NCBI GenBank assembly: GCA_008638215.1
Contig: VTPN01000005.1
Location: 1 to 51,454 of the forward strand
Length of the DNA stretch: 51,454 nucleotides
From: Pelagibacteraceae bacterium
GTDB taxonomy: Bacteria; Pseudomonadota; Alphaproteobacteria; HIMB59
Direction of reading: 5' to 3'
Under the pieces are notes generated by a model, which was not told the DNA's origin, did not search any database, and saw only the letters and a list, made by a program, of their open reading frames with translations. Of this stretch, positions 1 through 51,454 are shown in pieces. Position 1 is the first letter of the stretch; each line of letters opens with the position of its first letter. The translations under genes and the position numbers were made by a program.

Positions 1-371
1 CAATCATTTCAGATCTAAAAAGATTTACTTCCCATCTTGAGACCGAAGGTGTTTTTGGAAGCAAATACCCCTCTATGCCCAAGGCAAAATTTATTAATCG
101 ATCTGAGCGAAAAAGACCTTACTACCTTCGAATGGCTGTTTTAAACAAGGTGGGAGTTTTAAAATCAATAGCCCAAATATTTTCTCAAAAATCTATTTCA
201 ATTAAATCTATAATACAATTGAACACCTCTAATGAAAAAACTGTTCCAATAGTAATCATTTCAGATCCAGTTGGTATCGATAAAATTAACTCAGTTATTC
301 AAAATTTAAAAAAGACCTCTTTTATAAAAAAAGAAATTTCTGTCATTAGAATAGAGGAAAATATTGGATAG
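1..371 (+). CDS. hom: Homoserine dehydrogenase, C-terminal end (5' truncated by window)
   Basis: The reading frame is open from base 3 to the stop at 371, so the gene begins outside the window. The visible part opens with an ISDL segment and a VFGSKYP stretch. It then has an ACT regulatory domain (PYYLRMAVLNKVGVL, then IAQIFSQKSISIKSI), which is the usual C-terminus of proteobacterial homoserine dehydrogenase. That enzyme reduces aspartate semialdehyde to homoserine for threonine and methionine synthesis, and the ACT domain normally senses threonine. The stop overlaps the start of glpX by 8 bp, and hom-glpX-recJ is a gene order often found in alphaproteobacteria. The catalytic domains cannot be checked here. 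Confidence 0.85.
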   Translation, partial: IISDLKRFTSHLETEGVFGSKYPSMPKAKFINRSERKRPYYLRMAVLNKVGVLKSIAQIFSQKSISIKSIIQLNTSNEKTVPIVIISDPVGIDKINSVIQNLKKTSFIKKEISVIRIEENIG

Positions 372-1317
372 AAATCTTGCTATTGAATTAGTAAGAGTTT
401 CTGAGTATGCAGCTTTAGCGGCTTCAAAATTTATAGGTCGGGGGGATGAGAAGGCAGCCGATCAAGCAGCTGTTGATGCTATGAGAAATTGTCTAAATTC
501 ACTTACCATATCTGGCAAGGTAGTAATTGGAGAAGGTGAAAGAGATGAGGCTCCAATGTTATACATTGGAGAAGAAGTTGGTCTTGGAGGTCCCAAAGTC
601 GACATTGCTTTAGATCCTTTAGAGGGAACCACCATTACTGCAAAAGGTGGCGAAAATGCAATGGCAGTAATTGCCCTAGCTCAGGAGGGTGGTTTTTTAA
701 ATGCCCCAGATGTTTATATGGAAAAAATTTCAGCGAATGTTCAAAGCAATCAAGTAATTTCATTACAACAAAATTTAAAATCTAATATTCAAGAATTAGC
801 TAAATATAAAAAAGTGAATATTGAAGATTTAGTTATTTGTATTTTAGATCGCGAACGACACCAAGACTCTCTAGAAATTATCAGATCCACCGGAGCTCGA
901 GTAAAAATGATTGGCGATGGAGATGTAAGTGCAGTAATTTCTTCAGTGCTCAATTCGAGCAACATTGACATGTATTATGGTATAGGAGGTGCGCCAGAGG
1001 GTGTTTTAGCTGCCGCAGCATTACAATGCATTGGCGGAAGTATTGAGGGTAAGCTTTTATTTCAAAATGAAGATGAAATCCTTAGAGCTAAAAAAATTGG
1101 TATTACTGATTTAAATAAGATCTATGGATTAAAAGATCTTGCCAATGGCGATATCATGTTTTCTGCAACTGGAGTTACTGATGGAACAATGCTTAAGGGA
1201 ATAAAGATAACAAAAGATTATGCCGAAACTCATTCAATTGTGATGAGATCAAAAACGGGAACTATCAGACATATTAACGGCGAACATAACTTTAATATAA
1301 AAAAACTTGAGTATTGA
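364..1317 (+). CDS. glpX: Class II fructose-1,6-bisphosphatase GlpX
   Basis: A 317-residue cytosolic protein that hydrolyses fructose 1,6-bisphosphate to fructose 6-phosphate in gluconeogenesis; some homologues also act on sedoheptulose bisphosphate. Class II signatures are clear: GEGERDEAPML at about residues 56-66 and the metal-binding DPLEGT at 84-89, followed by the GGAPEGVLAAAAL segment. Length is close to that of E. coli GlpX. The start is a TTG at 364 inside the end of hom (8-bp overlap), which suggests translational coupling. Its own end overlaps the recJ start by 11 bp. Assignment to GlpX is firm; substrate breadth is not visible. Confidence 0.95.
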   Translation: MDRNLAIELVRVSEYAALAASKFIGRGDEKAADQAAVDAMRNCLNSLTISGKVVIGEGERDEAPMLYIGEEVGLGGPKVDIALDPLEGTTITAKGGENAMAVIALAQEGGFLNAPDVYMEKISANVQSNQVISLQQNLKSNIQELAKYKKVNIEDLVICILDRERHQDSLEIIRSTGARVKMIGDGDVSAVISSVLNSSNIDMYYGIGGAPEGVLAAAALQCIGGSIEGKLLFQNEDEILRAKKIGITDLNKIYGLKDLANGDIMFSATGVTDGTMLKGIKITKDYAETHSIVMRSKTGTIRHINGEHNFNIKKLEY

Positions 1318-2995
1318 TCCTAGTTTTCAAGGGGCTGAATGGCAAAGTGCTTATTCAAAACAAAACGAAGATGAAATTTTCCAATTAGCTCAAAAAAATA
1401 ATATATCGACTCATCTTTCAAGGCTGTTGATCAATCGTAATATAAAGAGTATTTCAAAATTTATTAATTCTAAATTAAAAGAAAATTTATCAATTTCAAA
1501 AATAGTTAAACTTTCTAACCTAGATAACTCAATTTCTTTTTTTGAAAAAGTCAAATCTGAAAAAAAGATATCTATATTTTCTGATTATGATGTGGATGGA
1601 GCATGTGCAGCGGCTATATGTAAAAAATTTTTAAGCCAATTTGACATTGAGGTTAACGTATATATTCCTAATCGATTAAATGAAGGCTACGGGCTTAATC
1701 AAGTAGCGATTGATAAGATAATGACATTTAGTCAAAACATTCTTGTTCTTGACTGCGGGAGCAATAACATCCAAGAACAAGAGTACATTATCAATAAAGG
1801 TGGAAATATTATGATTATTGACCACCATGAGTGTGAAGTTTTTTTTGATCAGGCTATTGTTGTAAACCCGAAGACACCTAAGGACCTATCCGATTTAGAT
1901 GATTTATGCGCTACTGCTTTAACTTTTTTGGTAATGGTTTACCTCAAGCATGAAAATGTTTTTCCTAATGTGGATGTTCTTCAGTATTTAGATTTAGTTG
2001 CTCTAGCTACTATTTGTGATTTAGTCCCTTTATCAGACATCAATAGAAGTTTTGTTAAACAGGGTTTGAAAGTTATAAATTCAGATAATGTTAATAAAGG
2101 AATACAAACTCTTATTAACCAATCTAAAATTAAACAAAAAATATCTGAATATCATTTAGGATATATATTAGGTCCTAGAATTAATGCGGGTGGCAGAATG
2201 GGAGAGTCTTTATTGGGATTCAATATTCTTTCATCAGATAATATTCATCAAGCACTCCAGCTAGCTCAAATCATAGAGTCCCATAATCAAAACCGCCAAA
2301 GTATTCAGGCTAAGATAGTAAAATCAATTAATCTACAAGAGTCAGAAGACAAAAGTATTAATTTCTTTTTTGATAAAAAATGGCACATCGGGATTGTGGG
2401 AATTATCGCCGGTAGATTAATGAGACTAAATAATAAACCTTCTTTTGTAATGACTAGTTCAAATGATTTCGTAGTTGGTTCTGGCAGATCTTTAGGGGAA
2501 AAAAATATTGGTCAATTAATGATGATTGCTGCTGAAAAGGGAATCATAATAAAAGGGGGAGGTCATGCGAAGGCTTGTGGTTTTACACTTCGAGAAGACC
2601 AAATACCTGAATTTAAAAATTATCTTTATGAAGAAACTAAAAACATATCTATTTCAAATAAAAAATATTATGAGTCGACAATTGATTTAAACGTAATTAA
2701 TGAACAATTATTAAATGATTTAGATCTTTTAAGCCCATTTGGACAAAAAAATCCAGAACCCATATTTAGAGCAGAGAATGTCAAAATAGATATTCTCCAG
2801 ATATTTAAAAATAAGCATGCAAAACTAAAGATATTTGATGATTTAAATTTTGAATGTGAGGGAGTGTTTTTTGATATTGTCTCTGAAGATCTTAAATTTT
2901 ATATAGATAAAAAAACCAATTTTGATTGTTATTTTAAAGTAAAAAAAGACACCTATTCAAACAAGACAGTCATGCACATAGAAGATATTCATTGA
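1307..2995 (+). CDS. recJ: Single-stranded-DNA-specific exonuclease RecJ
   Basis: A 562-residue 5'-3' single-strand exonuclease of the DHH phosphoesterase family, used in recombinational and mismatch repair. Catalytic motifs are visible in order: DYDVDG at residues 93-98, VLDCG at about 147-151, DHH at 172-174, GPRINAGGRMG in the middle, and the DHHA1 motif GGGHAKACGF near residue 410. An OB-fold-like C-terminal region follows. Length fits the family. The start is TTG at 1307 within the end of glpX, with no clear ribosome-binding site, so coupling to glpX is likely. A tRNA gene follows 48 bp downstream. Confidence 0.95.
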   Translation: MSIDPSFQGAEWQSAYSKQNEDEIFQLAQKNNISTHLSRLLINRNIKSISKFINSKLKENLSISKIVKLSNLDNSISFFEKVKSEKKISIFSDYDVDGACAAAICKKFLSQFDIEVNVYIPNRLNEGYGLNQVAIDKIMTFSQNILVLDCGSNNIQEQEYIINKGGNIMIIDHHECEVFFDQAIVVNPKTPKDLSDLDDLCATALTFLVMVYLKHENVFPNVDVLQYLDLVALATICDLVPLSDINRSFVKQGLKVINSDNVNKGIQTLINQSKIKQKISEYHLGYILGPRINAGGRMGESLLGFNILSSDNIHQALQLAQIIESHNQNRQSIQAKIVKSINLQESEDKSINFFFDKKWHIGIVGIIAGRLMRLNNKPSFVMTSSNDFVVGSGRSLGEKNIGQLMMIAAEKGIIIKGGGHAKACGFTLREDQIPEFKNYLYEETKNISISNKKYYESTIDLNVINEQLLNDLDLLSPFGQKNPEPIFRAENVKIDILQIFKNKHAKLKIFDDLNFECEGVFFDIVSEDLKFYIDKKTNFDCYFKVKKDTYSNKTVMHIEDIH

Positions 2996-3043
2996 TTGAT
3001 TTTTCATGAAATCTAGCTATTTTGTTTGTCTTAATTAACAGAT

Positions 3044-3118
3044 GTCTCCTTCGTCTAGCGGTTAGGACATCACCCTTTCACGGTGAAGACACGGGTTCGA
3101 TTCCCGTAGGAGATGCCA
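3044..3118 (+). tRNA. tRNA-Glu (anticodon TTC)
   Basis: A full cloverleaf can be drawn. The acceptor arm GTCTCCT pairs with AGGAGAT, with a G-U wobble at the first pair. There is a D arm with GGTTAGGAC, an anticodon stem TCACC/GGTGA around loop CTTTCAC, and a T arm containing GGTTCGATTCC. The anticodon TTC lies at 3077-3079. Discriminator G is at 3115 and the CCA end is encoded at 3116-3118. The wobble closing pair is the only oddity. Confidence 0.97.
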
Positions 3119-3124
3119 AATTTA

Positions 3125-3161
3125 AGTGTTTTATAAACATAATTTCACATTATGAAACACT
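3125..3161 (+). other. Long hairpin between tRNA-Glu and the aminotransferase gene
   Basis: AGTGTTTTATAA at 3125-3136 pairs with TTATGAAACACT at 3150-3161, giving a 12-bp stem with a single T-G mismatch (a wobble in RNA) and a 13-nt loop. No T-run follows, so it is not a standard intrinsic terminator. It lies 6 nt past the tRNA CCA and about 70 nt before the aminotransferase start. It could mark processing of the tRNA transcript or act in the leader of the next gene; neither role can be shown from sequence. Confidence 0.45.
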
Positions 3162-3232
3162 GTAAGGATATTCAGATAAATTAAATTAATCTAAAATCTC
3201 TTATTTCTAATAGAAAGGATTATAAATAAATC

Positions 3233-4393
3233 ATGCCAGGTAAAATTTCACTATTCGTTCCAGGTCCAACTAATATGCCAGACAGAGTCAGGCAGGCAAT
3301 GGACATTTCCAATGAAGACCATCGAGCACCTGGAATGGAAAAATTTTGGCATCCTTTAATAGAAGATTTAAAAAAAGTTTTTGAAACCTCCTCTGGGCAG
3401 CCTTTTGTTTTCCCGGGAACAGGAAGTAGCGGTTGGGAAGCGGCACTAACCAACACCCTTAGCAAAGGAGATAAAGTATTATCTGCAAGATTTGGTCAAT
3501 TTTCTCACCTATGGATTGAGATGTGTAAAAAGCTTCATATTGACGTTGAAGTTGTTGATGCTGAATGGGGATCGGGCACACCTCACGCTGAATTTGAGAA
3601 AATTTTATCTGAAGATAATAGTCATGAAATTAAAGCCGTATTAATAACTCATAATGAAACCTCTACAGGAGTTACTAATGACGTTAAGGCTACAAGAGAT
3701 CTACTAGATAAATTAAACCACCCAGCTCTTCTTTTTGTTGATGGTGTCAGTTCAATTGGTTCAATTAAATTTGAAATGGATGTTTGGGGAGTTGATGTTG
3801 CGGTATCTGGTTCTCAAAAAGGTTTTATGCTTCCAGCGGGTTTAGCTATTAGCTGCGTCAGTCAAAAAGCTTTAGAAAGAGCAAAGACTTCTAACTTGCC
3901 TAGAGCATATTTTGATTATCACGACATGCTGAAAATAAATGAAACCGGATACTGGCCTTACACCAATCCAATGCCTTTACTTCGTGGATTACGTGAAGCT
4001 TTAACGATGATGCATGAAGAAGGACTTGTTAATATTTATGCAAGACACTTATTTTTAGCACAGGCAGTGCAAAAAGCATCGGAGGCTTGGGGTTTAAAAT
4101 TGTGCGCTAAAGATCCTTCTCTATATTCAAATACAGTAACAGCTATTATGGTACCCGATGGTATTGACTCAACTGATGTAGTCAAAACAGCATACAATAA
4201 ATATAATACTTCTTTTGGTGGTGGGTTAAGTAAAGTTGCGGGAAAATTATTTAGAATAGGTCACTTAGGTGACTTAAATAGCACCATGATATTAGGTGCC
4301 ATATCAACAGCAGAATTAGCCATGTATGATGTTGGAATAAAATTTGAATTAGGTAGTGGTGTTGCTGCTGCGATCAAACATTTAAAGGTTTAA
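3233..4393 (+). CDS. Serine-glyoxylate-type aminotransferase (class V, PLP)
   Basis: A 386-residue class V aminotransferase closely resembling SgaA of serine-cycle methylotrophs, which makes glycine and hydroxypyruvate from serine and glyoxylate. Family features include the N-terminal LFVPGPTNMPDRV, the EDHRAPG segment, the HNETSTGV loop, VDGVSSIGS, and the PLP lysine in SGSQKGFMLP (Lys196). The related aspartate-glyoxylate aminotransferase BhcA of the beta-hydroxyaspartate cycle shares this fold, so the amino donor is not certain. No bhcB, bhcC or bhcD lies nearby. The start ATG at 3233 follows AGAAAGGA. The next gene begins 1 bp after its stop, so the two are co-transcribed. Glyoxylate consumption fits the rest of the window. 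Confidence 0.85.
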   Translation: MPGKISLFVPGPTNMPDRVRQAMDISNEDHRAPGMEKFWHPLIEDLKKVFETSSGQPFVFPGTGSSGWEAALTNTLSKGDKVLSARFGQFSHLWIEMCKKLHIDVEVVDAEWGSGTPHAEFEKILSEDNSHEIKAVLITHNETSTGVTNDVKATRDLLDKLNHPALLFVDGVSSIGSIKFEMDVWGVDVAVSGSQKGFMLPAGLAISCVSQKALERAKTSNLPRAYFDYHDMLKINETGYWPYTNPMPLLRGLREALTMMHEEGLVNIYARHLFLAQAVQKASEAWGLKLCAKDPSLYSNTVTAIMVPDGIDSTDVVKTAYNKYNTSFGGGLSKVAGKLFRIGHLGDLNSTMILGAISTAELAMYDVGIKFELGSGVAAAIKHLKV

Positions 4394-4394
4394 G

Positions 4395-5375
4395 ATGAAA
4401 ATTTGTATTTATGGGGCGGGAGCTATTGGCGGCTATTTAGGTGCCAAACTCACGGAAATTGGTGCAGATGTAACCCTTATTGCGCGAGGACCACATTACG
4501 AAGCTATTCGTCAAGACGGATTAAGACTTCGAAAAGACGGAAAAGAATTGGTTGTTTATCCTCGATGTGTGGATACGGCCGAAAAAGCAGGGAAGCAAGA
4601 TTATATTTTCGTGACTCTAAAGGCACACTCTGTTCCAGGGTGTTTAGATGCTTTTGAAGTTTTAATGAAAGATGACACATCTTTTGTTTGGGGAGTGAAT
4701 GGTATCCCTTGGTGGTATTTTCATAATCACGAAAATCCAGAATACAAAGATAAGAGAGTTACTTCTGTTGATCCAGACGGCAGTCAATGGGATCGCATAG
4801 GTCCTGAAAAAATTATTGGTTGTATTGTCAATCCCGCATCTGAGGTTATCAAGCCGGGTGTTATTCAACATTTAGAAGGGGACAAATTTCAGTTAGGCGA
4901 AATTAACGGAGAGGATACAGATAGAATAAAAAAATTATCGACCACTTTAGAGAAGGCTGGCTTCCAAGCTCCTATTCGCCCAAACATCAAAGGAGATATT
5001 TGGCTAAAGTTATTTGGAAACCTTTCTTTAAACCCTATCAGCTCTTTAACAACTTCTACCTTGGTTAAAATATGTAGTGATCAAGAAGTGAGAAATGTTG
5101 TTAAAAATATGATGATCGAAGCACATGAAATTTCAAAAAACTTAGGCATCGACAAACCTTTTGATGTTGAAAGAAGAATAGAAGCAGCTAAAGCTGTAGG
5201 AGAACATAAAACCTCCATGCTACAGGATCTAGAAAGAGACCGTCCTATGGAAATTGATGCTTTAGTTTCATCAGTGCAGGAACTTGGAAGAATTACCAAG
5301 GTTCCCACACCAACAATTGATACTGTTTTAGCTTTAGTAAAGTTGCGCGCTAAAGAAGCAAAGCTTTATAAATAA
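4395..5375 (+). CDS. Ketopantoate reductase (PanE/ApbA) family protein
   Basis: A 326-residue NAD(P)H-dependent 2-oxoacid reductase. The N-terminal Rossmann motif GAGAIGGYLGAKL is at residues 7-19. It is followed by VTLKAHS and a C-terminal helical domain with GDIWLKLFGNLSLNPISSLT, which contains the catalytic-Lys region of PanE enzymes. PanE reduces 2-dehydropantoate to pantoate. However, the gene starts 1 bp after a serine-glyoxylate-type aminotransferase, which would yield hydroxypyruvate or another 2-oxoacid, so reduction of that product is a plausible alternative. Its stop lies 1 bp from the convergent sucD stop. Confidence 0.8.
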   Translation: MKICIYGAGAIGGYLGAKLTEIGADVTLIARGPHYEAIRQDGLRLRKDGKELVVYPRCVDTAEKAGKQDYIFVTLKAHSVPGCLDAFEVLMKDDTSFVWGVNGIPWWYFHNHENPEYKDKRVTSVDPDGSQWDRIGPEKIIGCIVNPASEVIKPGVIQHLEGDKFQLGEINGEDTDRIKKLSTTLEKAGFQAPIRPNIKGDIWLKLFGNLSLNPISSLTTSTLVKICSDQEVRNVVKNMMIEAHEISKNLGIDKPFDVERRIEAAKAVGEHKTSMLQDLERDRPMEIDALVSSVQELGRITKVPTPTIDTVLALVKLRAKEAKLYK

Positions 5376-5376
5376 A

Positions 5377-6249
5377 TTAACCTAAAGCTCTTTGGATCGT
5401 CTCACCTAACTTAGCGGGTGATTTTGAAATATGAACTCCTGCATCTTCAAGTGCATTAAACTTAGACTCAGCAGTTCCTTTTCCACCAGAGATAATCGCT
5501 CCAGCATGACCCATTCTTTTACCAGCAGGAGCACTCGCGCCCGCAATAAAAGAAGCCACTGGTTTTTTAATTGAAGAGTTTTTAATGAATTCTGCTGCTT
5601 CTTCTTCCGCAGTTCCTCCAATTTCACCAATCATAATTATACCTTCGGTCTCAGGATCTTTTAAAAACAAGTCTAAACAGTCGATAAAGTTAGTGCCATT
5701 GATAGGATCTCCACCGATACCAATACATGTTGATTGACCAAGGCCCACCGCAGAGGTCTGAGCCACTGCCTCATAAGTTAGAGTTCCAGAACGACTCACA
5801 ACACCAATTTTTCCTTTTTGGTGAATATGTCCAGGCATAATGCCTATTTTACATTCGTCTGGTGTAATAATACCTGGGCAGTTAGGTCCAATAAGTCTTG
5901 AATTAGAATTTTCTAACTTTCTTTTTACTTGCATCATATCTAAAACTGGAACACCTTCGGTGATACAGACAATCAGTTCCATCTGGGCATCGATTGCTTC
6001 AATTATTGCTCCTGCTGCAAATGGAGGAGGGACGTAGATTACAGTGGCATTAGCTTCTGTATTCTCTTTTGCCTCTTTTACAGTGTTAAAGACAGGTAGG
6101 CCTAAATGTTCTTGGCCACCTTTTTTAGGTGTTACACCACCGACCATTTGAGTACCATATTTAATAGCCTGTTCAGAATGAAATGTACCTTGAGCGCCTG
6201 TGAAGCCTTGGCAAATTACTTTAGTTTCTTTATTTATTAATACTGACAT
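5377..6249 (-). CDS. sucD: Succinyl-CoA synthetase alpha subunit
   Basis: A 290-residue alpha subunit of the TCA-cycle succinate-CoA ligase. It matches E. coli SucD almost throughout: [20 protein letters not shown] at the N-terminal CoA-binding domain, [10 protein letters not shown], and the phosphohistidine motif [10 protein letters not shown] with His248. This is ordinary SucD rather than malate-CoA ligase MtkB as far as can be read. The gene follows sucC with a 10-bp gap on the minus strand. Its end is 1 bp from panE, leaving no room for a terminator between the convergent genes. Confidence 0.96.
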
Positions 6250-6259
6250 AATTACTCCT

Positions 6260-7447
6260 TTAACTCAAAGCACCGACAGCTTTTTGAGCCGCGTCTTCTA
6301 AATTATCTGCTGAAATAATAGCTAGACCTGATTTATTGAGAATTTCTTTACCTAATTCAACATTTGTTCCTTCAAGTCTAACAACAAGAGGAACTTGAAT
6401 TGATAATTCTTTGGCTGCAGCTACCACACCTTCAGCAATGATATCACATTTCATAATTCCACCGAAAATATTTACTAAAATTACTTTCACATTAGGATCT
6501 TGCAAAATGATTGAGAAGGCCTTTGCTACTCTTTCCTTTGTAGCTCCTCCACCAACATCTAGAAAGTTAGCAGGGCTTCCTCCATGAAGTTGGATAATAT
6601 CCATAGTGCCCATCGCTAGACCTGCACCATTGACCATACATCCAATACTTCCATCTAACTTCACATAATTTAACTCATGTTTAGAGGCCTCGATTTCAGC
6701 AGGATCTTCTTCTGTTTCGTCTCGCATTTCTGCAATATCTTTGTGTTTATAAAGAGCATTATCATCAATCGATACTTTGGCATCTAAGGCGAGGAAGTTT
6801 CCCTCTCCAGTTAAAACAAAAGGATTGACTTCGACCAGTGAAGCGTCTGTTGATAAAAAACTGGTATAAATTTTTTGAATTTGATCACAAAAATCAGCAG
6901 ACTGATCTGCAGTAATTTGCAAACCTTGAACTAGTCGATCTAAGCTTGGTTGATCTATGCTTTTATCACCAGGAACATTCACAGTAATAATTTTTTCAGG
7001 TTCTTTTTCTGCTACCTCTTCAATTTCCATTCCTCCTTCAGTAGAAGCAATAATGGAGATGGAGGAGGTGGATCGATCAACTAGCATGCTCAGATAGTAT
7101 TCTTTTTTAATATCGCAGCCTTCTTCAATATAAAGGCGATTAACAACTTTACCGTCTGGTCCAGTTTGTTTTGTAACTAGTGTTTTGCCGAGCATTTTTT
7201 TTGCATTTTCTTTTGCTTCTTCTTTAGAAAAACAAACCCGAACTCCACCTTTATCATCGCCGCTATCTTTAAATTTTCCTGCCCCTCTACCTCCTGCATG
7301 GATTTGTGATTTCACCACCATGACAGGTGTTTGAATAGAGTCTACCGCAGAGTCTATTTCATTATCGTTTAGAACTGGGTTACCAGCCAAAACTCTTACA
7401 TCATTATTTTTAAGCAACATTTTTGCTTGGTACTCATGTAAGTTCAT
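6260..7447 (-). CDS. sucC: Succinyl-CoA synthetase beta subunit
   Basis: A 395-residue ATP-grasp beta subunit that pairs with SucD to interconvert succinyl-CoA and succinate with nucleotide triphosphate formation. Visible features are [12 protein letters not shown] at the N-terminus, the nucleotide-binding [11 protein letters not shown], the EVNPFVL motif and the C-terminal [11 protein letters not shown] and [11 protein letters not shown]. Length is normal. Its ATG overlaps the stop of the upstream quinone oxidoreductase by 4 bp, so qor, sucC and sucD form one coupled operon on the minus strand. Confidence 0.96.
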
Positions 7448-8418
7448 TTTTGTCCTCCTTTAATATCTATTAAGATTTTTCCAATATGGCTGGATGATTC
7501 CATTAACTCATGAGCCAAATTTACATCTTCCATATTGAAAGATTGGAAAATTGTTGGTTTGTATTTTCCCTGTTCAATTAAAGGCCAAATATGTTCAACA
7601 ACTTGATCGACAATTTTTCCTTTTTCTGCAGGGGATCTTGATCTTAGTGTAGATCCAGAAATCTTTAATTGCTTAGTCATTATATATAAAAGATTAGCTT
7701 CAGCTTTAATGTTCTCAAGAGCGGCTATATAAGTGAGTCTTCCTTTTTGATTTAGAATTTTTAAATTTTTTTTCAAATAGGAACCACCAACCATATCTAG
7801 AATAACATCAACTTTTATTTTTTGATCGACAAAGTATTGCTCAAAGTCTTCCTCTTTATAATTGATTGCAGTTTTTGCACCTAATTCTATGCAGCGTTCA
7901 CATTTTTCTTTGGATCCTGCAGTAACATAAATTTGATCAGTAAAATTTTTTAAAATAGAAATTGCTGTTGTTCCTATTCCACTACTTCCGCCATGAATTA
8001 AAACAACTTCGTTTTTTTTAAATTCAGAAATATTAAAAATATTTTCATAAACAGTTAAAATAGTCTCAGGAAGTGAACCTGCCTCTAATAAGCTGATATT
8101 TGATGGAATGGGCATAACTTGTCTATCATCTACATTAACAAATTCTGCATAACCACCCCCGCCAAGTATGGCACAAACTTTATCTCCAATGTTAAATTTA
8201 CTTGAATTTGGGCCAACTTTAGAAACGATACCCGCGCATTCTAGTCCAATAATTTCACTCTCTCCTTTAGGGGGAGGGTAATGGCCTTTTCTTTGAAGGA
8301 CATCAGCTCGATTAACACTTGTTGAATGTATCTCTATTTGTATTTGATTCTCTAAAGGTTCTGGTAAGCTATCTTCATCAATAAATAGCTTATTATCTTT
8401 ACAGTTTACAAACTTCAT
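7444..8418 (-). CDS. NAD(P)H:quinone oxidoreductase, PIG3-like
   Basis: A 324-residue medium-chain reductase/dehydrogenase without the zinc ligands of alcohol dehydrogenases. It has the N-terminal GroES-like fold ([15 protein letters not shown]), the glycine-rich cofactor loop [12 protein letters not shown] at about residue 142, and [14 protein letters not shown], which is typical of the PIG3/quinone oxidoreductase subfamily. It heads the operon with sucCD, an unusual partner. A palindrome matching a putative GntR operator sits 15 bp before its start (8434-8450), so it may be controlled by the regulator encoded at 11671. Its electron acceptor is not known from sequence. Confidence 0.88.
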
Positions 8419-8433
8419 TTTTTAAATCGAATT

Positions 8434-8450
8434 ATGTATACATTATACCA
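8434..8450. promoter_or_regulatory. Putative GntR-family operator, site 1
   Basis: ATGTATACATTATACCA shares 15 consecutive bases (GTATACATTATACCA) with a perfect palindrome at 12359-12375. The half-site TATACCA is typical of FCD-type GntR regulators. It lies 15 bp upstream of the quinone oxidoreductase start and about 140 bp upstream of tctC in the divergent intergenic region, so it could control either direction. The regulator gene lies between the two sites. Binding is inferred. Confidence 0.6.
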
Positions 8451-8488
8451 GAGACCTTCACAACAAGTTAAAAAAAATAGCTAAAAAT

Positions 8489-8515
8489 AAAGATTTTTTT
8501 TAAAAAAATATCTTT
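8489..8515. other. AT-rich inverted repeat in the divergent qor/tctC intergenic region
   Basis: AAAGATTTTTTT at 8489-8500 is followed closely by AAAAAAATATCTTT at 8502-8515, forming a near-perfect inverted repeat of A- and T-tracts, with further T residues after it. No plus-strand gene ends upstream, so a terminator role is unlikely. A separate 12-bp palindrome, ATGAATATTCAT, lies at 8562-8573, just before the tctC ribosome-binding site (AGGAGG). Both may belong to the tctC promoter region. Confidence 0.3.
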
Positions 8516-8592
8516 TTTTTAATTTAACTTTCTAATTTTTTATAAATAGTTTAATCTTCATATGAATATTCATTCTATAGGAGGAATAAATA

Positions 8593-9570
8593 ATGACTTT
8601 AATAAAAAAAATCAGTCTAGTTCTAGTTTCTCTCTCACTTGTAGCTGTTAGTTCAGTTTCTTCTGCGAAGCCTTTTGAGCCGAAGAAGCCAATTGAACTT
8701 ATTATTCCAGCTGGACAAGGCGGAGGTGCTGACGAGATTGCACGTTTAGTTCAAGGTGTTATTGAAAAAAATGACTACGCTTCAAAGCCAGTGATTCCAA
8801 TCAACAAACAAGGTGGTTCTGGTGGTGAGGCAATGACATATGTTAAGAAAAAAGCTGGTGATGAGCACACACTCATGATCACTCTTAACAACGTTCTTAC
8901 AACTCCAACTAACCAACCCGAATTAGGAATTGATTTCTTTAATGATTTCACTCCTCTTGCAAGACTTATCACTGATACTTTCTTAGTATGGATTGCAACT
9001 GAAGGTAAAAATACTCAAGGTGTAGAAACTTTTGATGACTTTATTGCGCTAGCAAAACAAGGGAACCTTGTTGCTGGTGGAACAGGAAGTATGTCAGAAG
9101 ATGAACTTCTACTTGGTATGATGAGAGGTCAATTTGGATTTGATGCAAAGTATGTTCCATATTCTGGTGGTGGTGCTGTTGCTAAAGGTCTAGTTGGCGG
9201 TGAGTCAGACTTCACTTTAAACAACCCTTCTGAGCAAATGGGTTTCTATCAATCAGGTGATTCAAAAGCTTTAGTTATGATGACCCCTGAAAGAAATTCT
9301 GCTTTCCCTGAGGTTCCATCTTCATATGAGCTTGGATATCCAGATCTTGAATACTACATGATGAGAGCATTCATGGCTCCTGCTGGTATTGATGCAGAAG
9401 TTGAAAAGTACTACACAGGACTTCTTCACACTGTTTATTCTGATAACGAGTTCCAAACTTTCAATATCGACGACGGAAAGTTAATGAGCTGGTTGGAAGG
9501 TTTTGGTCTTAAAGATTTCTTAGCTATCGAATACGAGAAGCACGCAGAAATTATTAAGAACTTTAATTAA
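8593..9570 (+). CDS. tctC: Tripartite tricarboxylate transporter substrate-binding protein (TctC family)
   Basis: A 325-residue periplasmic solute-binding protein of a TTT transporter. A signal peptide covers about residues 1-25, with hydrophobic ISLVLVSLSLVAVS and likely cleavage near SSA-KP. The mature start KPIELIIPAGQGGGADEIAR is the family's ligand-loop signature. The ATG at 8593 follows AGGAGGAATAAAT. tctB and tctA follow with short gaps, so all three parts of the carrier are present. TTT binding proteins bind many carboxylates, so the ligand cannot be read directly. Linkage to a formyl-CoA transferase gene suggests a small organic acid such as oxalate or a 2-hydroxy acid. Confidence 0.92.
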   Translation: MTLIKKISLVLVSLSLVAVSSVSSAKPFEPKKPIELIIPAGQGGGADEIARLVQGVIEKNDYASKPVIPINKQGGSGGEAMTYVKKKAGDEHTLMITLNNVLTTPTNQPELGIDFFNDFTPLARLITDTFLVWIATEGKNTQGVETFDDFIALAKQGNLVAGGTGSMSEDELLLGMMRGQFGFDAKYVPYSGGGAVAKGLVGGESDFTLNNPSEQMGFYQSGDSKALVMMTPERNSAFPEVPSSYELGYPDLEYYMMRAFMAPAGIDAEVEKYYTGLLHTVYSDNEFQTFNIDDGKLMSWLEGFGLKDFLAIEYEKHAEIIKNFN

Positions 9571-9590
9571 TTAATAATTAGGAGCAAGTT

Positions 9591-10112
9591 ATGAGTTTAG
9601 TGTCTAAATTTACTGTAAAAAAAGCAGAAATCACTGTTGCAGTGATTTTAGCGCTGAGCTCGCTTGCTCTTATGATTAAGAGTATGGAGAACAGGATCAC
9701 TTGGAACACAGAAGAGAATATGGGTGCAGGATTTTTGCCATTCTATCTTTCTCTTGGAATGTTGATTTGTTGCGTGTTAGTGATTATCAATTTCTTCTTA
9801 AAAAGAACTCCTCAATCAAAAGATGAAAGTCCTTTTATAGACCCTGAAGCCTTTAAATTTGTTTCGGTTACGTTGATATCGCTTATAGTTTTAGTTTTTG
9901 CGATAGGATATCTTGGTATCTATTTTTCTCTAATTTTCTTTTTAGCTTTTTATCTTCGATACTTTAGCGAAAAGAGTGTGTTATTTATAACTCTCTTTTC
10001 ACTTATCACGCCAGTTTTAACTTTTTTATTTTTTGAGTGGTTATTGAAAATTCCTTTGCCACAAGGAATATCAGAGCCATTATTTTACCCAGTTTACGAC
10101 TTTATGTATTAA
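9591..10112 (+). CDS. tctB: TTT transporter small membrane subunit (TctB family)
   Basis: A 173-residue integral membrane protein with about four or five hydrophobic segments, including EITVAVILALSSLALMI, FYLSLGMLICCVLVIINFF, a long FVSVTLISLIVLVFAIGYLG region, and VLFITLFSLITPVLTFLFF. The segment MGAGFLPFYLSL corresponds to the conserved GPGFFP-type motif of TctB. This poorly conserved subunit works with TctA to move the ligand delivered by TctC, using an ion gradient. It lies 20 bp after tctC with an AGGAGC ribosome-binding site. Confidence 0.9.
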   Translation: MSLVSKFTVKKAEITVAVILALSSLALMIKSMENRITWNTEENMGAGFLPFYLSLGMLICCVLVIINFFLKRTPQSKDESPFIDPEAFKFVSVTLISLIVLVFAIGYLGIYFSLIFFLAFYLRYFSEKSVLFITLFSLITPVLTFLFFEWLLKIPLPQGISEPLFYPVYDFMY

Positions 10113-10145
10113 TAAATTTAGGAGAGGATTATATTAATTTAAATC

Positions 10146-11660
10146 ATGGAAGTTACAGCATTATTACTACAAGGTATATTTACTGCATTTGAACCACTTA
10201 ACTTAGGTTTATTAATTTTTGGATGCTTGGTAGGCTTATTTGTTGGAGCTATGCCGGGATTAGGTTCCGTTAATGGAGTTGCCATACTAATTCCAATTAC
10301 ATTTATTGTTCCACCTACAGCCGCAATTATTTTCTTAGCTGCTGTTTATTATGGAGCTATGTACGGCGGCGCGATCAGTTCAGTGATGCTTGGCATACCG
10401 GGCGCTTCTACGGCTGTTGCGACTGTATTCGATGGAAGACCTTTAGCTGTAAAAGGAGAAGCGATGACTGCCTTGACGGCTGCCGCTGTTGGATCTTTTG
10501 TTGGTGGTACTGTTTCAGTTATTTTATTTACACTTTTCGCACCACCTCTTGCTGAAGTAGCTTTAAGATTTAACGCACCTGAAACTTTTGCTCTAATGGT
10601 CATGGCGTTTGCCACATTTGTTGGATTGGGTGGAGACGATATTCCTAAAACTGTATTTTCAATTTTAATTGGATTAGCTTTATCAACTATTGGATTAGAT
10701 CTCATTACTGGTAAACCCAGACTAATTTTCTTCGGCATGCCAGGATTTTTACATGGCATCAATTTCTTAGTTCTTGCCATCGGTATTTACGGTATTGGAG
10801 AGATGCTCTGGACCCTTGAAGAGACAAAAGGAAAAGTTCAGATGTCTAAACTTTCCGTAAATATGAAAGAAGTAGGCAAAGCATTAGGCGCTCTTAAGAA
10901 AACTTTTTTGGCCATGAACATTGGCTCATTCCTTGGTTTTTTCGTTGGTATTTTACCAGCTGCCGGCGCAACCCCTGCTTCTTTGATGTCTTATGGAATC
11001 ACAAAGCAATTATCAAAAAATTCATCTGAATTTGGTCATGGTGCAGTAGCAGGAGTAGTTGCCCCAGAGACTGCGAACAACTCAGCTAGTACAGGAAGTA
11101 TGTTGCCCATGTTAACGCTTGGTATCCCAGGTTCTCCAACTACTGCTATTTTGTTAGGTGGCATGATACTTTGGGGCCTAACTCCTGGACCTCTTTTGTT
11201 TACTCAAGAGCCTGAATTTGTTTGGGGTTTAATTGGAAGTTTATATATTGCTAATTTCTTTACTTTGGTACTTAACATTGCATTAATCCCAGCTTTCCTA
11301 ATGGTTTTAAGGATTCCTTTTGCTATCTTAGCCCCTGTTATATTTGTTCTTTGTGTTACAGGAGGTTATGCACCTACGCAGAGTCTCCATGATGTATGGT
11401 TAATGCTATTATTTGGCTTTGGAGGATATGTTTTAAGAAAGCTAGATTATCCAGTCGCTCCTGCCGTATTATCTATTGTTTTAGGTCCTTTAGCTGAAAA
11501 TGCATTAAGGCAATCATTAATTCTTTCAGATGGAAGTATGGGAATTTTCTTTGATTTTACTGCTAAGCCTATTGCTGCTGTGATTATGTACATTGCAATT
11601 GTTCTGGTATTGATGCCAGCCTTCGGACCCATCTACAGAAAGCTATTTAAAAAAGCTTAA
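10146..11660 (+). CDS. tctA: TTT transporter large membrane subunit (TctA family)
   Basis: A 504-residue, roughly 12-helix permease that forms the translocation path. Characteristic motifs are VGAMPGLGSVNGVAILIPIT near residue 30, YGAMYGGAISSVMLGIPGAS shortly after, and the repeat-like PAAGATPASLM and APETANNSASTGSMLPMLTLG in the second half, reflecting the internal duplication of the family. It follows tctB by 33 bp. The GntR regulator gene begins 10 bp downstream, so regulator and transporter are probably on one transcript. Confidence 0.95.
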   Translation: MEVTALLLQGIFTAFEPLNLGLLIFGCLVGLFVGAMPGLGSVNGVAILIPITFIVPPTAAIIFLAAVYYGAMYGGAISSVMLGIPGASTAVATVFDGRPLAVKGEAMTALTAAAVGSFVGGTVSVILFTLFAPPLAEVALRFNAPETFALMVMAFATFVGLGGDDIPKTVFSILIGLALSTIGLDLITGKPRLIFFGMPGFLHGINFLVLAIGIYGIGEMLWTLEETKGKVQMSKLSVNMKEVGKALGALKKTFLAMNIGSFLGFFVGILPAAGATPASLMSYGITKQLSKNSSEFGHGAVAGVVAPETANNSASTGSMLPMLTLGIPGSPTTAILLGGMILWGLTPGPLLFTQEPEFVWGLIGSLYIANFFTLVLNIALIPAFLMVLRIPFAILAPVIFVLCVTGGYAPTQSLHDVWLMLLFGFGGYVLRKLDYPVAPAVLSIVLGPLAENALRQSLILSDGSMGIFFDFTAKPIAAVIMYIAIVLVLMPAFGPIYRKLFKKA

Positions 11661-11670
11661 GCACAATCCT

Positions 11671-12330
11671 ATGATCCAAAAGATCGGACCTGTAAACTTA
11701 AAAAATAAAGTTTACGATGCGCTTAAAAAGTACATTTTATCTCTTAATATTTATTTAAGGGAGAGTGATTTTCATTTAGATGAAAGACAACTATCCGAAA
11801 AGTTGGGAGTTAGCAGAACTCCAATTCGAGAAGCTGTAGCAAGGTTAGAGCAAGAGGGAATAGTCAAAACTGTTCCGAGAAGGGGCGTCTTTGTTCATAG
11901 AAAGTCTAAGAAAGAATTAATAGATATTGTAACTGTTTGGGCTGGATTGGAGGGGTATGCTGCTCATTTAATTACTAAAAATTCCTCTAAAGAGGAAATT
12001 GAAATACTTAATTCCTTCTGTCAGTATTCAAAATCAAATGTTTTATCAGAATTAGATAATTACTCGAATGATAATATTAAATTTCATCAATACATCATGA
12101 AGCTTACCAAAGTTAAACTGATGGGTGAAATTCTAGAATCGCAATTAATTCATCTTCAATATCTTAGAAAAAAGTTCATCATCGAGTCAAATAGATCTAT
12201 TCAATCCATTGATGAGCATAATGATATTGTTAAATCTCTTGTCGCAGGTCAACCCACAAAAGCTGAAAAACTCCTGAAAAACCACGCTTTAACCCTTGTC
12301 GATAAAATTGAGGAAAGTATCAAATCTTAA
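11671..12330 (+). CDS. GntR-family transcriptional regulator, FCD subfamily
   Basis: A 219-residue regulator. The N-terminal winged helix-turn-helix is clear (LRESDFHLDERQLSEKLGVS, then RTPIREAVARLEQEGIV). The C-terminal FadR-like effector domain (about residues 80-215) keeps the expected metal-binding Asp and His residues in DNIKFHQ, DEHNDIV and LLKNHAL. Such proteins usually bind a carboxylate and leave their operator. It sits between the transporter it follows and the ThDP gene it precedes. Two matching palindromes (8434-8450, 12359-12375) flank the block and are the likely operators, which suggests local control of uptake and catabolism. Confidence 0.9.
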   Translation: MIQKIGPVNLKNKVYDALKKYILSLNIYLRESDFHLDERQLSEKLGVSRTPIREAVARLEQEGIVKTVPRRGVFVHRKSKKELIDIVTVWAGLEGYAAHLITKNSSKEEIEILNSFCQYSKSNVLSELDNYSNDNIKFHQYIMKLTKVKLMGEILESQLIHLQYLRKKFIIESNRSIQSIDEHNDIVKSLVAGQPTKAEKLLKNHALTLVDKIEESIKS

Positions 12331-12358
12331 CCAAAATTCTTTGCAACAGTAAATAATC

Positions 12359-12375
12359 TGGTATACATTATACCA
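12359..12375. promoter_or_regulatory. Putative GntR-family operator, site 2
   Basis: TGGTATACATTATACCA is a perfect 7-3-7 inverted repeat in the 61-bp gap between the GntR gene and the ThDP enzyme gene, 16 bp before the ATG. Its last 15 bases recur exactly in site 1. The form resembles operators of FCD-type GntR proteins. Its place directly upstream of the start suggests repression of the ThDP enzyme-frc-hydrolase transcript when no inducer is present. Confidence 0.65.
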
Positions 12376-12391
12376 CCAGAGAGAGGTAAAA

Positions 12392-14068
12392 ATGTCTACA
12401 GGAACTAATGAACAAATGATTACTGGCGGTGAGCTAGTAGCAAAAGCTCTCAAAGCTGAGGGCGTCGAAGTAATTTACACCCTATGTGGTGGTCATATTA
12501 TTGATATTTATAATGGTTGTTTAAACGAAGGAATTAAGATTATTGATGTAAGACACGAAGAAGTGGCTTCACATGCTGCCGATGGCTATGCAAGAATGAC
12601 TGGAAAACCAGGATGTGCAGTTGTAACTGCTGGACCAGGCACGACCCATGCTATAACGGGTGTAGCTAATGCTTTTAGAGCTGAGATCCCTATGTTGTTG
12701 ATTGGTGGACAAAGTTCACTAACTCAGCATAAAATGGGCTCACTTCAAGATCTTCCTCACGTTGACATGATGCAACCAATTACAAAATTTGCAGCTACTG
12801 TGATGTCTACTGAAAGATGTGCTGATATGGTATCGATGGCGTTTAGAGAAACTAGAAATGGTTCTTTTGGACCATCTTTTCTTGAAATCCCAAGAGATAT
12901 CTTAGATTCATCTATCCCTTTAAGTAAAGCGGTTATCCCACAAACAGGAAAATATAGTGCCTCCTCTAAAACTCTCGCTGATCCTGTGGATGTTCAAAAA
13001 GCTGCTGACATTATTTCTAAAGCTGAAAGACCATGTGTACTTCTTGGTCAGCAAGTTTGGACAAGTCAATCAACCCAAGATGCAGTAGATTTCGTAAGAA
13101 ATATGGATATTCCTGCTTACCTTAATGGTTCAGCACGAGGTTCATTACCTCCTGGAGATCCTCACCATTTTCATAGAACTAGAAGAAATGCTTTTACTAA
13201 ATCTGATTGTATAATAATTGTTGGTACTCCATTTGACTTTAGAATGGGATACGGAAAAAGACTGAATCCTAATGCAACTGTTATCCAAATTGATATGGAT
13301 TATAGAACAGTTGGAAAAAATAGAGATATTTCTCTTGGTTTAGTTGGACATATCGGAACAACCCTAAAGGCTATTTCAGAAGCTGGTTCAAAAAAAGATA
13401 GATCTGATTGGTTTAAGGAATTAAGAGCGGGTGAAGAAGCAGCTCTTGAGAAGTTAATGCCAACATTTACTACTGATAAATCACCAATTAGTCCTTACAG
13501 AGTTGCTTGGGAATTAAACGAATTCTTAAATGATGATACTATCTATATCGGTGATGGTGGTGACGTTGTTACTATTAGTGCACAAGCGGTACAGCCGAGA
13601 CAACCGGGTGCTTGGATGGACCCAGGACCTCTTGGTACATTAGGTGTAGGCGTACCTTATGCCCTTGCAGCTAAGATTGCCGCTCCTGAAAAAGAAGTAT
13701 TACTCTATTGTGGTGATGGAGCATTCTCTATGACCGGTATGGACTTTGAGGCATTTGTTAGACATAAAGCCCCAGTTCTGACTGTCATCGGGAATAACTC
13801 AGCTCAAAACCAAATTCGTTTTGGTCAAATCATGAAGTACGGCGAAGATAAAGGTAACGTAGGAAACTTATTAGGTGATGTTAACTTCGATGAGTTTGCT
13901 AAAATTTTCGGTGGTCATGGTGAAGCTGTTAGAGAAGCCAAAGATATTCAACCAGCCCTTCAAAGAGCAAGAGAAGCGGTTAAGTCAGGCATTCCTGCAA
14001 TCGTAAATATTTGGGTTGATAAAGAAGAATTTGCACCTGGTACTAAAAACCAGACTATGTACAAATAA
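12392..14068 (+). CDS. Thiamine-diphosphate enzyme of the acetolactate synthase / 2-hydroxyacyl-CoA lyase / oxalyl-CoA decarboxylase superfamily
   Basis: A 558-residue three-domain ThDP enzyme. The N-terminal PYR domain carries the activating glutamate Glu56 in RHEEVASHAADGYAR. The C-terminal PP domain has GDG at 441-443 and NN at 468-469 for Mg-diphosphate binding. Its neighbour is a formyl-CoA transferase, as in oxalate degradation (oxc-frc). However, the Tyr-Glu pair that marks oxalyl-CoA decarboxylase is replaced by Leu118-Gln119 in MGSLQDLPHVD. That pattern is closer to 2-hydroxyacyl-CoA lyase and acetolactate synthase. Glu56 argues against glyoxylate carboligase, which lacks it. Cleavage of an acyl-CoA to formyl-CoA is inferred. 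The start follows GAGAGG. Confidence 0.8.
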   Translation: MSTGTNEQMITGGELVAKALKAEGVEVIYTLCGGHIIDIYNGCLNEGIKIIDVRHEEVASHAADGYARMTGKPGCAVVTAGPGTTHAITGVANAFRAEIPMLLIGGQSSLTQHKMGSLQDLPHVDMMQPITKFAATVMSTERCADMVSMAFRETRNGSFGPSFLEIPRDILDSSIPLSKAVIPQTGKYSASSKTLADPVDVQKAADIISKAERPCVLLGQQVWTSQSTQDAVDFVRNMDIPAYLNGSARGSLPPGDPHHFHRTRRNAFTKSDCIIIVGTPFDFRMGYGKRLNPNATVIQIDMDYRTVGKNRDISLGLVGHIGTTLKAISEAGSKKDRSDWFKELRAGEEAALEKLMPTFTTDKSPISPYRVAWELNEFLNDDTIYIGDGGDVVTISAQAVQPRQPGAWMDPGPLGTLGVGVPYALAAKIAAPEKEVLLYCGDGAFSMTGMDFEAFVRHKAPVLTVIGNNSAQNQIRFGQIMKYGEDKGNVGNLLGDVNFDEFAKIFGGHGEAVREAKDIQPALQRAREAVKSGIPAIVNIWVDKEEFAPGTKNQTMYK

Positions 14069-14077
14069 TTCGGAATA

Positions 14078-15325
14078 ATGGAAGCTTTAAAAGGTGTAAA
14101 GGTACTGGACATGACTCATGTCCAGTCTGGCCCAACATGTACTCAACTATTAGCTTGGTTTGGTGCGGATGTAGTTAAGGTAGAACGTCCTGGAGTAGGT
14201 GATGCTACTCGTGGACAGCTTAGGGATATTCCTGAAGCTGATAGTCTTTACTTTACAATGCTAAACTCAAATAAAAGAAGCATTACACTTAACCCCAAAA
14301 AACCAGAGGGAGCTAAAATCTTTACACAATTAATTAAAGAATGTGATGTCATGGTTGAGAATTTTGCACCTGGGGCTTTAGACCGTATGGGTTTTACTTG
14401 GGAAAAAATTCAAGAAATTAATCCAAGAATGATTTATGCCTCTGTAAAAGGATTTGGGCCAGGTAAGTACGAAGAATGTAAAGTTTATGAAAACGTTGCT
14501 CAATGTGCTGGTGGCTCTGCATCAACTACAGGAATGTTAGGCGAATTACCTATGGTTACTGGTGCACAAATTGGCGATAGTGGAACAGGTCTCCACTTAG
14601 CTTTAGGAATTGTTACAGCTCTTTTTCATAGAGAAAAATCAGGTAAAGGCCAAAAAGTATCTGCGGCTATGCAAGATGGAGTTCTAAATCTTTGTAGAGT
14701 AAAACTCCGTGATCAACAAAGACTTGAACGAGGCCCTCTAAAAGAATACTCCCAGTTCGGTGAAGGTATTCCTTTTGGTGAATCTACCCCAAGAGCCGGC
14801 AATGACTCAGGTGGAGGACAGCCTGGTAGAATTTTAAAATGTAAAGGTTGGGAAACCGATCCTAACGCATATACTTATTTTATTACCCAAGCAGCTGTAT
14901 GGGAGAAGGTCTGTGATGTTATCGGAAAACCTGAATGGAAAGAGGATGAAGAATTTTCAACTCCTGAAAAAAGATTACCGAAATTAAATGAAATATTTAA
15001 TACGATTGAAGCATGGACAATGACGAAAACTAAATTTGAAGTTATGGAAATATGCAATCCCTTAGATATTCCAGTTGGCCCAATTTTATCAATGAAAGAA
15101 ATTGCAGAAGATCCGGGTCTTAGGGCAACTGAAACAATTGTAGAAGTAGATCACCCAGTGAGAGGTAAATATTTAACTGTTGGCAATCCGATTAAACTTT
15201 CCGATTCACCAGCTGTAGTGAAAAGATCTCCACTTTTGGGAGAGCATACTGACGAAATTCTTAAAGAATTTTGTAAAATGAGCGATGATGAAATTAAAGC
15301 CGTAAGAGAAGTTGGAGCGGTATAA
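14078..15325 (+). CDS. frc: Formyl-CoA:oxalate CoA-transferase-like class III CoA transferase
   Basis: A 415-residue family III CoA transferase that aligns along its length with E. coli Frc. Matches include [50 protein letters not shown]-like [21 protein letters not shown], the glycine loop [18 protein letters not shown], and RGKYLTVG. The catalytic aspartate is Asp167 in IGDSGTG. Frc moves CoA from formyl-CoA to oxalate. Here it would activate the acid imported by TctABC so that the ThDP enzyme 9 bp upstream can cleave it and regenerate formyl-CoA. Oxalate is the best-known acceptor, but related enzymes use other acids. Confidence 0.9.
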
Positions 15326-15349
15326 AAAACACAAAGGGAGAAATTAAAA

Positions 15350-16267
15350 ATGAAAATTATACTTATGGGACAACAGGCATTTGGTAAAAGTGCTTTAGAA
15401 AAATTTCACACAGGAACTGATCATGAGGTTGTTGCTGTTTACTGCGCACCCGACAAAGAAGGCAAACCAATTGACCCTGTCAAAGAATATGCTCAAAGTG
15501 TAGGTCTTCCAGTTTATCAGCCATCAAATTTTAAAGATCAAGAAGTATTAGATCAAATCAAATCTCATGATGCCGATCTATGCGTCATGGCTTATGTTAT
15601 TATTTTTGTACCCGAGGCTGCTAGAGATATTCCTAAACACGGATCAATTTGCTTTCACCCATCTCTTCTTCCTTTACATAGAGGCCCAAGCTCTATTAAT
15701 TGGCCCATTATTTGGGGTTCAGAGAAGACTGGCTTGACCATTTTTTATCCTAATGATGGTTTAGATGAGGGTGAAATTTTACTTCAAAAGGAAGTTGAAA
15801 TTAGCCCAGATGATACCTTGGGAGATGTTTATTTTTCAAAGATTTTTCCTTTAGGAGTAGATGCTTGTGTTGAGGCTGCAGATTTAATTGCTGCAGGAAA
15901 CGCTCCAAGAATTGCCCAAGATGATACTAAGGCTACTTATGAATCTTGGTGTAAAAAAGCTGACGCTCGAATTGATTGGAAAAAACCTGGAAGAGAAATT
16001 TATAACTTAATTAGAGGCTGTAATCCGCAACCGGGAGCTTGGGCAGAATTCATGGGAGATGAATTTACTTTCCTTGACACTAAGTTTATTGACGAACAAA
16101 GTGCAGAACATTTTCCAGGACAAATTATTTCCATCAATGCCGAAAATGTTCGAATAGCTGTTAAAGGCGGTTTCATTGAAGTTTCAAGATTTAAGTCAGA
16201 TCAAGGTAAACTTTTTGTAAAAGATATGAATACAGCAGTGTTTACAGAGGGCGATTTATTCTCATAA
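15350..16267 (+). CDS. 10-formyltetrahydrofolate hydrolase/transferase-like protein (ALDH1L1 N-terminal domain type)
   Basis: A 305-residue formyltransferase-fold protein equivalent to the N-terminal hydrolase domain of eukaryotic 10-formyl-THF dehydrogenase, without the carrier and aldehyde dehydrogenase domains. Shared features are the MKIILMGQQAFG start, HPSLLPLHRGPSSINW with catalytic His103, NDGLDEGEILLQKE with Asp139, and the C-terminal FMT-like domain with IRGCNPQPGAW. It is also related to methionyl-tRNA formyltransferase, but the wording of these motifs favours the ALDH1L1 type. It sits 24 bp after frc behind a GGGAG ribosome-binding site. It probably handles the one-carbon unit released from formyl-CoA, by formyl-THF hydrolysis or by formyl transfer. 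Confidence 0.82.
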   Translation: MKIILMGQQAFGKSALEKFHTGTDHEVVAVYCAPDKEGKPIDPVKEYAQSVGLPVYQPSNFKDQEVLDQIKSHDADLCVMAYVIIFVPEAARDIPKHGSICFHPSLLPLHRGPSSINWPIIWGSEKTGLTIFYPNDGLDEGEILLQKEVEISPDDTLGDVYFSKIFPLGVDACVEAADLIAAGNAPRIAQDDTKATYESWCKKADARIDWKKPGREIYNLIRGCNPQPGAWAEFMGDEFTFLDTKFIDEQSAEHFPGQIISINAENVRIAVKGGFIEVSRFKSDQGKLFVKDMNTAVFTEGDLFS

Positions 16268-16276
16268 TAGCTTTTA

Positions 16277-16771
16277 GTGGCTACCAAACAAAAACACTCA
16301 GCTAAATTTTTAAGCTTTATAGTCTATTTTGTAGTTCTATTTCTATTATGGTACATACTATCAGGATACTTAAAGCCTCTTTTATTATTCTTTGGTTTAA
16401 TTAGCGTTCTATTTGTCAGTTGGATGTCTTATAGAGCGAGAGCTATAGACAGCGATACTTTTCCCTTAAAACTTTTATTACGATTACCTTTTTATTGGTT
16501 ATGGCTGACGAAAGAGATAGTAAAGTCTGGCCTAAGCACAACAAAAATAATTTGGAGTAACAATTATTCACCTGAACTCATTAAAATTAAAGCATCACAA
16601 AAAAATTCAACGGGTATCGCTAATTATGCGAATGCAATTACATTAACACCTGGTACGGTCACTATCGAAGTTGAAAAAAATGATTTACTTGTTCATGCTT
16701 TGAGTAAGGAATTATCTAAAGATTTACAGTCTGGCGAAATGGATCGATTCATTACAGGACTGGACAAATGA
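16277..16771 (+). CDS. mrpE: Mrp-type cation/proton antiporter subunit E
   Basis: A 164-residue membrane protein with two or three N-terminal helices (LSFIVYFVVLFLLWYILS, LLLFFGLISVLFVSW, a LPFYWLWL segment) and a cytosolic C-terminal domain with the MrpE signature ANAITLTPGTVTIEV. It starts with GTG at 16277, only 9 bp after the formyl-THF hydrolase-like gene, so the antiporter operon may be read through from the catabolic genes. Its end overlaps mrpF by 4 bp. Mrp complexes exchange Na+ or K+ for protons across the inner membrane. Confidence 0.92.
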   Translation: MATKQKHSAKFLSFIVYFVVLFLLWYILSGYLKPLLLFFGLISVLFVSWMSYRARAIDSDTFPLKLLLRLPFYWLWLTKEIVKSGLSTTKIIWSNNYSPELIKIKASQKNSTGIANYANAITLTPGTVTIEVEKNDLLVHALSKELSKDLQSGEMDRFITGLDK

Positions 16772-17034
16772 TTTTTTTTGCTGCACTAAGCGTTCTGGCA
16801 ATTGCAATTATTCTTTGCATTATTAGAGCGGTAAAAGGTCCAACGCCTTTTGATAGAATTTTATCGATCTCCAGCATTGGAACAATCATAGCTCTTGGAA
16901 TTGCAATCCATGGATTTGCCTTTCAAAGACCCGAATTTGTCGATATTTCGCTGATGTATGTTTTGTTAAATTTCCTTGGAACTATTGCAATCCTTCGGTT
17001 TTATAAAATTAAAGGAAAAAAAATTAATGGATAA
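16768..17034 (+). CDS. mrpF: Mrp-type antiporter subunit F
   Basis: An 88-residue protein with three predicted helices and the family motif KGPTPFDRILSISSIGT, followed by PEFVDISLMYVLLNFLGTIAI. Length and motif match MrpF/PhaF. It overlaps mrpE by 4 bp (ATGA) and mrpG by 8 bp, consistent with translational coupling and fixed stoichiometry. Confidence 0.93.
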   Translation: MIFFAALSVLAIAIILCIIRAVKGPTPFDRILSISSIGTIIALGIAIHGFAFQRPEFVDISLMYVLLNFLGTIAILRFYKIKGKKING

Positions 17035-17341
17035 TTTTGTAAATATTCTTTCTATGATTTCTTTGGTTTTGGGTTCTTTTTTTATCTTTTCTGGAAGTTT
17101 GGGTTTGTTAAAATTACCAGATTTGTTCGGCAGAATTCATGCTGCGGGATTAATTGATACATTAGGTTCGGGTTTTATAGTTTTATCATTAATTCTTTAC
17201 TCTGGATTTTCTCTAGTAAGTTTTAAGCTTTTATTGATCCCATTGTTTTTATTATTTACAAGTCCTGTATCTGGTCATGCTATTGCTTTGTTTGCATATG
17301 AGTCTGGATTAAAACCTAAAACAAAAGTTAACAAAAAATGA
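17027..17341 (+). CDS. mrpG: Mrp-type antiporter subunit G
   Basis: A 104-residue protein with three hydrophobic segments. The motif GLLKLPDLFGRIHAAGLIDTLG is diagnostic of MrpG/PhaG. I chose the ATG at 17027, which overlaps mrpF by 8 bp; an upstream in-frame start would extend it into mrpF without any matching family sequence. The next gene overlaps by 4 bp. Confidence 0.93.
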   Translation: MDNFVNILSMISLVLGSFFIFSGSLGLLKLPDLFGRIHAAGLIDTLGSGFIVLSLILYSGFSLVSFKLLLIPLFLLFTSPVSGHAIALFAYESGLKPKTKVNKK

Positions 17342-17901
17342 ATTTTCTTCTTATAAACTTTTTTCTAATTTCAATTCTGTTAATCACAACTTTTTTTATA
17401 TTTAAAAGCACTTCTTTAATAGGAATAGTTGCATTAACGGGCGCTTTTACTCTTGTTTGTGCTGCTATTTATGTAAATTTAGATGCCGTAGATGTTGCTT
17501 TTACTGAGGCGGCTGTCGGCTCAGGAATATCGACTATCTTGATGGTAATGGCTGTAGCAAAATTACCTGAGGGCAAAATAAAACCTTTAGTTAATTTGTT
17601 CCCAAGTCTTATCATTTCAGTTTGTATTGTCATCATTTTAATGGTTATAATTTCAAATCTTCCATTGTTGGGTGACCCTAATGCACCTATTCATTTACAT
17701 GTTACACCAGAGTATATAAAAGAGAGTGAATCATTTTTTCATATTCCAAATGTAGTTACCAATATTTTAGCTAGCTACCGGGGTTTTGATACTTTAGGAG
17801 AAACTATTGTTATTTTTACAGCAGGTTTGGGAGTAATTGCTCTTTTAACAGGCAATACTCTTAATCGAAAAACAAAATTTACCAAGAAGTTAAAAAAATA
17901 A
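17338..17901 (+). CDS. Mrp antiporter subunit: MrpA C-terminal (MbhD/DUF4040 plus MbhE-like) protein
   Basis: A 187-residue membrane protein corresponding to the C-terminal part of MrpA, here encoded separately. The N-terminal half carries the DUF4040/MbhD pattern (IVALTGAFTLVCAAIYVNLD, then AVDVAFTEAAVGSG). The C-terminal half has the MbhE-like NVVTNILASYRGFDTLGET and a last helix. In classical Mrp operons these segments are fused to the large NuoL-like MrpA. In split types they stand alone, as in membrane hydrogenase (Mbh) clusters. Overlaps with mrpG (4 bp) and mrpB (1 bp) place it firmly in the operon. Confidence 0.85.
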   Translation: MNFLLINFFLISILLITTFFIFKSTSLIGIVALTGAFTLVCAAIYVNLDAVDVAFTEAAVGSGISTILMVMAVAKLPEGKIKPLVNLFPSLIISVCIVIILMVIISNLPLLGDPNAPIHLHVTPEYIKESESFFHIPNVVTNILASYRGFDTLGETIVIFTAGLGVIALLTGNTLNRKTKFTKKLKK

Positions 17902-18338
17902 TGCAAGAGAAAATATCAACTAGTCCTATTTTTAATATTGTAAGTAGAATTTTATTCGCTCCCATTATTATTTTTGGTTTATATGTTCAATTTCATGGTG
18001 ACTACGGTCCTGGAGGAGGCTTTCAGGCTGGGGTCATTATTGCCGCTGCATTTATTTTATACTCTATGATTTTTGGATTGAAAAATGGGGAGACTTTAGT
18101 TCCTGTTAAAATTAATAGATATTTAATGTGCGTTGGAGTTCTTTTATATGCTGGAGTGGGCTTGGTTTCTTTATTTTTAAATGGAAAATACTTAGACTAT
18201 AACGTGTTATCTTCAGATCCATCTGGCGGTCAACATTTAGGAATTATACTCGTAGAACTGGGAGTGGGGATTACTGTTGCAACAGTAATGATCGCTCTTT
18301 ATCACTCATTTGCTTCATTTGGGGATAGCAATGACTGA
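17901..18338 (+). CDS. mrpB: Mrp-type antiporter subunit B
   Basis: A 145-residue protein with four predicted helices and the MrpB signature GLYVQFHGDYGPGGGFQAGVI near residue 30. The GQHLGIILVELGVGITVATVM segment near the C-terminus is also typical. The initiation codon shares its first base with the last base of the preceding stop. Its end overlaps mrpC by 8 bp. Confidence 0.94.
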   Translation: MQEKISTSPIFNIVSRILFAPIIIFGLYVQFHGDYGPGGGFQAGVIIAAAFILYSMIFGLKNGETLVPVKINRYLMCVGVLLYAGVGLVSLFLNGKYLDYNVLSSDPSGGQHLGIILVELGVGITVATVMIALYHSFASFGDSND

Positions 18339-18693
18339 TTTTCTCTATTTTTGGAACCACTTTGCTTTTATTTTACTGATGGTAGGGGGGTTATTTATAA
18401 TTATCACTAGCCAAAATTATATAAAAAAAATTGTTGGTTTAGCCATATTTCAAACTTCTGTGTTCGTGTTTTTTGTATCTCTTGCAAAAATCATCGATGG
18501 AACAGCTCCAATTTTGATGAAAGTTGAAGCAATTTATTCAAACCCACTTCCGCATGTTTTAATTCTTACTGCTATTGTAGTTGGAGTCGCTACTTCTGCT
18601 TTAGGTCTAGCGCTCGTATTACAAATTTACAAAAATTATAACACTATTGAAGAAAAAGAAATTGAGGCAGAGGAGCTCAAGTCCGAAAGATAG
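18331..18693 (+). CDS. mrpC: Mrp-type antiporter subunit C (NuoK-like)
   Basis: A 120-residue, three-helix NuoK homologue (ILLMVGGLFIIITSQNYIKK, GLAIFQTSVFVFFVSLAKI, then VLILTAIVVGVATSALGLAL). The ITAIVVG-like segment is the NuoK/MrpC signature. The ATG at 18331 overlaps mrpB by 8 bp; an upstream in-frame TTG at 18310 would add seven residues unlike the family. The C-terminus is charged (EEKEIEAEELKSER). Confidence 0.92.
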   Translation: MTDFLYFWNHFAFILLMVGGLFIIITSQNYIKKIVGLAIFQTSVFVFFVSLAKIIDGTAPILMKVEAIYSNPLPHVLILTAIVVGVATSALGLALVLQIYKNYNTIEEKEIEAEELKSER

Positions 18694-18695
18694 AG

Positions 18696-20189
18696 ATGAA
18701 TTTTTTAATTGATGATGCTCCTGCTTTAGTTGTAATTCTCCCTTTAATTGTATCTGCAATTATTGCTTTTATACCTTCTTCTCGATGGCCATGGATTATT
18801 TCAATGATAACCCTAATTGGTCATCTTTTTATTTCTTTTGAACTCCTTTCTATGGTTAAAAAAACAGGAGTAATATTATATGAGTTTGGAAATTGGCAGC
18901 CACCCTGGGGCATTGCATTTAAAATTGATGGCGTAAATATTGGATTACAAATAATTTTCTCGATTTTTGTTTTAATAACAACTTTTTATTCAAGGAAAAT
19001 TTTTCTTTCTGAAATTCATCCTGACGATACAGGAAAAACTTATTCTCTTTGGCTTTTAGCTATAGGAAGTTTAAATGGAATAATTTTAACTAATGATATT
19101 TTTAATCTTTTTGTATTTTTAGAAATATCTGCTCTGTCATCTATATCTTTAATTGCATTGGGAGCAGGCATGAATAGAAGAGCTCTTTTGGCCGCTTTCA
19201 ACTATCTGATTATAGGAGCAATAGGAGCAACTTTTTATGTAATTGGGGTAGGATTTGCCTATTCAATGACTGGAACGTTGAATATGTCTGATTTAGTTGT
19301 TCAATTATCACAGTACTCTTCAGGCCAATTAGCAATATTTGCCGGAATGTCCTTTATGTTAATCGGACTGATGGTTAAATCAGCAGTTTTCCCGCTACAT
19401 TTATGGCTTCCAGCTGCCTATAGTTATGCGCCTTCAGCAGTTTCCACTCTTTTTGCAGCCTTAGCGACTAAAGCTATTTTATATTTTTTTGTTCGCCTAA
19501 TTTATGAAGTTTTCAGAATATATGACCATTATTTAGTTATATTTTTAGATTATGTTTTAATGCCTCTTTCCGTCACTGCAATTTTTGTAGGTACTGTAAT
19601 AGCTATCTATCAAGAAGATATAAAAAAACTCCTGGCATTCTCCTCTATTGCTCAAATTGGCTATATAACTCTTGCGTTTAGCTTGAATGAGCAAAGCGGT
19701 ATTACCGCAGGCTTTATCCATATTTTTAATCACGCATTAATCAAAGGAGGTCTATTTATGGCAATAGGATATTTTGCAATAGTTTCTCAAGATAGAGTAA
19801 CTTTGTCTTCTATTAGTGGATACGGTCAAAAATATCCAATTACTTCTTTTGCATTATTAATTTGTGGTGTTTCTTTAATTGGAATTCCGCTTACAAATGG
19901 ATTTGTTTCAAAGTTATATTTATTTCAAGCGCTTTATTTCAACCAAATGTTTATAACGATTGCGCTTGTTGCAATCAGCTCGGCACTTGCTGTTATTTAT
20001 TTTTGGAAAATTATAGAAAGATTGTGGTTTTCAACAACTACCGTAAAAGTTGCGCCCGAGGATCCAGCAATATATATCCCATTATGGATAATTGCTATAT
20101 CGATTATCGTATTTGGAATTTTCTCTGCTCCAATTATTGAATTAGCTACAATGGCATCAAGTGACTTATTTGGAGCAATTTCAAATTGA
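18696..20189 (+). CDS. mrpD: Mrp-type antiporter subunit D (proton-conducting, NuoL/M/N family), copy 1
   Basis: A 497-residue protein of about 14 helices. The ion-path residues of the family are present: Glu143 in NLFVFLEISALSS, Lys228 in MVKSAVFPLHLWLP and Lys259 in AALATKAI, plus FNHALIKGGLFM in the second half. It is one of three such subunits in this operon. It begins 2 bp after mrpC, and its stop overlaps the next gene's TTG start by 4 bp. Confidence 0.92.
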   Translation: MNFLIDDAPALVVILPLIVSAIIAFIPSSRWPWIISMITLIGHLFISFELLSMVKKTGVILYEFGNWQPPWGIAFKIDGVNIGLQIIFSIFVLITTFYSRKIFLSEIHPDDTGKTYSLWLLAIGSLNGIILTNDIFNLFVFLEISALSSISLIALGAGMNRRALLAAFNYLIIGAIGATFYVIGVGFAYSMTGTLNMSDLVVQLSQYSSGQLAIFAGMSFMLIGLMVKSAVFPLHLWLPAAYSYAPSAVSTLFAALATKAILYFFVRLIYEVFRIYDHYLVIFLDYVLMPLSVTAIFVGTVIAIYQEDIKKLLAFSSIAQIGYITLAFSLNEQSGITAGFIHIFNHALIKGGLFMAIGYFAIVSQDRVTLSSISGYGQKYPITSFALLICGVSLIGIPLTNGFVSKLYLFQALYFNQMFITIALVAISSALAVIYFWKIIERLWFSTTTVKVAPEDPAIYIPLWIIAISIIVFGIFSAPIIELATMASSDLFGAISN

Positions 20190-21637
20190 GTAACTCTTCC
20201 TTGATTATACTTGGACTATTAGTTCCATTGATCGCAGCTTTAGGCTCATTTGTTTTTCAAAAAAATATCAATTTACGTGACTCATTTGGTGTTATTGGAG
20301 GCATAATTACTTTTATTATCAGTTTAATTATATTTGATGGTATTAAAAATTTTCAAGAATTTTCAATATCCTTATTCCCTCTTATTCAAGGTGTAGAGTT
20401 CACATTTAGAATTACCCCTTTGGGTTCAATTTTTAGTCTTGTTGCTTCCTCATTGTGGATACTTGCTTCTATCTACACTATTGGATATATGCGTGGTGCC
20501 GGAGAAGTTAATCAAACTCGTTTTGTAATTTTTTATTCAATTGCAATTCATGCAGCCTTAGCAATTGCTTGGTCAGGTAATTTATTAGTGCTATTTATTT
20601 TTTATGAAATTTTAACTTTTTCTACTTTTCCTTTAGTAGGGCACAAACAAAACGCTGAGTCTCAAGCTGCGGGAAGAGTTTATCTCTCAATTCTTGTAGG
20701 AACCTCTTTAATGTTGTTTTTACCTGCAATTTTTTGGATTTGGTTTCAAACTGGTACGCTAGATTTCAAGTCAGGTGGCATACTTGAAGGTAAATTTCCA
20801 ACAGAGTATTTATCATTTCTTGTGGCCCTTTTGGTATTTGGCATAGGAAAAGCTGCTATAATGCCAATTCATCGTTGGTTACCAGCTGCAATGGTTGCTC
20901 CCACTCCCGTTTCAGCTTTGCTTCATGCGGTAGCTGTTGTGAAAGCAGGAGTTTTTAGCTTCCTAGTTGTAGTTGTTTATATTATTGGTCCAGAATATCT
21001 TTTTGAAAGCAAGGCCTCAAATTGGTTAATTTGGTTAGCTTCATTTACAATTTTAGCTTCAAGTATTATTGCCATAAGTAAAGATGATTTAAAAGCTAGA
21101 TTGGCTTATTCAACTATAAGCCAACTTTCATATATTATTTTAGGCGCCGCCCTTGCAACTAGCTTTGCAATTAAAGGTGCTTCATTTCATATTATAACCC
21201 ATGCGATTGGAAAAATTACATTATTCTTTTGTGCAGGAGCTATCTATGTCACTGCCCATGTTAAAAAAATAAGTGAACTGAATGGTCTTGGATATAGAAC
21301 TCCTTTGATTTTCTTTGCTTATACTTTAGGAGCATTGTCAATAATTGGCGTTCCTCCATTTGTTGGATCATGGAGTAAATTTTATCTAATCTTAGGTTCT
21401 CTAGAAGCTGATTATTTATATGTCGCAATAATTTTGGGAATCTCTTCACTATTGAATATTTATTATTTATTAGAACCTGTCTTTATTGGTTTTAGGAAAA
21501 AATTGACAAAAGATATTCACCTTACTCATGCCCCATTAGCTGTCTGGCCCCCTGTTATAACCGGATTAGGCTGTTTTGCATTATTCTTTTTTGCTAATTA
21601 CTTTATAGAAATTATTAATGGAGTTTTATTTATATGA
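20186..21637 (+). CDS. Mrp-type antiporter subunit D-like (NuoL/M/N family), copy 2
   Basis: A 483-residue membrane protein with a TTG start overlapping the previous stop. Ion-path residues are kept: Glu141 in FIFYEILTFSTFPLVG, a lysine in FGIGKAAIMPIHRWLPAAM, and another in THAIGKITLFF. IHRWLPAAMVAPTPVSALLH is more like NuoM or NuoL wording than copy 1. It probably replaces the antiporter half of MrpA, whose C-terminal part is encoded separately at 17338. It ends in a 4-bp overlap with the small membrane gene at 21634. Confidence 0.88.
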   Translation: MSNSSLIILGLLVPLIAALGSFVFQKNINLRDSFGVIGGIITFIISLIIFDGIKNFQEFSISLFPLIQGVEFTFRITPLGSIFSLVASSLWILASIYTIGYMRGAGEVNQTRFVIFYSIAIHAALAIAWSGNLLVLFIFYEILTFSTFPLVGHKQNAESQAAGRVYLSILVGTSLMLFLPAIFWIWFQTGTLDFKSGGILEGKFPTEYLSFLVALLVFGIGKAAIMPIHRWLPAAMVAPTPVSALLHAVAVVKAGVFSFLVVVVYIIGPEYLFESKASNWLIWLASFTILASSIIAISKDDLKARLAYSTISQLSYIILGAALATSFAIKGASFHIITHAIGKITLFFCAGAIYVTAHVKKISELNGLGYRTPLIFFAYTLGALSIIGVPPFVGSWSKFYLILGSLEADYLYVAIILGISSLLNIYYLLEPVFIGFRKKLTKDIHLTHAPLAVWPPVITGLGCFALFFFANYFIEIINGVLFI

Positions 21638-21864
21638 GTAAAAATAATTTAAAAACTTTCGCAAAATATTTTATTAAAATAATCATATTGATTTCAATTT
21701 TGCTAGTTGGGATTGATTTTACTTTTCATCGTCATGCATATTTTGCCCTAGAAGAGATATATGGATTCCCAGCTTTTTTTGGATTTGTTAGCTTTATTTT
21801 TATCGTTCTGGTCGGAAAGTGGCTGCGGAAGATATTGATGAGAAAAGAGGATTACTATGACTAA
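21634..21864 (+). CDS. Small two-helix membrane protein within the Mrp operon
   Basis: A 76-residue protein I cannot assign to a named family. It has two hydrophobic segments (residues about 13-27, IKIIILISILLVGID; about 45-63, FFGFVSFIFIVLVGKW), separated by a short loop with TFHRHAYFALEEIYGFPAF, and a charged tail RKILMRKEDYYD. Its 4-bp overlap with the upstream antiporter gene and 8-bp overlap with the downstream one show that it is translated as part of the operon. An accessory or assembly subunit of the complex is the natural guess, from context only. Confidence 0.75.
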   Translation: MSKNNLKTFAKYFIKIIILISILLVGIDFTFHRHAYFALEEIYGFPAFFGFVSFIFIVLVGKWLRKILMRKEDYYD

Positions 21865-23536
21865 TATGATCCCAGGTCTATGGATGATTATTACGTCCAT
21901 ATTTTTACCCTTAATTCCTCAATATTTGAGACAACCAGTCATGTTACTTTCTGTTGCTGCTTCAGCCTCATCTCTGTTAAATGGATTTGGGGTGTTTGTT
22001 GAATGGGAAATTTTAGGAAACACTCTTATACTTTATCAAGCCGATAACCTAACTCTACCTTTTGCTCTAATTTTTCATTTAGCCTCTGTCCTTATTATCA
22101 TTTATGCATGGCATAATAAAAATTTGATGGAAAACATGGCCACTTTGGCTTATGCGGGAGCTGCGATTGGCGCCTTACACGCAGGAGATTTTTTTAGTTT
22201 ATTTATTTGGATGGAATCCACTGCACTTACTTCAGCGTTTATTGTATTTGCTGGAAATACCCCATCTGCAAGATCATCTGCAATGCGTTATCTAATTATT
22301 CAAGTTTGTTCTGGAGTATTATTGCTTATTGGGGCTAGTTTGATGACATTACAAACTGGCAATTATTTATTAACAAAATTAGATCTATCAAATAATTTTG
22401 GAATATTTATATTTTTAGCATTTGGCATTAAAGCTGCTTTCCCATTACTTAATGGCTGGCTTCAAGACTCTTATCCGGAGTCCTCTCCAACTGGAACTGT
22501 TGCTCTTTCAGCCTTTACTACTAAACTTGCAATTTATGCTTTAGCCCGAACTTTTCCAGGAGTTGATACATTAATTTGGATAGGTGCCATCATGACTGTA
22601 TTTCCAGTTTTCTTCGCTGTCATCGAAAATGACTTAAGAAGAGTTCTATCATTTAGTTTGAATAATCAATTAGGTTTTATGGTTGTAGGAATTGGTATTG
22701 GTACAGAACTTTCTTTAAATGGAACTGTCGCCCATGCCTTTGTGCATATTATTTATAAAGCTTTGTTATTTATGAGTATGGGTGCTGTTTTACATCGAGT
22801 TGGAACGACAAAAGCTTCAGAACTCGGAGGTCTCTATAAGTATATGCCCTTTACTACTATATTTTGCATTATTGGTGCAATGTCAATTTCAGCATTCCCT
22901 TTATTTAGTGGTTTTGTAGCAAAATCTTTAATTATGTCAGCCTTGGGAGGGCAAGGGTTAATATTAATTTATTTTGTCCTTTTTTTTGCTTCTGCAGGTG
23001 TGCTGGAACATTCAGGTATAAAAATTCCTTACTTTGCATTTTTCGCACATGAAAGGAAAATGAAAGTTCAAGAGGCTCCATTTAATATGCTATTGGCAAT
23101 GGGTATCGCTGCATTTTTATGTATTGGTATAGGTATTTTCCCTAAATTCCTCTACTCAATCTTACCTTATTCTGTTGAGTATCAACCATACACTCTCGAT
23201 CATATTGTAAGTCAATTACAACTTTTAGTTTTTGCCATATTGGCTTTTTTATTTTTGGTTAAGTTTAGACTTTACCCATCTGAAATTAAATCTACCGTAT
23301 TAAATACTGACTGGTTTTATCGAAAAATGTTACTAGGAATTGGTAAGCCATTTTTTCAATCATTACATTTTATAACTCAAAAAATATATTTCATCCTCAA
23401 TCTACTTTTCGAATTCTTTATAGGAAAATCAAAAAAATTCGCTAACTTATCATACTTTAAAGTCACTACTCCTAGCTTTGCAGCAACAGTTTTAATTACG
23501 ATATTATTCGTTATGTTGATTTTGGCAGTAATTTAG
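21857..23536 (+). CDS. Mrp-type antiporter subunit D-like (NuoL/M/N family), copy 3
   Basis: A 559-residue membrane protein, longer than the other two copies because of a C-terminal extension (from about residue 440) with additional hydrophobic segments. Family residues remain: Glu120 in LFIWMESTALTSAF, a lysine in FGIKAAFPLLNGWLQDSYPE, TKLAIYALARTFPG, and HIIYKALLFMSMG. The SYPESSPTGTVALSAF segment corresponds to the usual PEAPxPVSA loop but is altered. It closes the operon. Its TAG interlocks with the chorismate mutase stop on the other strand in the tetranucleotide TTAG. Confidence 0.88.
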   Translation: MTNMIPGLWMIITSIFLPLIPQYLRQPVMLLSVAASASSLLNGFGVFVEWEILGNTLILYQADNLTLPFALIFHLASVLIIIYAWHNKNLMENMATLAYAGAAIGALHAGDFFSLFIWMESTALTSAFIVFAGNTPSARSSAMRYLIIQVCSGVLLLIGASLMTLQTGNYLLTKLDLSNNFGIFIFLAFGIKAAFPLLNGWLQDSYPESSPTGTVALSAFTTKLAIYALARTFPGVDTLIWIGAIMTVFPVFFAVIENDLRRVLSFSLNNQLGFMVVGIGIGTELSLNGTVAHAFVHIIYKALLFMSMGAVLHRVGTTKASELGGLYKYMPFTTIFCIIGAMSISAFPLFSGFVAKSLIMSALGGQGLILIYFVLFFASAGVLEHSGIKIPYFAFFAHERKMKVQEAPFNMLLAMGIAAFLCIGIGIFPKFLYSILPYSVEYQPYTLDHIVSQLQLLVFAILAFLFLVKFRLYPSEIKSTVLNTDWFYRKMLLGIGKPFFQSLHFITQKIYFILNLLFEFFIGKSKKFANLSYFKVTTPSFAATVLITILFVMLILAVI

Positions 23537-23826
23537 CTTTTTTTAACTTTGGCATATTCAAGCTTAATAGCTTCTTGAATAAATATTTGCCAAATTCTGG
23601 TAATGATATCTGGGTCTATCTTATTTTTTTTTGCTTTTATTTGAACAGTTTTCAAAATATGAGTGATGCGTTCATGGTCTATGATTTGATCGTGACTATC
23701 TTTTAGTTTAGTTACTTTGTGAATTTCTTTAAATCGATCGGCAATCAATTTAATGATTTTACTATCAATTTCATCAATCTTTAACCTTACTTTTTTTAAT
23801 TCAGTATTATTGTTGTTTTTATTCAT
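23533..23826 (-). CDS. Chorismate mutase, AroQ type
   Basis: A 97-residue all-helical chorismate mutase that converts chorismate to prephenate for phenylalanine and tyrosine. The AroQ pattern is visible: LKKVRLKIDEIDSKIIKLIADRFK for the long first helix, lysine in VTKLKD, DHERITHIL for the Asp/Arg pair, and FIQEAIKLE with the conserved Gln near the C-terminus. It is a free-standing single-domain enzyme rather than a prephenate dehydratase fusion. It diverges from the LOG gene with only 32 bp between starts and shares 4 bp with the end of the Mrp operon. Confidence 0.9.
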   Translation of the reverse strand: MNKNNNNTELKKVRLKIDEIDSKIIKLIADRFKEIHKVTKLKDSHDQIIDHERITHILKTVQIKAKKNKIDPDIITRIWQIFIQEAIKLEYAKVKKS

Positions 23827-23858
23827 CTTTTAATAATTAATATAGTAGACATTAATAA

Positions 23859-24410
23859 ATGAAAATAAAAAATACTAAACATAAAGTAGCAATCTTTTGT
23901 GGATCAATGTTTGGATCTAATGAAGGGTATAAGGATATTGCGATAAAGGTGACCGAATACCTATGTAAAAATGAATATGATATTGTTTATGGGGGTGGAG
24001 ACAATGGACTTATGGGAGTTGTCGCAAATACTGCTTTAAAAAATAAAGCCCACGTTACAGGTATTATTCCTCAATTTTTAGATCACCGAGAAACAATTCA
24101 TCGTCAAATAAACGAACTTCATATTACTAAAACTATGGAAGAAAGAAAAAAAAAGTTTTTATCATTATCTGATAGTTTTATAGCTCTTCCGGGAGGAGGG
24201 GGTACGATTGAAGAAATTGGCCTAGTCTTAAGCGCTTTACAATTAGGTATTATTAAGAATAAAAAATTTATTATTTTTAATTATAAAAACTATTGGATCG
24301 ATATAATTAATCAGTATCAAAAAATAATTACAAAAGGATTTGCGTATAAAAACTTTAGTGATTTCATAATTGTCTGCAAAAACATATCGGAGCTAAAAAA
24401 AATATTTTAA
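23859..24410 (+). CDS. LOG family protein (nucleoside 5'-monophosphate phosphoribohydrolase-like)
   Basis: A 183-residue Rossmann-like protein of the LOG/TIGR00730 family, often mislabelled lysine decarboxylase. The diagnostic MEERKKKF and PGGGGTIEEI motifs are at about residues 91-98 and 110-119, and the N-terminal IFCGSMFGSNEGY and YGGGDNGLMG motifs are present. Characterised members cleave ribose 5-phosphate from cytokinin nucleotides or AMP; the bacterial role here is unknown. It ends in an interlocked TTAA with the convergent amidotransferase gene. Confidence 0.88.
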   Translation: MKIKNTKHKVAIFCGSMFGSNEGYKDIAIKVTEYLCKNEYDIVYGGGDNGLMGVVANTALKNKAHVTGIIPQFLDHRETIHRQINELHITKTMEERKKKFLSLSDSFIALPGGGGTIEEIGLVLSALQLGIIKNKKFIIFNYKNYWIDIINQYQKIITKGFAYKNFSDFIIVCKNISELKKIF

Positions 24411-25192
24411 CTTTGTCTTATCCACTTTAGCCAGTTGGCTAATTCTAGAGTTCTTAGCTTAAAATCATAAATAGATTTACTATAACTCTCTGATTTAGGT
24501 TTTTTAAAATCTTTAATTAATCCTTCAATTTGATTTTTTGAAAATAGATTTTCTTCTAGAAGAATCTTTTTTCGAGCATTCATGATTTGACCGGTGTATT
24601 TAAAATTAAATTCTGGATGGTATTGTGTGCCCCAAAATTTTGCACTAGATAATGCCTGAATAGAATAATGATTTTCAGATAAGACTTTTGAATTCGATGG
24701 CATTGTTGTTATATGATCAACATGAGAGGCGAAAGCATCGAAAATTTTTGGTTTTTTTGAATAAAGTGGGTGAGAGCTTCCATGTTGATTGATTGTGATA
24801 TTGTAAGCAATACCTATTTCCCGACCTTTTATATTTTTAGTTACTTGCCCGCCATTGCAAACTGTAAACATTTGCATCCCCCAACAACTTCCAAACATTT
24901 TGATCGGTAATTTAGATAATTTTTTCATTAAGTTGATTTGATTTTTAATTTCTTTCGTATTGTCATAAATATTTAAACTCGAACCTGTCCAAACAACCCC
25001 ATCAAATGACAAAAAATAACTATCATCATATTCCTTTTTTAAATCTATAGATGGATAAATAAAACTAGTTTTCAATTTTGGATTGATGAGCTTTAATTGG
25101 TCCCTGTAAAATTCGCAGATTGGTTGTAGTTTGTGTTTAGCTAGCTTGTCCCAGCCCTTTTTATCATAGCCATTAACTATTAGTAAATTCAT
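24407..25192 (-). CDS. Class I glutamine amidotransferase-like protein
   Basis: A 261-residue GATase1-fold protein resembling the amidotransferase domain of GMP synthase but without a synthetase partner nearby. The catalytic triad is visible: nucleophile Cys103 in MFGSCWGMQMF, and His192 and Glu194 in GTQYHPEFNF. Related stand-alone proteins include gamma-glutamyl hydrolases of polyamine catabolism, but the substrate cannot be assigned. It diverges from the EamA transporter with a 28-bp gap. Confidence 0.82.
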   Translation of the reverse strand: MNLLIVNGYDKKGWDKLAKHKLQPICEFYRDQLKLINPKLKTSFIYPSIDLKKEYDDSYFLSFDGVVWTGSSLNIYDNTKEIKNQINLMKKLSKLPIKMFGSCWGMQMFTVCNGGQVTKNIKGREIGIAYNITINQHGSSHPLYSKKPKIFDAFASHVDHITTMPSNSKVLSENHYSIQALSSAKFWGTQYHPEFNFKYTGQIMNARKKILLEENLFSKNQIEGLIKDFKKPKSESYSKSIYDFKLRTLELANWLKWIRQS

Positions 25193-25220
25193 GCATATTT
25201 AATATAGTTACTTTGCTTAA

Positions 25221-26093
25221 ATGTCAGCTTTTATCTATAAGTCTTTGTCAGTTTTATTTTTCGTTCTCATGAGTGTTTGCATCAAAGCCACAGGAGATCA
25301 TATTCCATTATTTCAAGTTGTATTTTTTAGAAATTTTTTTGCTTTGATTCCACTTTTTTTTGTCATTTATTTTTTAAAACTTAAAGTCACTTCTATTAAT
25401 AGATATCCTTTGCATTTTGGTCGAGCCATCATTGGGATTACAGCAATGAGCTTATTTTTTATTTCAATTAGATATGTACCTTTGGTTGAAATGCAGACAA
25501 TTAGTTTTTCTTCAGTTTTTTTTATTTCAATTTTATCCGTTTTTTTTCTTGGAGAAAAAATAGGCTATAGAAGAATTATTGCTGTAATTTTTGGTTTCAT
25601 TGGAGTTGTTATTATTTTGAATCCAGGGTCGGCAATATTTTCTAATTATTCTTTTTTACCCCTCATAGCTAGTTTTTTTTTATCCATTGCTGTTATTTTT
25701 CTAAAAAAAATACTTCTGACTAATAATAATATTTTATCTGTTTGGGTTTTTACGGCTTTATGCACTGTGATTAGTTTATTTTTTTATAATGATAGTTGGA
25801 TATGGCCAGAAAACATCGATCTAATCTTTATGGTGGCGTCAGGTATTTTAGGTTTTGTTGCCCAAATCTGCCTTACTAAATCATTTCAAATGGCCGATGC
25901 CTCATTATTAGCTCCTCTTGATTTCTCATCGGTTATATGGTCATTCATAATTGGATACATATTTTTTCAAGAATTTATATCACTCAACGTATTATTTGGA
26001 GGAATGATTATAATGATGAGCGTTTCATATATTTTCTATCGAGAAAGGGTATTAAAAAAGCAAATTGTACTTGGTACAAATAAACAATTTTAA
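25221..26093 (+). CDS. EamA/DMT-family transporter
   Basis: A 290-residue protein of the drug/metabolite transporter superfamily with about ten helices arranged as two EamA repeats (residues about 5-135 and 145-275). Family features are VVFFRNFFALIPLFF in helix 2, the GEKIGYRRIIAVIFGFIGVV segment ending the first repeat, and a matching FFQEFISLNVLFGGMIIM near the end. Such proteins usually export metabolites such as amino acids, and the substrate is unknown. It ends in the shared TTAA with the VIT-family gene. Confidence 0.88.
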   Translation: MSAFIYKSLSVLFFVLMSVCIKATGDHIPLFQVVFFRNFFALIPLFFVIYFLKLKVTSINRYPLHFGRAIIGITAMSLFFISIRYVPLVEMQTISFSSVFFISILSVFFLGEKIGYRRIIAVIFGFIGVVIILNPGSAIFSNYSFLPLIASFFLSIAVIFLKKILLTNNNILSVWVFTALCTVISLFFYNDSWIWPENIDLIFMVASGILGFVAQICLTKSFQMADASLLAPLDFSSVIWSFIIGYIFFQEFISLNVLFGGMIIMMSVSYIFYRERVLKKQIVLGTNKQF

Positions 26094-26596
26094 GTTAGAA
26101 ATTTTGAAATAACTCTTTCTAAAAATATTCCTGCAAAAATAACTAGCCCTCCACCTAAATATACCTGCCAGAAACTGGTCATTAGTTTGCTTTTCATATA
26201 TTTCCATTTGATGACTGTTATCAAGGCAAGTTCAAAGATTGTGATTATAATTGCCAAATCTTTCGCTAAGGAAATATCATTGATTAAGAATGGAAGAGTA
26301 TGCAACATGCCACCAATAAAGGTAGCCACACCGGTTATGACTCCTCTAATTACGGGTGAACCCCTTCCTGTTAATTTACCATCGTCACTAATAGCTTCAG
26401 CTTGACCCATGCTTATGCCGGCACCTACAGAAACTAATGTTCCTGCCATAAAGGCAGTTTTAGCATCGCCTGATACCGCAAAACCAAATACGGGCGCCAA
26501 AGTTGAAATAGATCCATCCATAAAACCCAACAGTGAGGGCTGAACAATTTTAAGAAGGAACTGTTCATCTTTGTTCATTTTGGAATGTCTTGTCAT
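26090..26596 (-). CDS. VIT/CCC1-family membrane protein
   Basis: A 168-residue membrane protein with about five helices. The motif GFMDGSISTLAPVFGFAVSG and the following AGTLVSVGAGISMGQAEA match the VIT (vacuolar iron transporter) family, whose members move Fe2+ or Mn2+. It is shorter than eukaryotic VIT1 and lacks a ferritin-like erythrin domain. A metal-export or detoxification role is inferred from the family only. A second ATG at codon 6 or 7 is an alternative start. Confidence 0.8.
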   Translation of the reverse strand: MTRHSKMNKDEQFLLKIVQPSLLGFMDGSISTLAPVFGFAVSGDAKTAFMAGTLVSVGAGISMGQAEAISDDGKLTGRGSPVIRGVITGVATFIGGMLHTLPFLINDISLAKDLAIIITIFELALITVIKWKYMKSKLMTSFWQVYLGGGLVIFAGIFLERVISKFLT

Positions 26597-26673
26597 AATT
26601 ATAATTTATATTTAAATATTCTTATTAATAGATGCAATTAGACATTCTTTTGATTTTTTGATAATTAGATCGT

Positions 26674-27114
26674 ATGGAATTTTTACATACTATGATTAGA
26701 GTTAGTGATATCGACACCTCACTAGACTTTTATTGCAACAAATTAGGTTTAATTGAATTTTCAAGAAAAGATTATGAAAAGGGGAGATTTACGCTAATTT
26801 TTTTGTGTGCCCCTGAAGATAAAAATCTTGCTGATGAAAATAGAAAACCTTTAATTGAACTAACTTACAATTGGGATAAAGAGGAATATGCAGGAGGTAG
26901 AAACTTTGGCCATCTTGCATTTAGAGTAGACAATATTTATAAAATTTGTGAAAAACTTCAAGACAATGGGGTGGTTATCAATCGTCCACCTAGAGATGGC
27001 CATATGGCTTTTGTAAAATCTCCCGACGGAATATCAATCGAACTACTCCAAAAAGGGGACAATCTCGAACCAAAAGAACCTTGGTTAAGTATGGAAAATA
27101 CAGGAACTTGGTAG
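26674..27114 (+). CDS. gloA: Lactoylglutathione lyase (glyoxalase I)
   Basis: A 146-residue vicinal-oxygen-chelate enzyme that isomerises the methylglyoxal-glutathione hemithioacetal to S-lactoylglutathione. All four metal ligands can be seen in paired repeats: His5 in [12 protein letters not shown], Glu in LIELTYNW, His in FGHLAFRVD and Glu in SIELLQKGD. Length is typical. It is transcribed away from the VIT gene and converges with the DUF1476 gene with an 8-bp gap. Confidence 0.93.
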
Positions 27115-27122
27115 TTAACTAT

Positions 27123-27404
27123 TTATATTTCAGATAATTTTTTTAAAAGGTCTTCTCTTGATAATGAGCCATTATGTTGAGAGATCACATCAAGGGATTT
27201 TCTTATGATGTCCTCGTCGCCTGGTTCTTCAAGATCAGAAAGTACTATTTCTTTTAATAGTTCTTGGTTGCCCTGCTGACCAATATGGTCGAGAATAAAC
27301 TCAGCAAATACTTTATTTCTTGAGTTTCTTTTATCAAACTCTGATTGCTCTTTCTGGCTTTGCTCAGCTTCAAAAGCTCTTTCTCTATCTTTAAATTTAT
27401 CCAT
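27123..27404 (-). CDS. DUF1476 protein, F1-ATPase inhibitor zeta-subunit family
   Basis: A 93-residue helical protein starting MDKFKDRERAFEAEQ, the hallmark of the DUF1476/zeta subunit found almost only in alphaproteobacteria. In Paracoccus the zeta subunit binds F1 and blocks ATP hydrolysis. This copy is somewhat shorter than the Paracoccus protein, so inhibitory activity is not assured. It lies 8 bp downstream of mmsA on the same strand and is probably co-transcribed with it. Confidence 0.85.
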   Translation of the reverse strand: MDKFKDRERAFEAEQSQKEQSEFDKRNSRNKVFAEFILDHIGQQGNQELLKEIVLSDLEEPGDEDIIRKSLDVISQHNGSLSREDLLKKLSEI

Positions 27405-27411
27405 ATGAATA

Positions 27412-28902
27412 TTATTTCATAGTTGGCATGTTAAGAGAAGCCCCTGCGACATCTTCCGGCCATCTTGAGGTAATTGTTTTTCTTTTTGTGTAAAAACTAA
27501 TTCCCTCTTCACCATGCATGCCATGCCCTCCAAAAATAGACCCTTTCCAACCACCGAAGCTATAAAAAGCCATTGGAACAGGGATGGGAACATTAATTCC
27601 AACCATACCAATTTGAACATCTTTCATAAAATTGCGAGCAAAAGTTCCGTTCGAAGTATAAATGGAAGTGCCGTTCCCAAATTCATGATTATTAATAATT
27701 TTTAAAGCATCATCAAAATGATTTAAATTAATAACTGATAAGACGGGTCCAAAAATTTCTTCTTTGTATATAGTCATATCTGTTGAAACATTGTTAAAAA
27801 TAGTTGGACCAACAAAGTTGCCATTTTCAAAACCTTGAAGATTTAGATTTCTTCCATCCATTTCTAATGTAGCTCCCTCTAATACTCCCTTTTCAATATA
27901 GCTTAAAACTTTTTGTTTATGTTCTTTGGTAATCAAAGGACCCATCTCGCTTTGCGGATCAAGAGATTCTCCAACTTTTATTTCAGATGCCTTTTCTTTG
28001 AGAAGTTCCATAAAAGGTTTTTGAATTCTTCCGATAGGAAGAGCAACGGATGTGGCCATACATCTTTCTCCAGCTGAACCAAAAGCGGCTCCAATCAAAC
28101 CATTAACAGCATCCTCTAAATTTGCATCTTCCATAATTAACATATGATTTTTTGCACCACCTAAAGCTTGGACACGTTTGTTATACTTAGCACATTCTGT
28201 ATAAATATATTTTGCTACTGGGGTTGATCCGACAAAACTAACTGAAGAAATATCAGGAGATTGGAGGATTTGATCTACAACACTCTTATCTCCATTAACA
28301 ATAGTAAAAACGTTTTCAGGTAATCCGGCTTCACTTAATAATTCTCCTAACTTTAATGAACATTGAGGAACTTTTTCAGAAGGTTTTAACATAAAGGCAT
28401 TACCGCATGCTATAGAGATAGGAAACATCCACATTGGAACCATTGCGGGAAAGTTAAAAGGAGTTATGCCAGCACAAATTCCTAAGGGCTGCTTGATGTC
28501 AAAAGAGTCAACATTTGTACCTACATTTACAGAGTGATTACCTTTGAGAAGGTGGGGAATGCCGCATGCGAAATCCACTACCTCTAATCCTCTTTGCAGA
28601 GAGCCTTTCGCATCAGAGAATACTTTGCCATGTTCTTCAGAGATAATACGAGCAATATCATCAAAGTTTTTTTCAATTAAACTTTTAAATTTAAATAAAA
28701 TAGAGCTTCGTTTTGTGATTGGAGTATTTGCCCAAGATACTTGAGCTATCTTCATTTTACCTAAGATTGTTTGAAATTCTTTTTCTGTTGTAATTGGGAT
28801 TTGAGCATATTCTTCACCGGTAGTAGGCTTATAAAGAGAGAGAGTATTTGAGGATTCACTATTGATTAATTTTCCATCGTAAAAATTACTAATTATTTTC
28901 AT
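27412..28902 (-). CDS. mmsA: Methylmalonate-semialdehyde dehydrogenase (CoA-acylating)
   Basis: A 496-residue aldehyde dehydrogenase. The motif GITPFNFPAMVPMWMFPISI is diagnostic of the CoA-dependent methylmalonate/malonate-semialdehyde subfamily. The nucleophile is Cys281 in GSAGERCMATS, and the NAD site VSFVGSTPVAK is at about 221-231. It turns methylmalonate semialdehyde into propionyl-CoA in valine breakdown, or malonate semialdehyde into acetyl-CoA. It is read toward the DUF1476 gene and diverges from the thiamine operon, whose riboswitch begins about 75 bp away. Confidence 0.93.
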   Translation of the reverse strand: MKIISNFYDGKLINSESSNTLSLYKPTTGEEYAQIPITTEKEFQTILGKMKIAQVSWANTPITKRSSILFKFKSLIEKNFDDIARIISEEHGKVFSDAKGSLQRGLEVVDFACGIPHLLKGNHSVNVGTNVDSFDIKQPLGICAGITPFNFPAMVPMWMFPISIACGNAFMLKPSEKVPQCSLKLGELLSEAGLPENVFTIVNGDKSVVDQILQSPDISSVSFVGSTPVAKYIYTECAKYNKRVQALGGAKNHMLIMEDANLEDAVNGLIGAAFGSAGERCMATSVALPIGRIQKPFMELLKEKASEIKVGESLDPQSEMGPLITKEHKQKVLSYIEKGVLEGATLEMDGRNLNLQGFENGNFVGPTIFNNVSTDMTIYKEEIFGPVLSVINLNHFDDALKIINNHEFGNGTSIYTSNGTFARNFMKDVQIGMVGINVPIPVPMAFYSFGGWKGSIFGGHGMHGEEGISFYTKRKTITSRWPEDVAGASLNMPTMK

Positions 28903-28977
28903 GGTTTCTCAAATTAACAATATTTTCTAATAAGTAAATATGTCTTTAAATAGATACATCTTCCTGTTATGTTCTAT

Positions 28978-29062
28978 TTAACAGGGGTGCTTATTTAAAA
29001 GCTGAGAAAGGATTTCCTTAACCCTAGAACCTGAACCGGATAATGCCGGCGTAGGAAGTTGA
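28978..29062 (+). promoter_or_regulatory. TPP (THI-box) riboswitch
   Basis: The conserved core is complete and in order: ACAGGGGTGC at 28981, CTGAGA at 29002-29007, AACCTGA at 29028-29034, GGATAATGCC at 29038-29047 and GCGTAGG at 29049-29055. TTAAC (28978-28982) pairs with GTTGA (29058-29062) as the closing P1 stem. It binds thiamine diphosphate and would shut off the thiBPQ genes when thiamine is ample. AGGAA at 29053-29057 can pair instead with TTCCT at 29064-29068, a possible switching hairpin. Confidence 0.96.
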
Positions 29063-29093
29063 TTTCCTTACCACTGCGCAATCTTGGTTCTTT

Positions 29094-29111
29094 GTTAATG
29101 AAAGGATTAAC
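29094..29111 (+). promoter_or_regulatory. Hairpin presenting the thiB ribosome-binding site
   Basis: GTTAAT (29094-29099) and ATTAAC (29106-29111) form a perfect 6-bp stem around GAAAGG, which is the Shine-Dalgarno-like sequence of thiB, one base before the start codon at 29113. The arrangement suggests that TPP controls translation initiation, though no direct pairing between this element and the aptamer is obvious. Confidence 0.4.
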
Positions 29112-29112
29112 G

Positions 29113-30087
29113 ATGAACTTAAAATTATTGTCAATTATACTTTTTCTCCCCATCCAAGTTTTAGCAAAAGAGGAATTAAAAGTTCTTACTTATGGATCAT
29201 TCGTCTCCGATTGGGGGCCAGGGCCCAACATAGAAAAAGAATTCGAGTCTATTTGCAATTGTAACTTAATTTGGAATACGGCAGAGTCTTCCGGGGCTCT
29301 TTTATCAAGAATTAAACTTACAAAAAACAATGAAGGTTATGATATTCTTTTAGGATTAGATGACTCTTTAATAAAAGAAGCTGAAGAAAATGATTTATTT
29401 TTAGAGCATAAAATTAAAGAATTTAACCTAGATATAGATTGGGATAATAAATTTTTTACACCATTTGATTATGGTTATTTTAGTTTTATCTATGATCAAA
29501 CAAAGCTTTCCTCACCACCTCAATCTTTTGATGAATTAGCATCTAGAAATGACATTTCCTTAATAATAATGGATCCCAGATATTCAACTCCTGGTTTGGG
29601 ATTAGCTAAATGGATTAATCAAATATACCAAGAAGACACTGTTGAATATTGGAAAAGTTTACAAGATCAAATTGTTATTACTTCTAAAAGTTGGTCTGAT
29701 GGATATGGATTATTTTTAGAGGGAGAGAGTGATGTTGTTTTGAGTTATACTACTTCACCAGCATATCATTCATTAATTGAAGATAATTCAAATTATCAAG
29801 CATTAAACATGATTGAGGGTCATGCTATTCAAATTGAAGTAATGGGTATTTTAAAAAATGCAAATAACATTGAATTAGCAAGAAATTTTTTGGAATTTTC
29901 ACTATCAGAAAATTTCCAACAATATATTCCGCAAGGTAATTGGATGTATCCAGTTATTGATCTTCAAAATTCTCAAAGTGATTTCTATAGCGCAGCACCA
30001 AAACCTAAGTCCTTAGAACAAATATTTCCTTCTTTTTCTGAAAAAGAAAGCTGGATTTTAAATTGGGCAGCTTCGTTGAATGAATAA
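29113..30087 (+). CDS. thiB: Thiamine ABC transporter, periplasmic binding protein
   Basis: A 324-residue periplasmic protein that captures thiamine or its phosphates. The signal peptide is short (LKLLSIILFLPIQVLAKE, cleavage near LAK). The mature protein starts LKVLTYGSFVSDWGPGPNIE and has CNCNLIW, both as in E. coli ThiB. I chose the ATG at 29113 because it follows AAAGGA and gives the signal peptide directly; upstream in-frame starts at 29059 and 29098 would run into the riboswitch region. It overlaps thiP by 8 bp. Confidence 0.93.
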   Translation: MNLKLLSIILFLPIQVLAKEELKVLTYGSFVSDWGPGPNIEKEFESICNCNLIWNTAESSGALLSRIKLTKNNEGYDILLGLDDSLIKEAEENDLFLEHKIKEFNLDIDWDNKFFTPFDYGYFSFIYDQTKLSSPPQSFDELASRNDISLIIMDPRYSTPGLGLAKWINQIYQEDTVEYWKSLQDQIVITSKSWSDGYGLFLEGESDVVLSYTTSPAYHSLIEDNSNYQALNMIEGHAIQIEVMGILKNANNIELARNFLEFSLSENFQQYIPQGNWMYPVIDLQNSQSDFYSAAPKPKSLEQIFPSFSEKESWILNWAASLNE

Positions 30088-31648
30088 ATTTATTAGATAT
30101 ATGGAAGCCTACTCAATTAGGCTTCCCTATATCTTATATATAGGTACTTTTTTTTTTATTTTTATAAGTGGAATTTTTTTTTTCATTCAAGCACCAGATA
30201 ATTTTAATTTTATTATTTTAAATTATTCAAATGCAATTTTTTTTACTTTTTTACAGGCTATCGTAGCTACATTTTTTTCTTCACTTTTAGGCTTTATTTT
30301 TAGTTTGATTTTATATCTTTCTGGGAAGAGTCAGAGATTAATCTCTGCTTTTTTAAATTTTTGTTTTATATTGCCTGTAATTTTTGTCTCTTTTGGAGTT
30401 ATTTTTTTTTATAGTTCTAATGGTGTTTTAAGCAGGCTTTTTAGTCTTCTTTCCTTAGATTATGAATTAAAAATTTTTTCATTTATTGGAATTATTTATG
30501 TAACTTCATATTTTAATATAGCTTTTAACGCTAATTTCTTTTTTCGAAAGTTGGTTAACTTACCTGAGAATTATATAAAACTGTTAAAATCAAATGATAT
30601 TCCTTTTTTAACGGCTGTGAGGTTACAAATTAGAAAGTACCTATTTCAAGGTTATCGGTCTATATTAATTCTCACAATAATTTTTTGTGCAAGTAATTTT
30701 ACTATACTTTATTTACTATCAGGTTCGCCCCACCTAGTGACTATTGAACTTTCAATCTATCAATCAATTATTTTTAACGCTGACTTATATTCAGGAATAA
30801 CACTAGGTATAATTCAATTAATTTTAATGTTAGTTTTAGCGAGTTTGATTATGTTTAATCAAAATTATGATCAATCTTTAAATTTCAGCAAATCCTGTAT
30901 GAGGATTTTTTCCAAAAGTAGTTTTATCTCAATTGGATTTTATTTGATTCTTTTCTATTTTCTAATCCCTTTTCTTATTTTAATAAAAGGCTTATTTAAC
31001 TTTAATTTACAATTAGTCTTATCACCAAGTTTTATTAATAGTATTTTTAATAGTTTTATGATTTCTTTTGTATCAGTCTCTTTTGCAGTCTCAATTTCAC
31101 TTTCTACGTTATTTATTTATAGGTCTTTCCTGGAACGAAATAGTAGATTGCATAAATTAATTTTTATTTCTATAACAATACTTCTTTTTATTCCTTCCCT
31201 TAGTCTTTCTTCAATTATTTTTTATTTGAATTTTAATTTAAATTTCATTTTATCAAATTTTTTTATTGTTTCTTTAATCAATAGCTTTTTTATTACTCCT
31301 ATCGTTTTTGTATTTTTATCTAGCAAGTTTATTCATAATTATTTTTATGAATATAAGCATTGTGTTTTATTAAATATTTCACCAATGATAAGAATATTTA
31401 AAATTGATATTCCAAAAATTAAAAATGAATTAATTTTAATAATCTCAGCTATCTTTGTTTTGAGTTTGGGCGACTTAACTTCTGTAACTATATTTAATGA
31501 TAGTTCTTTTCGAACTATCCCTCTATTTATCTCCCAGCTATATAATAATTATAAATATGATGATGCCTTTTTTATATTATCATTATTTATAATTTTTCTT
31601 TTTTTTGTCATGTACATGCCCAGTAGGTTATTAAAAATAAATGCTTAA
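30080..31648 (+). CDS. thiP: Thiamine ABC transporter, permease
   Basis: A 522-residue membrane protein with about twelve helices in two homologous halves, the usual form of ThiP. Each half carries a permease coupling-type segment: LPENYIKLLKSNDIPFLTAV in the first, and a more divergent region before ILIISAIFVLSLGDLTSVTIF in the second. The sequence is very rich in Phe, Ile and Leu and its DNA is T-rich even for this genome. Overlaps of 8 bp on both sides bind it to thiB and thiQ. Confidence 0.9.
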   Translation: MNKFIRYMEAYSIRLPYILYIGTFFFIFISGIFFFIQAPDNFNFIILNYSNAIFFTFLQAIVATFFSSLLGFIFSLILYLSGKSQRLISAFLNFCFILPVIFVSFGVIFFYSSNGVLSRLFSLLSLDYELKIFSFIGIIYVTSYFNIAFNANFFFRKLVNLPENYIKLLKSNDIPFLTAVRLQIRKYLFQGYRSILILTIIFCASNFTILYLLSGSPHLVTIELSIYQSIIFNADLYSGITLGIIQLILMLVLASLIMFNQNYDQSLNFSKSCMRIFSKSSFISIGFYLILFYFLIPFLILIKGLFNFNLQLVLSPSFINSIFNSFMISFVSVSFAVSISLSTLFIYRSFLERNSRLHKLIFISITILLFIPSLSLSSIIFYLNFNLNFILSNFFIVSLINSFFITPIVFVFLSSKFIHNYFYEYKHCVLLNISPMIRIFKIDIPKIKNELILIISAIFVLSLGDLTSVTIFNDSSFRTIPLFISQLYNNYKYDDAFFILSLFIIFLFFVMYMPSRLLKINA

Positions 31649-32336
31649 ACTTAATAATCTTTCTTGTTCATTCGACTCTTTTAATACTAATTTTAATATA
31701 GAAATTGCCCATACCGGTATAATAGGAGTAGTAGGTAGAAGTGGATCGGGAAAATCTACTTTATTAAACTTGATCGCTGGATTTATTAAACCTCAATCAG
31801 GAGAAATATTTTACCAAAACTCATTTTTAAATGATTTAGAACCCTCACAAAGAGATCTATCCATTTTATTTCAAAATTATAATAATTTTGATCATTTAAA
31901 TGTTTTTGAGAATGTTATTTTAGGTATTGATCCTCAAATGAAAAAAACACCTAGTAACTATAAAATAACTAGGGATATTTTAAAAAAACTCTCACTTGAT
32001 ATTGATATAGACACTCCAGTAAATTTACTTTCTGGCGGTGAACAACAACGAGTTTCTATCGCAAGATGTTTGATCAGAAATAAATCAATGCTATTGCTAG
32101 ATGAACCTTTTAATTCACTAGATCCCGGTCTTAGAAGAGGTCTTTACGAAGATGTCTTAATGATGACAAAAAAAACACCTAATTTACTTACATTAATAAG
32201 TAGTCACTTAATTGATGAGCTAAGAAAAATAACGAATGCATTTATTTTTTTACATCAAGGAAAAATAATAGGTAATAAGATTTTATCTTTTAAGGAGTTA
32301 TCCACTAATAAATTTTTTAATGAATATTTGAAATAA
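31641..32336 (+). CDS. thiQ: Thiamine ABC transporter, ATP-binding protein
   Basis: A 231-residue ABC ATPase. Walker A is GRSGSGKST near residue 33, the Q-loop is in LFQNYNNFDHL, the signature motif is LLSGGEQQRVSIARCL, and Walker B is MLLLDEPFNSLD with a following switch His in SSHLIDEL. It powers ThiBP uptake of thiamine at the inner membrane. Its 3' end overlaps the convergent kinase gene by 20 bp. Confidence 0.93.
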   Translation: MLKLNNLSCSFDSFNTNFNIEIAHTGIIGVVGRSGSGKSTLLNLIAGFIKPQSGEIFYQNSFLNDLEPSQRDLSILFQNYNNFDHLNVFENVILGIDPQMKKTPSNYKITRDILKKLSLDIDIDTPVNLLSGGEQQRVSIARCLIRNKSMLLLDEPFNSLDPGLRRGLYEDVLMMTKKTPNLLTLISSHLIDELRKITNAFIFLHQGKIIGNKILSFKELSTNKFFNEYLK

Positions 32337-33072
32337 ATTTATCAACTTCTAATTCTAGCTTTTTCACTTTTTTATCATTTCTTCCGGACACTATTGTGAG
32401 ATATAAATAATCTAAAAGATGACATATTGGTAAATAATGAAATATTTCTTTGACAGATATTTTTGAATAAATCGAAAGTTTGTGTACTTGTTTTTCATTT
32501 AATTTTTCTAAATAAGCAAACATTGCAAGATCATAACCTCGAGAAGATAATACACAATAGTCCCAATCTAAAAAAAAAATCTTATTTTTTTTTAAATATA
32601 TATTTTTTAAATGTAAGTCTCCATGACAAACAAAATCTTGAGGATAAGTTTTTAGATATTTTTTTAATTGGTGAATTTTTTGATTAATTTTATAATACTT
32701 AGGATTATGGTAGATGTAAGAATAGATTTCATTTAATAAACTTTCTTTTACAATTCTTTTATCTATAGAATTAATTTTTCTAGTTTGAGCAAGAAAAATC
32801 TTTAACAATTTTTCATCATTAAATAATTTTTTTATAGTTAATTGATGATCGGAATTTAATTCATCAATTTCAATAATATTTTTTGAAATAACTTTATGCC
32901 TAGGGCTTAAATTTAGTTTATATGTCTGATCATAAATTTTTCTAAAGTCTGATAATTTTCTTCTATGATAACTGGCAAAAGATAATTGATTATAAATCTT
33001 ATAAACTTTTTGATTAGTCAAAATTTTATATACTGAAGAAAACCCTTCATTTTGACCTTTAAGTGTTATCAT
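32317..33072 (-). CDS. Small APH/choline-kinase-fold phosphotransferase, possible thiamine kinase
   Basis: A 251-residue aminoglycoside-phosphotransferase-fold kinase. The catalytic loop CHGDLHLKNIYL (HGDxxxxN) and the metal-binding FFLDWDYC are clear. The N-terminal lobe starts NEGFSSVYKI with a lysine in KVYKIY as the likely ATP-anchoring residue. The wording resembles E. coli ThiK (YcfN). Its tail-to-tail overlap with thiBPQ makes thiamine phosphorylation after uptake a reasonable guess. Choline or another small alcohol is an alternative. Function is not proven by sequence. Confidence 0.65.
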   Translation of the reverse strand: MITLKGQNEGFSSVYKILTNQKVYKIYNQLSFASYHRRKLSDFRKIYDQTYKLNLSPRHKVISKNIIEIDELNSDHQLTIKKLFNDEKLLKIFLAQTRKINSIDKRIVKESLLNEIYSYIYHNPKYYKINQKIHQLKKYLKTYPQDFVCHGDLHLKNIYLKKNKIFFLDWDYCVLSSRGYDLAMFAYLEKLNEKQVHKLSIYSKISVKEIFHYLPICHLLDYLYLTIVSGRNDKKVKKLELEVDKFISNIH

Positions 33073-33244
33073 TTGATTGAATTACCTAGCTAATTTGTGA
33101 TTGTTTTTCATAAAAATACATATATTACTCTATCTGTACTATTTAAGGCTAATTATATTTGAATTAATAAATTTTGTTTCCCAAAAAAACTTAGTTTGAC
33201 GATTTGAAGTTGATTAACCTTATTATTTAAGAAAGGTAATACGA

Positions 33245-33448
33245 ATGACTACTGGAACAGTGAAATGGTTTAACCCAAAAAAAGGTTTTGGGTTTATTGC
33301 CCCTGATGGCGGAGATAAAGATATCTTTGTTCACATTACAGCTGTTCAACAAGCAGGTTTAGACCGCCTTGATGAAGGTGACAAAGTCGAATTTGAAATT
33401 GTTGAAGACAAAGGCAAATCCAAAGCTGATCAACTAAAAAAAATCTAG
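33245..33448 (+). CDS. Cold-shock protein, CspA family
   Basis: A 67-residue single OB-fold nucleic-acid-binding protein. The RNA-binding motifs RNP1 (KGFGFI, residues 14-19) and RNP2 (DIFVHI) are intact, after the usual [10 protein letters not shown]. It acts as an RNA chaperone. The 172-bp upstream region is AT-rich and should hold its promoter and leader; I found no confident promoter there. The start follows GAAAGGTAATACG. Its stop interlocks with the DjlA-like gene in CTAG. Confidence 0.95.
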
Positions 33449-34176
33449 TTGATCTTATGCAAACTTTTTATTTTATCGTAGGCTTGATTTATCTCGGATA
33501 GTCTGTCTTCAGATTTAATGATCAATTCTTGAGGTACACCCTGAGATCTTAATTGATCGGGGTGTAACTCTTTACTTAATTGTATCCACTTCTTTCGAAT
33601 TTCTTCATTACTAGCTTCTTTATTAATTCCAAGAATTTTATATGGATTAGTTTGTTTATCCAGCCACAAAGATTGTATGCTTTCATACTGATTTCTTTGT
33701 AATCCAAAATATTTAGCACAACCCTCAATAAACTGAATTTCTGATCTACTGATCTCTCCATCCGCTTCTGCGATATAAAATAAAAGATTAATAATTTGTT
33801 CTAAAACCTGAGTTTGGTTTCTAAAAATCATTCCTAGTTGTTGAGCATATTGATGATAGTCGTCAGATGATTTTTTTGCCTCATTAAATATTTTTCCCAC
33901 ATCGCTTTGAAAATTAGGTGGAATCTGAAATTTTTCTTTAAATGCTAAAACTTCATCTGAAGTAACTTGACCATCTGCTTTCGCTAGTTTTGCAGCAAGA
34001 ATAATAACGCCAACTGTAATGACTTCTTGTGTTGACTGAGCTGTTCCTTGAAAACTACTCGATTGACCTCTGATTTTGTCAACACTATGACCAGCAATAA
34101 CTCCCAAAAGCGCACCGATAGGTCCACCTAGAGCAAATCCAAAGGTTCCCGCTAGTAATTTCCCCCAAATGCTCAT
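33445..34176 (-). CDS. DjlA-like protein: TerB domain plus DnaJ domain
   Basis: A 243-residue co-chaperone-like protein. Residues 7-30 are a glycine-rich hydrophobic segment ([20 protein letters not shown]) that could insert in the membrane. About 50-165 form a TerB-like helical domain with two acidic KADG/EADGE motifs. About 177-240 form a J domain with HPD at 205-207, needed to stimulate DnaK. The arrangement matches DjlA. It overlaps the upstream GST gene by 4 bp. Confidence 0.88.
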
Positions 34177-34817
34177 GATAAAAGTTTATTGGCAATCCAT
34201 GTTCTTATCTCAAAACCATATCGTTTATACTCTTTATAAAGATTTTTATGCATTTGAAGATTTTCTTCATAAATCCTAATTTCATTTGGTTTTATAACCT
34301 CTTTATTAAAGTGAATTTCAAACTCTTTTAACATAGAAAAAAAAGCAGGTGCATTGCAGTCTGCAAGACTAACTTCATTGGAAGCTAAATATTTTTCCTC
34401 TTTTCTAATATTATTGATTAATAGAAGATGGTTTTCAATTTCTTTAAAAATGTTTTCAATCATCAGCCCATCAGAAGGATGAGAAGTAATTTTAACAAGA
34501 CCAAAAAGTTTTCGAATACTACCAACTAGCTTCTCATCAACCAAGGTAGCAAGAAACCGTATTTTCGAATTGACATTTGGATGATCAGAAAGCAGCGATG
34601 GTTCTGGGTATTTTTCTTCTAAAAATTCTAAAATCGCCCCAGAGTCTGAAATCATTAATCCGTCAATTGACAAACACGGAACCGTAGCAGTAGGAGAAAA
34701 AGATCCATAGTTATTGATCGCTTCAATTTTATCTATTTCAATAGATTTAAAATCGAGAATAAATTCAACTTTTGAGCAAGAAACGCTATGAGAGTTGGTA
34801 TAAAGTTTTAAATTCAA
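34173..34817 (-). CDS. Glutathione S-transferase family protein
   Basis: A 214-residue two-domain GST. The N-terminal thioredoxin-like domain has the beta-strand LKLYTNSHSVSCSKVEFIL, the cis-proline in ATVPCLSIDG, and the glutathione gamma-Glu-binding SDSGAILEFLEEKYP. The rest is the helical domain. Substrate is not predictable. It lies between the betaine-homocysteine methyltransferase gene (6-bp gap) and the djlA-like gene (4-bp overlap) on one minus-strand operon. Confidence 0.87.
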   Translation of the reverse strand: MNLKLYTNSHSVSCSKVEFILDFKSIEIDKIEAINNYGSFSPTATVPCLSIDGLMISDSGAILEFLEEKYPEPSLLSDHPNVNSKIRFLATLVDEKLVGSIRKLFGLVKITSHPSDGLMIENIFKEIENHLLLINNIRKEEKYLASNEVSLADCNAPAFFSMLKEFEIHFNKEVIKPNEIRIYEENLQMHKNLYKEYKRYGFEIRTWIANKLLS

Positions 34818-34823
34818 AAAATT

Positions 34824-35861
34824 TTATTTAAGCCATTCATCAGCTTTATTATTCTGTTTGAGTGTACCTTCATTTCCATGAGCAAAGTGTTTGGTCATAT
34901 CAGGGTAATACTTATAAGCTATAGGCTTTCTGCCCATCGCCACTGCCATTTCTCTTACATGATGAGGGTCTGCGCCACAGCAAATACCAATAAAATTGAC
35001 ATTTAAATTAATGCATTGTTTTGTAAATTCAGCCATTTCAAATCGGTTACATGTTAGACCATCTAATGCTATATGGGAAACGTTCCCAGTAAGACATCCG
35101 CAGTTAGGATCTTCTATATACATATGAGTTGGGAATTTTTCATTTGTTCGGTAGGGCACAGGAAGTGCCGCAACATGACAAGAAACCTTTTCTCTAATGC
35201 TCGGTAATAATTTCATTGTCATATCAGGACCACGATAGCAGTTCAATCCAACAACATCTGCTCCATGATCTTCAAGTATTTTGCATGCCTCAGCGGCTGT
35301 ATGACCTTCTCTCGTTTTATCTCCTTTAGGAATTGCTAAATTTACAACAGCAATTAGTCCAGCATCTTTTATTTCTTTTAAAGCAAGTTTTGCTTCTTCA
35401 GTCCAGTTGATAGTTTCAGCGATAACAAAATCAACTCCTGCTTCTTTGGCCCATCCTATTTGTTCAGCAAACATCTTTTGGCAATCAATATGAGATTGTT
35501 TATCAGTTGGGCTATATATATTTGTATTAGCAACATTCCCGGCGATCATCAAATCTAATTCAGGAAATTCATCAGCAGCGTCTTTGGCAATCTTCAGAGC
35601 ATTTCTTTGGAGAGGTTCTAGTAATTCTTCTTTTCCAATTAATCGAAGTTTTTCACGATGACCATAATAGGTGAAGGCTTGTACAACATCACTTCCTGCT
35701 CGAATGAACTCTCGGTGAAGTTGAGTAACAACTTCGGGATGTTCTAGTACAACTTCAGGAACATAAGCTCCTGCTTGTAAATAGCCTCTACGCTCCATAG
35801 CAAAAAGATAACCCTCGGCACATAAGACTGGACCGGCATTTAATCTATCAATTAAATTCAT
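34824..35861 (-). CDS. bhmt: Betaine-homocysteine S-methyltransferase family protein
   Basis: A 345-residue zinc methyltransferase resembling mammalian BHMT, which transfers a methyl group from glycine betaine to homocysteine, giving methionine and dimethylglycine. The zinc ligands are in GLNCYRG and GICCGADPHH. Other matches are RLNAGPVLCAEGYLFAMERR-like start residues, HREFIRAGSDVVQAFTYYG and FVIAETINWTEEA. I chose the ATG at 35861, which has GGAGG four bases upstream; a TTG one codon earlier is too close. The substrate betaine fits the adjacent choline dehydrogenase and betaine-type transporter, and the dimethylglycine fits the dehydrogenase at 41553. Confidence 0.87.
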   Translation of the reverse strand: MNLIDRLNAGPVLCAEGYLFAMERRGYLQAGAYVPEVVLEHPEVVTQLHREFIRAGSDVVQAFTYYGHREKLRLIGKEELLEPLQRNALKIAKDAADEFPELDLMIAGNVANTNIYSPTDKQSHIDCQKMFAEQIGWAKEAGVDFVIAETINWTEEAKLALKEIKDAGLIAVVNLAIPKGDKTREGHTAAEACKILEDHGADVVGLNCYRGPDMTMKLLPSIREKVSCHVAALPVPYRTNEKFPTHMYIEDPNCGCLTGNVSHIALDGLTCNRFEMAEFTKQCINLNVNFIGICCGADPHHVREMAVAMGRKPIAYKYYPDMTKHFAHGNEGTLKQNNKADEWLK

Positions 35862-35962
35862 CAAACCTCCAATTTTTAAAAATACTAATATTTTGAGAAA
35901 ACAATTTCTATTTAAAATTTACATTAATCTTTCACTCTATTGATAATTAAATATATTAATAA

Positions 35963-37630
35963 GTGATGTCACATTTCTCCAATCCAGATTATATCGTAAT
36001 TGGCTCGGGTTCGGCCGGTTCAACCATTGCATATAGGCTTGGAGAAAGCGGAACTAATCAAGTTCTAGTTTTGGAATTTGGTGGAACTGATATCGGACCA
36101 TTTATCCAAATGCCTGCAGCTCTGTCTTATCCTATGAATATGTCTCGCTATGATTGGGGGTATAAAGCTGAACCTGAGTCCAGTTTGAATAATCGATCTA
36201 TTGTATGTCCTAGGGGTAAAGTAATTGGAGGGTCGTCTTCAATTAATGGAATGATTTATGTTAGAGGTAATCCCGGTGATTTTCATTACTGGGCGCAAGA
36301 CGGAGCTACCGAATGGGATTATAAAAATGTACTCCCTTACTTTCAAAGAATGGAAACAAGTCATGGTTTTCAGTCAGAATTTCGAGGAAGCAATGGCCCA
36401 TTACAAGTTTCTCGGGGCAAAAGGGATAACCCATTGCACTCGGCATTTGTTAAAGCCTCTGTAGAAGCAGGATATCAAAAAACAGAGGATTATAATGGTT
36501 ATCGACAAGAGGGATTTGGTCCAGCGGATATGACCGTTTGGAAGGGTTCTAGGTTTTCTGCTGCTAAAGCTTATTTAAGACCTGCTTTAAAAAAGAAAAA
36601 TGTGCAATTACTTACAGGAGCCTTAGTCGAAAAAATTATTTTTGAAAATAAAAAAGCAGTAGGAGTTCAATTTTCTCATCAAGGTCAAAGTAAAATTATT
36701 AAAGTTAAAAAAGATATTGTTTTATCAGCGGGATCCATTAACAGTCCTGCAATTTTACAAAGATCCGGTATAGGGAATGCAGAACAATTAAAAGAATTAG
36801 GAATTCCTGTTGTATGTCATAGCCCCGGAGTAGGAGAAAATTTACAAGATCATTTAGAGGTTTATTTTCAGGTTCAATGTTTACAGCCCATTACACTTTA
36901 TAAATATTTAAATCCTATTTCTAAATTATTAATAGGAATGCAATGGACGTTTTTTAAAAGTGGGCTTGGTGCATCTAATCAGTTTGAGACACTTGGATTT
37001 ATTCGTTCTGATAAAAATATTCCATACCCTGATATTCAATTTCATTTCCTTCCAGTCGCTATTCGCTATGATGGAAAAGCTCCAAGCGAAGGTCATGGTT
37101 TCCAATTGCATGTTGGGCCCATGCGCTCTGAGTCCAGAGGCTATGTGCGAATACAATCCTCTGACCCTAAAATAGCACCTAAGATTAAATTCAATTATAT
37201 GAGCCATGAAAATGACTTCCCTACATTTCGAAAAGCACTAAAATTAAGCAGAGAGATTTTATGCCAAGATGCATTAAAGCCTTTTAAAGGGCCAGAAATT
37301 CAACCTGGAGATGAAGTCACCTCAGACAAAGGTTTGGATGAATTTATTAAAAATCATTGTGAGTCTGCTTACCATCCTTGTGGTACATGTAAAATTGGTC
37401 AAAAAGATGATCCTACTGCTGTTGTAGAAAATAATTGTAGTGTAAAAGGTGTATCAAATTTATTTTTAGCTGACTCCTCTATTTTTCCTCGTATTACTAA
37501 TGGCAACTTGAACGCTCCAACAATTATGACAGGGGAAAAAGCATCTGATTACATTTTAGGAAGAGACCAATTATCACCTTCAAATTTAGAGCCTTTTTAT
37601 CATTCCAATTGGAAAAACTCCCAAAAATAG
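35963..37630 (+). CDS. GMC oxidoreductase, choline dehydrogenase-like
   Basis: A 555-residue flavoprotein of the glucose-methanol-choline family. The FAD-binding YIVIGSGSAGSTIAYRL is at the N-terminus, GMC signature 1 is PRGKVIGGSSSINGMIYVRG, signature 2 is in SAGSINSPAILQRSG, and the active-site histidine is in SAYHPCGTCKIG. The last motif is as in BetA. Choline dehydrogenases make betaine aldehyde and often go on to betaine; no betaine-aldehyde dehydrogenase lies nearby. Other alcohols cannot be ruled out. It diverges from bhmt with a 98-101-bp gap. Confidence 0.85.
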   Translation: MMSHFSNPDYIVIGSGSAGSTIAYRLGESGTNQVLVLEFGGTDIGPFIQMPAALSYPMNMSRYDWGYKAEPESSLNNRSIVCPRGKVIGGSSSINGMIYVRGNPGDFHYWAQDGATEWDYKNVLPYFQRMETSHGFQSEFRGSNGPLQVSRGKRDNPLHSAFVKASVEAGYQKTEDYNGYRQEGFGPADMTVWKGSRFSAAKAYLRPALKKKNVQLLTGALVEKIIFENKKAVGVQFSHQGQSKIIKVKKDIVLSAGSINSPAILQRSGIGNAEQLKELGIPVVCHSPGVGENLQDHLEVYFQVQCLQPITLYKYLNPISKLLIGMQWTFFKSGLGASNQFETLGFIRSDKNIPYPDIQFHFLPVAIRYDGKAPSEGHGFQLHVGPMRSESRGYVRIQSSDPKIAPKIKFNYMSHENDFPTFRKALKLSREILCQDALKPFKGPEIQPGDEVTSDKGLDEFIKNHCESAYHPCGTCKIGQKDDPTAVVENNCSVKGVSNLFLADSSIFPRITNGNLNAPTIMTGEKASDYILGRDQLSPSNLEPFYHSNWKNSQK

Positions 37631-37718
37631 CTCTTCCAATATAAAAAATAGAATTAGGTTTTTTAAAAATTCAAATTTATAATTAATTTTTTAAATTTAG
37701 GACAGGAGGATTAAAAAT

Positions 37719-38660
37719 ATGTTTAAGTTTAAGGCATTGATTAGCGTAGTAACTCTATCATTATTTTTTTCATACTCATCTAAAGCAGTTGAGTCTCAGG
37801 ATCCAATTAAGTTAACTTTGCATGATTGGTCTGGGCAACTAATCACAACAAATATTATGGCTGAGGTTTTAAAAGAGGCTGGTTATAATATTGAATTAGT
37901 TCAAGCTGATTACATTGCACAATTTGCAGGTCTTCAAACTGGAGATTTACATTTAGCGATGGAGATGTGGGAAACAACAGGAAGAGATGCGATAGATGAA
38001 TATACACCGGATGGAAGAGTTATTAATGTAGGTTCCACTGGTATGGATGCCATTGAAGAATGGTGGTACCCATCTTACATGAAAGATGAATGTCCCGGAT
38101 TACCTAATTGGGAAGCTTTAAATGAATGTGCTGAGGCTTTCTCTACTATGGAAACAGCTCCTAAGGGTCGATATCTAGGAGGTCCTGTAACTTGGGGCGG
38201 ATTTGATGATGAAAGAGTTGAGGCTCTTGATTTAGATTGGGAAGTTATACATGCAGGTACTGATGCAGCTTTATTTGCTGAGCTAGAGTCAGCTTATCAA
38301 AGAAAGGCTCCTATCATGCTTTGGATTTATGCTCCTCATTGGGCTCCATCAAAATTTGAAGGAGAATTTGTTGAATTCCCAGCTTATACTTCAGAGTGTT
38401 ATAATGATCCCTCATGGGGGATTAATCCAAATTCCGCATATGATTGTGGTAAACCACGTGGTCCGATTTGGAAAGTAGCTTCTAGTCAGTTAAAAGATAA
38501 ATGGCCAGGTGCATACGATGCTGTTGAGGCATTTACAATCTCTAATGATGAAATGGGACAAATGGTTGCCGCAGTAGATCTTGACGGTAATTCGGTTGAA
38601 GCAGTAGTTGCAGACTGGATGAATAATAATAAATCAAGATGGCAATCTTGGATTAAATAA
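37719..38660 (+). CDS. Glycine betaine/choline-type ABC transporter substrate-binding protein (OpuAC family), copy 1
   Basis: A 313-residue periplasmic protein. The signal peptide is MFKFKALISVVTLSLFFSYS, with cleavage near SKA. The mature start PIKLTLHDWSGQLITTNIMA and Trp-rich segments (EEWWYPSYM, MLWIYAPHWAPS) provide the aromatic cage expected for quaternary ammonium ligands. RBS GGAGGATT precedes the ATG. A permease gene follows after a stable hairpin. It is homologous to the partial protein at 50883 (for example CPGLPNWEAL in both). Confidence 0.9.
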   Translation: MFKFKALISVVTLSLFFSYSSKAVESQDPIKLTLHDWSGQLITTNIMAEVLKEAGYNIELVQADYIAQFAGLQTGDLHLAMEMWETTGRDAIDEYTPDGRVINVGSTGMDAIEEWWYPSYMKDECPGLPNWEALNECAEAFSTMETAPKGRYLGGPVTWGGFDDERVEALDLDWEVIHAGTDAALFAELESAYQRKAPIMLWIYAPHWAPSKFEGEFVEFPAYTSECYNDPSWGINPNSAYDCGKPRGPIWKVASSQLKDKWPGAYDAVEAFTISNDEMGQMVAAVDLDGNSVEAVVADWMNNNKSRWQSWIK

Positions 38661-38671
38661 TAAATCTTCAT

Positions 38672-38692
38672 TGTGGGGGCTTTGCCCCCACA
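38672..38692 (+). other. GC-rich hairpin between binding-protein and permease genes
   Basis: TGTGGGGGC pairs perfectly with GCCCCCACA around a TTT loop (9 bp), starting 12 nt after the binding-protein stop. No T-run follows. In a genome this AT-rich, such a stem stands out. By analogy with other binding-protein operons it would protect the upstream mRNA end or partly block read-through, giving more binding protein than permease. Confidence 0.7.
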
Positions 38693-38711
38693 TCTACAAA
38701 CGATTAGTCTG

Positions 38712-40694
38712 GTGCTTTTATCAAAAAAAAAATTTACTTTTATATTTTTATTTTTTGTTACTTTATTAGTTTCTTTATTTTCTAGCGATTTTTTAAAATC
38801 CAATGATTTAGGATGGGCTCTAAAATTTCCAAATTCTCTAATATTCCCTTTTAAACTATATATTTCCTGGTCAATTAAATGGTTGATTGAAAGTGCTACA
38901 TTCGGACTTTTTACATTTAATGATTTTACCAGGTCAATATCTTGGATAATTGAACAGCCCTACGAAATTATTTTGTCTTTTTTTGCTGAGGGTTTCTACA
39001 AAGGCCAAGGTAGCCAAGCAATATTAATTTTAAGTCCTTTAAGCTGGATAGCTATGATTGGTATAATGACTATTGTAGCTATTAAAATAAAAGACCTTTC
39101 ACTAGCTTTATTAACTTTTTTTGCTTTTCTTTATTTAGTCATTTTTGATCAATGGCATAGTTCTATGGTTACACTAGCCTCTATATTTATTGCGGTTCCA
39201 TTTGGTGTATCAATAGGAATGTTTTTTGGAATCCTAAGTTACAAAAGTTTAAATACCTATAGAATTGTAAATCCAATATTAAATTTGATGCAGACTATGC
39301 CGGTTTTTGCTTATTTGGTTCCTGTCTTGGTACTATTTGGGTTTGGACCTGTGTCAGCCTTAATAGCCACAATAATTTATGCTTTACCTCCTATGGTTCA
39401 TACAACTTATTTGGGTCTTAAGGGAATCAATCCTTCTATCGTTGAAGCAGGAAAAATGTGTGGTTGTAATGACCATCAATTACTGTGGAAAGTAGAAATA
39501 CCCTCAGCACTGAGTTCAATTAAATTAGGTATTAACCAAGTAATAATGTTGTCATTTAATATGGTCATAATTGCTTCTATGATTGGAGCGGGCGGATTGG
39601 GTTATGATGTTTTAACATCTTTAAGGAAATTAGATATTGGAGGAGGAGTGGAGGCTGGCCTTGCAATCGTGATCCTGGCTATAGTTTTAGATAGAATGAG
39701 TTTTGCATTCATAGGCAAACATAAAAAATTTAAAAATGAAAATTTAAATTTTTATAAAAAGTATTTTCATTTACTAATAATTATTTTTTTAATTTTGATA
39801 ACTTATATTTTTGGATTTTTCATAGATTTATTTAAATCATATCCTGAAAATATTACCTTAAGCACTTCAGCATTTTGGGAAAAATCAATTAAATTCATAA
39901 ATGTAAATTATTATGATCAGTTAGAGATATTTAAGTTTTATATTTTAAAATATTTTATGCTTCCCATTAAAAGCTTTTTCTTATCAATACCCTGGCCTTG
40001 GTTTATATTTATTTTAGTTTTATTAGGGTGGTATTATGGAAAATCTAAGTTAGCCCTTTTAAATTTAATTTTATTATTATTTATTGTTGTTAATGGGTTG
40101 TGGCTCAAAGCTATGGTTACAATTTATTTATGTGGTGCCAGTGTTATACTAGCATGTATCATAGGAGTTCCCTTGGGTATTTGGGGCGGATTAAACGACA
40201 GAGCTAATAAGATTCTATCAAGTATTATGGATACACTTCAAACCTTACCAAGTTTTGTGTATCTCATCCCTGTCGTCATGTTATTTAGAGTTGGAGATTT
40301 TACGGCGATGTTAGCGGTAATTTTATACTCTTTGGCACCAGCCGTTAAATACACAATTCATGGTATAAGAGGTATTAATCCAGAAATCATTGATGCTGGC
40401 GTTGCTAACGGTTGCAATAAAAAGCAATTACTTTTCAACATCCGATTACCTTTAGCTTTGCCAGAAATCTTGCTTGGGATAAACCAAACAATCATGTTGG
40501 CTTTATCGATGTTGGTTATTACAGCCTTGGTTGGAACGCGTGAGTTGGGTCAAGAAGTTTATATAGCACTAACAAAAGCTGATATAGGAAGAGGTTTGGT
40601 TGCAGGTCTTTGTGTAGCTTTTATTGCTATTATTTCAGATAATCTAATCAAATCGGCTAGTAAAACATTAAAAGTGAAGTATGGTTTTCTATAG
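38712..40694 (+). CDS. Betaine-type ABC transporter permease, double-length (two ProW-like domains)
   Basis: About 660 residues holding two binding-protein-dependent permease domains in tandem. Each has a near-identical core: TMPVFAYLVPVLVLFGFGPV in the first and TLQTLPSFVYLIPVVMLFRV in the second. Each also has an EAA-like loop (GINPSIVEAGKMCGCN and GINPEIIDAGVANGCN). This is a fused ProW/OpuAB pair, so one chain makes the whole channel. I placed the start at the GTG at 38712 because the longer frame begins inside the hairpin at 38672-38692; no clear ribosome-binding site is seen. No ABC ATPase gene is adjacent. The next gene starts directly after the stop. Confidence 0.88.
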   Translation: MLLSKKKFTFIFLFFVTLLVSLFSSDFLKSNDLGWALKFPNSLIFPFKLYISWSIKWLIESATFGLFTFNDFTRSISWIIEQPYEIILSFFAEGFYKGQGSQAILILSPLSWIAMIGIMTIVAIKIKDLSLALLTFFAFLYLVIFDQWHSSMVTLASIFIAVPFGVSIGMFFGILSYKSLNTYRIVNPILNLMQTMPVFAYLVPVLVLFGFGPVSALIATIIYALPPMVHTTYLGLKGINPSIVEAGKMCGCNDHQLLWKVEIPSALSSIKLGINQVIMLSFNMVIIASMIGAGGLGYDVLTSLRKLDIGGGVEAGLAIVILAIVLDRMSFAFIGKHKKFKNENLNFYKKYFHLLIIIFLILITYIFGFFIDLFKSYPENITLSTSAFWEKSIKFINVNYYDQLEIFKFYILKYFMLPIKSFFLSIPWPWFIFILVLLGWYYGKSKLALLNLILLLFIVVNGLWLKAMVTIYLCGASVILACIIGVPLGIWGGLNDRANKILSSIMDTLQTLPSFVYLIPVVMLFRVGDFTAMLAVILYSLAPAVKYTIHGIRGINPEIIDAGVANGCNKKQLLFNIRLPLALPEILLGINQTIMLALSMLVITALVGTRELGQEVYIALTKADIGRGLVAGLCVAFIAIISDNLIKSASKTLKVKYGFL

Positions 40695-41552
40695 ATGAAT
40701 ACAATAGAAAAAATAAAATCCTTATCTATTTGGAGTCATGAATTAAAAATTAATCCCTTAGAGGGTGGTATAACAAACTTAAATTTTTTAGTTAATCATG
40801 GAAATGATAAATTGGTAGTTCGATTAGGACAAGATATACCGGAGCATTTAGTGTTCCGTTCTAATGAAATAAATGTAAGTAAAGCTGCATATGAAATTGG
40901 TGTATCTCCTAAGTTAATTCATAGTGAACTAGGAGTTCTAGTTTTAGAATATATTGAAAGTGAAACTTTAAATCCCACAGGAGTTCAAAAAAACTTAGAC
41001 AGGATCATGCCAGTGATAAAAAAAATTCATAATGAAATTCCTAACTTTTTATCTGGACAACCAGCTATGTTCTGGGTCTTCTATGTAATTAAGTATTATG
41101 CTAATTTTTTAAGATCAAATCATAGCAGTCATCAAGATAAGATTGATGATCTACTGTATAAAGCATCCAAATTAGAAAAATTATCTTCACCTAGAGAAAT
41201 AGTTTTTGGTCATAATGATTTTTTGGCTGCTAATTTTTTGGATGATGGATCTAAGATATGGGTGGTTGATTGGGAATACGGAGGCTTTAATGACCCCTTG
41301 TTTGATATTGGTGGATTAGCTTCAAATAATGATTTTAATCAAGATTTAGAGAAAGAGGCTTTAGAGATGTATTATGAAAAAACTTTAACAAATGACGTTT
41401 TATTAAAATATAATTCAATGAAAACAGCTAGTTTGCTTAGAGAGACTATGTGGAGCATGGTTTCAGAAATTACTTCCAAATTAGAATTTGATTACGGTCT
41501 ATACACCCAAGAAAATTTGAGTAAATTTAATGAGGCATTTGAGAGTTTATAA
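40695..41552 (+). CDS. Choline-kinase-like phosphotransferase (APH fold)
   Basis: A 285-residue kinase-fold protein. It has the catalytic loop FGHNDFLAANFL (HNDxxxxN), the metal site WVVDWEYGGFNDPLFDIGGL, and an N-terminal NPLEGGITNLNFLV with VVRLG as the ATP lysine strand region (Arg replaces the usual Lys in the visible VVRLGQD). The wording is close to LicA/choline kinases. It starts at the base after the permease stop and ends at the base before the dimethylglycine-dehydrogenase-like gene, so a link to choline or another amino alcohol is likely. Its role in catabolism is unclear. Confidence 0.75.
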   Translation: MNTIEKIKSLSIWSHELKINPLEGGITNLNFLVNHGNDKLVVRLGQDIPEHLVFRSNEINVSKAAYEIGVSPKLIHSELGVLVLEYIESETLNPTGVQKNLDRIMPVIKKIHNEIPNFLSGQPAMFWVFYVIKYYANFLRSNHSSHQDKIDDLLYKASKLEKLSSPREIVFGHNDFLAANFLDDGSKIWVVDWEYGGFNDPLFDIGGLASNNDFNQDLEKEALEMYYEKTLTNDVLLKYNSMKTASLLRETMWSMVSEITSKLEFDYGLYTQENLSKFNEAFESL

Positions 41553-43985
41553 ATGATTACAAATTCTAAAATTATTATTGTTGGAGGAGGTATTGTTGGA
41601 TGTTCTACAGCTTATCATTTGGCTCACCTTGGATTAGAAGTTTGTTTAATTGAGAGCGGAAAACTCACCTCAGGCAGTACCTGGCATGCTGCTGGATTAG
41701 TAGGACAACTTAGAACTAATGCAAATATTACACAACTATTAGGATATTCTGTTGATTTATATACTCGCTTAGAGAAAGAAACGGGACTTAGTACAGGATG
41801 GAAGATGAATGGTGGTTTACGTCTTGCTTGTAACAAAGAACGCTGGCAGGAAGTACTAAGGCAAACGACAACAGCTCATTCTTTTGGATTACAGATGGAA
41901 CTATTAACTCCAAAAGAGGCACAAGATCTCTGGCCGATAATGGATATTGAAGATGTTCATGGAGCAGCTTTTTTGCCCACAGATGGTCAAGCTAATCCTA
42001 CCGATATTTCACAAGCTCTAGCTAGAGGCGCAAAAAATAAAGGAGCTCAAATCTTAGAGGAGACAAGAGTTACAAAAATAATTTTAGATGATGGCATTAT
42101 TACAGGTGTCGAAACTGACAAAGGGATTATTAATTGTGAAAAATTAGTTTGTTGTTGTGGACAATGGTCTAGACAATTTGCTGAAACAGTGGGAGTGAAT
42201 ATTCCTTTGGTTTCATTTCAACATCAATACATGGTTACAGAGCCAATTGAGGGAGTTGTATCTAATCTACCAACTTTAAGAGATCCTGACCGTTTAATTT
42301 ATTTTAAAGAAGAAGTAGGTGGTCTTGTCATGGGGGGGTATGAGCCCAATCCTATCTCGTGGGCAGAAAAATCTGTTCCTGAGGATTTTCATTTTTCTTT
42401 GCTTGACTCTGATTATGACCACTTTGAACTTATTATGAATAATGCTTTAGGTCGAGTTCCAAAATTAGAAACAGCTGGAATAAAAGAGCTAATTAATGGT
42501 CCAGAAAGTTTTACTCCAGATGGAAATTTTATTTTAGGGGAGAGCCCAGAATTAAAGAATTTCTATGTTGGTGCAGGTTTTAACGCTTATGGAATAGCTG
42601 CCGGTGGTGGCGCCGGTATGGCATTAGCTGAATGGATAGCTAATGGCGCACCCCCTTATGATTTATGGCCTGTAGATATTAGACGATTTGGTAAACCGCA
42701 CCAAGACTTGGAATGGGTGAGAAAAAGAACTTATGAAGCATACGCAAAACATTACACCATGGCTTGGCCGTTCGAAGAGCATTCTTCCGGAAGGCCTTTT
42801 CAACAGTCGCCAATTTATGAGAATTTAAAAAATGCAAATGCTTGTTTTGGTGAAAAACTAGGGTGGGAGAGACCAAATTGGTTTGCCCCTAAATCAATGA
42901 AACCAGTCGATCATTATACTTATGATCGTCAAAATTGGTTTGAAGTAGTTGGGGAAGAGGTAAAAGCAACTAGGGAAAAAGCCGTATTAATTGATCAAAC
43001 TTCATTTGCTAAGTTTGAAATATCAGGATCTCAAGCCTTAGATGCTTTGGAGTATCTTTGCGCAAATAATGTCAATAAAGAAATTGGCTCAACTATTTAT
43101 ACTCAAATGTTAAATAACCATGGGGGCATTGAGTGCGATGTCACTATTACTCGAATTGAAGATGATCGTTTCTATTTAGTAACAGGAACTGGCTTTATGA
43201 CCCACGATTTTGATTGGATAAAAAGTAATCTCAAAGAATTTCCTGATGTAAAAATTGAAAATGTGACTTATCAAAAATCTGTTTTTTCACTTATGGGACC
43301 TAATTCACGATCTATCTTAGAAAAAGTTTCATCAAATGATTTTTCAAATGAGAAATTTCCTTTTGCCACTGCTCAATCAGTTAATATTGGCGATAAAATA
43401 GTTAGAGCTATTCGGATAACCTATATGGGTGAATTAGGATGGGAACTTCATTTTCCAATAGAAGATGCGAATTATGTTTATAATAAATTATTTGAAGTAG
43501 GTGAAGAATTAGGTCTAGTTAACGCAGGTTATAGATGCATTGAGGCTTGCCGATTAGAAAAAGGTTATAGAGCATGGGGTTCAGATATTGGCCCTGACCA
43601 TACCCCGTTGGAGGCAGGATTAGGATGGGCAGTTAAATTAAAAAGCAATAAAGATTTTATCGGTAAATCGGCATTACTTGATCAAAAGAAAAATGGTGTA
43701 AAGAAGATTTTCGCTGCCTTTACAGTCGAAGATCCAAAACATATTCTTCTTGGAAGAGAAACTATTTATCGAAATGGAAAGCAAGTTGGATGGCTTTCGA
43801 GCGGAGGATATGGCTACACTATTAAACAGTCAATCGGCTATGGTTATATTAGAAGCTCAGAGTTTATAGATAACCAATTTGTTTTAGATGGCCAATATGA
43901 ATTAGAAATAGCAACTAAAATGGTGCCATGCACGGTACAATTAAAAGCTCTTTACGATCCTGAAATGAAAAAAATTAAAGTTTAA
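41553..43985 (+). CDS. Dimethylglycine/sarcosine dehydrogenase-like flavoprotein with GcvT domain
   Basis: An 810-residue two-part enzyme. Residues 1 to about 375 form a DAO-type FAD domain (IIIVGGGIVGCSTAYHLAHL; SGSTWHAAGLVGQLR, with His45 at the position of the covalent flavin link in mammalian dimethylglycine dehydrogenase). From about 430 to 805 lies a folate-binding GcvT-like region (VLIDQTSFAKFEISG, YRCIEACRLEKGYRAWG, LEAGLGWAVKL). Such enzymes oxidatively demethylate dimethylglycine or sarcosine, pass the methyl carbon to tetrahydrofolate and electrons to ETF. ETF and ETF-QO genes follow shortly after. The BHMT product would be its substrate. Confidence 0.88.
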   Translation: MITNSKIIIVGGGIVGCSTAYHLAHLGLEVCLIESGKLTSGSTWHAAGLVGQLRTNANITQLLGYSVDLYTRLEKETGLSTGWKMNGGLRLACNKERWQEVLRQTTTAHSFGLQMELLTPKEAQDLWPIMDIEDVHGAAFLPTDGQANPTDISQALARGAKNKGAQILEETRVTKIILDDGIITGVETDKGIINCEKLVCCCGQWSRQFAETVGVNIPLVSFQHQYMVTEPIEGVVSNLPTLRDPDRLIYFKEEVGGLVMGGYEPNPISWAEKSVPEDFHFSLLDSDYDHFELIMNNALGRVPKLETAGIKELINGPESFTPDGNFILGESPELKNFYVGAGFNAYGIAAGGGAGMALAEWIANGAPPYDLWPVDIRRFGKPHQDLEWVRKRTYEAYAKHYTMAWPFEEHSSGRPFQQSPIYENLKNANACFGEKLGWERPNWFAPKSMKPVDHYTYDRQNWFEVVGEEVKATREKAVLIDQTSFAKFEISGSQALDALEYLCANNVNKEIGSTIYTQMLNNHGGIECDVTITRIEDDRFYLVTGTGFMTHDFDWIKSNLKEFPDVKIENVTYQKSVFSLMGPNSRSILEKVSSNDFSNEKFPFATAQSVNIGDKIVRAIRITYMGELGWELHFPIEDANYVYNKLFEVGEELGLVNAGYRCIEACRLEKGYRAWGSDIGPDHTPLEAGLGWAVKLKSNKDFIGKSALLDQKKNGVKKIFAAFTVEDPKHILLGRETIYRNGKQVGWLSSGGYGYTIKQSIGYGYIRSSEFIDNQFVLDGQYELEIATKMVPCTVQLKALYDPEMKKIKV

Positions 43986-44520
43986 GTTCTCTAATTTTTA
44001 ATAAAGCAAATTTAGTAACTATATTTTGAGTTTTCTTACTATCAATAAGCTTAAGAATATCATTTTTTTTAAGGGGCAAAATATCAATATACTCTCCTTC
44101 TTCGGTATTAATAATTTTAAATTTTTTAATTACAGGAACCTCAGCCAAATAAATATCAGTAATTTCCTCTAAGCAATCTGGGGCAATGATAAGTGAGTCT
44201 ATCTTTTTGACAGATAATGCTTGAACACCCAATTCTTCATGAATTTCTCTTAGAACCGCCTGTCTGCTGGTCTCTTTTTTTTTAATCCCACCTGCCACAA
44301 TTTCTAAGGGGTATGTTTTAGTATTATTGAAAAAATAATTAGGCCTAAATTGTCTTATAAAATAAAATACTTTAATTTTTCTATTAAAACAGATTGCCGA
44401 GACACTTCTTCCATTAAAAATGAAGTTTTCCTTAATATTTTTCGACTTATCTTTTTGATCAAAATTTATCTCTAGCTCATAAATATTTCTATAAATTTTA
44501 TTTTTTTTAATTTTATTCAT
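43975..44520 (-). CDS. Nudix hydrolase (ADP-ribose pyrophosphatase-like)
   Basis: A 181-residue Nudix protein. The Nudix box reads GGIKKKETSRQAVLREIHEE followed by LGV, with every consensus Gly, Glu and Arg present. The N-terminal part (FNRKIKVFYFIRQFRP) and the LEIVAGGI lead resemble ADP-ribose pyrophosphatases of the NudF type. Its true substrate is open. It converges with the flavoprotein gene with an 11-bp overlap. Confidence 0.88.
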   Translation of the reverse strand: MNKIKKNKIYRNIYELEINFDQKDKSKNIKENFIFNGRSVSAICFNRKIKVFYFIRQFRPNYFFNNTKTYPLEIVAGGIKKKETSRQAVLREIHEELGVQALSVKKIDSLIIAPDCLEEITDIYLAEVPVIKKFKIINTEEGEYIDILPLKKNDILKLIDSKKTQNIVTKFALLKIRELKL

Positions 44521-44573
44521 TTTTGTTTGGATCTTGTATCTTATTTTACATAGTTTATTTTATTCAATTCCAA

Positions 44574-45323
44574 ATGAAAGTTTTAGTTGCCGTAAAAAGA
44601 GTAGTTGATTACAAAGTTCAAATTCGAGTTAAAAGTGATAATTCTGGTGTTGAAACACAGAATGTAAAAATGTCTGTTAATCCTCCGGACGAAAATGCTA
44701 TTGAGGAAGCGGTTAAACTAAAAGAACAAGGATTAGTTAATGAAACTGTTGCAGTTACTATAGGTGATGACAAATCTCAAGACGTACTCAGAACATCAAT
44801 GGCTATGGGTATCGATCGCTCTATTTTAGTTAAGACTTCAATCTCTTTAGAACCTCTGGCTGTAGCTAAAACTCTAGCTAAAATAATTGAAAAAGAAAAT
44901 CCTGATCTAGTTTTATTAGGTAAGCAGGCTATTGATGATGACTCAAACCAAACTGGTCAAATTTTATCTGCTTTATTGAATTGGCCGCAAGGATGTTTTA
45001 TTTCTGAACTAAAAATAGAAGATAAAAAATTATTTATCTCAAGAGAGATAGATGAGGGGATTGAAAAACTTGAAACTAGTATACCGGCTGTTTTGACATG
45101 CGATTTAAGACTTAATACACCTCGATTTGCATCCCTACCAAACATTATGAAGGCTAAAAAAAAACCTTTGGATGTTATTGAAATAGATACACTAGGAATT
45201 GATATTGAATCAAAAATCAAAGTTTTAAATGTAGTCGAACCTCCTAAGCGCGAGGCTGGTATTATGGTCAACGATGTTAAAGAGTTGGTTCAAAAATTAA
45301 AATATGAGGCAAAAGTTATTTAA
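44574..45323 (+). CDS. etfB: Electron transfer flavoprotein beta subunit
   Basis: A 249-residue beta subunit, starting MKVLVAVKRVVDYKVQIRV and carrying the AMP-site segment PDLVLLGKQAIDDDSNQTGQ and LTCDLRLNTPRFASLPNIM. I chose the ATG at 44574; an earlier in-frame start at 44523 would add a hydrophobic stretch not found in EtfB. ETF accepts electrons from acyl-CoA and dimethylglycine/sarcosine dehydrogenases. etfA begins at the next base. Confidence 0.95.
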   Translation: MKVLVAVKRVVDYKVQIRVKSDNSGVETQNVKMSVNPPDENAIEEAVKLKEQGLVNETVAVTIGDDKSQDVLRTSMAMGIDRSILVKTSISLEPLAVAKTLAKIIEKENPDLVLLGKQAIDDDSNQTGQILSALLNWPQGCFISELKIEDKKLFISREIDEGIEKLETSIPAVLTCDLRLNTPRFASLPNIMKAKKKPLDVIEIDTLGIDIESKIKVLNVVEPPKREAGIMVNDVKELVQKLKYEAKVI

Positions 45324-46277
45324 ATGACAGTTTTAGTTATAGCAGAACATGATAACCAGAATTTAAAAAGTTCAACATTAAATACTATTACTGCTGCTAC
45401 AAAATTTAATGATGAAATACATCTTATAATTTTAGGTAATAATATTGATAATTTGATTACGAATTCTCAATCTCTTCACAAAGTATCAAAAATTTTAAAA
45501 TGTGATCATGAAAAATTAGAAAACTTCATACCTGAAATTTTAGCACCCGTAATCTCAAATATTTCAAATAACTATACTCATATTTTAGCTCCAGCTTCAA
45601 CATTTGGAAAAAACCTTCTTCCCAGATTATCTGCTTTATTAGATGCTACTCAAATAAGTGATGTAATTGAAATTCAAAGTAAAAATACTTTTGTTAGACC
45701 AATTTATGCTGGTAATGCCATTTCGACTGTAGAAACAAATCAACAAATAAATTTACTGACCATACGCCCAACTGCCTTTGATAAATGCGAAGAAAGTGGG
45801 GGTAATGCTTCTATTGAAGATATCCAATTTTTAGACACCCAAACAAATACTAAATTTATTAGTAGGGAGGTTTCCAAAAGTGACAGACCGGATTTAACCA
45901 ATGCAAGAGTTGTTGTTTCAGGTGGGAGAGGTATGGAAAACTCTGAAAATTTCAAATTACTTTATGAATTAGCTGATAAATTAAATGCTGCAGTAGGGGC
46001 CTCAAGAGCCGCAGTAGACTCAGGTTATATTGGAAATGAATACCAAATAGGACAAACGGGAAAAATGGTTGCACCAGAATTATATATAGCGGTGGGTATT
46101 TCAGGGGCAATTCAACATTTAGCAGGCATGAAAGATAGTAAAGTTATAGTTGCTATTAACAAAGATGCGGAAGCCCCTATTTTTGGAATAGCGGATTATG
46201 GACTTTCAACCGATTTATTTCAAGCAATTCCCGAAATCATAAAAGAGTTGGATTTACTAAACAAGATAGAATCTTAA
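45324..46277 (+). CDS. etfA: Electron transfer flavoprotein alpha subunit
   Basis: A 317-residue alpha subunit that binds FAD at its C-terminal domain: VVVSGGRGM, AAVGASRAAVDSGY, QIGQTGKMVAPELYIAVGIS and GAIQHLAGMKDSK are all present. The N-terminal domain starts TVLVIAEHDNQNLKSSTLNT. With EtfB it forms the soluble carrier between flavin dehydrogenases and the membrane ETF-QO encoded 22 bp downstream. Confidence 0.96.
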   Translation: MTVLVIAEHDNQNLKSSTLNTITAATKFNDEIHLIILGNNIDNLITNSQSLHKVSKILKCDHEKLENFIPEILAPVISNISNNYTHILAPASTFGKNLLPRLSALLDATQISDVIEIQSKNTFVRPIYAGNAISTVETNQQINLLTIRPTAFDKCEESGGNASIEDIQFLDTQTNTKFISREVSKSDRPDLTNARVVVSGGRGMENSENFKLLYELADKLNAAVGASRAAVDSGYIGNEYQIGQTGKMVAPELYIAVGISGAIQHLAGMKDSKVIVAINKDAEAPIFGIADYGLSTDLFQAIPEIIKELDLLNKIES

Positions 46278-46299
46278 CTTTTAGTATATAATAAAATTT

Positions 46300-47937
46300 A
46301 TGAGCGATATCCAAAGAGAGGAAATGTCTTATGATGTTGTGATAGTTGGAGCTGGGCCCGCTGGACTTTCTGCAGCTATTAAACTCAAACAATTAAATAA
46401 TCAATTATCTGTTTGTCTGTTAGAAAAATCAGCTGAAGTAGGTGCGCATATTTTAAGTGGTAATGTATTTGAAACAAAAGCTCTTGATGAACTGATCCCT
46501 AATTGGAAAGAGCTTAATGCACCAATTAATACAAAAGTAAATTCTGAGGAATTTTTATTTTTAACTAAAAAAAAAAGTTTTAAGGTTCCTAACTTTTTTC
46601 TTCCTCAGTCACTACAAAATCATAATAACTATATTATTAGTCTGTCTAATTTATGTAAGTGGCTAGGAGAGTTTGCTGAAAATTTAGGTGTAGAAATTTT
46701 TCCTGGATTTGCTGCAAGTAAATTGATTTTTAATGAAAAAGGAGAAGTTTCAGGAGTTCAAACTGGAGATATGGGCCTTGATAAGAATGGAAATCCAAAA
46801 GATAACTTTGAACCTGGCATAAATATCAAAGGAAAAGTGACAGTATTATCCGAGGGTTGCAGGGGCCATTTAGGAAAAGAAGTCATTAAGAAATTTAATT
46901 TAGAAGCAAACAATAAATCACCTCAACAATATGGGATTGGATTTAAAGAAATATGGGAGATTAATTCAGAAAATCATAAATTGGGTAAAGTTATGCATAG
47001 TGTTGGTTGGCCTTTAGAAAATGATACATATGGAGGAAGTTTTTGTTATCACGCAGAAAATAATCAAATCTTTTTAGGCTATGTTATTGGACTAGATTAC
47101 AAAAATCCTTATTTATCTCCTTATGATGAATTCCAACAATTTAAAACTCATCCAGAAATAAAAAAAATATTAACTGGTGGAAAAAGAATTTCATATGGAG
47201 CAAGAGCTCTTATTGAGGGCGGAATCCAAAGTCTTCCTCAAATGCATATGCCGGGGGCATTGCTAATTGGTTGTGATGCAGGAACGTTAAACATGCCCAA
47301 AATTAAAGGCTCTCATACTGCTATGAAAAGTGGAATCATAGCTGCTCAAGTAATTGATAAACACATTAGTGATGGTGAAAATTTATCAATTTATGAAAAA
47401 GAATTTAAAAATTCCTGGCTTTATAAAGAGTTGCATCTAGCTCGCAACGTCAAGCCGAGTTTTAAATGGGGCTTAATACCAGGGATGATAATCACTGGAA
47501 TTGATCAGAAAATATTTGCAGGAAAGCTTCCATTTACTTTGCAGCATGATCATGCAGATCATGAAAGTTTAGAATTAGCAAAAAATTCTAAAAAAATTGA
47601 ATACCCTAAATACGATAATCAATTTACCTTTGACAAACCTAGCTCTGTTTATCTATCTGGAACCAATCATGCAGAAGATCAACCTTGTCATTTATTGCTA
47701 AAAGACTCTGAACTTACAACTACATATACTCTAGAGGAGTATGACGAGCCTGCGCAAAGATATTGTCCGGCGGGCGTTTACGAAGTGGAATTAAATCCTG
47801 AGACAAATAAACAATTCCTTAAAATTAATTCGCAAAATTGCATTCATTGTAAAACTTGTGATATTAAAGAACCTTCACAAAATATTGATTGGGTTGCTCC
47901 TGAGGGTGGGGGCGGACCTATGTATTCTGGAACTTAG
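46300..47937 (+). CDS. Electron transfer flavoprotein-ubiquinone oxidoreductase
   Basis: A 545-residue membrane-associated flavoprotein that moves electrons from ETF to ubiquinone. The N-terminal FAD motif is YDVVIVGAGPAGLSAAIKL. The C-terminus has the 4Fe-4S ligands (YCPAGVYEV; NCIHCKTCDIKEPSQNIDW) and ends GGGGPMYSGT. A hydrophobic ubiquinone-dipping region lies in the middle. It completes a dehydrogenase-to-quinone path with the flavoprotein at 41553 and etfBA. Its stop abuts the stop of the convergent acyl-CoA dehydrogenase with no gap. Confidence 0.96.
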   Translation: MSDIQREEMSYDVVIVGAGPAGLSAAIKLKQLNNQLSVCLLEKSAEVGAHILSGNVFETKALDELIPNWKELNAPINTKVNSEEFLFLTKKKSFKVPNFFLPQSLQNHNNYIISLSNLCKWLGEFAENLGVEIFPGFAASKLIFNEKGEVSGVQTGDMGLDKNGNPKDNFEPGINIKGKVTVLSEGCRGHLGKEVIKKFNLEANNKSPQQYGIGFKEIWEINSENHKLGKVMHSVGWPLENDTYGGSFCYHAENNQIFLGYVIGLDYKNPYLSPYDEFQQFKTHPEIKKILTGGKRISYGARALIEGGIQSLPQMHMPGALLIGCDAGTLNMPKIKGSHTAMKSGIIAAQVIDKHISDGENLSIYEKEFKNSWLYKELHLARNVKPSFKWGLIPGMIITGIDQKIFAGKLPFTLQHDHADHESLELAKNSKKIEYPKYDNQFTFDKPSSVYLSGTNHAEDQPCHLLLKDSELTTTYTLEEYDEPAQRYCPAGVYEVELNPETNKQFLKINSQNCIHCKTCDIKEPSQNIDWVAPEGGGGPMYSGT

Positions 47938-49707
47938 CTAAAGCCAGTTTTTTTTCATAGCAAGAACATCTTCATCGCCTTGTAAGATAATAGAAGAGAG
48001 GCTTTCAATCTTGGGTAACACGCTTGAAAAATAAATCATGGAGCTGGAGATTTTGGCATTTAAAAACTCCTCGTCCATTTCATTTTTATTTTTTAAATCA
48101 ACTGATTTAGAAGCTGTTTTAATCATCATCCATCCACCAAAAATATAACCAAGCATCATTAAATAATTAACTCCAGATACTGCTGATCTCTTTTTATTGT
48201 TAGAGATTGAAATAATATGATTAATAACTTTCTTAGTTATATCAATTGATGCACTCATTCTTTGGCAGATATTTTGTAAATTTTTATTATCAGATTTTGA
48301 GATTTCAATTACTTCGCTTTTAATTTCAGAGATTAAATCAGTTATGGCCTTACCATTGTCTCTTAAGGTTTTTCTAAAAACCAAGTCATTTGCCTGGATT
48401 GCTGTTGTTCCTTCATAAATAGGTAAAATTCTAGCATCTCTATAGTGCTGCGCGATCCCAGTTTCTTCAATAAAGCCCATACCGCCATGAATTTGGATAG
48501 CGTTTGAAGTAATCTCAAGAGATCTTTCTGTTAACCATCCTTTAATAATAGGGATCATCAAAGAAGACTTTGATTCCCAGTAATCACTTTGTGAGGATTT
48601 CGTCATATCCAAAGCAAAACCACCATAAATGGCTAGAGCCCTCATCGCTTCAACTTCAGCTTTCATTGTAGAAGCTAGTCTCAAAACATCTGGGTGATCA
48701 ATGATTGGATCTCCTTTTTTTCCATCAATGGGTATTCCTTGAACTCGATCAAAGGCATACATCTTCGATTGTTGAAAAGCTCTTTCTGAAACTGCCAGAC
48801 CTTGAACGCCCACCGAAAATCTTGCATGGTTCATCATTTCAAACATTATGTTTAAACCTTGGTTTTCCTCGCCGACTAAATATCCTAAGGCACCTCCATT
48901 ATCTCCAAATTGAAGAACTGCAGTTGGCGATCCTTTGACCCCAAGTTTTTTTTCAAGTGAAAGACAGGTAACATCATTTTTTTTACCAATACTACCATCT
49001 TCATTCGGAATGAACTTTGGAACAATAAAAACTGATATACCTTTGTTTCCCTCTGGGGCATCTGGTGTTTTTGCTAGAACTAAATGAATGATATTTTCTG
49101 AGAGATCATGCTCCCCATATGTAATATATATTTTTTGCCCAGAAATTTTGTAGTGACCATTTTCCTTGACTGCTTTTGTTTTTATTGAAGACAAATCAGT
49201 ACCTGCTTGCGGTTCTGTTAAGTTCATGGTACCTGTCCATTCACCAGAAGCTAATTTGGGGATATAAAAATTTTTTTGATCTTCTGAAGCTGATTTCTGT
49301 AAAGCATAAATTAATCCTTGGGTAAGCAAATGACATAGCGCTAAGGACATATTAGAACTGTGCCAAATTTCATTGACAGCTGCAGATAAAGTTACAGGAA
49401 TTTGTTGCCCACCAAATTGTTCTTTAGCCTCTAGGCCAAACCAACCACCATCTCTTAAATTTTCATATGCTTCTTTATAACCTTGTGGAGTTTTTACCTC
49501 TCCTGAGTCCAATCTTTTTGAACCCTCATGATCACCCGATAGATTACATGGATCGAGAACCTCTGAGCCTATTTTCCCTGCCTCTTCTAATATCGCATCA
49601 ACCAAGTCATCAGAAAAATGTTGATAATCAGGAATTTTAGTAAGATCTTGTAAGTTGATCAGATGTTTTATGACAAAGTTCAGATCTCTTATAGGAGCTT
49701 CATACAT
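47938..49707 (-). CDS. Acyl-CoA dehydrogenase, DmdC-like
   Basis: A 589-residue FAD acyl-CoA dehydrogenase, longer than the usual 380-400 residues because of N-terminal and C-terminal extensions typical of the DmdC/AcdN subgroup. Visible motifs are WTGTMNLTEPQAGTDLSSIK, KIYITYGEHDLSENIIHLVL and IYEGTTAIQANDLVFRKTL, the last holding the likely catalytic Glu. DmdC oxidises methylmercaptopropionyl-CoA in DMSP demethylation; other members act on long-chain acyl-CoA. No dmdA, dmdB or dmdD is in the window, so the substrate remains open. Electrons would go to the adjacent ETF system. Confidence 0.85.
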   Translation of the reverse strand: MYEAPIRDLNFVIKHLINLQDLTKIPDYQHFSDDLVDAILEEAGKIGSEVLDPCNLSGDHEGSKRLDSGEVKTPQGYKEAYENLRDGGWFGLEAKEQFGGQQIPVTLSAAVNEIWHSSNMSLALCHLLTQGLIYALQKSASEDQKNFYIPKLASGEWTGTMNLTEPQAGTDLSSIKTKAVKENGHYKISGQKIYITYGEHDLSENIIHLVLAKTPDAPEGNKGISVFIVPKFIPNEDGSIGKKNDVTCLSLEKKLGVKGSPTAVLQFGDNGGALGYLVGEENQGLNIMFEMMNHARFSVGVQGLAVSERAFQQSKMYAFDRVQGIPIDGKKGDPIIDHPDVLRLASTMKAEVEAMRALAIYGGFALDMTKSSQSDYWESKSSLMIPIIKGWLTERSLEITSNAIQIHGGMGFIEETGIAQHYRDARILPIYEGTTAIQANDLVFRKTLRDNGKAITDLISEIKSEVIEISKSDNKNLQNICQRMSASIDITKKVINHIISISNNKKRSAVSGVNYLMMLGYIFGGWMMIKTASKSVDLKNKNEMDEEFLNAKISSSMIYFSSVLPKIESLSSIILQGDEDVLAMKKNWL

Positions 49708-49712
49708 TTTTA

Positions 49713-50783
49713 TTAAATATATACTTTTTTAGAATTCTTACCTAAAGAAATCAAAATTTCATGTTCGTTGGTGCCCAATTCGTGAGCTAAGTCTTCGCAT
49801 GACTGATTGTCTCCTAAAATTTCTACAGGCTTACCAAGATATAAATTTTTTTCATCTACATTTGATACATCAATAGTAATTAGGTCCATAGATACTCTGC
49901 CGAGCACATTACAAGCCACTCCATCAATAAAAGTTTTTGCATTATTGCTCCCTGATCTTAAATAACCATCGGAATAACCAAAATCAATTGTAGCTACCTT
50001 AATATTTTTTTTAGCTTTAAATGTTTTACTGTATCCAACAGTTTGGTTTTTTTGTATTGACTCAATTTGTAAAATTGGTGCATAAATGCTCATAACACCT
50101 TTTAGTCCAAAAGATTTTTTTAAAAATGGATTTATACCGTAAAGACTTTTTCCTGGTCTGACATAATTTAAGTGAAAAGATTTTCCAATAAAAATTCCTG
50201 ATGAGTTTGCAATACTCAAGGGTTTGTTAAATAGTTTATTTATTTTTTTTAATTGGTTTAATTGAAATTGACATGCCTTTATATTTTGTTCATCCGCTGA
50301 AGATAAGTGAGTCATTAAAAATTGAACTTTTTTTAAATGTGCCAGTTCTATTGTTCGATTAATTTCTTCGATTTTAAAGCCTAAACGATTCATTCCTGTA
50401 TCAAAATGTAAAACAAAATTGGTATGAGGAATAAATTTATTAAAGATCTCCAATTGTCTGAAATTGTTAATAATCGGGGTAATTTCGTATCGCTTTATAT
50501 AGTTACAAATTTCTTTAGATGTAGTCCCAGATAGCAAATATATATTTATCTTTTTTTTATGTTTTATTCTTAAATTAATCGCATCATCTAAACGGGCCAC
50601 ATAAAAATCATTACAACCATTTTTTTGGAGCAAATGTGAACATTGTTGCATACCGTGCCCGTAGGCGTCCCCTTTAATTACAGACATGATAGTAGAACTG
50701 CCGATTCTTTTTTTTAAAATATGGTAGTTATTTATTAAATTTTGGGTGCTGATATAAATTTGCTTATTATCAATTTTTTTCAT
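49713..50783 (-). CDS. alr: Alanine racemase
   Basis: A PLP enzyme that interconverts L- and D-alanine for peptidoglycan. The PLP lysine is Lys37 in SVIKGDAYGHGM (counting from the ATG at 50783). Other motifs are FDTGMNRLGF, YVRPGKSLYGINPF, VGYSKTF and VATIDFGYSDGY, and GRVSMDLITIDVS near the C-terminus. An in-frame GTG at 50807 would add eight residues; neither start has a clear ribosome-binding site, and the ATG puts the lysine near its usual position. It lies 5 bp upstream of the acyl-CoA dehydrogenase gene on the same strand. Confidence 0.93.
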   Translation of the reverse strand: MKKIDNKQIYISTQNLINNYHILKKRIGSSTIMSVIKGDAYGHGMQQCSHLLQKNGCNDFYVARLDDAINLRIKHKKKINIYLLSGTTSKEICNYIKRYEITPIINNFRQLEIFNKFIPHTNFVLHFDTGMNRLGFKIEEINRTIELAHLKKVQFLMTHLSSADEQNIKACQFQLNQLKKINKLFNKPLSIANSSGIFIGKSFHLNYVRPGKSLYGINPFLKKSFGLKGVMSIYAPILQIESIQKNQTVGYSKTFKAKKNIKVATIDFGYSDGYLRSGSNNAKTFIDGVACNVLGRVSMDLITIDVSNVDEKNLYLGKPVEILGDNQSCEDLAHELGTNEHEILISLGKNSKKVYI

Positions 50784-50836
50784 TTTTAACAGTATATTTT
50801 GTTTCACTATATGAATTTTTTTACTTCTTCGAACCG

Positions 50837-50842
50837 TATAAT
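50837..50842 (+). promoter_or_regulatory. Possible -10 element of the second betaine-type binding-protein gene
   Basis: A consensus TATAAT lies 40 bp upstream of the ATG at 50883 in the 75-bp gap divergent to alr. No good -35 element is seen at the usual spacing, so this is a weak call. GGAGGAAT before the start is a strong ribosome-binding site. Confidence 0.3.
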
Positions 50843-50882
50843 TATCATAATATAAATGAATAAATAGGAAATGGAGGAATAA

Positions 50883-51454
50883 ATGAAAAAACTACTTTCA
50901 TTATTTTATAGTCTAGTTTTATTAGCCGGCTTATCTACTGTAGCTAAAGCGGCTGATCCAATTAGAGTCCCAGTTTTAAACTGGTCAAGCCAAATCGTTA
51001 TGGCGAACGTACTTGATCAAGTATGGAGAGAGATGGGCTACGAAGTTGAATTAATCCCAGCCGAGTCAGTAACCAGATATGAGGCTTTAAGAGTTGGTGA
51101 ATTACATGTTGCTCACGAAACATGGCAAGGAACAATGGCCTTACCATTCTATGAAGCTATGGATCGTGGTGGTGTAATTGATACCGGAAATCATCCAGCA
51201 GCTACTCATGAAGAAATGGGCGTACCTAACTGGGTTATCGAGGAAAACCTTTGCCCTGGTCTTCCTAACTGGGAAGCGATGTTATCAGATGAATGTGCAA
51301 AGAATTTCGTAACTGCAGACTCTGACGGCAAAGGAAGATGGCTAGAAGGACCTATTGAATGGCACGGTAATGTAATACCTGAAAGATTAGAAGCTTTAGG
51401 TTTAAGTGATAAATGGATGGTTAAATTTGCTGGAAGCGCAGATGCTCTTTGGGC
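50883..51454 (+). CDS. Glycine betaine-type ABC transporter substrate-binding protein, copy 2 (3' truncated by window)
   Basis: The first 190 codons of a periplasmic binding protein. A clear signal peptide (MKKLLSLFYSLVLLAGLSTV, cleavage after AKA) leads to DPIRVPVLNWSSQIVMANVL and ELHVAHETWQGT. It is homologous to the copy at 37719, including CPGLPNWEAM and the W-rich ligand region. The ATG has GGAGGAATAA upstream. The permease and ATPase genes, if any, would lie beyond the window. Ligand could be betaine, choline, proline betaine, carnitine or DMSP. Confidence 0.9.
   Translation, partial: MKKLLSLFYSLVLLAGLSTVAKAADPIRVPVLNWSSQIVMANVLDQVWREMGYEVELIPAESVTRYEALRVGELHVAHETWQGTMALPFYEAMDRGGVIDTGNHPAATHEEMGVPNWVIEENLCPGLPNWEAMLSDECAKNFVTADSDGKGRWLEGPIEWHGNVIPERLEALGLSDKWMVKFAGSADALW

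Follow-up and report, generated by a model that had tools for sequence, protein, structure and literature searches.

An ALDH1L1-type formyl-transferase protein in oxalate operons of Proteobacteria and its candidate role between formyl-CoA and one-carbon folates

The window analysed here, a stretch of 51,454 nucleotides from a Pelagibacteraceae bacterium of the HIMB59 lineage (genome G000, a 1.23 Mb draft), carries an oxalate-catabolic operon whose seventh gene codes for a free-standing relative of the hydrolase domain of ALDH1L1/FDH, hereafter FTH. The family of FTH, its catalytic residues, its operon, its conservation, and its co-occurrence with the formyl-CoA:oxalate CoA-transferase Frc are established, and from them we infer its substrate, direction, and activity, the choice between a hydrolase and a transferase being beyond the reach of sequence and fold. 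The preferred reading, to which an even chance is given, is that FTH is a soluble and reversible formyl-CoA:tetrahydrofolate (THF; N10) formyltransferase that works within the oxalate-catabolic operon.

Identity and active site of FTH

The open reading frame and the two catalytic residues, His103 and Asp139, described in an earlier note on this DNA are real (Table 1). Specifically, the frame is intact, starts with ATG, spans 305 codons, begins 24 bases past the Frc stop codon, and has a purine-rich Shine-Dalgarno-like stretch directly 5' of it. Pfam assigns residues 1-161 to Formyl_trans_N and residues 202-287 to Formyl_trans_C and finds only these two domains in the polypeptide, without a carrier domain, an ALDH domain, or the enoyl-CoA-hydratase-like C-terminal domain. 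The earlier description of the protein as "single-domain" is therefore wrong in the number of Pfam domains, which are two, as in Fmt and in the whole ALDH1L1 hydrolase module.

Among solved structures, the top match of FTH is the hydrolase domain of zebrafish FDH (4qpd, 219 bits), accompanied by the corresponding rat (1s3i, 206 bits) and human (2bw0, 204 bits) domains, while E. coli Fmt reaches 134 bits, the remaining Fmt structures score lower, and ArnA scores ~90 bits. None of the curated NCBIfam cut-offs is reached, neither that of Fmt (TIGR00460, 165.9 versus 201.5 bits) nor those of ArnA (NF005998, 121 versus 777 bits) and PurU (TIGR00655, 24.3 versus 286 bits). In a thinned tree, which took in 39 of 75 FTH rows and 5 of 9 references, FTH and FDH stand apart from Fmt with a support of 100/100, which together with the structure scores bears out the claimed ALDH1L1-type affinity. 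In the same tree, FTH as a single clade without FDH is marginally rejected (p-AU 0.049), and FDH may be nested inside FTH. In a larger tree that includes HoxX and ArnA, the branches are very long, ArnA joins Fmt, and the two are drawn together inside FTH. An origin among nucleotide-sugar formyltransferases, the alternative named in the earlier note, finds no counterpart in these data: ArnA groups with Fmt, and no sugar-nucleotide operon is recognised among the annotated subset of FTH neighbours in relatives. A model of FTH predicted from 34 sequences has a mean pLDDT of 92.6; VIA-align ranks Fmt first (Z 35.3, versus 33.7 for FDH) and Foldseek ranks FDH first, and the fold was rejected as a discriminator between the two types because both fit the model about equally. 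The structural alignment of FTH with the HypX/HoxX N-terminal domain has ~17% identity.

His103 and Asp139 are invariant in 34/34 aligned relatives and in all 75 rows of a larger FTH alignment, from which near copies, rows of <45% identity, and rows of <240 aa were dropped. The positions equivalent to His106, Ser108, Arg114, Asp142, and Tyr200 of FDH are likewise retained in 75/75 rows. Conversely, the position equivalent to FDH residue 104 is Cys in 45 rows and Gln in 30, never Asn and never Ile, whereas the references have Asn in five Fmt proteins and ArnA, Ile in FDH, and Val in HoxX; in the FTH of the window, this residue, two before the catalytic His, is Cys101, as opposed to the Asn of amine formyltransferases. 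According to the accessible part of a study on zebrafish FDH, Asn at position 104 matters in amine formyltransferases, and the I104N substitution lowers the hydrolase activity of FDH to <10% (PMC4388273). P104 and P113 are common to FTH and C. necator HoxX and are not found in the Fmt and ArnA references, and S114 is also present in the C. necator protein; a HypX-like residue signature was nevertheless rejected, as A. aeolicus HypX has Asn at the S114 position.

Table 1. Genes of the operon and active-site codons of FTH in the window
Feature	Position	Strand	Basis
TctC, periplasmic binding protein	8593..9570	+	Pfam
TctB, small membrane subunit	9591..10112	+	Pfam
TctA, large membrane subunit of a tripartite tricarboxylate-type transporter	10146..11660	+	Pfam; operon conservation
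GntR/FCD-type regulator, 219 aa	11671..12330	+	Pfam
ThDP enzyme, 558 aa, in the oxalyl-CoA decarboxylase slot	12392..14068	+	TIGR03254 and structure matches
Frc, formyl-CoA:oxalate CoA-transferase, 415 aa	14078..15325	+	TIGR03253, 700 bits (cut-off 504)
FTH, 305 aa, Formyl_trans_N and Formyl_trans_C, free-standing ALDH1L1-hydrolase type	15350..16267	+	Pfam; structure-database matches
Cys101 codon, aligned with FDH Ile104	15650..15652	+	Alignment
His103 codon, catalytic (FDH His106); Ser105 (FDH Ser108) two codons on	15656..15658	+	Alignment
Asp139 codon, catalytic (FDH Asp142)	15764..15766	+	Alignment

The operon in the window and in relatives

The gene order in the window is TctC-TctB-TctA-GntR-ThDP enzyme-Frc-FTH, all on the plus strand, and the TctABC transporter is presumed to import oxalate or a related dicarboxylate. 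Frc, directly after which the earlier note had placed the gene, is genuine (Table 1), and its nearest solved relative is E. coli YfdW (545 bits). The ThDP enzyme falls outside canonical oxalyl-CoA decarboxylase (Oxc), scoring 247 bits with TIGR03254 against a cut-off of 739 bits, and among solved structures it comes closest to 2-hydroxyacyl-CoA lyases; at one related locus (L121), the same slot holds a true Oxc (989 bits). Across 30 Frc loci (L186-L215), a true Oxc adjoins Frc in 15, a relative of the window ThDP enzyme in 12, four of which belong to the window's own genus, and neither in 3. This family may represent a second, unnamed kind of oxalyl-CoA decarboxylase; alternatively, its members may be 2-hydroxyacyl-CoA lyases, which would alter the substrate of the pathway.

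FTH is found in 42 of the 52 genomes of the window's genus, the other ten being 50-79% complete, while in the rest of the order (110 genomes) the sole match is a distant one (32%, in G110) that behaves as Fmt. The formate-THF ligase Fhs is absent from the window near FTH, yet it is present elsewhere in 8/8 same-genus genomes searched, and formate dehydrogenase and FolD are also present in G000 and in G111, a second genome of the HIMB59 group. Directly after FTH, the window contains Na+/H+ antiporter genes (16277-23536, with an MnhE-like gene at 16277 and an MnhD-like gene at 21857), and in three earlier-branching relatives (L093-L095, 10923-12236) a gene of ~438 aa follows FTH, which in L093 is NhaD; the replacement of one Na+/H+ antiporter by another next to the oxalate genes suggests that ions are coupled to uptake or to decarboxylation, which consumes protons. 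At a distance of 25 kb from FTH, positions 41553-43985 code for an 810-aa dimethylglycine/sarcosine-dehydrogenase-like protein with DAO, FAO_M, GCV_T, and GCV_T_C domains; the tie between this dehydrogenase and FTH suggested in the earlier note finds no support.

The neighbourhood of FTH in relatives was mapped by tblastn, with Frc counted as adjacent when it lay on the strand of FTH at a distance of no more than 600 bases. Three sets were used: an even draw of Alphaproteobacteria (class sample), with 28 FTH-bearing genomes outside the genus and 4 same-genus genomes left out; 40 named loci, which exclude the same-genus loci L059-L096, L133, and L135 and form a biased set because the search was seeded with window peptides and the best 80 of 128 were kept; and 8 further FTH genomes from a phylum-wide draw (phylum sample). 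Frc adjoins FTH in 14/28 class-sample genomes (13 or 14 depending on G327, in which contig ends split the genes), in 25/40 named loci from the best 80 of 128 (one of these Frc proteins is only 36% identical and lies on the downstream side), and in 7/8 phylum-sample genomes. Fhs adjoins FTH in 12/28, in 27/40 (from the best 80 of 128), and in 0/8, respectively, and both genes are found beside FTH in 11/28, in 23/40 (from the best 80 of 128), and in 0/8. In the remaining 14 class-sample genomes FTH lies away from Frc, and 6 of the 28 have no Frc over the cut-off.

The association extends beyond adjacency. FTH and Frc are found together in 22/382 class-sample genomes outside the genus against 2.1 expected from 28 FTH and 29 Frc over the cut-off (hypergeometric p ~2e-24, uncorrected for genome size and lifestyle); counted by genus, 17 are shared against 1.7 expected, and counted by family, 15 are shared out of 17 with FTH and 20 with Frc. 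The map shows the two genes apart in 8 or 9 of the 22 genomes; inheritance of one operon therefore does not account for the whole association, and the coupling of FTH to formyl-CoA metabolism put forward in the earlier note gains support from both conserved adjacency and co-occurrence. The formyl-THF hydrolase PurU has the opposite distribution: it occurs in 93/386 class-sample genomes overall and in 0/28 of those with FTH (6.8 expected, P 3e-4), and in 4/7 Frc genomes without FTH versus 0/22 with both (p 0.0015). Counted by family the exclusion is weaker, with PurU in 1/17 FTH families (P 0.02), so that shared ancestry may account for part of the pattern. Among all FTH genomes searched, 5/38 carry PurU, and in four of them, from family f211, FTH adjoins Frc. 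G000 and G111 encode Fmt-like, PurN-like, and FTH proteins and lack PurU.

Several arrangements depart from that of the window. On a plasmid of Paracoccaceae strain La 6, oxc, frc, FTH, and fhs lie together, surrounded by genes annotated as pyruvate phosphate dikinase, PEP carboxylase (ppc), two sucCD-like pairs, serine hydroxymethyltransferase, glycerate dehydrogenase (hprA), folD, and a MetF-like gene, a set that we take to be a serine cycle for C1 assimilation, the entry point of which is 10-formyl-THF. FTH is annotated there as fmt_2, and many other FTH genes probably likewise bear the wrong label of methionyl-tRNA formyltransferase. In Nisaea, an Fhs-FTH pair is separate from a TPP-Frc pair; in L127, the neighbours of FTH are a class-III CoA-transferase and a ThDP enzyme, both diverged; and in L169 (G373, 3-7056), FTH follows a true Frc together with oxalate-oxidoreductase-like alpha and beta subunits, both under their cut-offs. 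L169 also has a ferredoxin-domain protein and a flavoprotein ahead of Frc and FTH, possibly forming a ferredoxin-dependent oxalate route.

In SAR116-type relatives (L123, L124, L126, L128, L129, L134), FTH stands beside a HemB-family gene, and on the longer contigs it is followed by genes of valine degradation (acyl-CoA dehydrogenase, 3-hydroxyisobutyryl-CoA hydrolase, and 3-hydroxyisobutyrate dehydrogenase), a context accounted for by neither a transferase nor a hydrolase. A universal-stress-protein gene of ~285 aa recurs in many of the operons, lying after Fhs in L105, L098, and strain La 6 (L217, 11677-12540) and after FTH in L122, and in the alphaproteobacterial family f99 (L168, 5761-7111; L167; L178) a pterin-4a-carbinolamine dehydratase gene is a second neighbour of folate/pterin type. 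Three candidates were rejected along the way: a 730-codon frame in G202 is not an FTH-Fhs fusion, the surplus lying upstream, in another frame within frc, and FTH having its normal end and 306 aa; the ~286-aa gene past Fhs (cluster c9) is not FolD, as Pfam identifies a universal stress protein; and the 859-aa gene past FTH in Nisaea is not a GcvT-type dehydrogenase, as its match is a nicotinamidase and covers part of the frame.

Proposed reaction and alternative explanations

In the proposed pathway, TctABC would import oxalate, Frc would move CoA from formyl-CoA onto it, the ThDP enzyme would decarboxylate the resulting oxalyl-CoA to formyl-CoA, and FTH, through His103, Ser105, and Asp139, would shuttle formyl between N10 of THF and the thiol of CoA. 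Such a reaction would follow the chemistry proposed for the ALDH1L1 N-domain and for HypX, with free CoA supplying the thiol. Forward, the carbon of oxalate would enter the C1-folate pool straight as 10-formyl-THF; in reverse, Fhs and FTH would convert formate and ATP to formyl-CoA and thereby prime the Frc cycle. Of the two formyl donors, formyl-CoA probably has the higher energy, and its conversion to 10-formyl-THF probably runs downhill.

A transferase, raised as a possibility in the earlier note, is preferred on two grounds: among the closest relatives of FTH, the chemistry consists in passing a formyl group to a pantetheine thiol, and the enzymes encoded next to FTH in conserved order make and use that formyl thioester in free form. 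Specifically, the accessible part of the FDH study reports that the isolated domain hydrolyses 10-formyl-THF only with beta-mercaptoethanol, at millimolar thiol, and suggests that this part belongs to the 4'-phosphopantetheine arm (PMC4388273). Formyl transfer onto that arm in full-length ALDH1L1 is described in the accessible text of a cryo-EM study (PMC8748788), and the homologous domain of HypX is proposed, in a source likewise accessible in part, to pass the formyl group from 10-formyl-THF to CoA, direct proof being lacking according to its authors (PMC6802093). The grouping of FTH with a domain that needs thiol when isolated, the absence of the amine-acceptor Asn at FDH position 104 in 75/75 FTH rows, the adjacency and co-occurrence of Frc, also where the genes are not adjacent, and the L127 and L169 variants all favour the transferase. 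Against it stand the predicted fold, which does not separate FDH from Fmt, the class-sample genomes with FTH away from Frc (14/28) or without Frc (6/28), and the SAR116-type FTH at the head of a valine-degradation set; moreover, if FTH drained formyl-CoA, the return of CoA to oxalate would need another route.

The exclusion of PurU also weighs against the transferase, since it matches an FTH that replaces PurU as a 10-formyl-THF hydrolase (deformylase), releasing formate and THF and balancing C1-folate during oxalate and formate metabolism. This explanation, which takes up the hydrolysis named first in the earlier note and is rather unlikely but the most serious of the rivals, agrees with the presence of PurU in 0/28 class-sample FTH genomes as compared with four of seven that have Frc without FTH, with the complement of G000 and G111, and with the in vitro cleavage of 10-formyl-THF by the isolated ALDH1L1 N-domain, although the accessible text makes that cleavage dependent on millimolar thiol (PMC4388273). 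It is disfavoured because Fhs, usually beside FTH in Alphaproteobacteria, would form with a plain hydrolase a futile, ATP-wasting cycle, and because draining 10-formyl-THF would be counterproductive in the C1-assimilation set of strain La 6; furthermore, PurU and FTH do coexist in 5/38 genomes, including the four of f211 with Frc next to FTH, and the exclusion by family is weak enough for shared ancestry to explain part of it. A sub-case of the transferase, improbable as the main role, would have FTH chiefly prime the cycle, with Fhs making 10-formyl-THF from formate and ATP and FTH passing the formyl group to CoA to start Frc. The order Frc, then FTH and Fhs, in 11/28 class-sample genomes and 23/40 named loci (best 80 of 128) and the separate Fhs-FTH pair of Nisaea are consistent with priming; on the other side, Fhs is beside FTH in none of the 8 phylum-sample genomes, and the reverse direction would need a pull, formyl-CoA being probably the higher-energy donor. 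The priming problem has been discussed in E. coli, where, in the accessible part of the source, it is solved by YfdE, an acetyl-CoA:oxalate CoA-transferase (PMC3720670).

It is less probable again that FTH formylates some other acceptor, whether protein, amino sugar, or metabolite, with the adjacency of Frc reflecting regulation only. The superfamily is shared with Fmt, ArnA, and PurN, and the neighbours in relatives without Frc are diverse (valine operon, pterin dehydratase, acyl-CoA dehydrogenase), as would fit such a role, but the Asn of amine formyltransferases is missing from every one of the 75 FTH rows, and the co-occurrence with Frc persists in genomes where the two genes are apart. 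A second methionyl-tRNA formyltransferase is highly improbable: the annotation in strain La 6, the closely similar fold, and the 166 bits with TIGR00460 would suit it, but this score is under the Fmt cut-off, the split between FTH and Fmt has a support of 100/100, and G000 has another Fmt-like gene, which does carry the Asn.

Significance and relation to known systems

FTH is a variant of the ALDH1L1-hydrolase kind of protein, and a formyl-CoA:THF activity, if demonstrated, would be new to the literature searched, in which, the HypX proposal aside, such a transferase is undescribed; this absence is weak evidence, most subscription papers lying outside the coverage. In the same literature, nothing was found on HIMB59 and oxalate, and no folate branch was found in the accessible part of a 2026 survey of oxalate pathways (PMC12927642). 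The wider proposal, held tentatively and at somewhat less than an even chance, is that a new activity joins oxalate catabolism to the folate C1 pool in many Proteobacteria, that with Fhs it provides an ATP-driven route from formate to formyl-CoA, and that a natural pantetheine formyl-thioester enzyme is the ancestor of the ALDH1L1 N-domain or has a common ancestor with it. Were this true, oxalate and any other source of formyl-CoA would be direct donors of C1-folate, or folate would be the primer of oxalate catabolism, with a bearing on oxalate use by abundant marine bacteria with genomes of 1.2-1.4 Mb; the need of the ALDH1L1 hydrolase domain for a thiol would gain an evolutionary frame, and synthetic formyl-CoA or formate pathways would gain a natural enzyme.

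Among known systems, the ALDH1L1/FDH hydrolase domain (4qpd, 1s3i, 2bw0) is the best whole-length match, with the same conserved catalytic residues and no Asn104, whereas FTH is free-standing, bacterial, encoded in oxalate operons, and has Cys or Gln in place of Ile104 of FDH. The N-terminal domain of HypX/HoxX (6j0p, 6j1f) shares the fold and retains the His and Asp but, unlike FTH, is fused to an enoyl-CoA-hydratase-like domain and has a role in hydrogenase assembly. Fmt has the same two-domain architecture and a nearly identical overall fold (Z ~35) and differs by the Asn at FDH position 104 in the five references and by its separate lineage. PurU, seldom found in one genome with FTH, might share its net reaction with FTH if FTH were a hydrolase, but its domain make-up is different and FTH scores only 24 bits with its model. 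Lastly, the oxc-frc operon of Oxalobacter and E. coli (yfdWU) shares with the window a true Frc and, in many relatives of the window operon, an Oxc in the adjoining slot, whereas the operon described here also includes FTH, often Fhs as well, and in the window holds a different ThDP enzyme in the decarboxylase slot.
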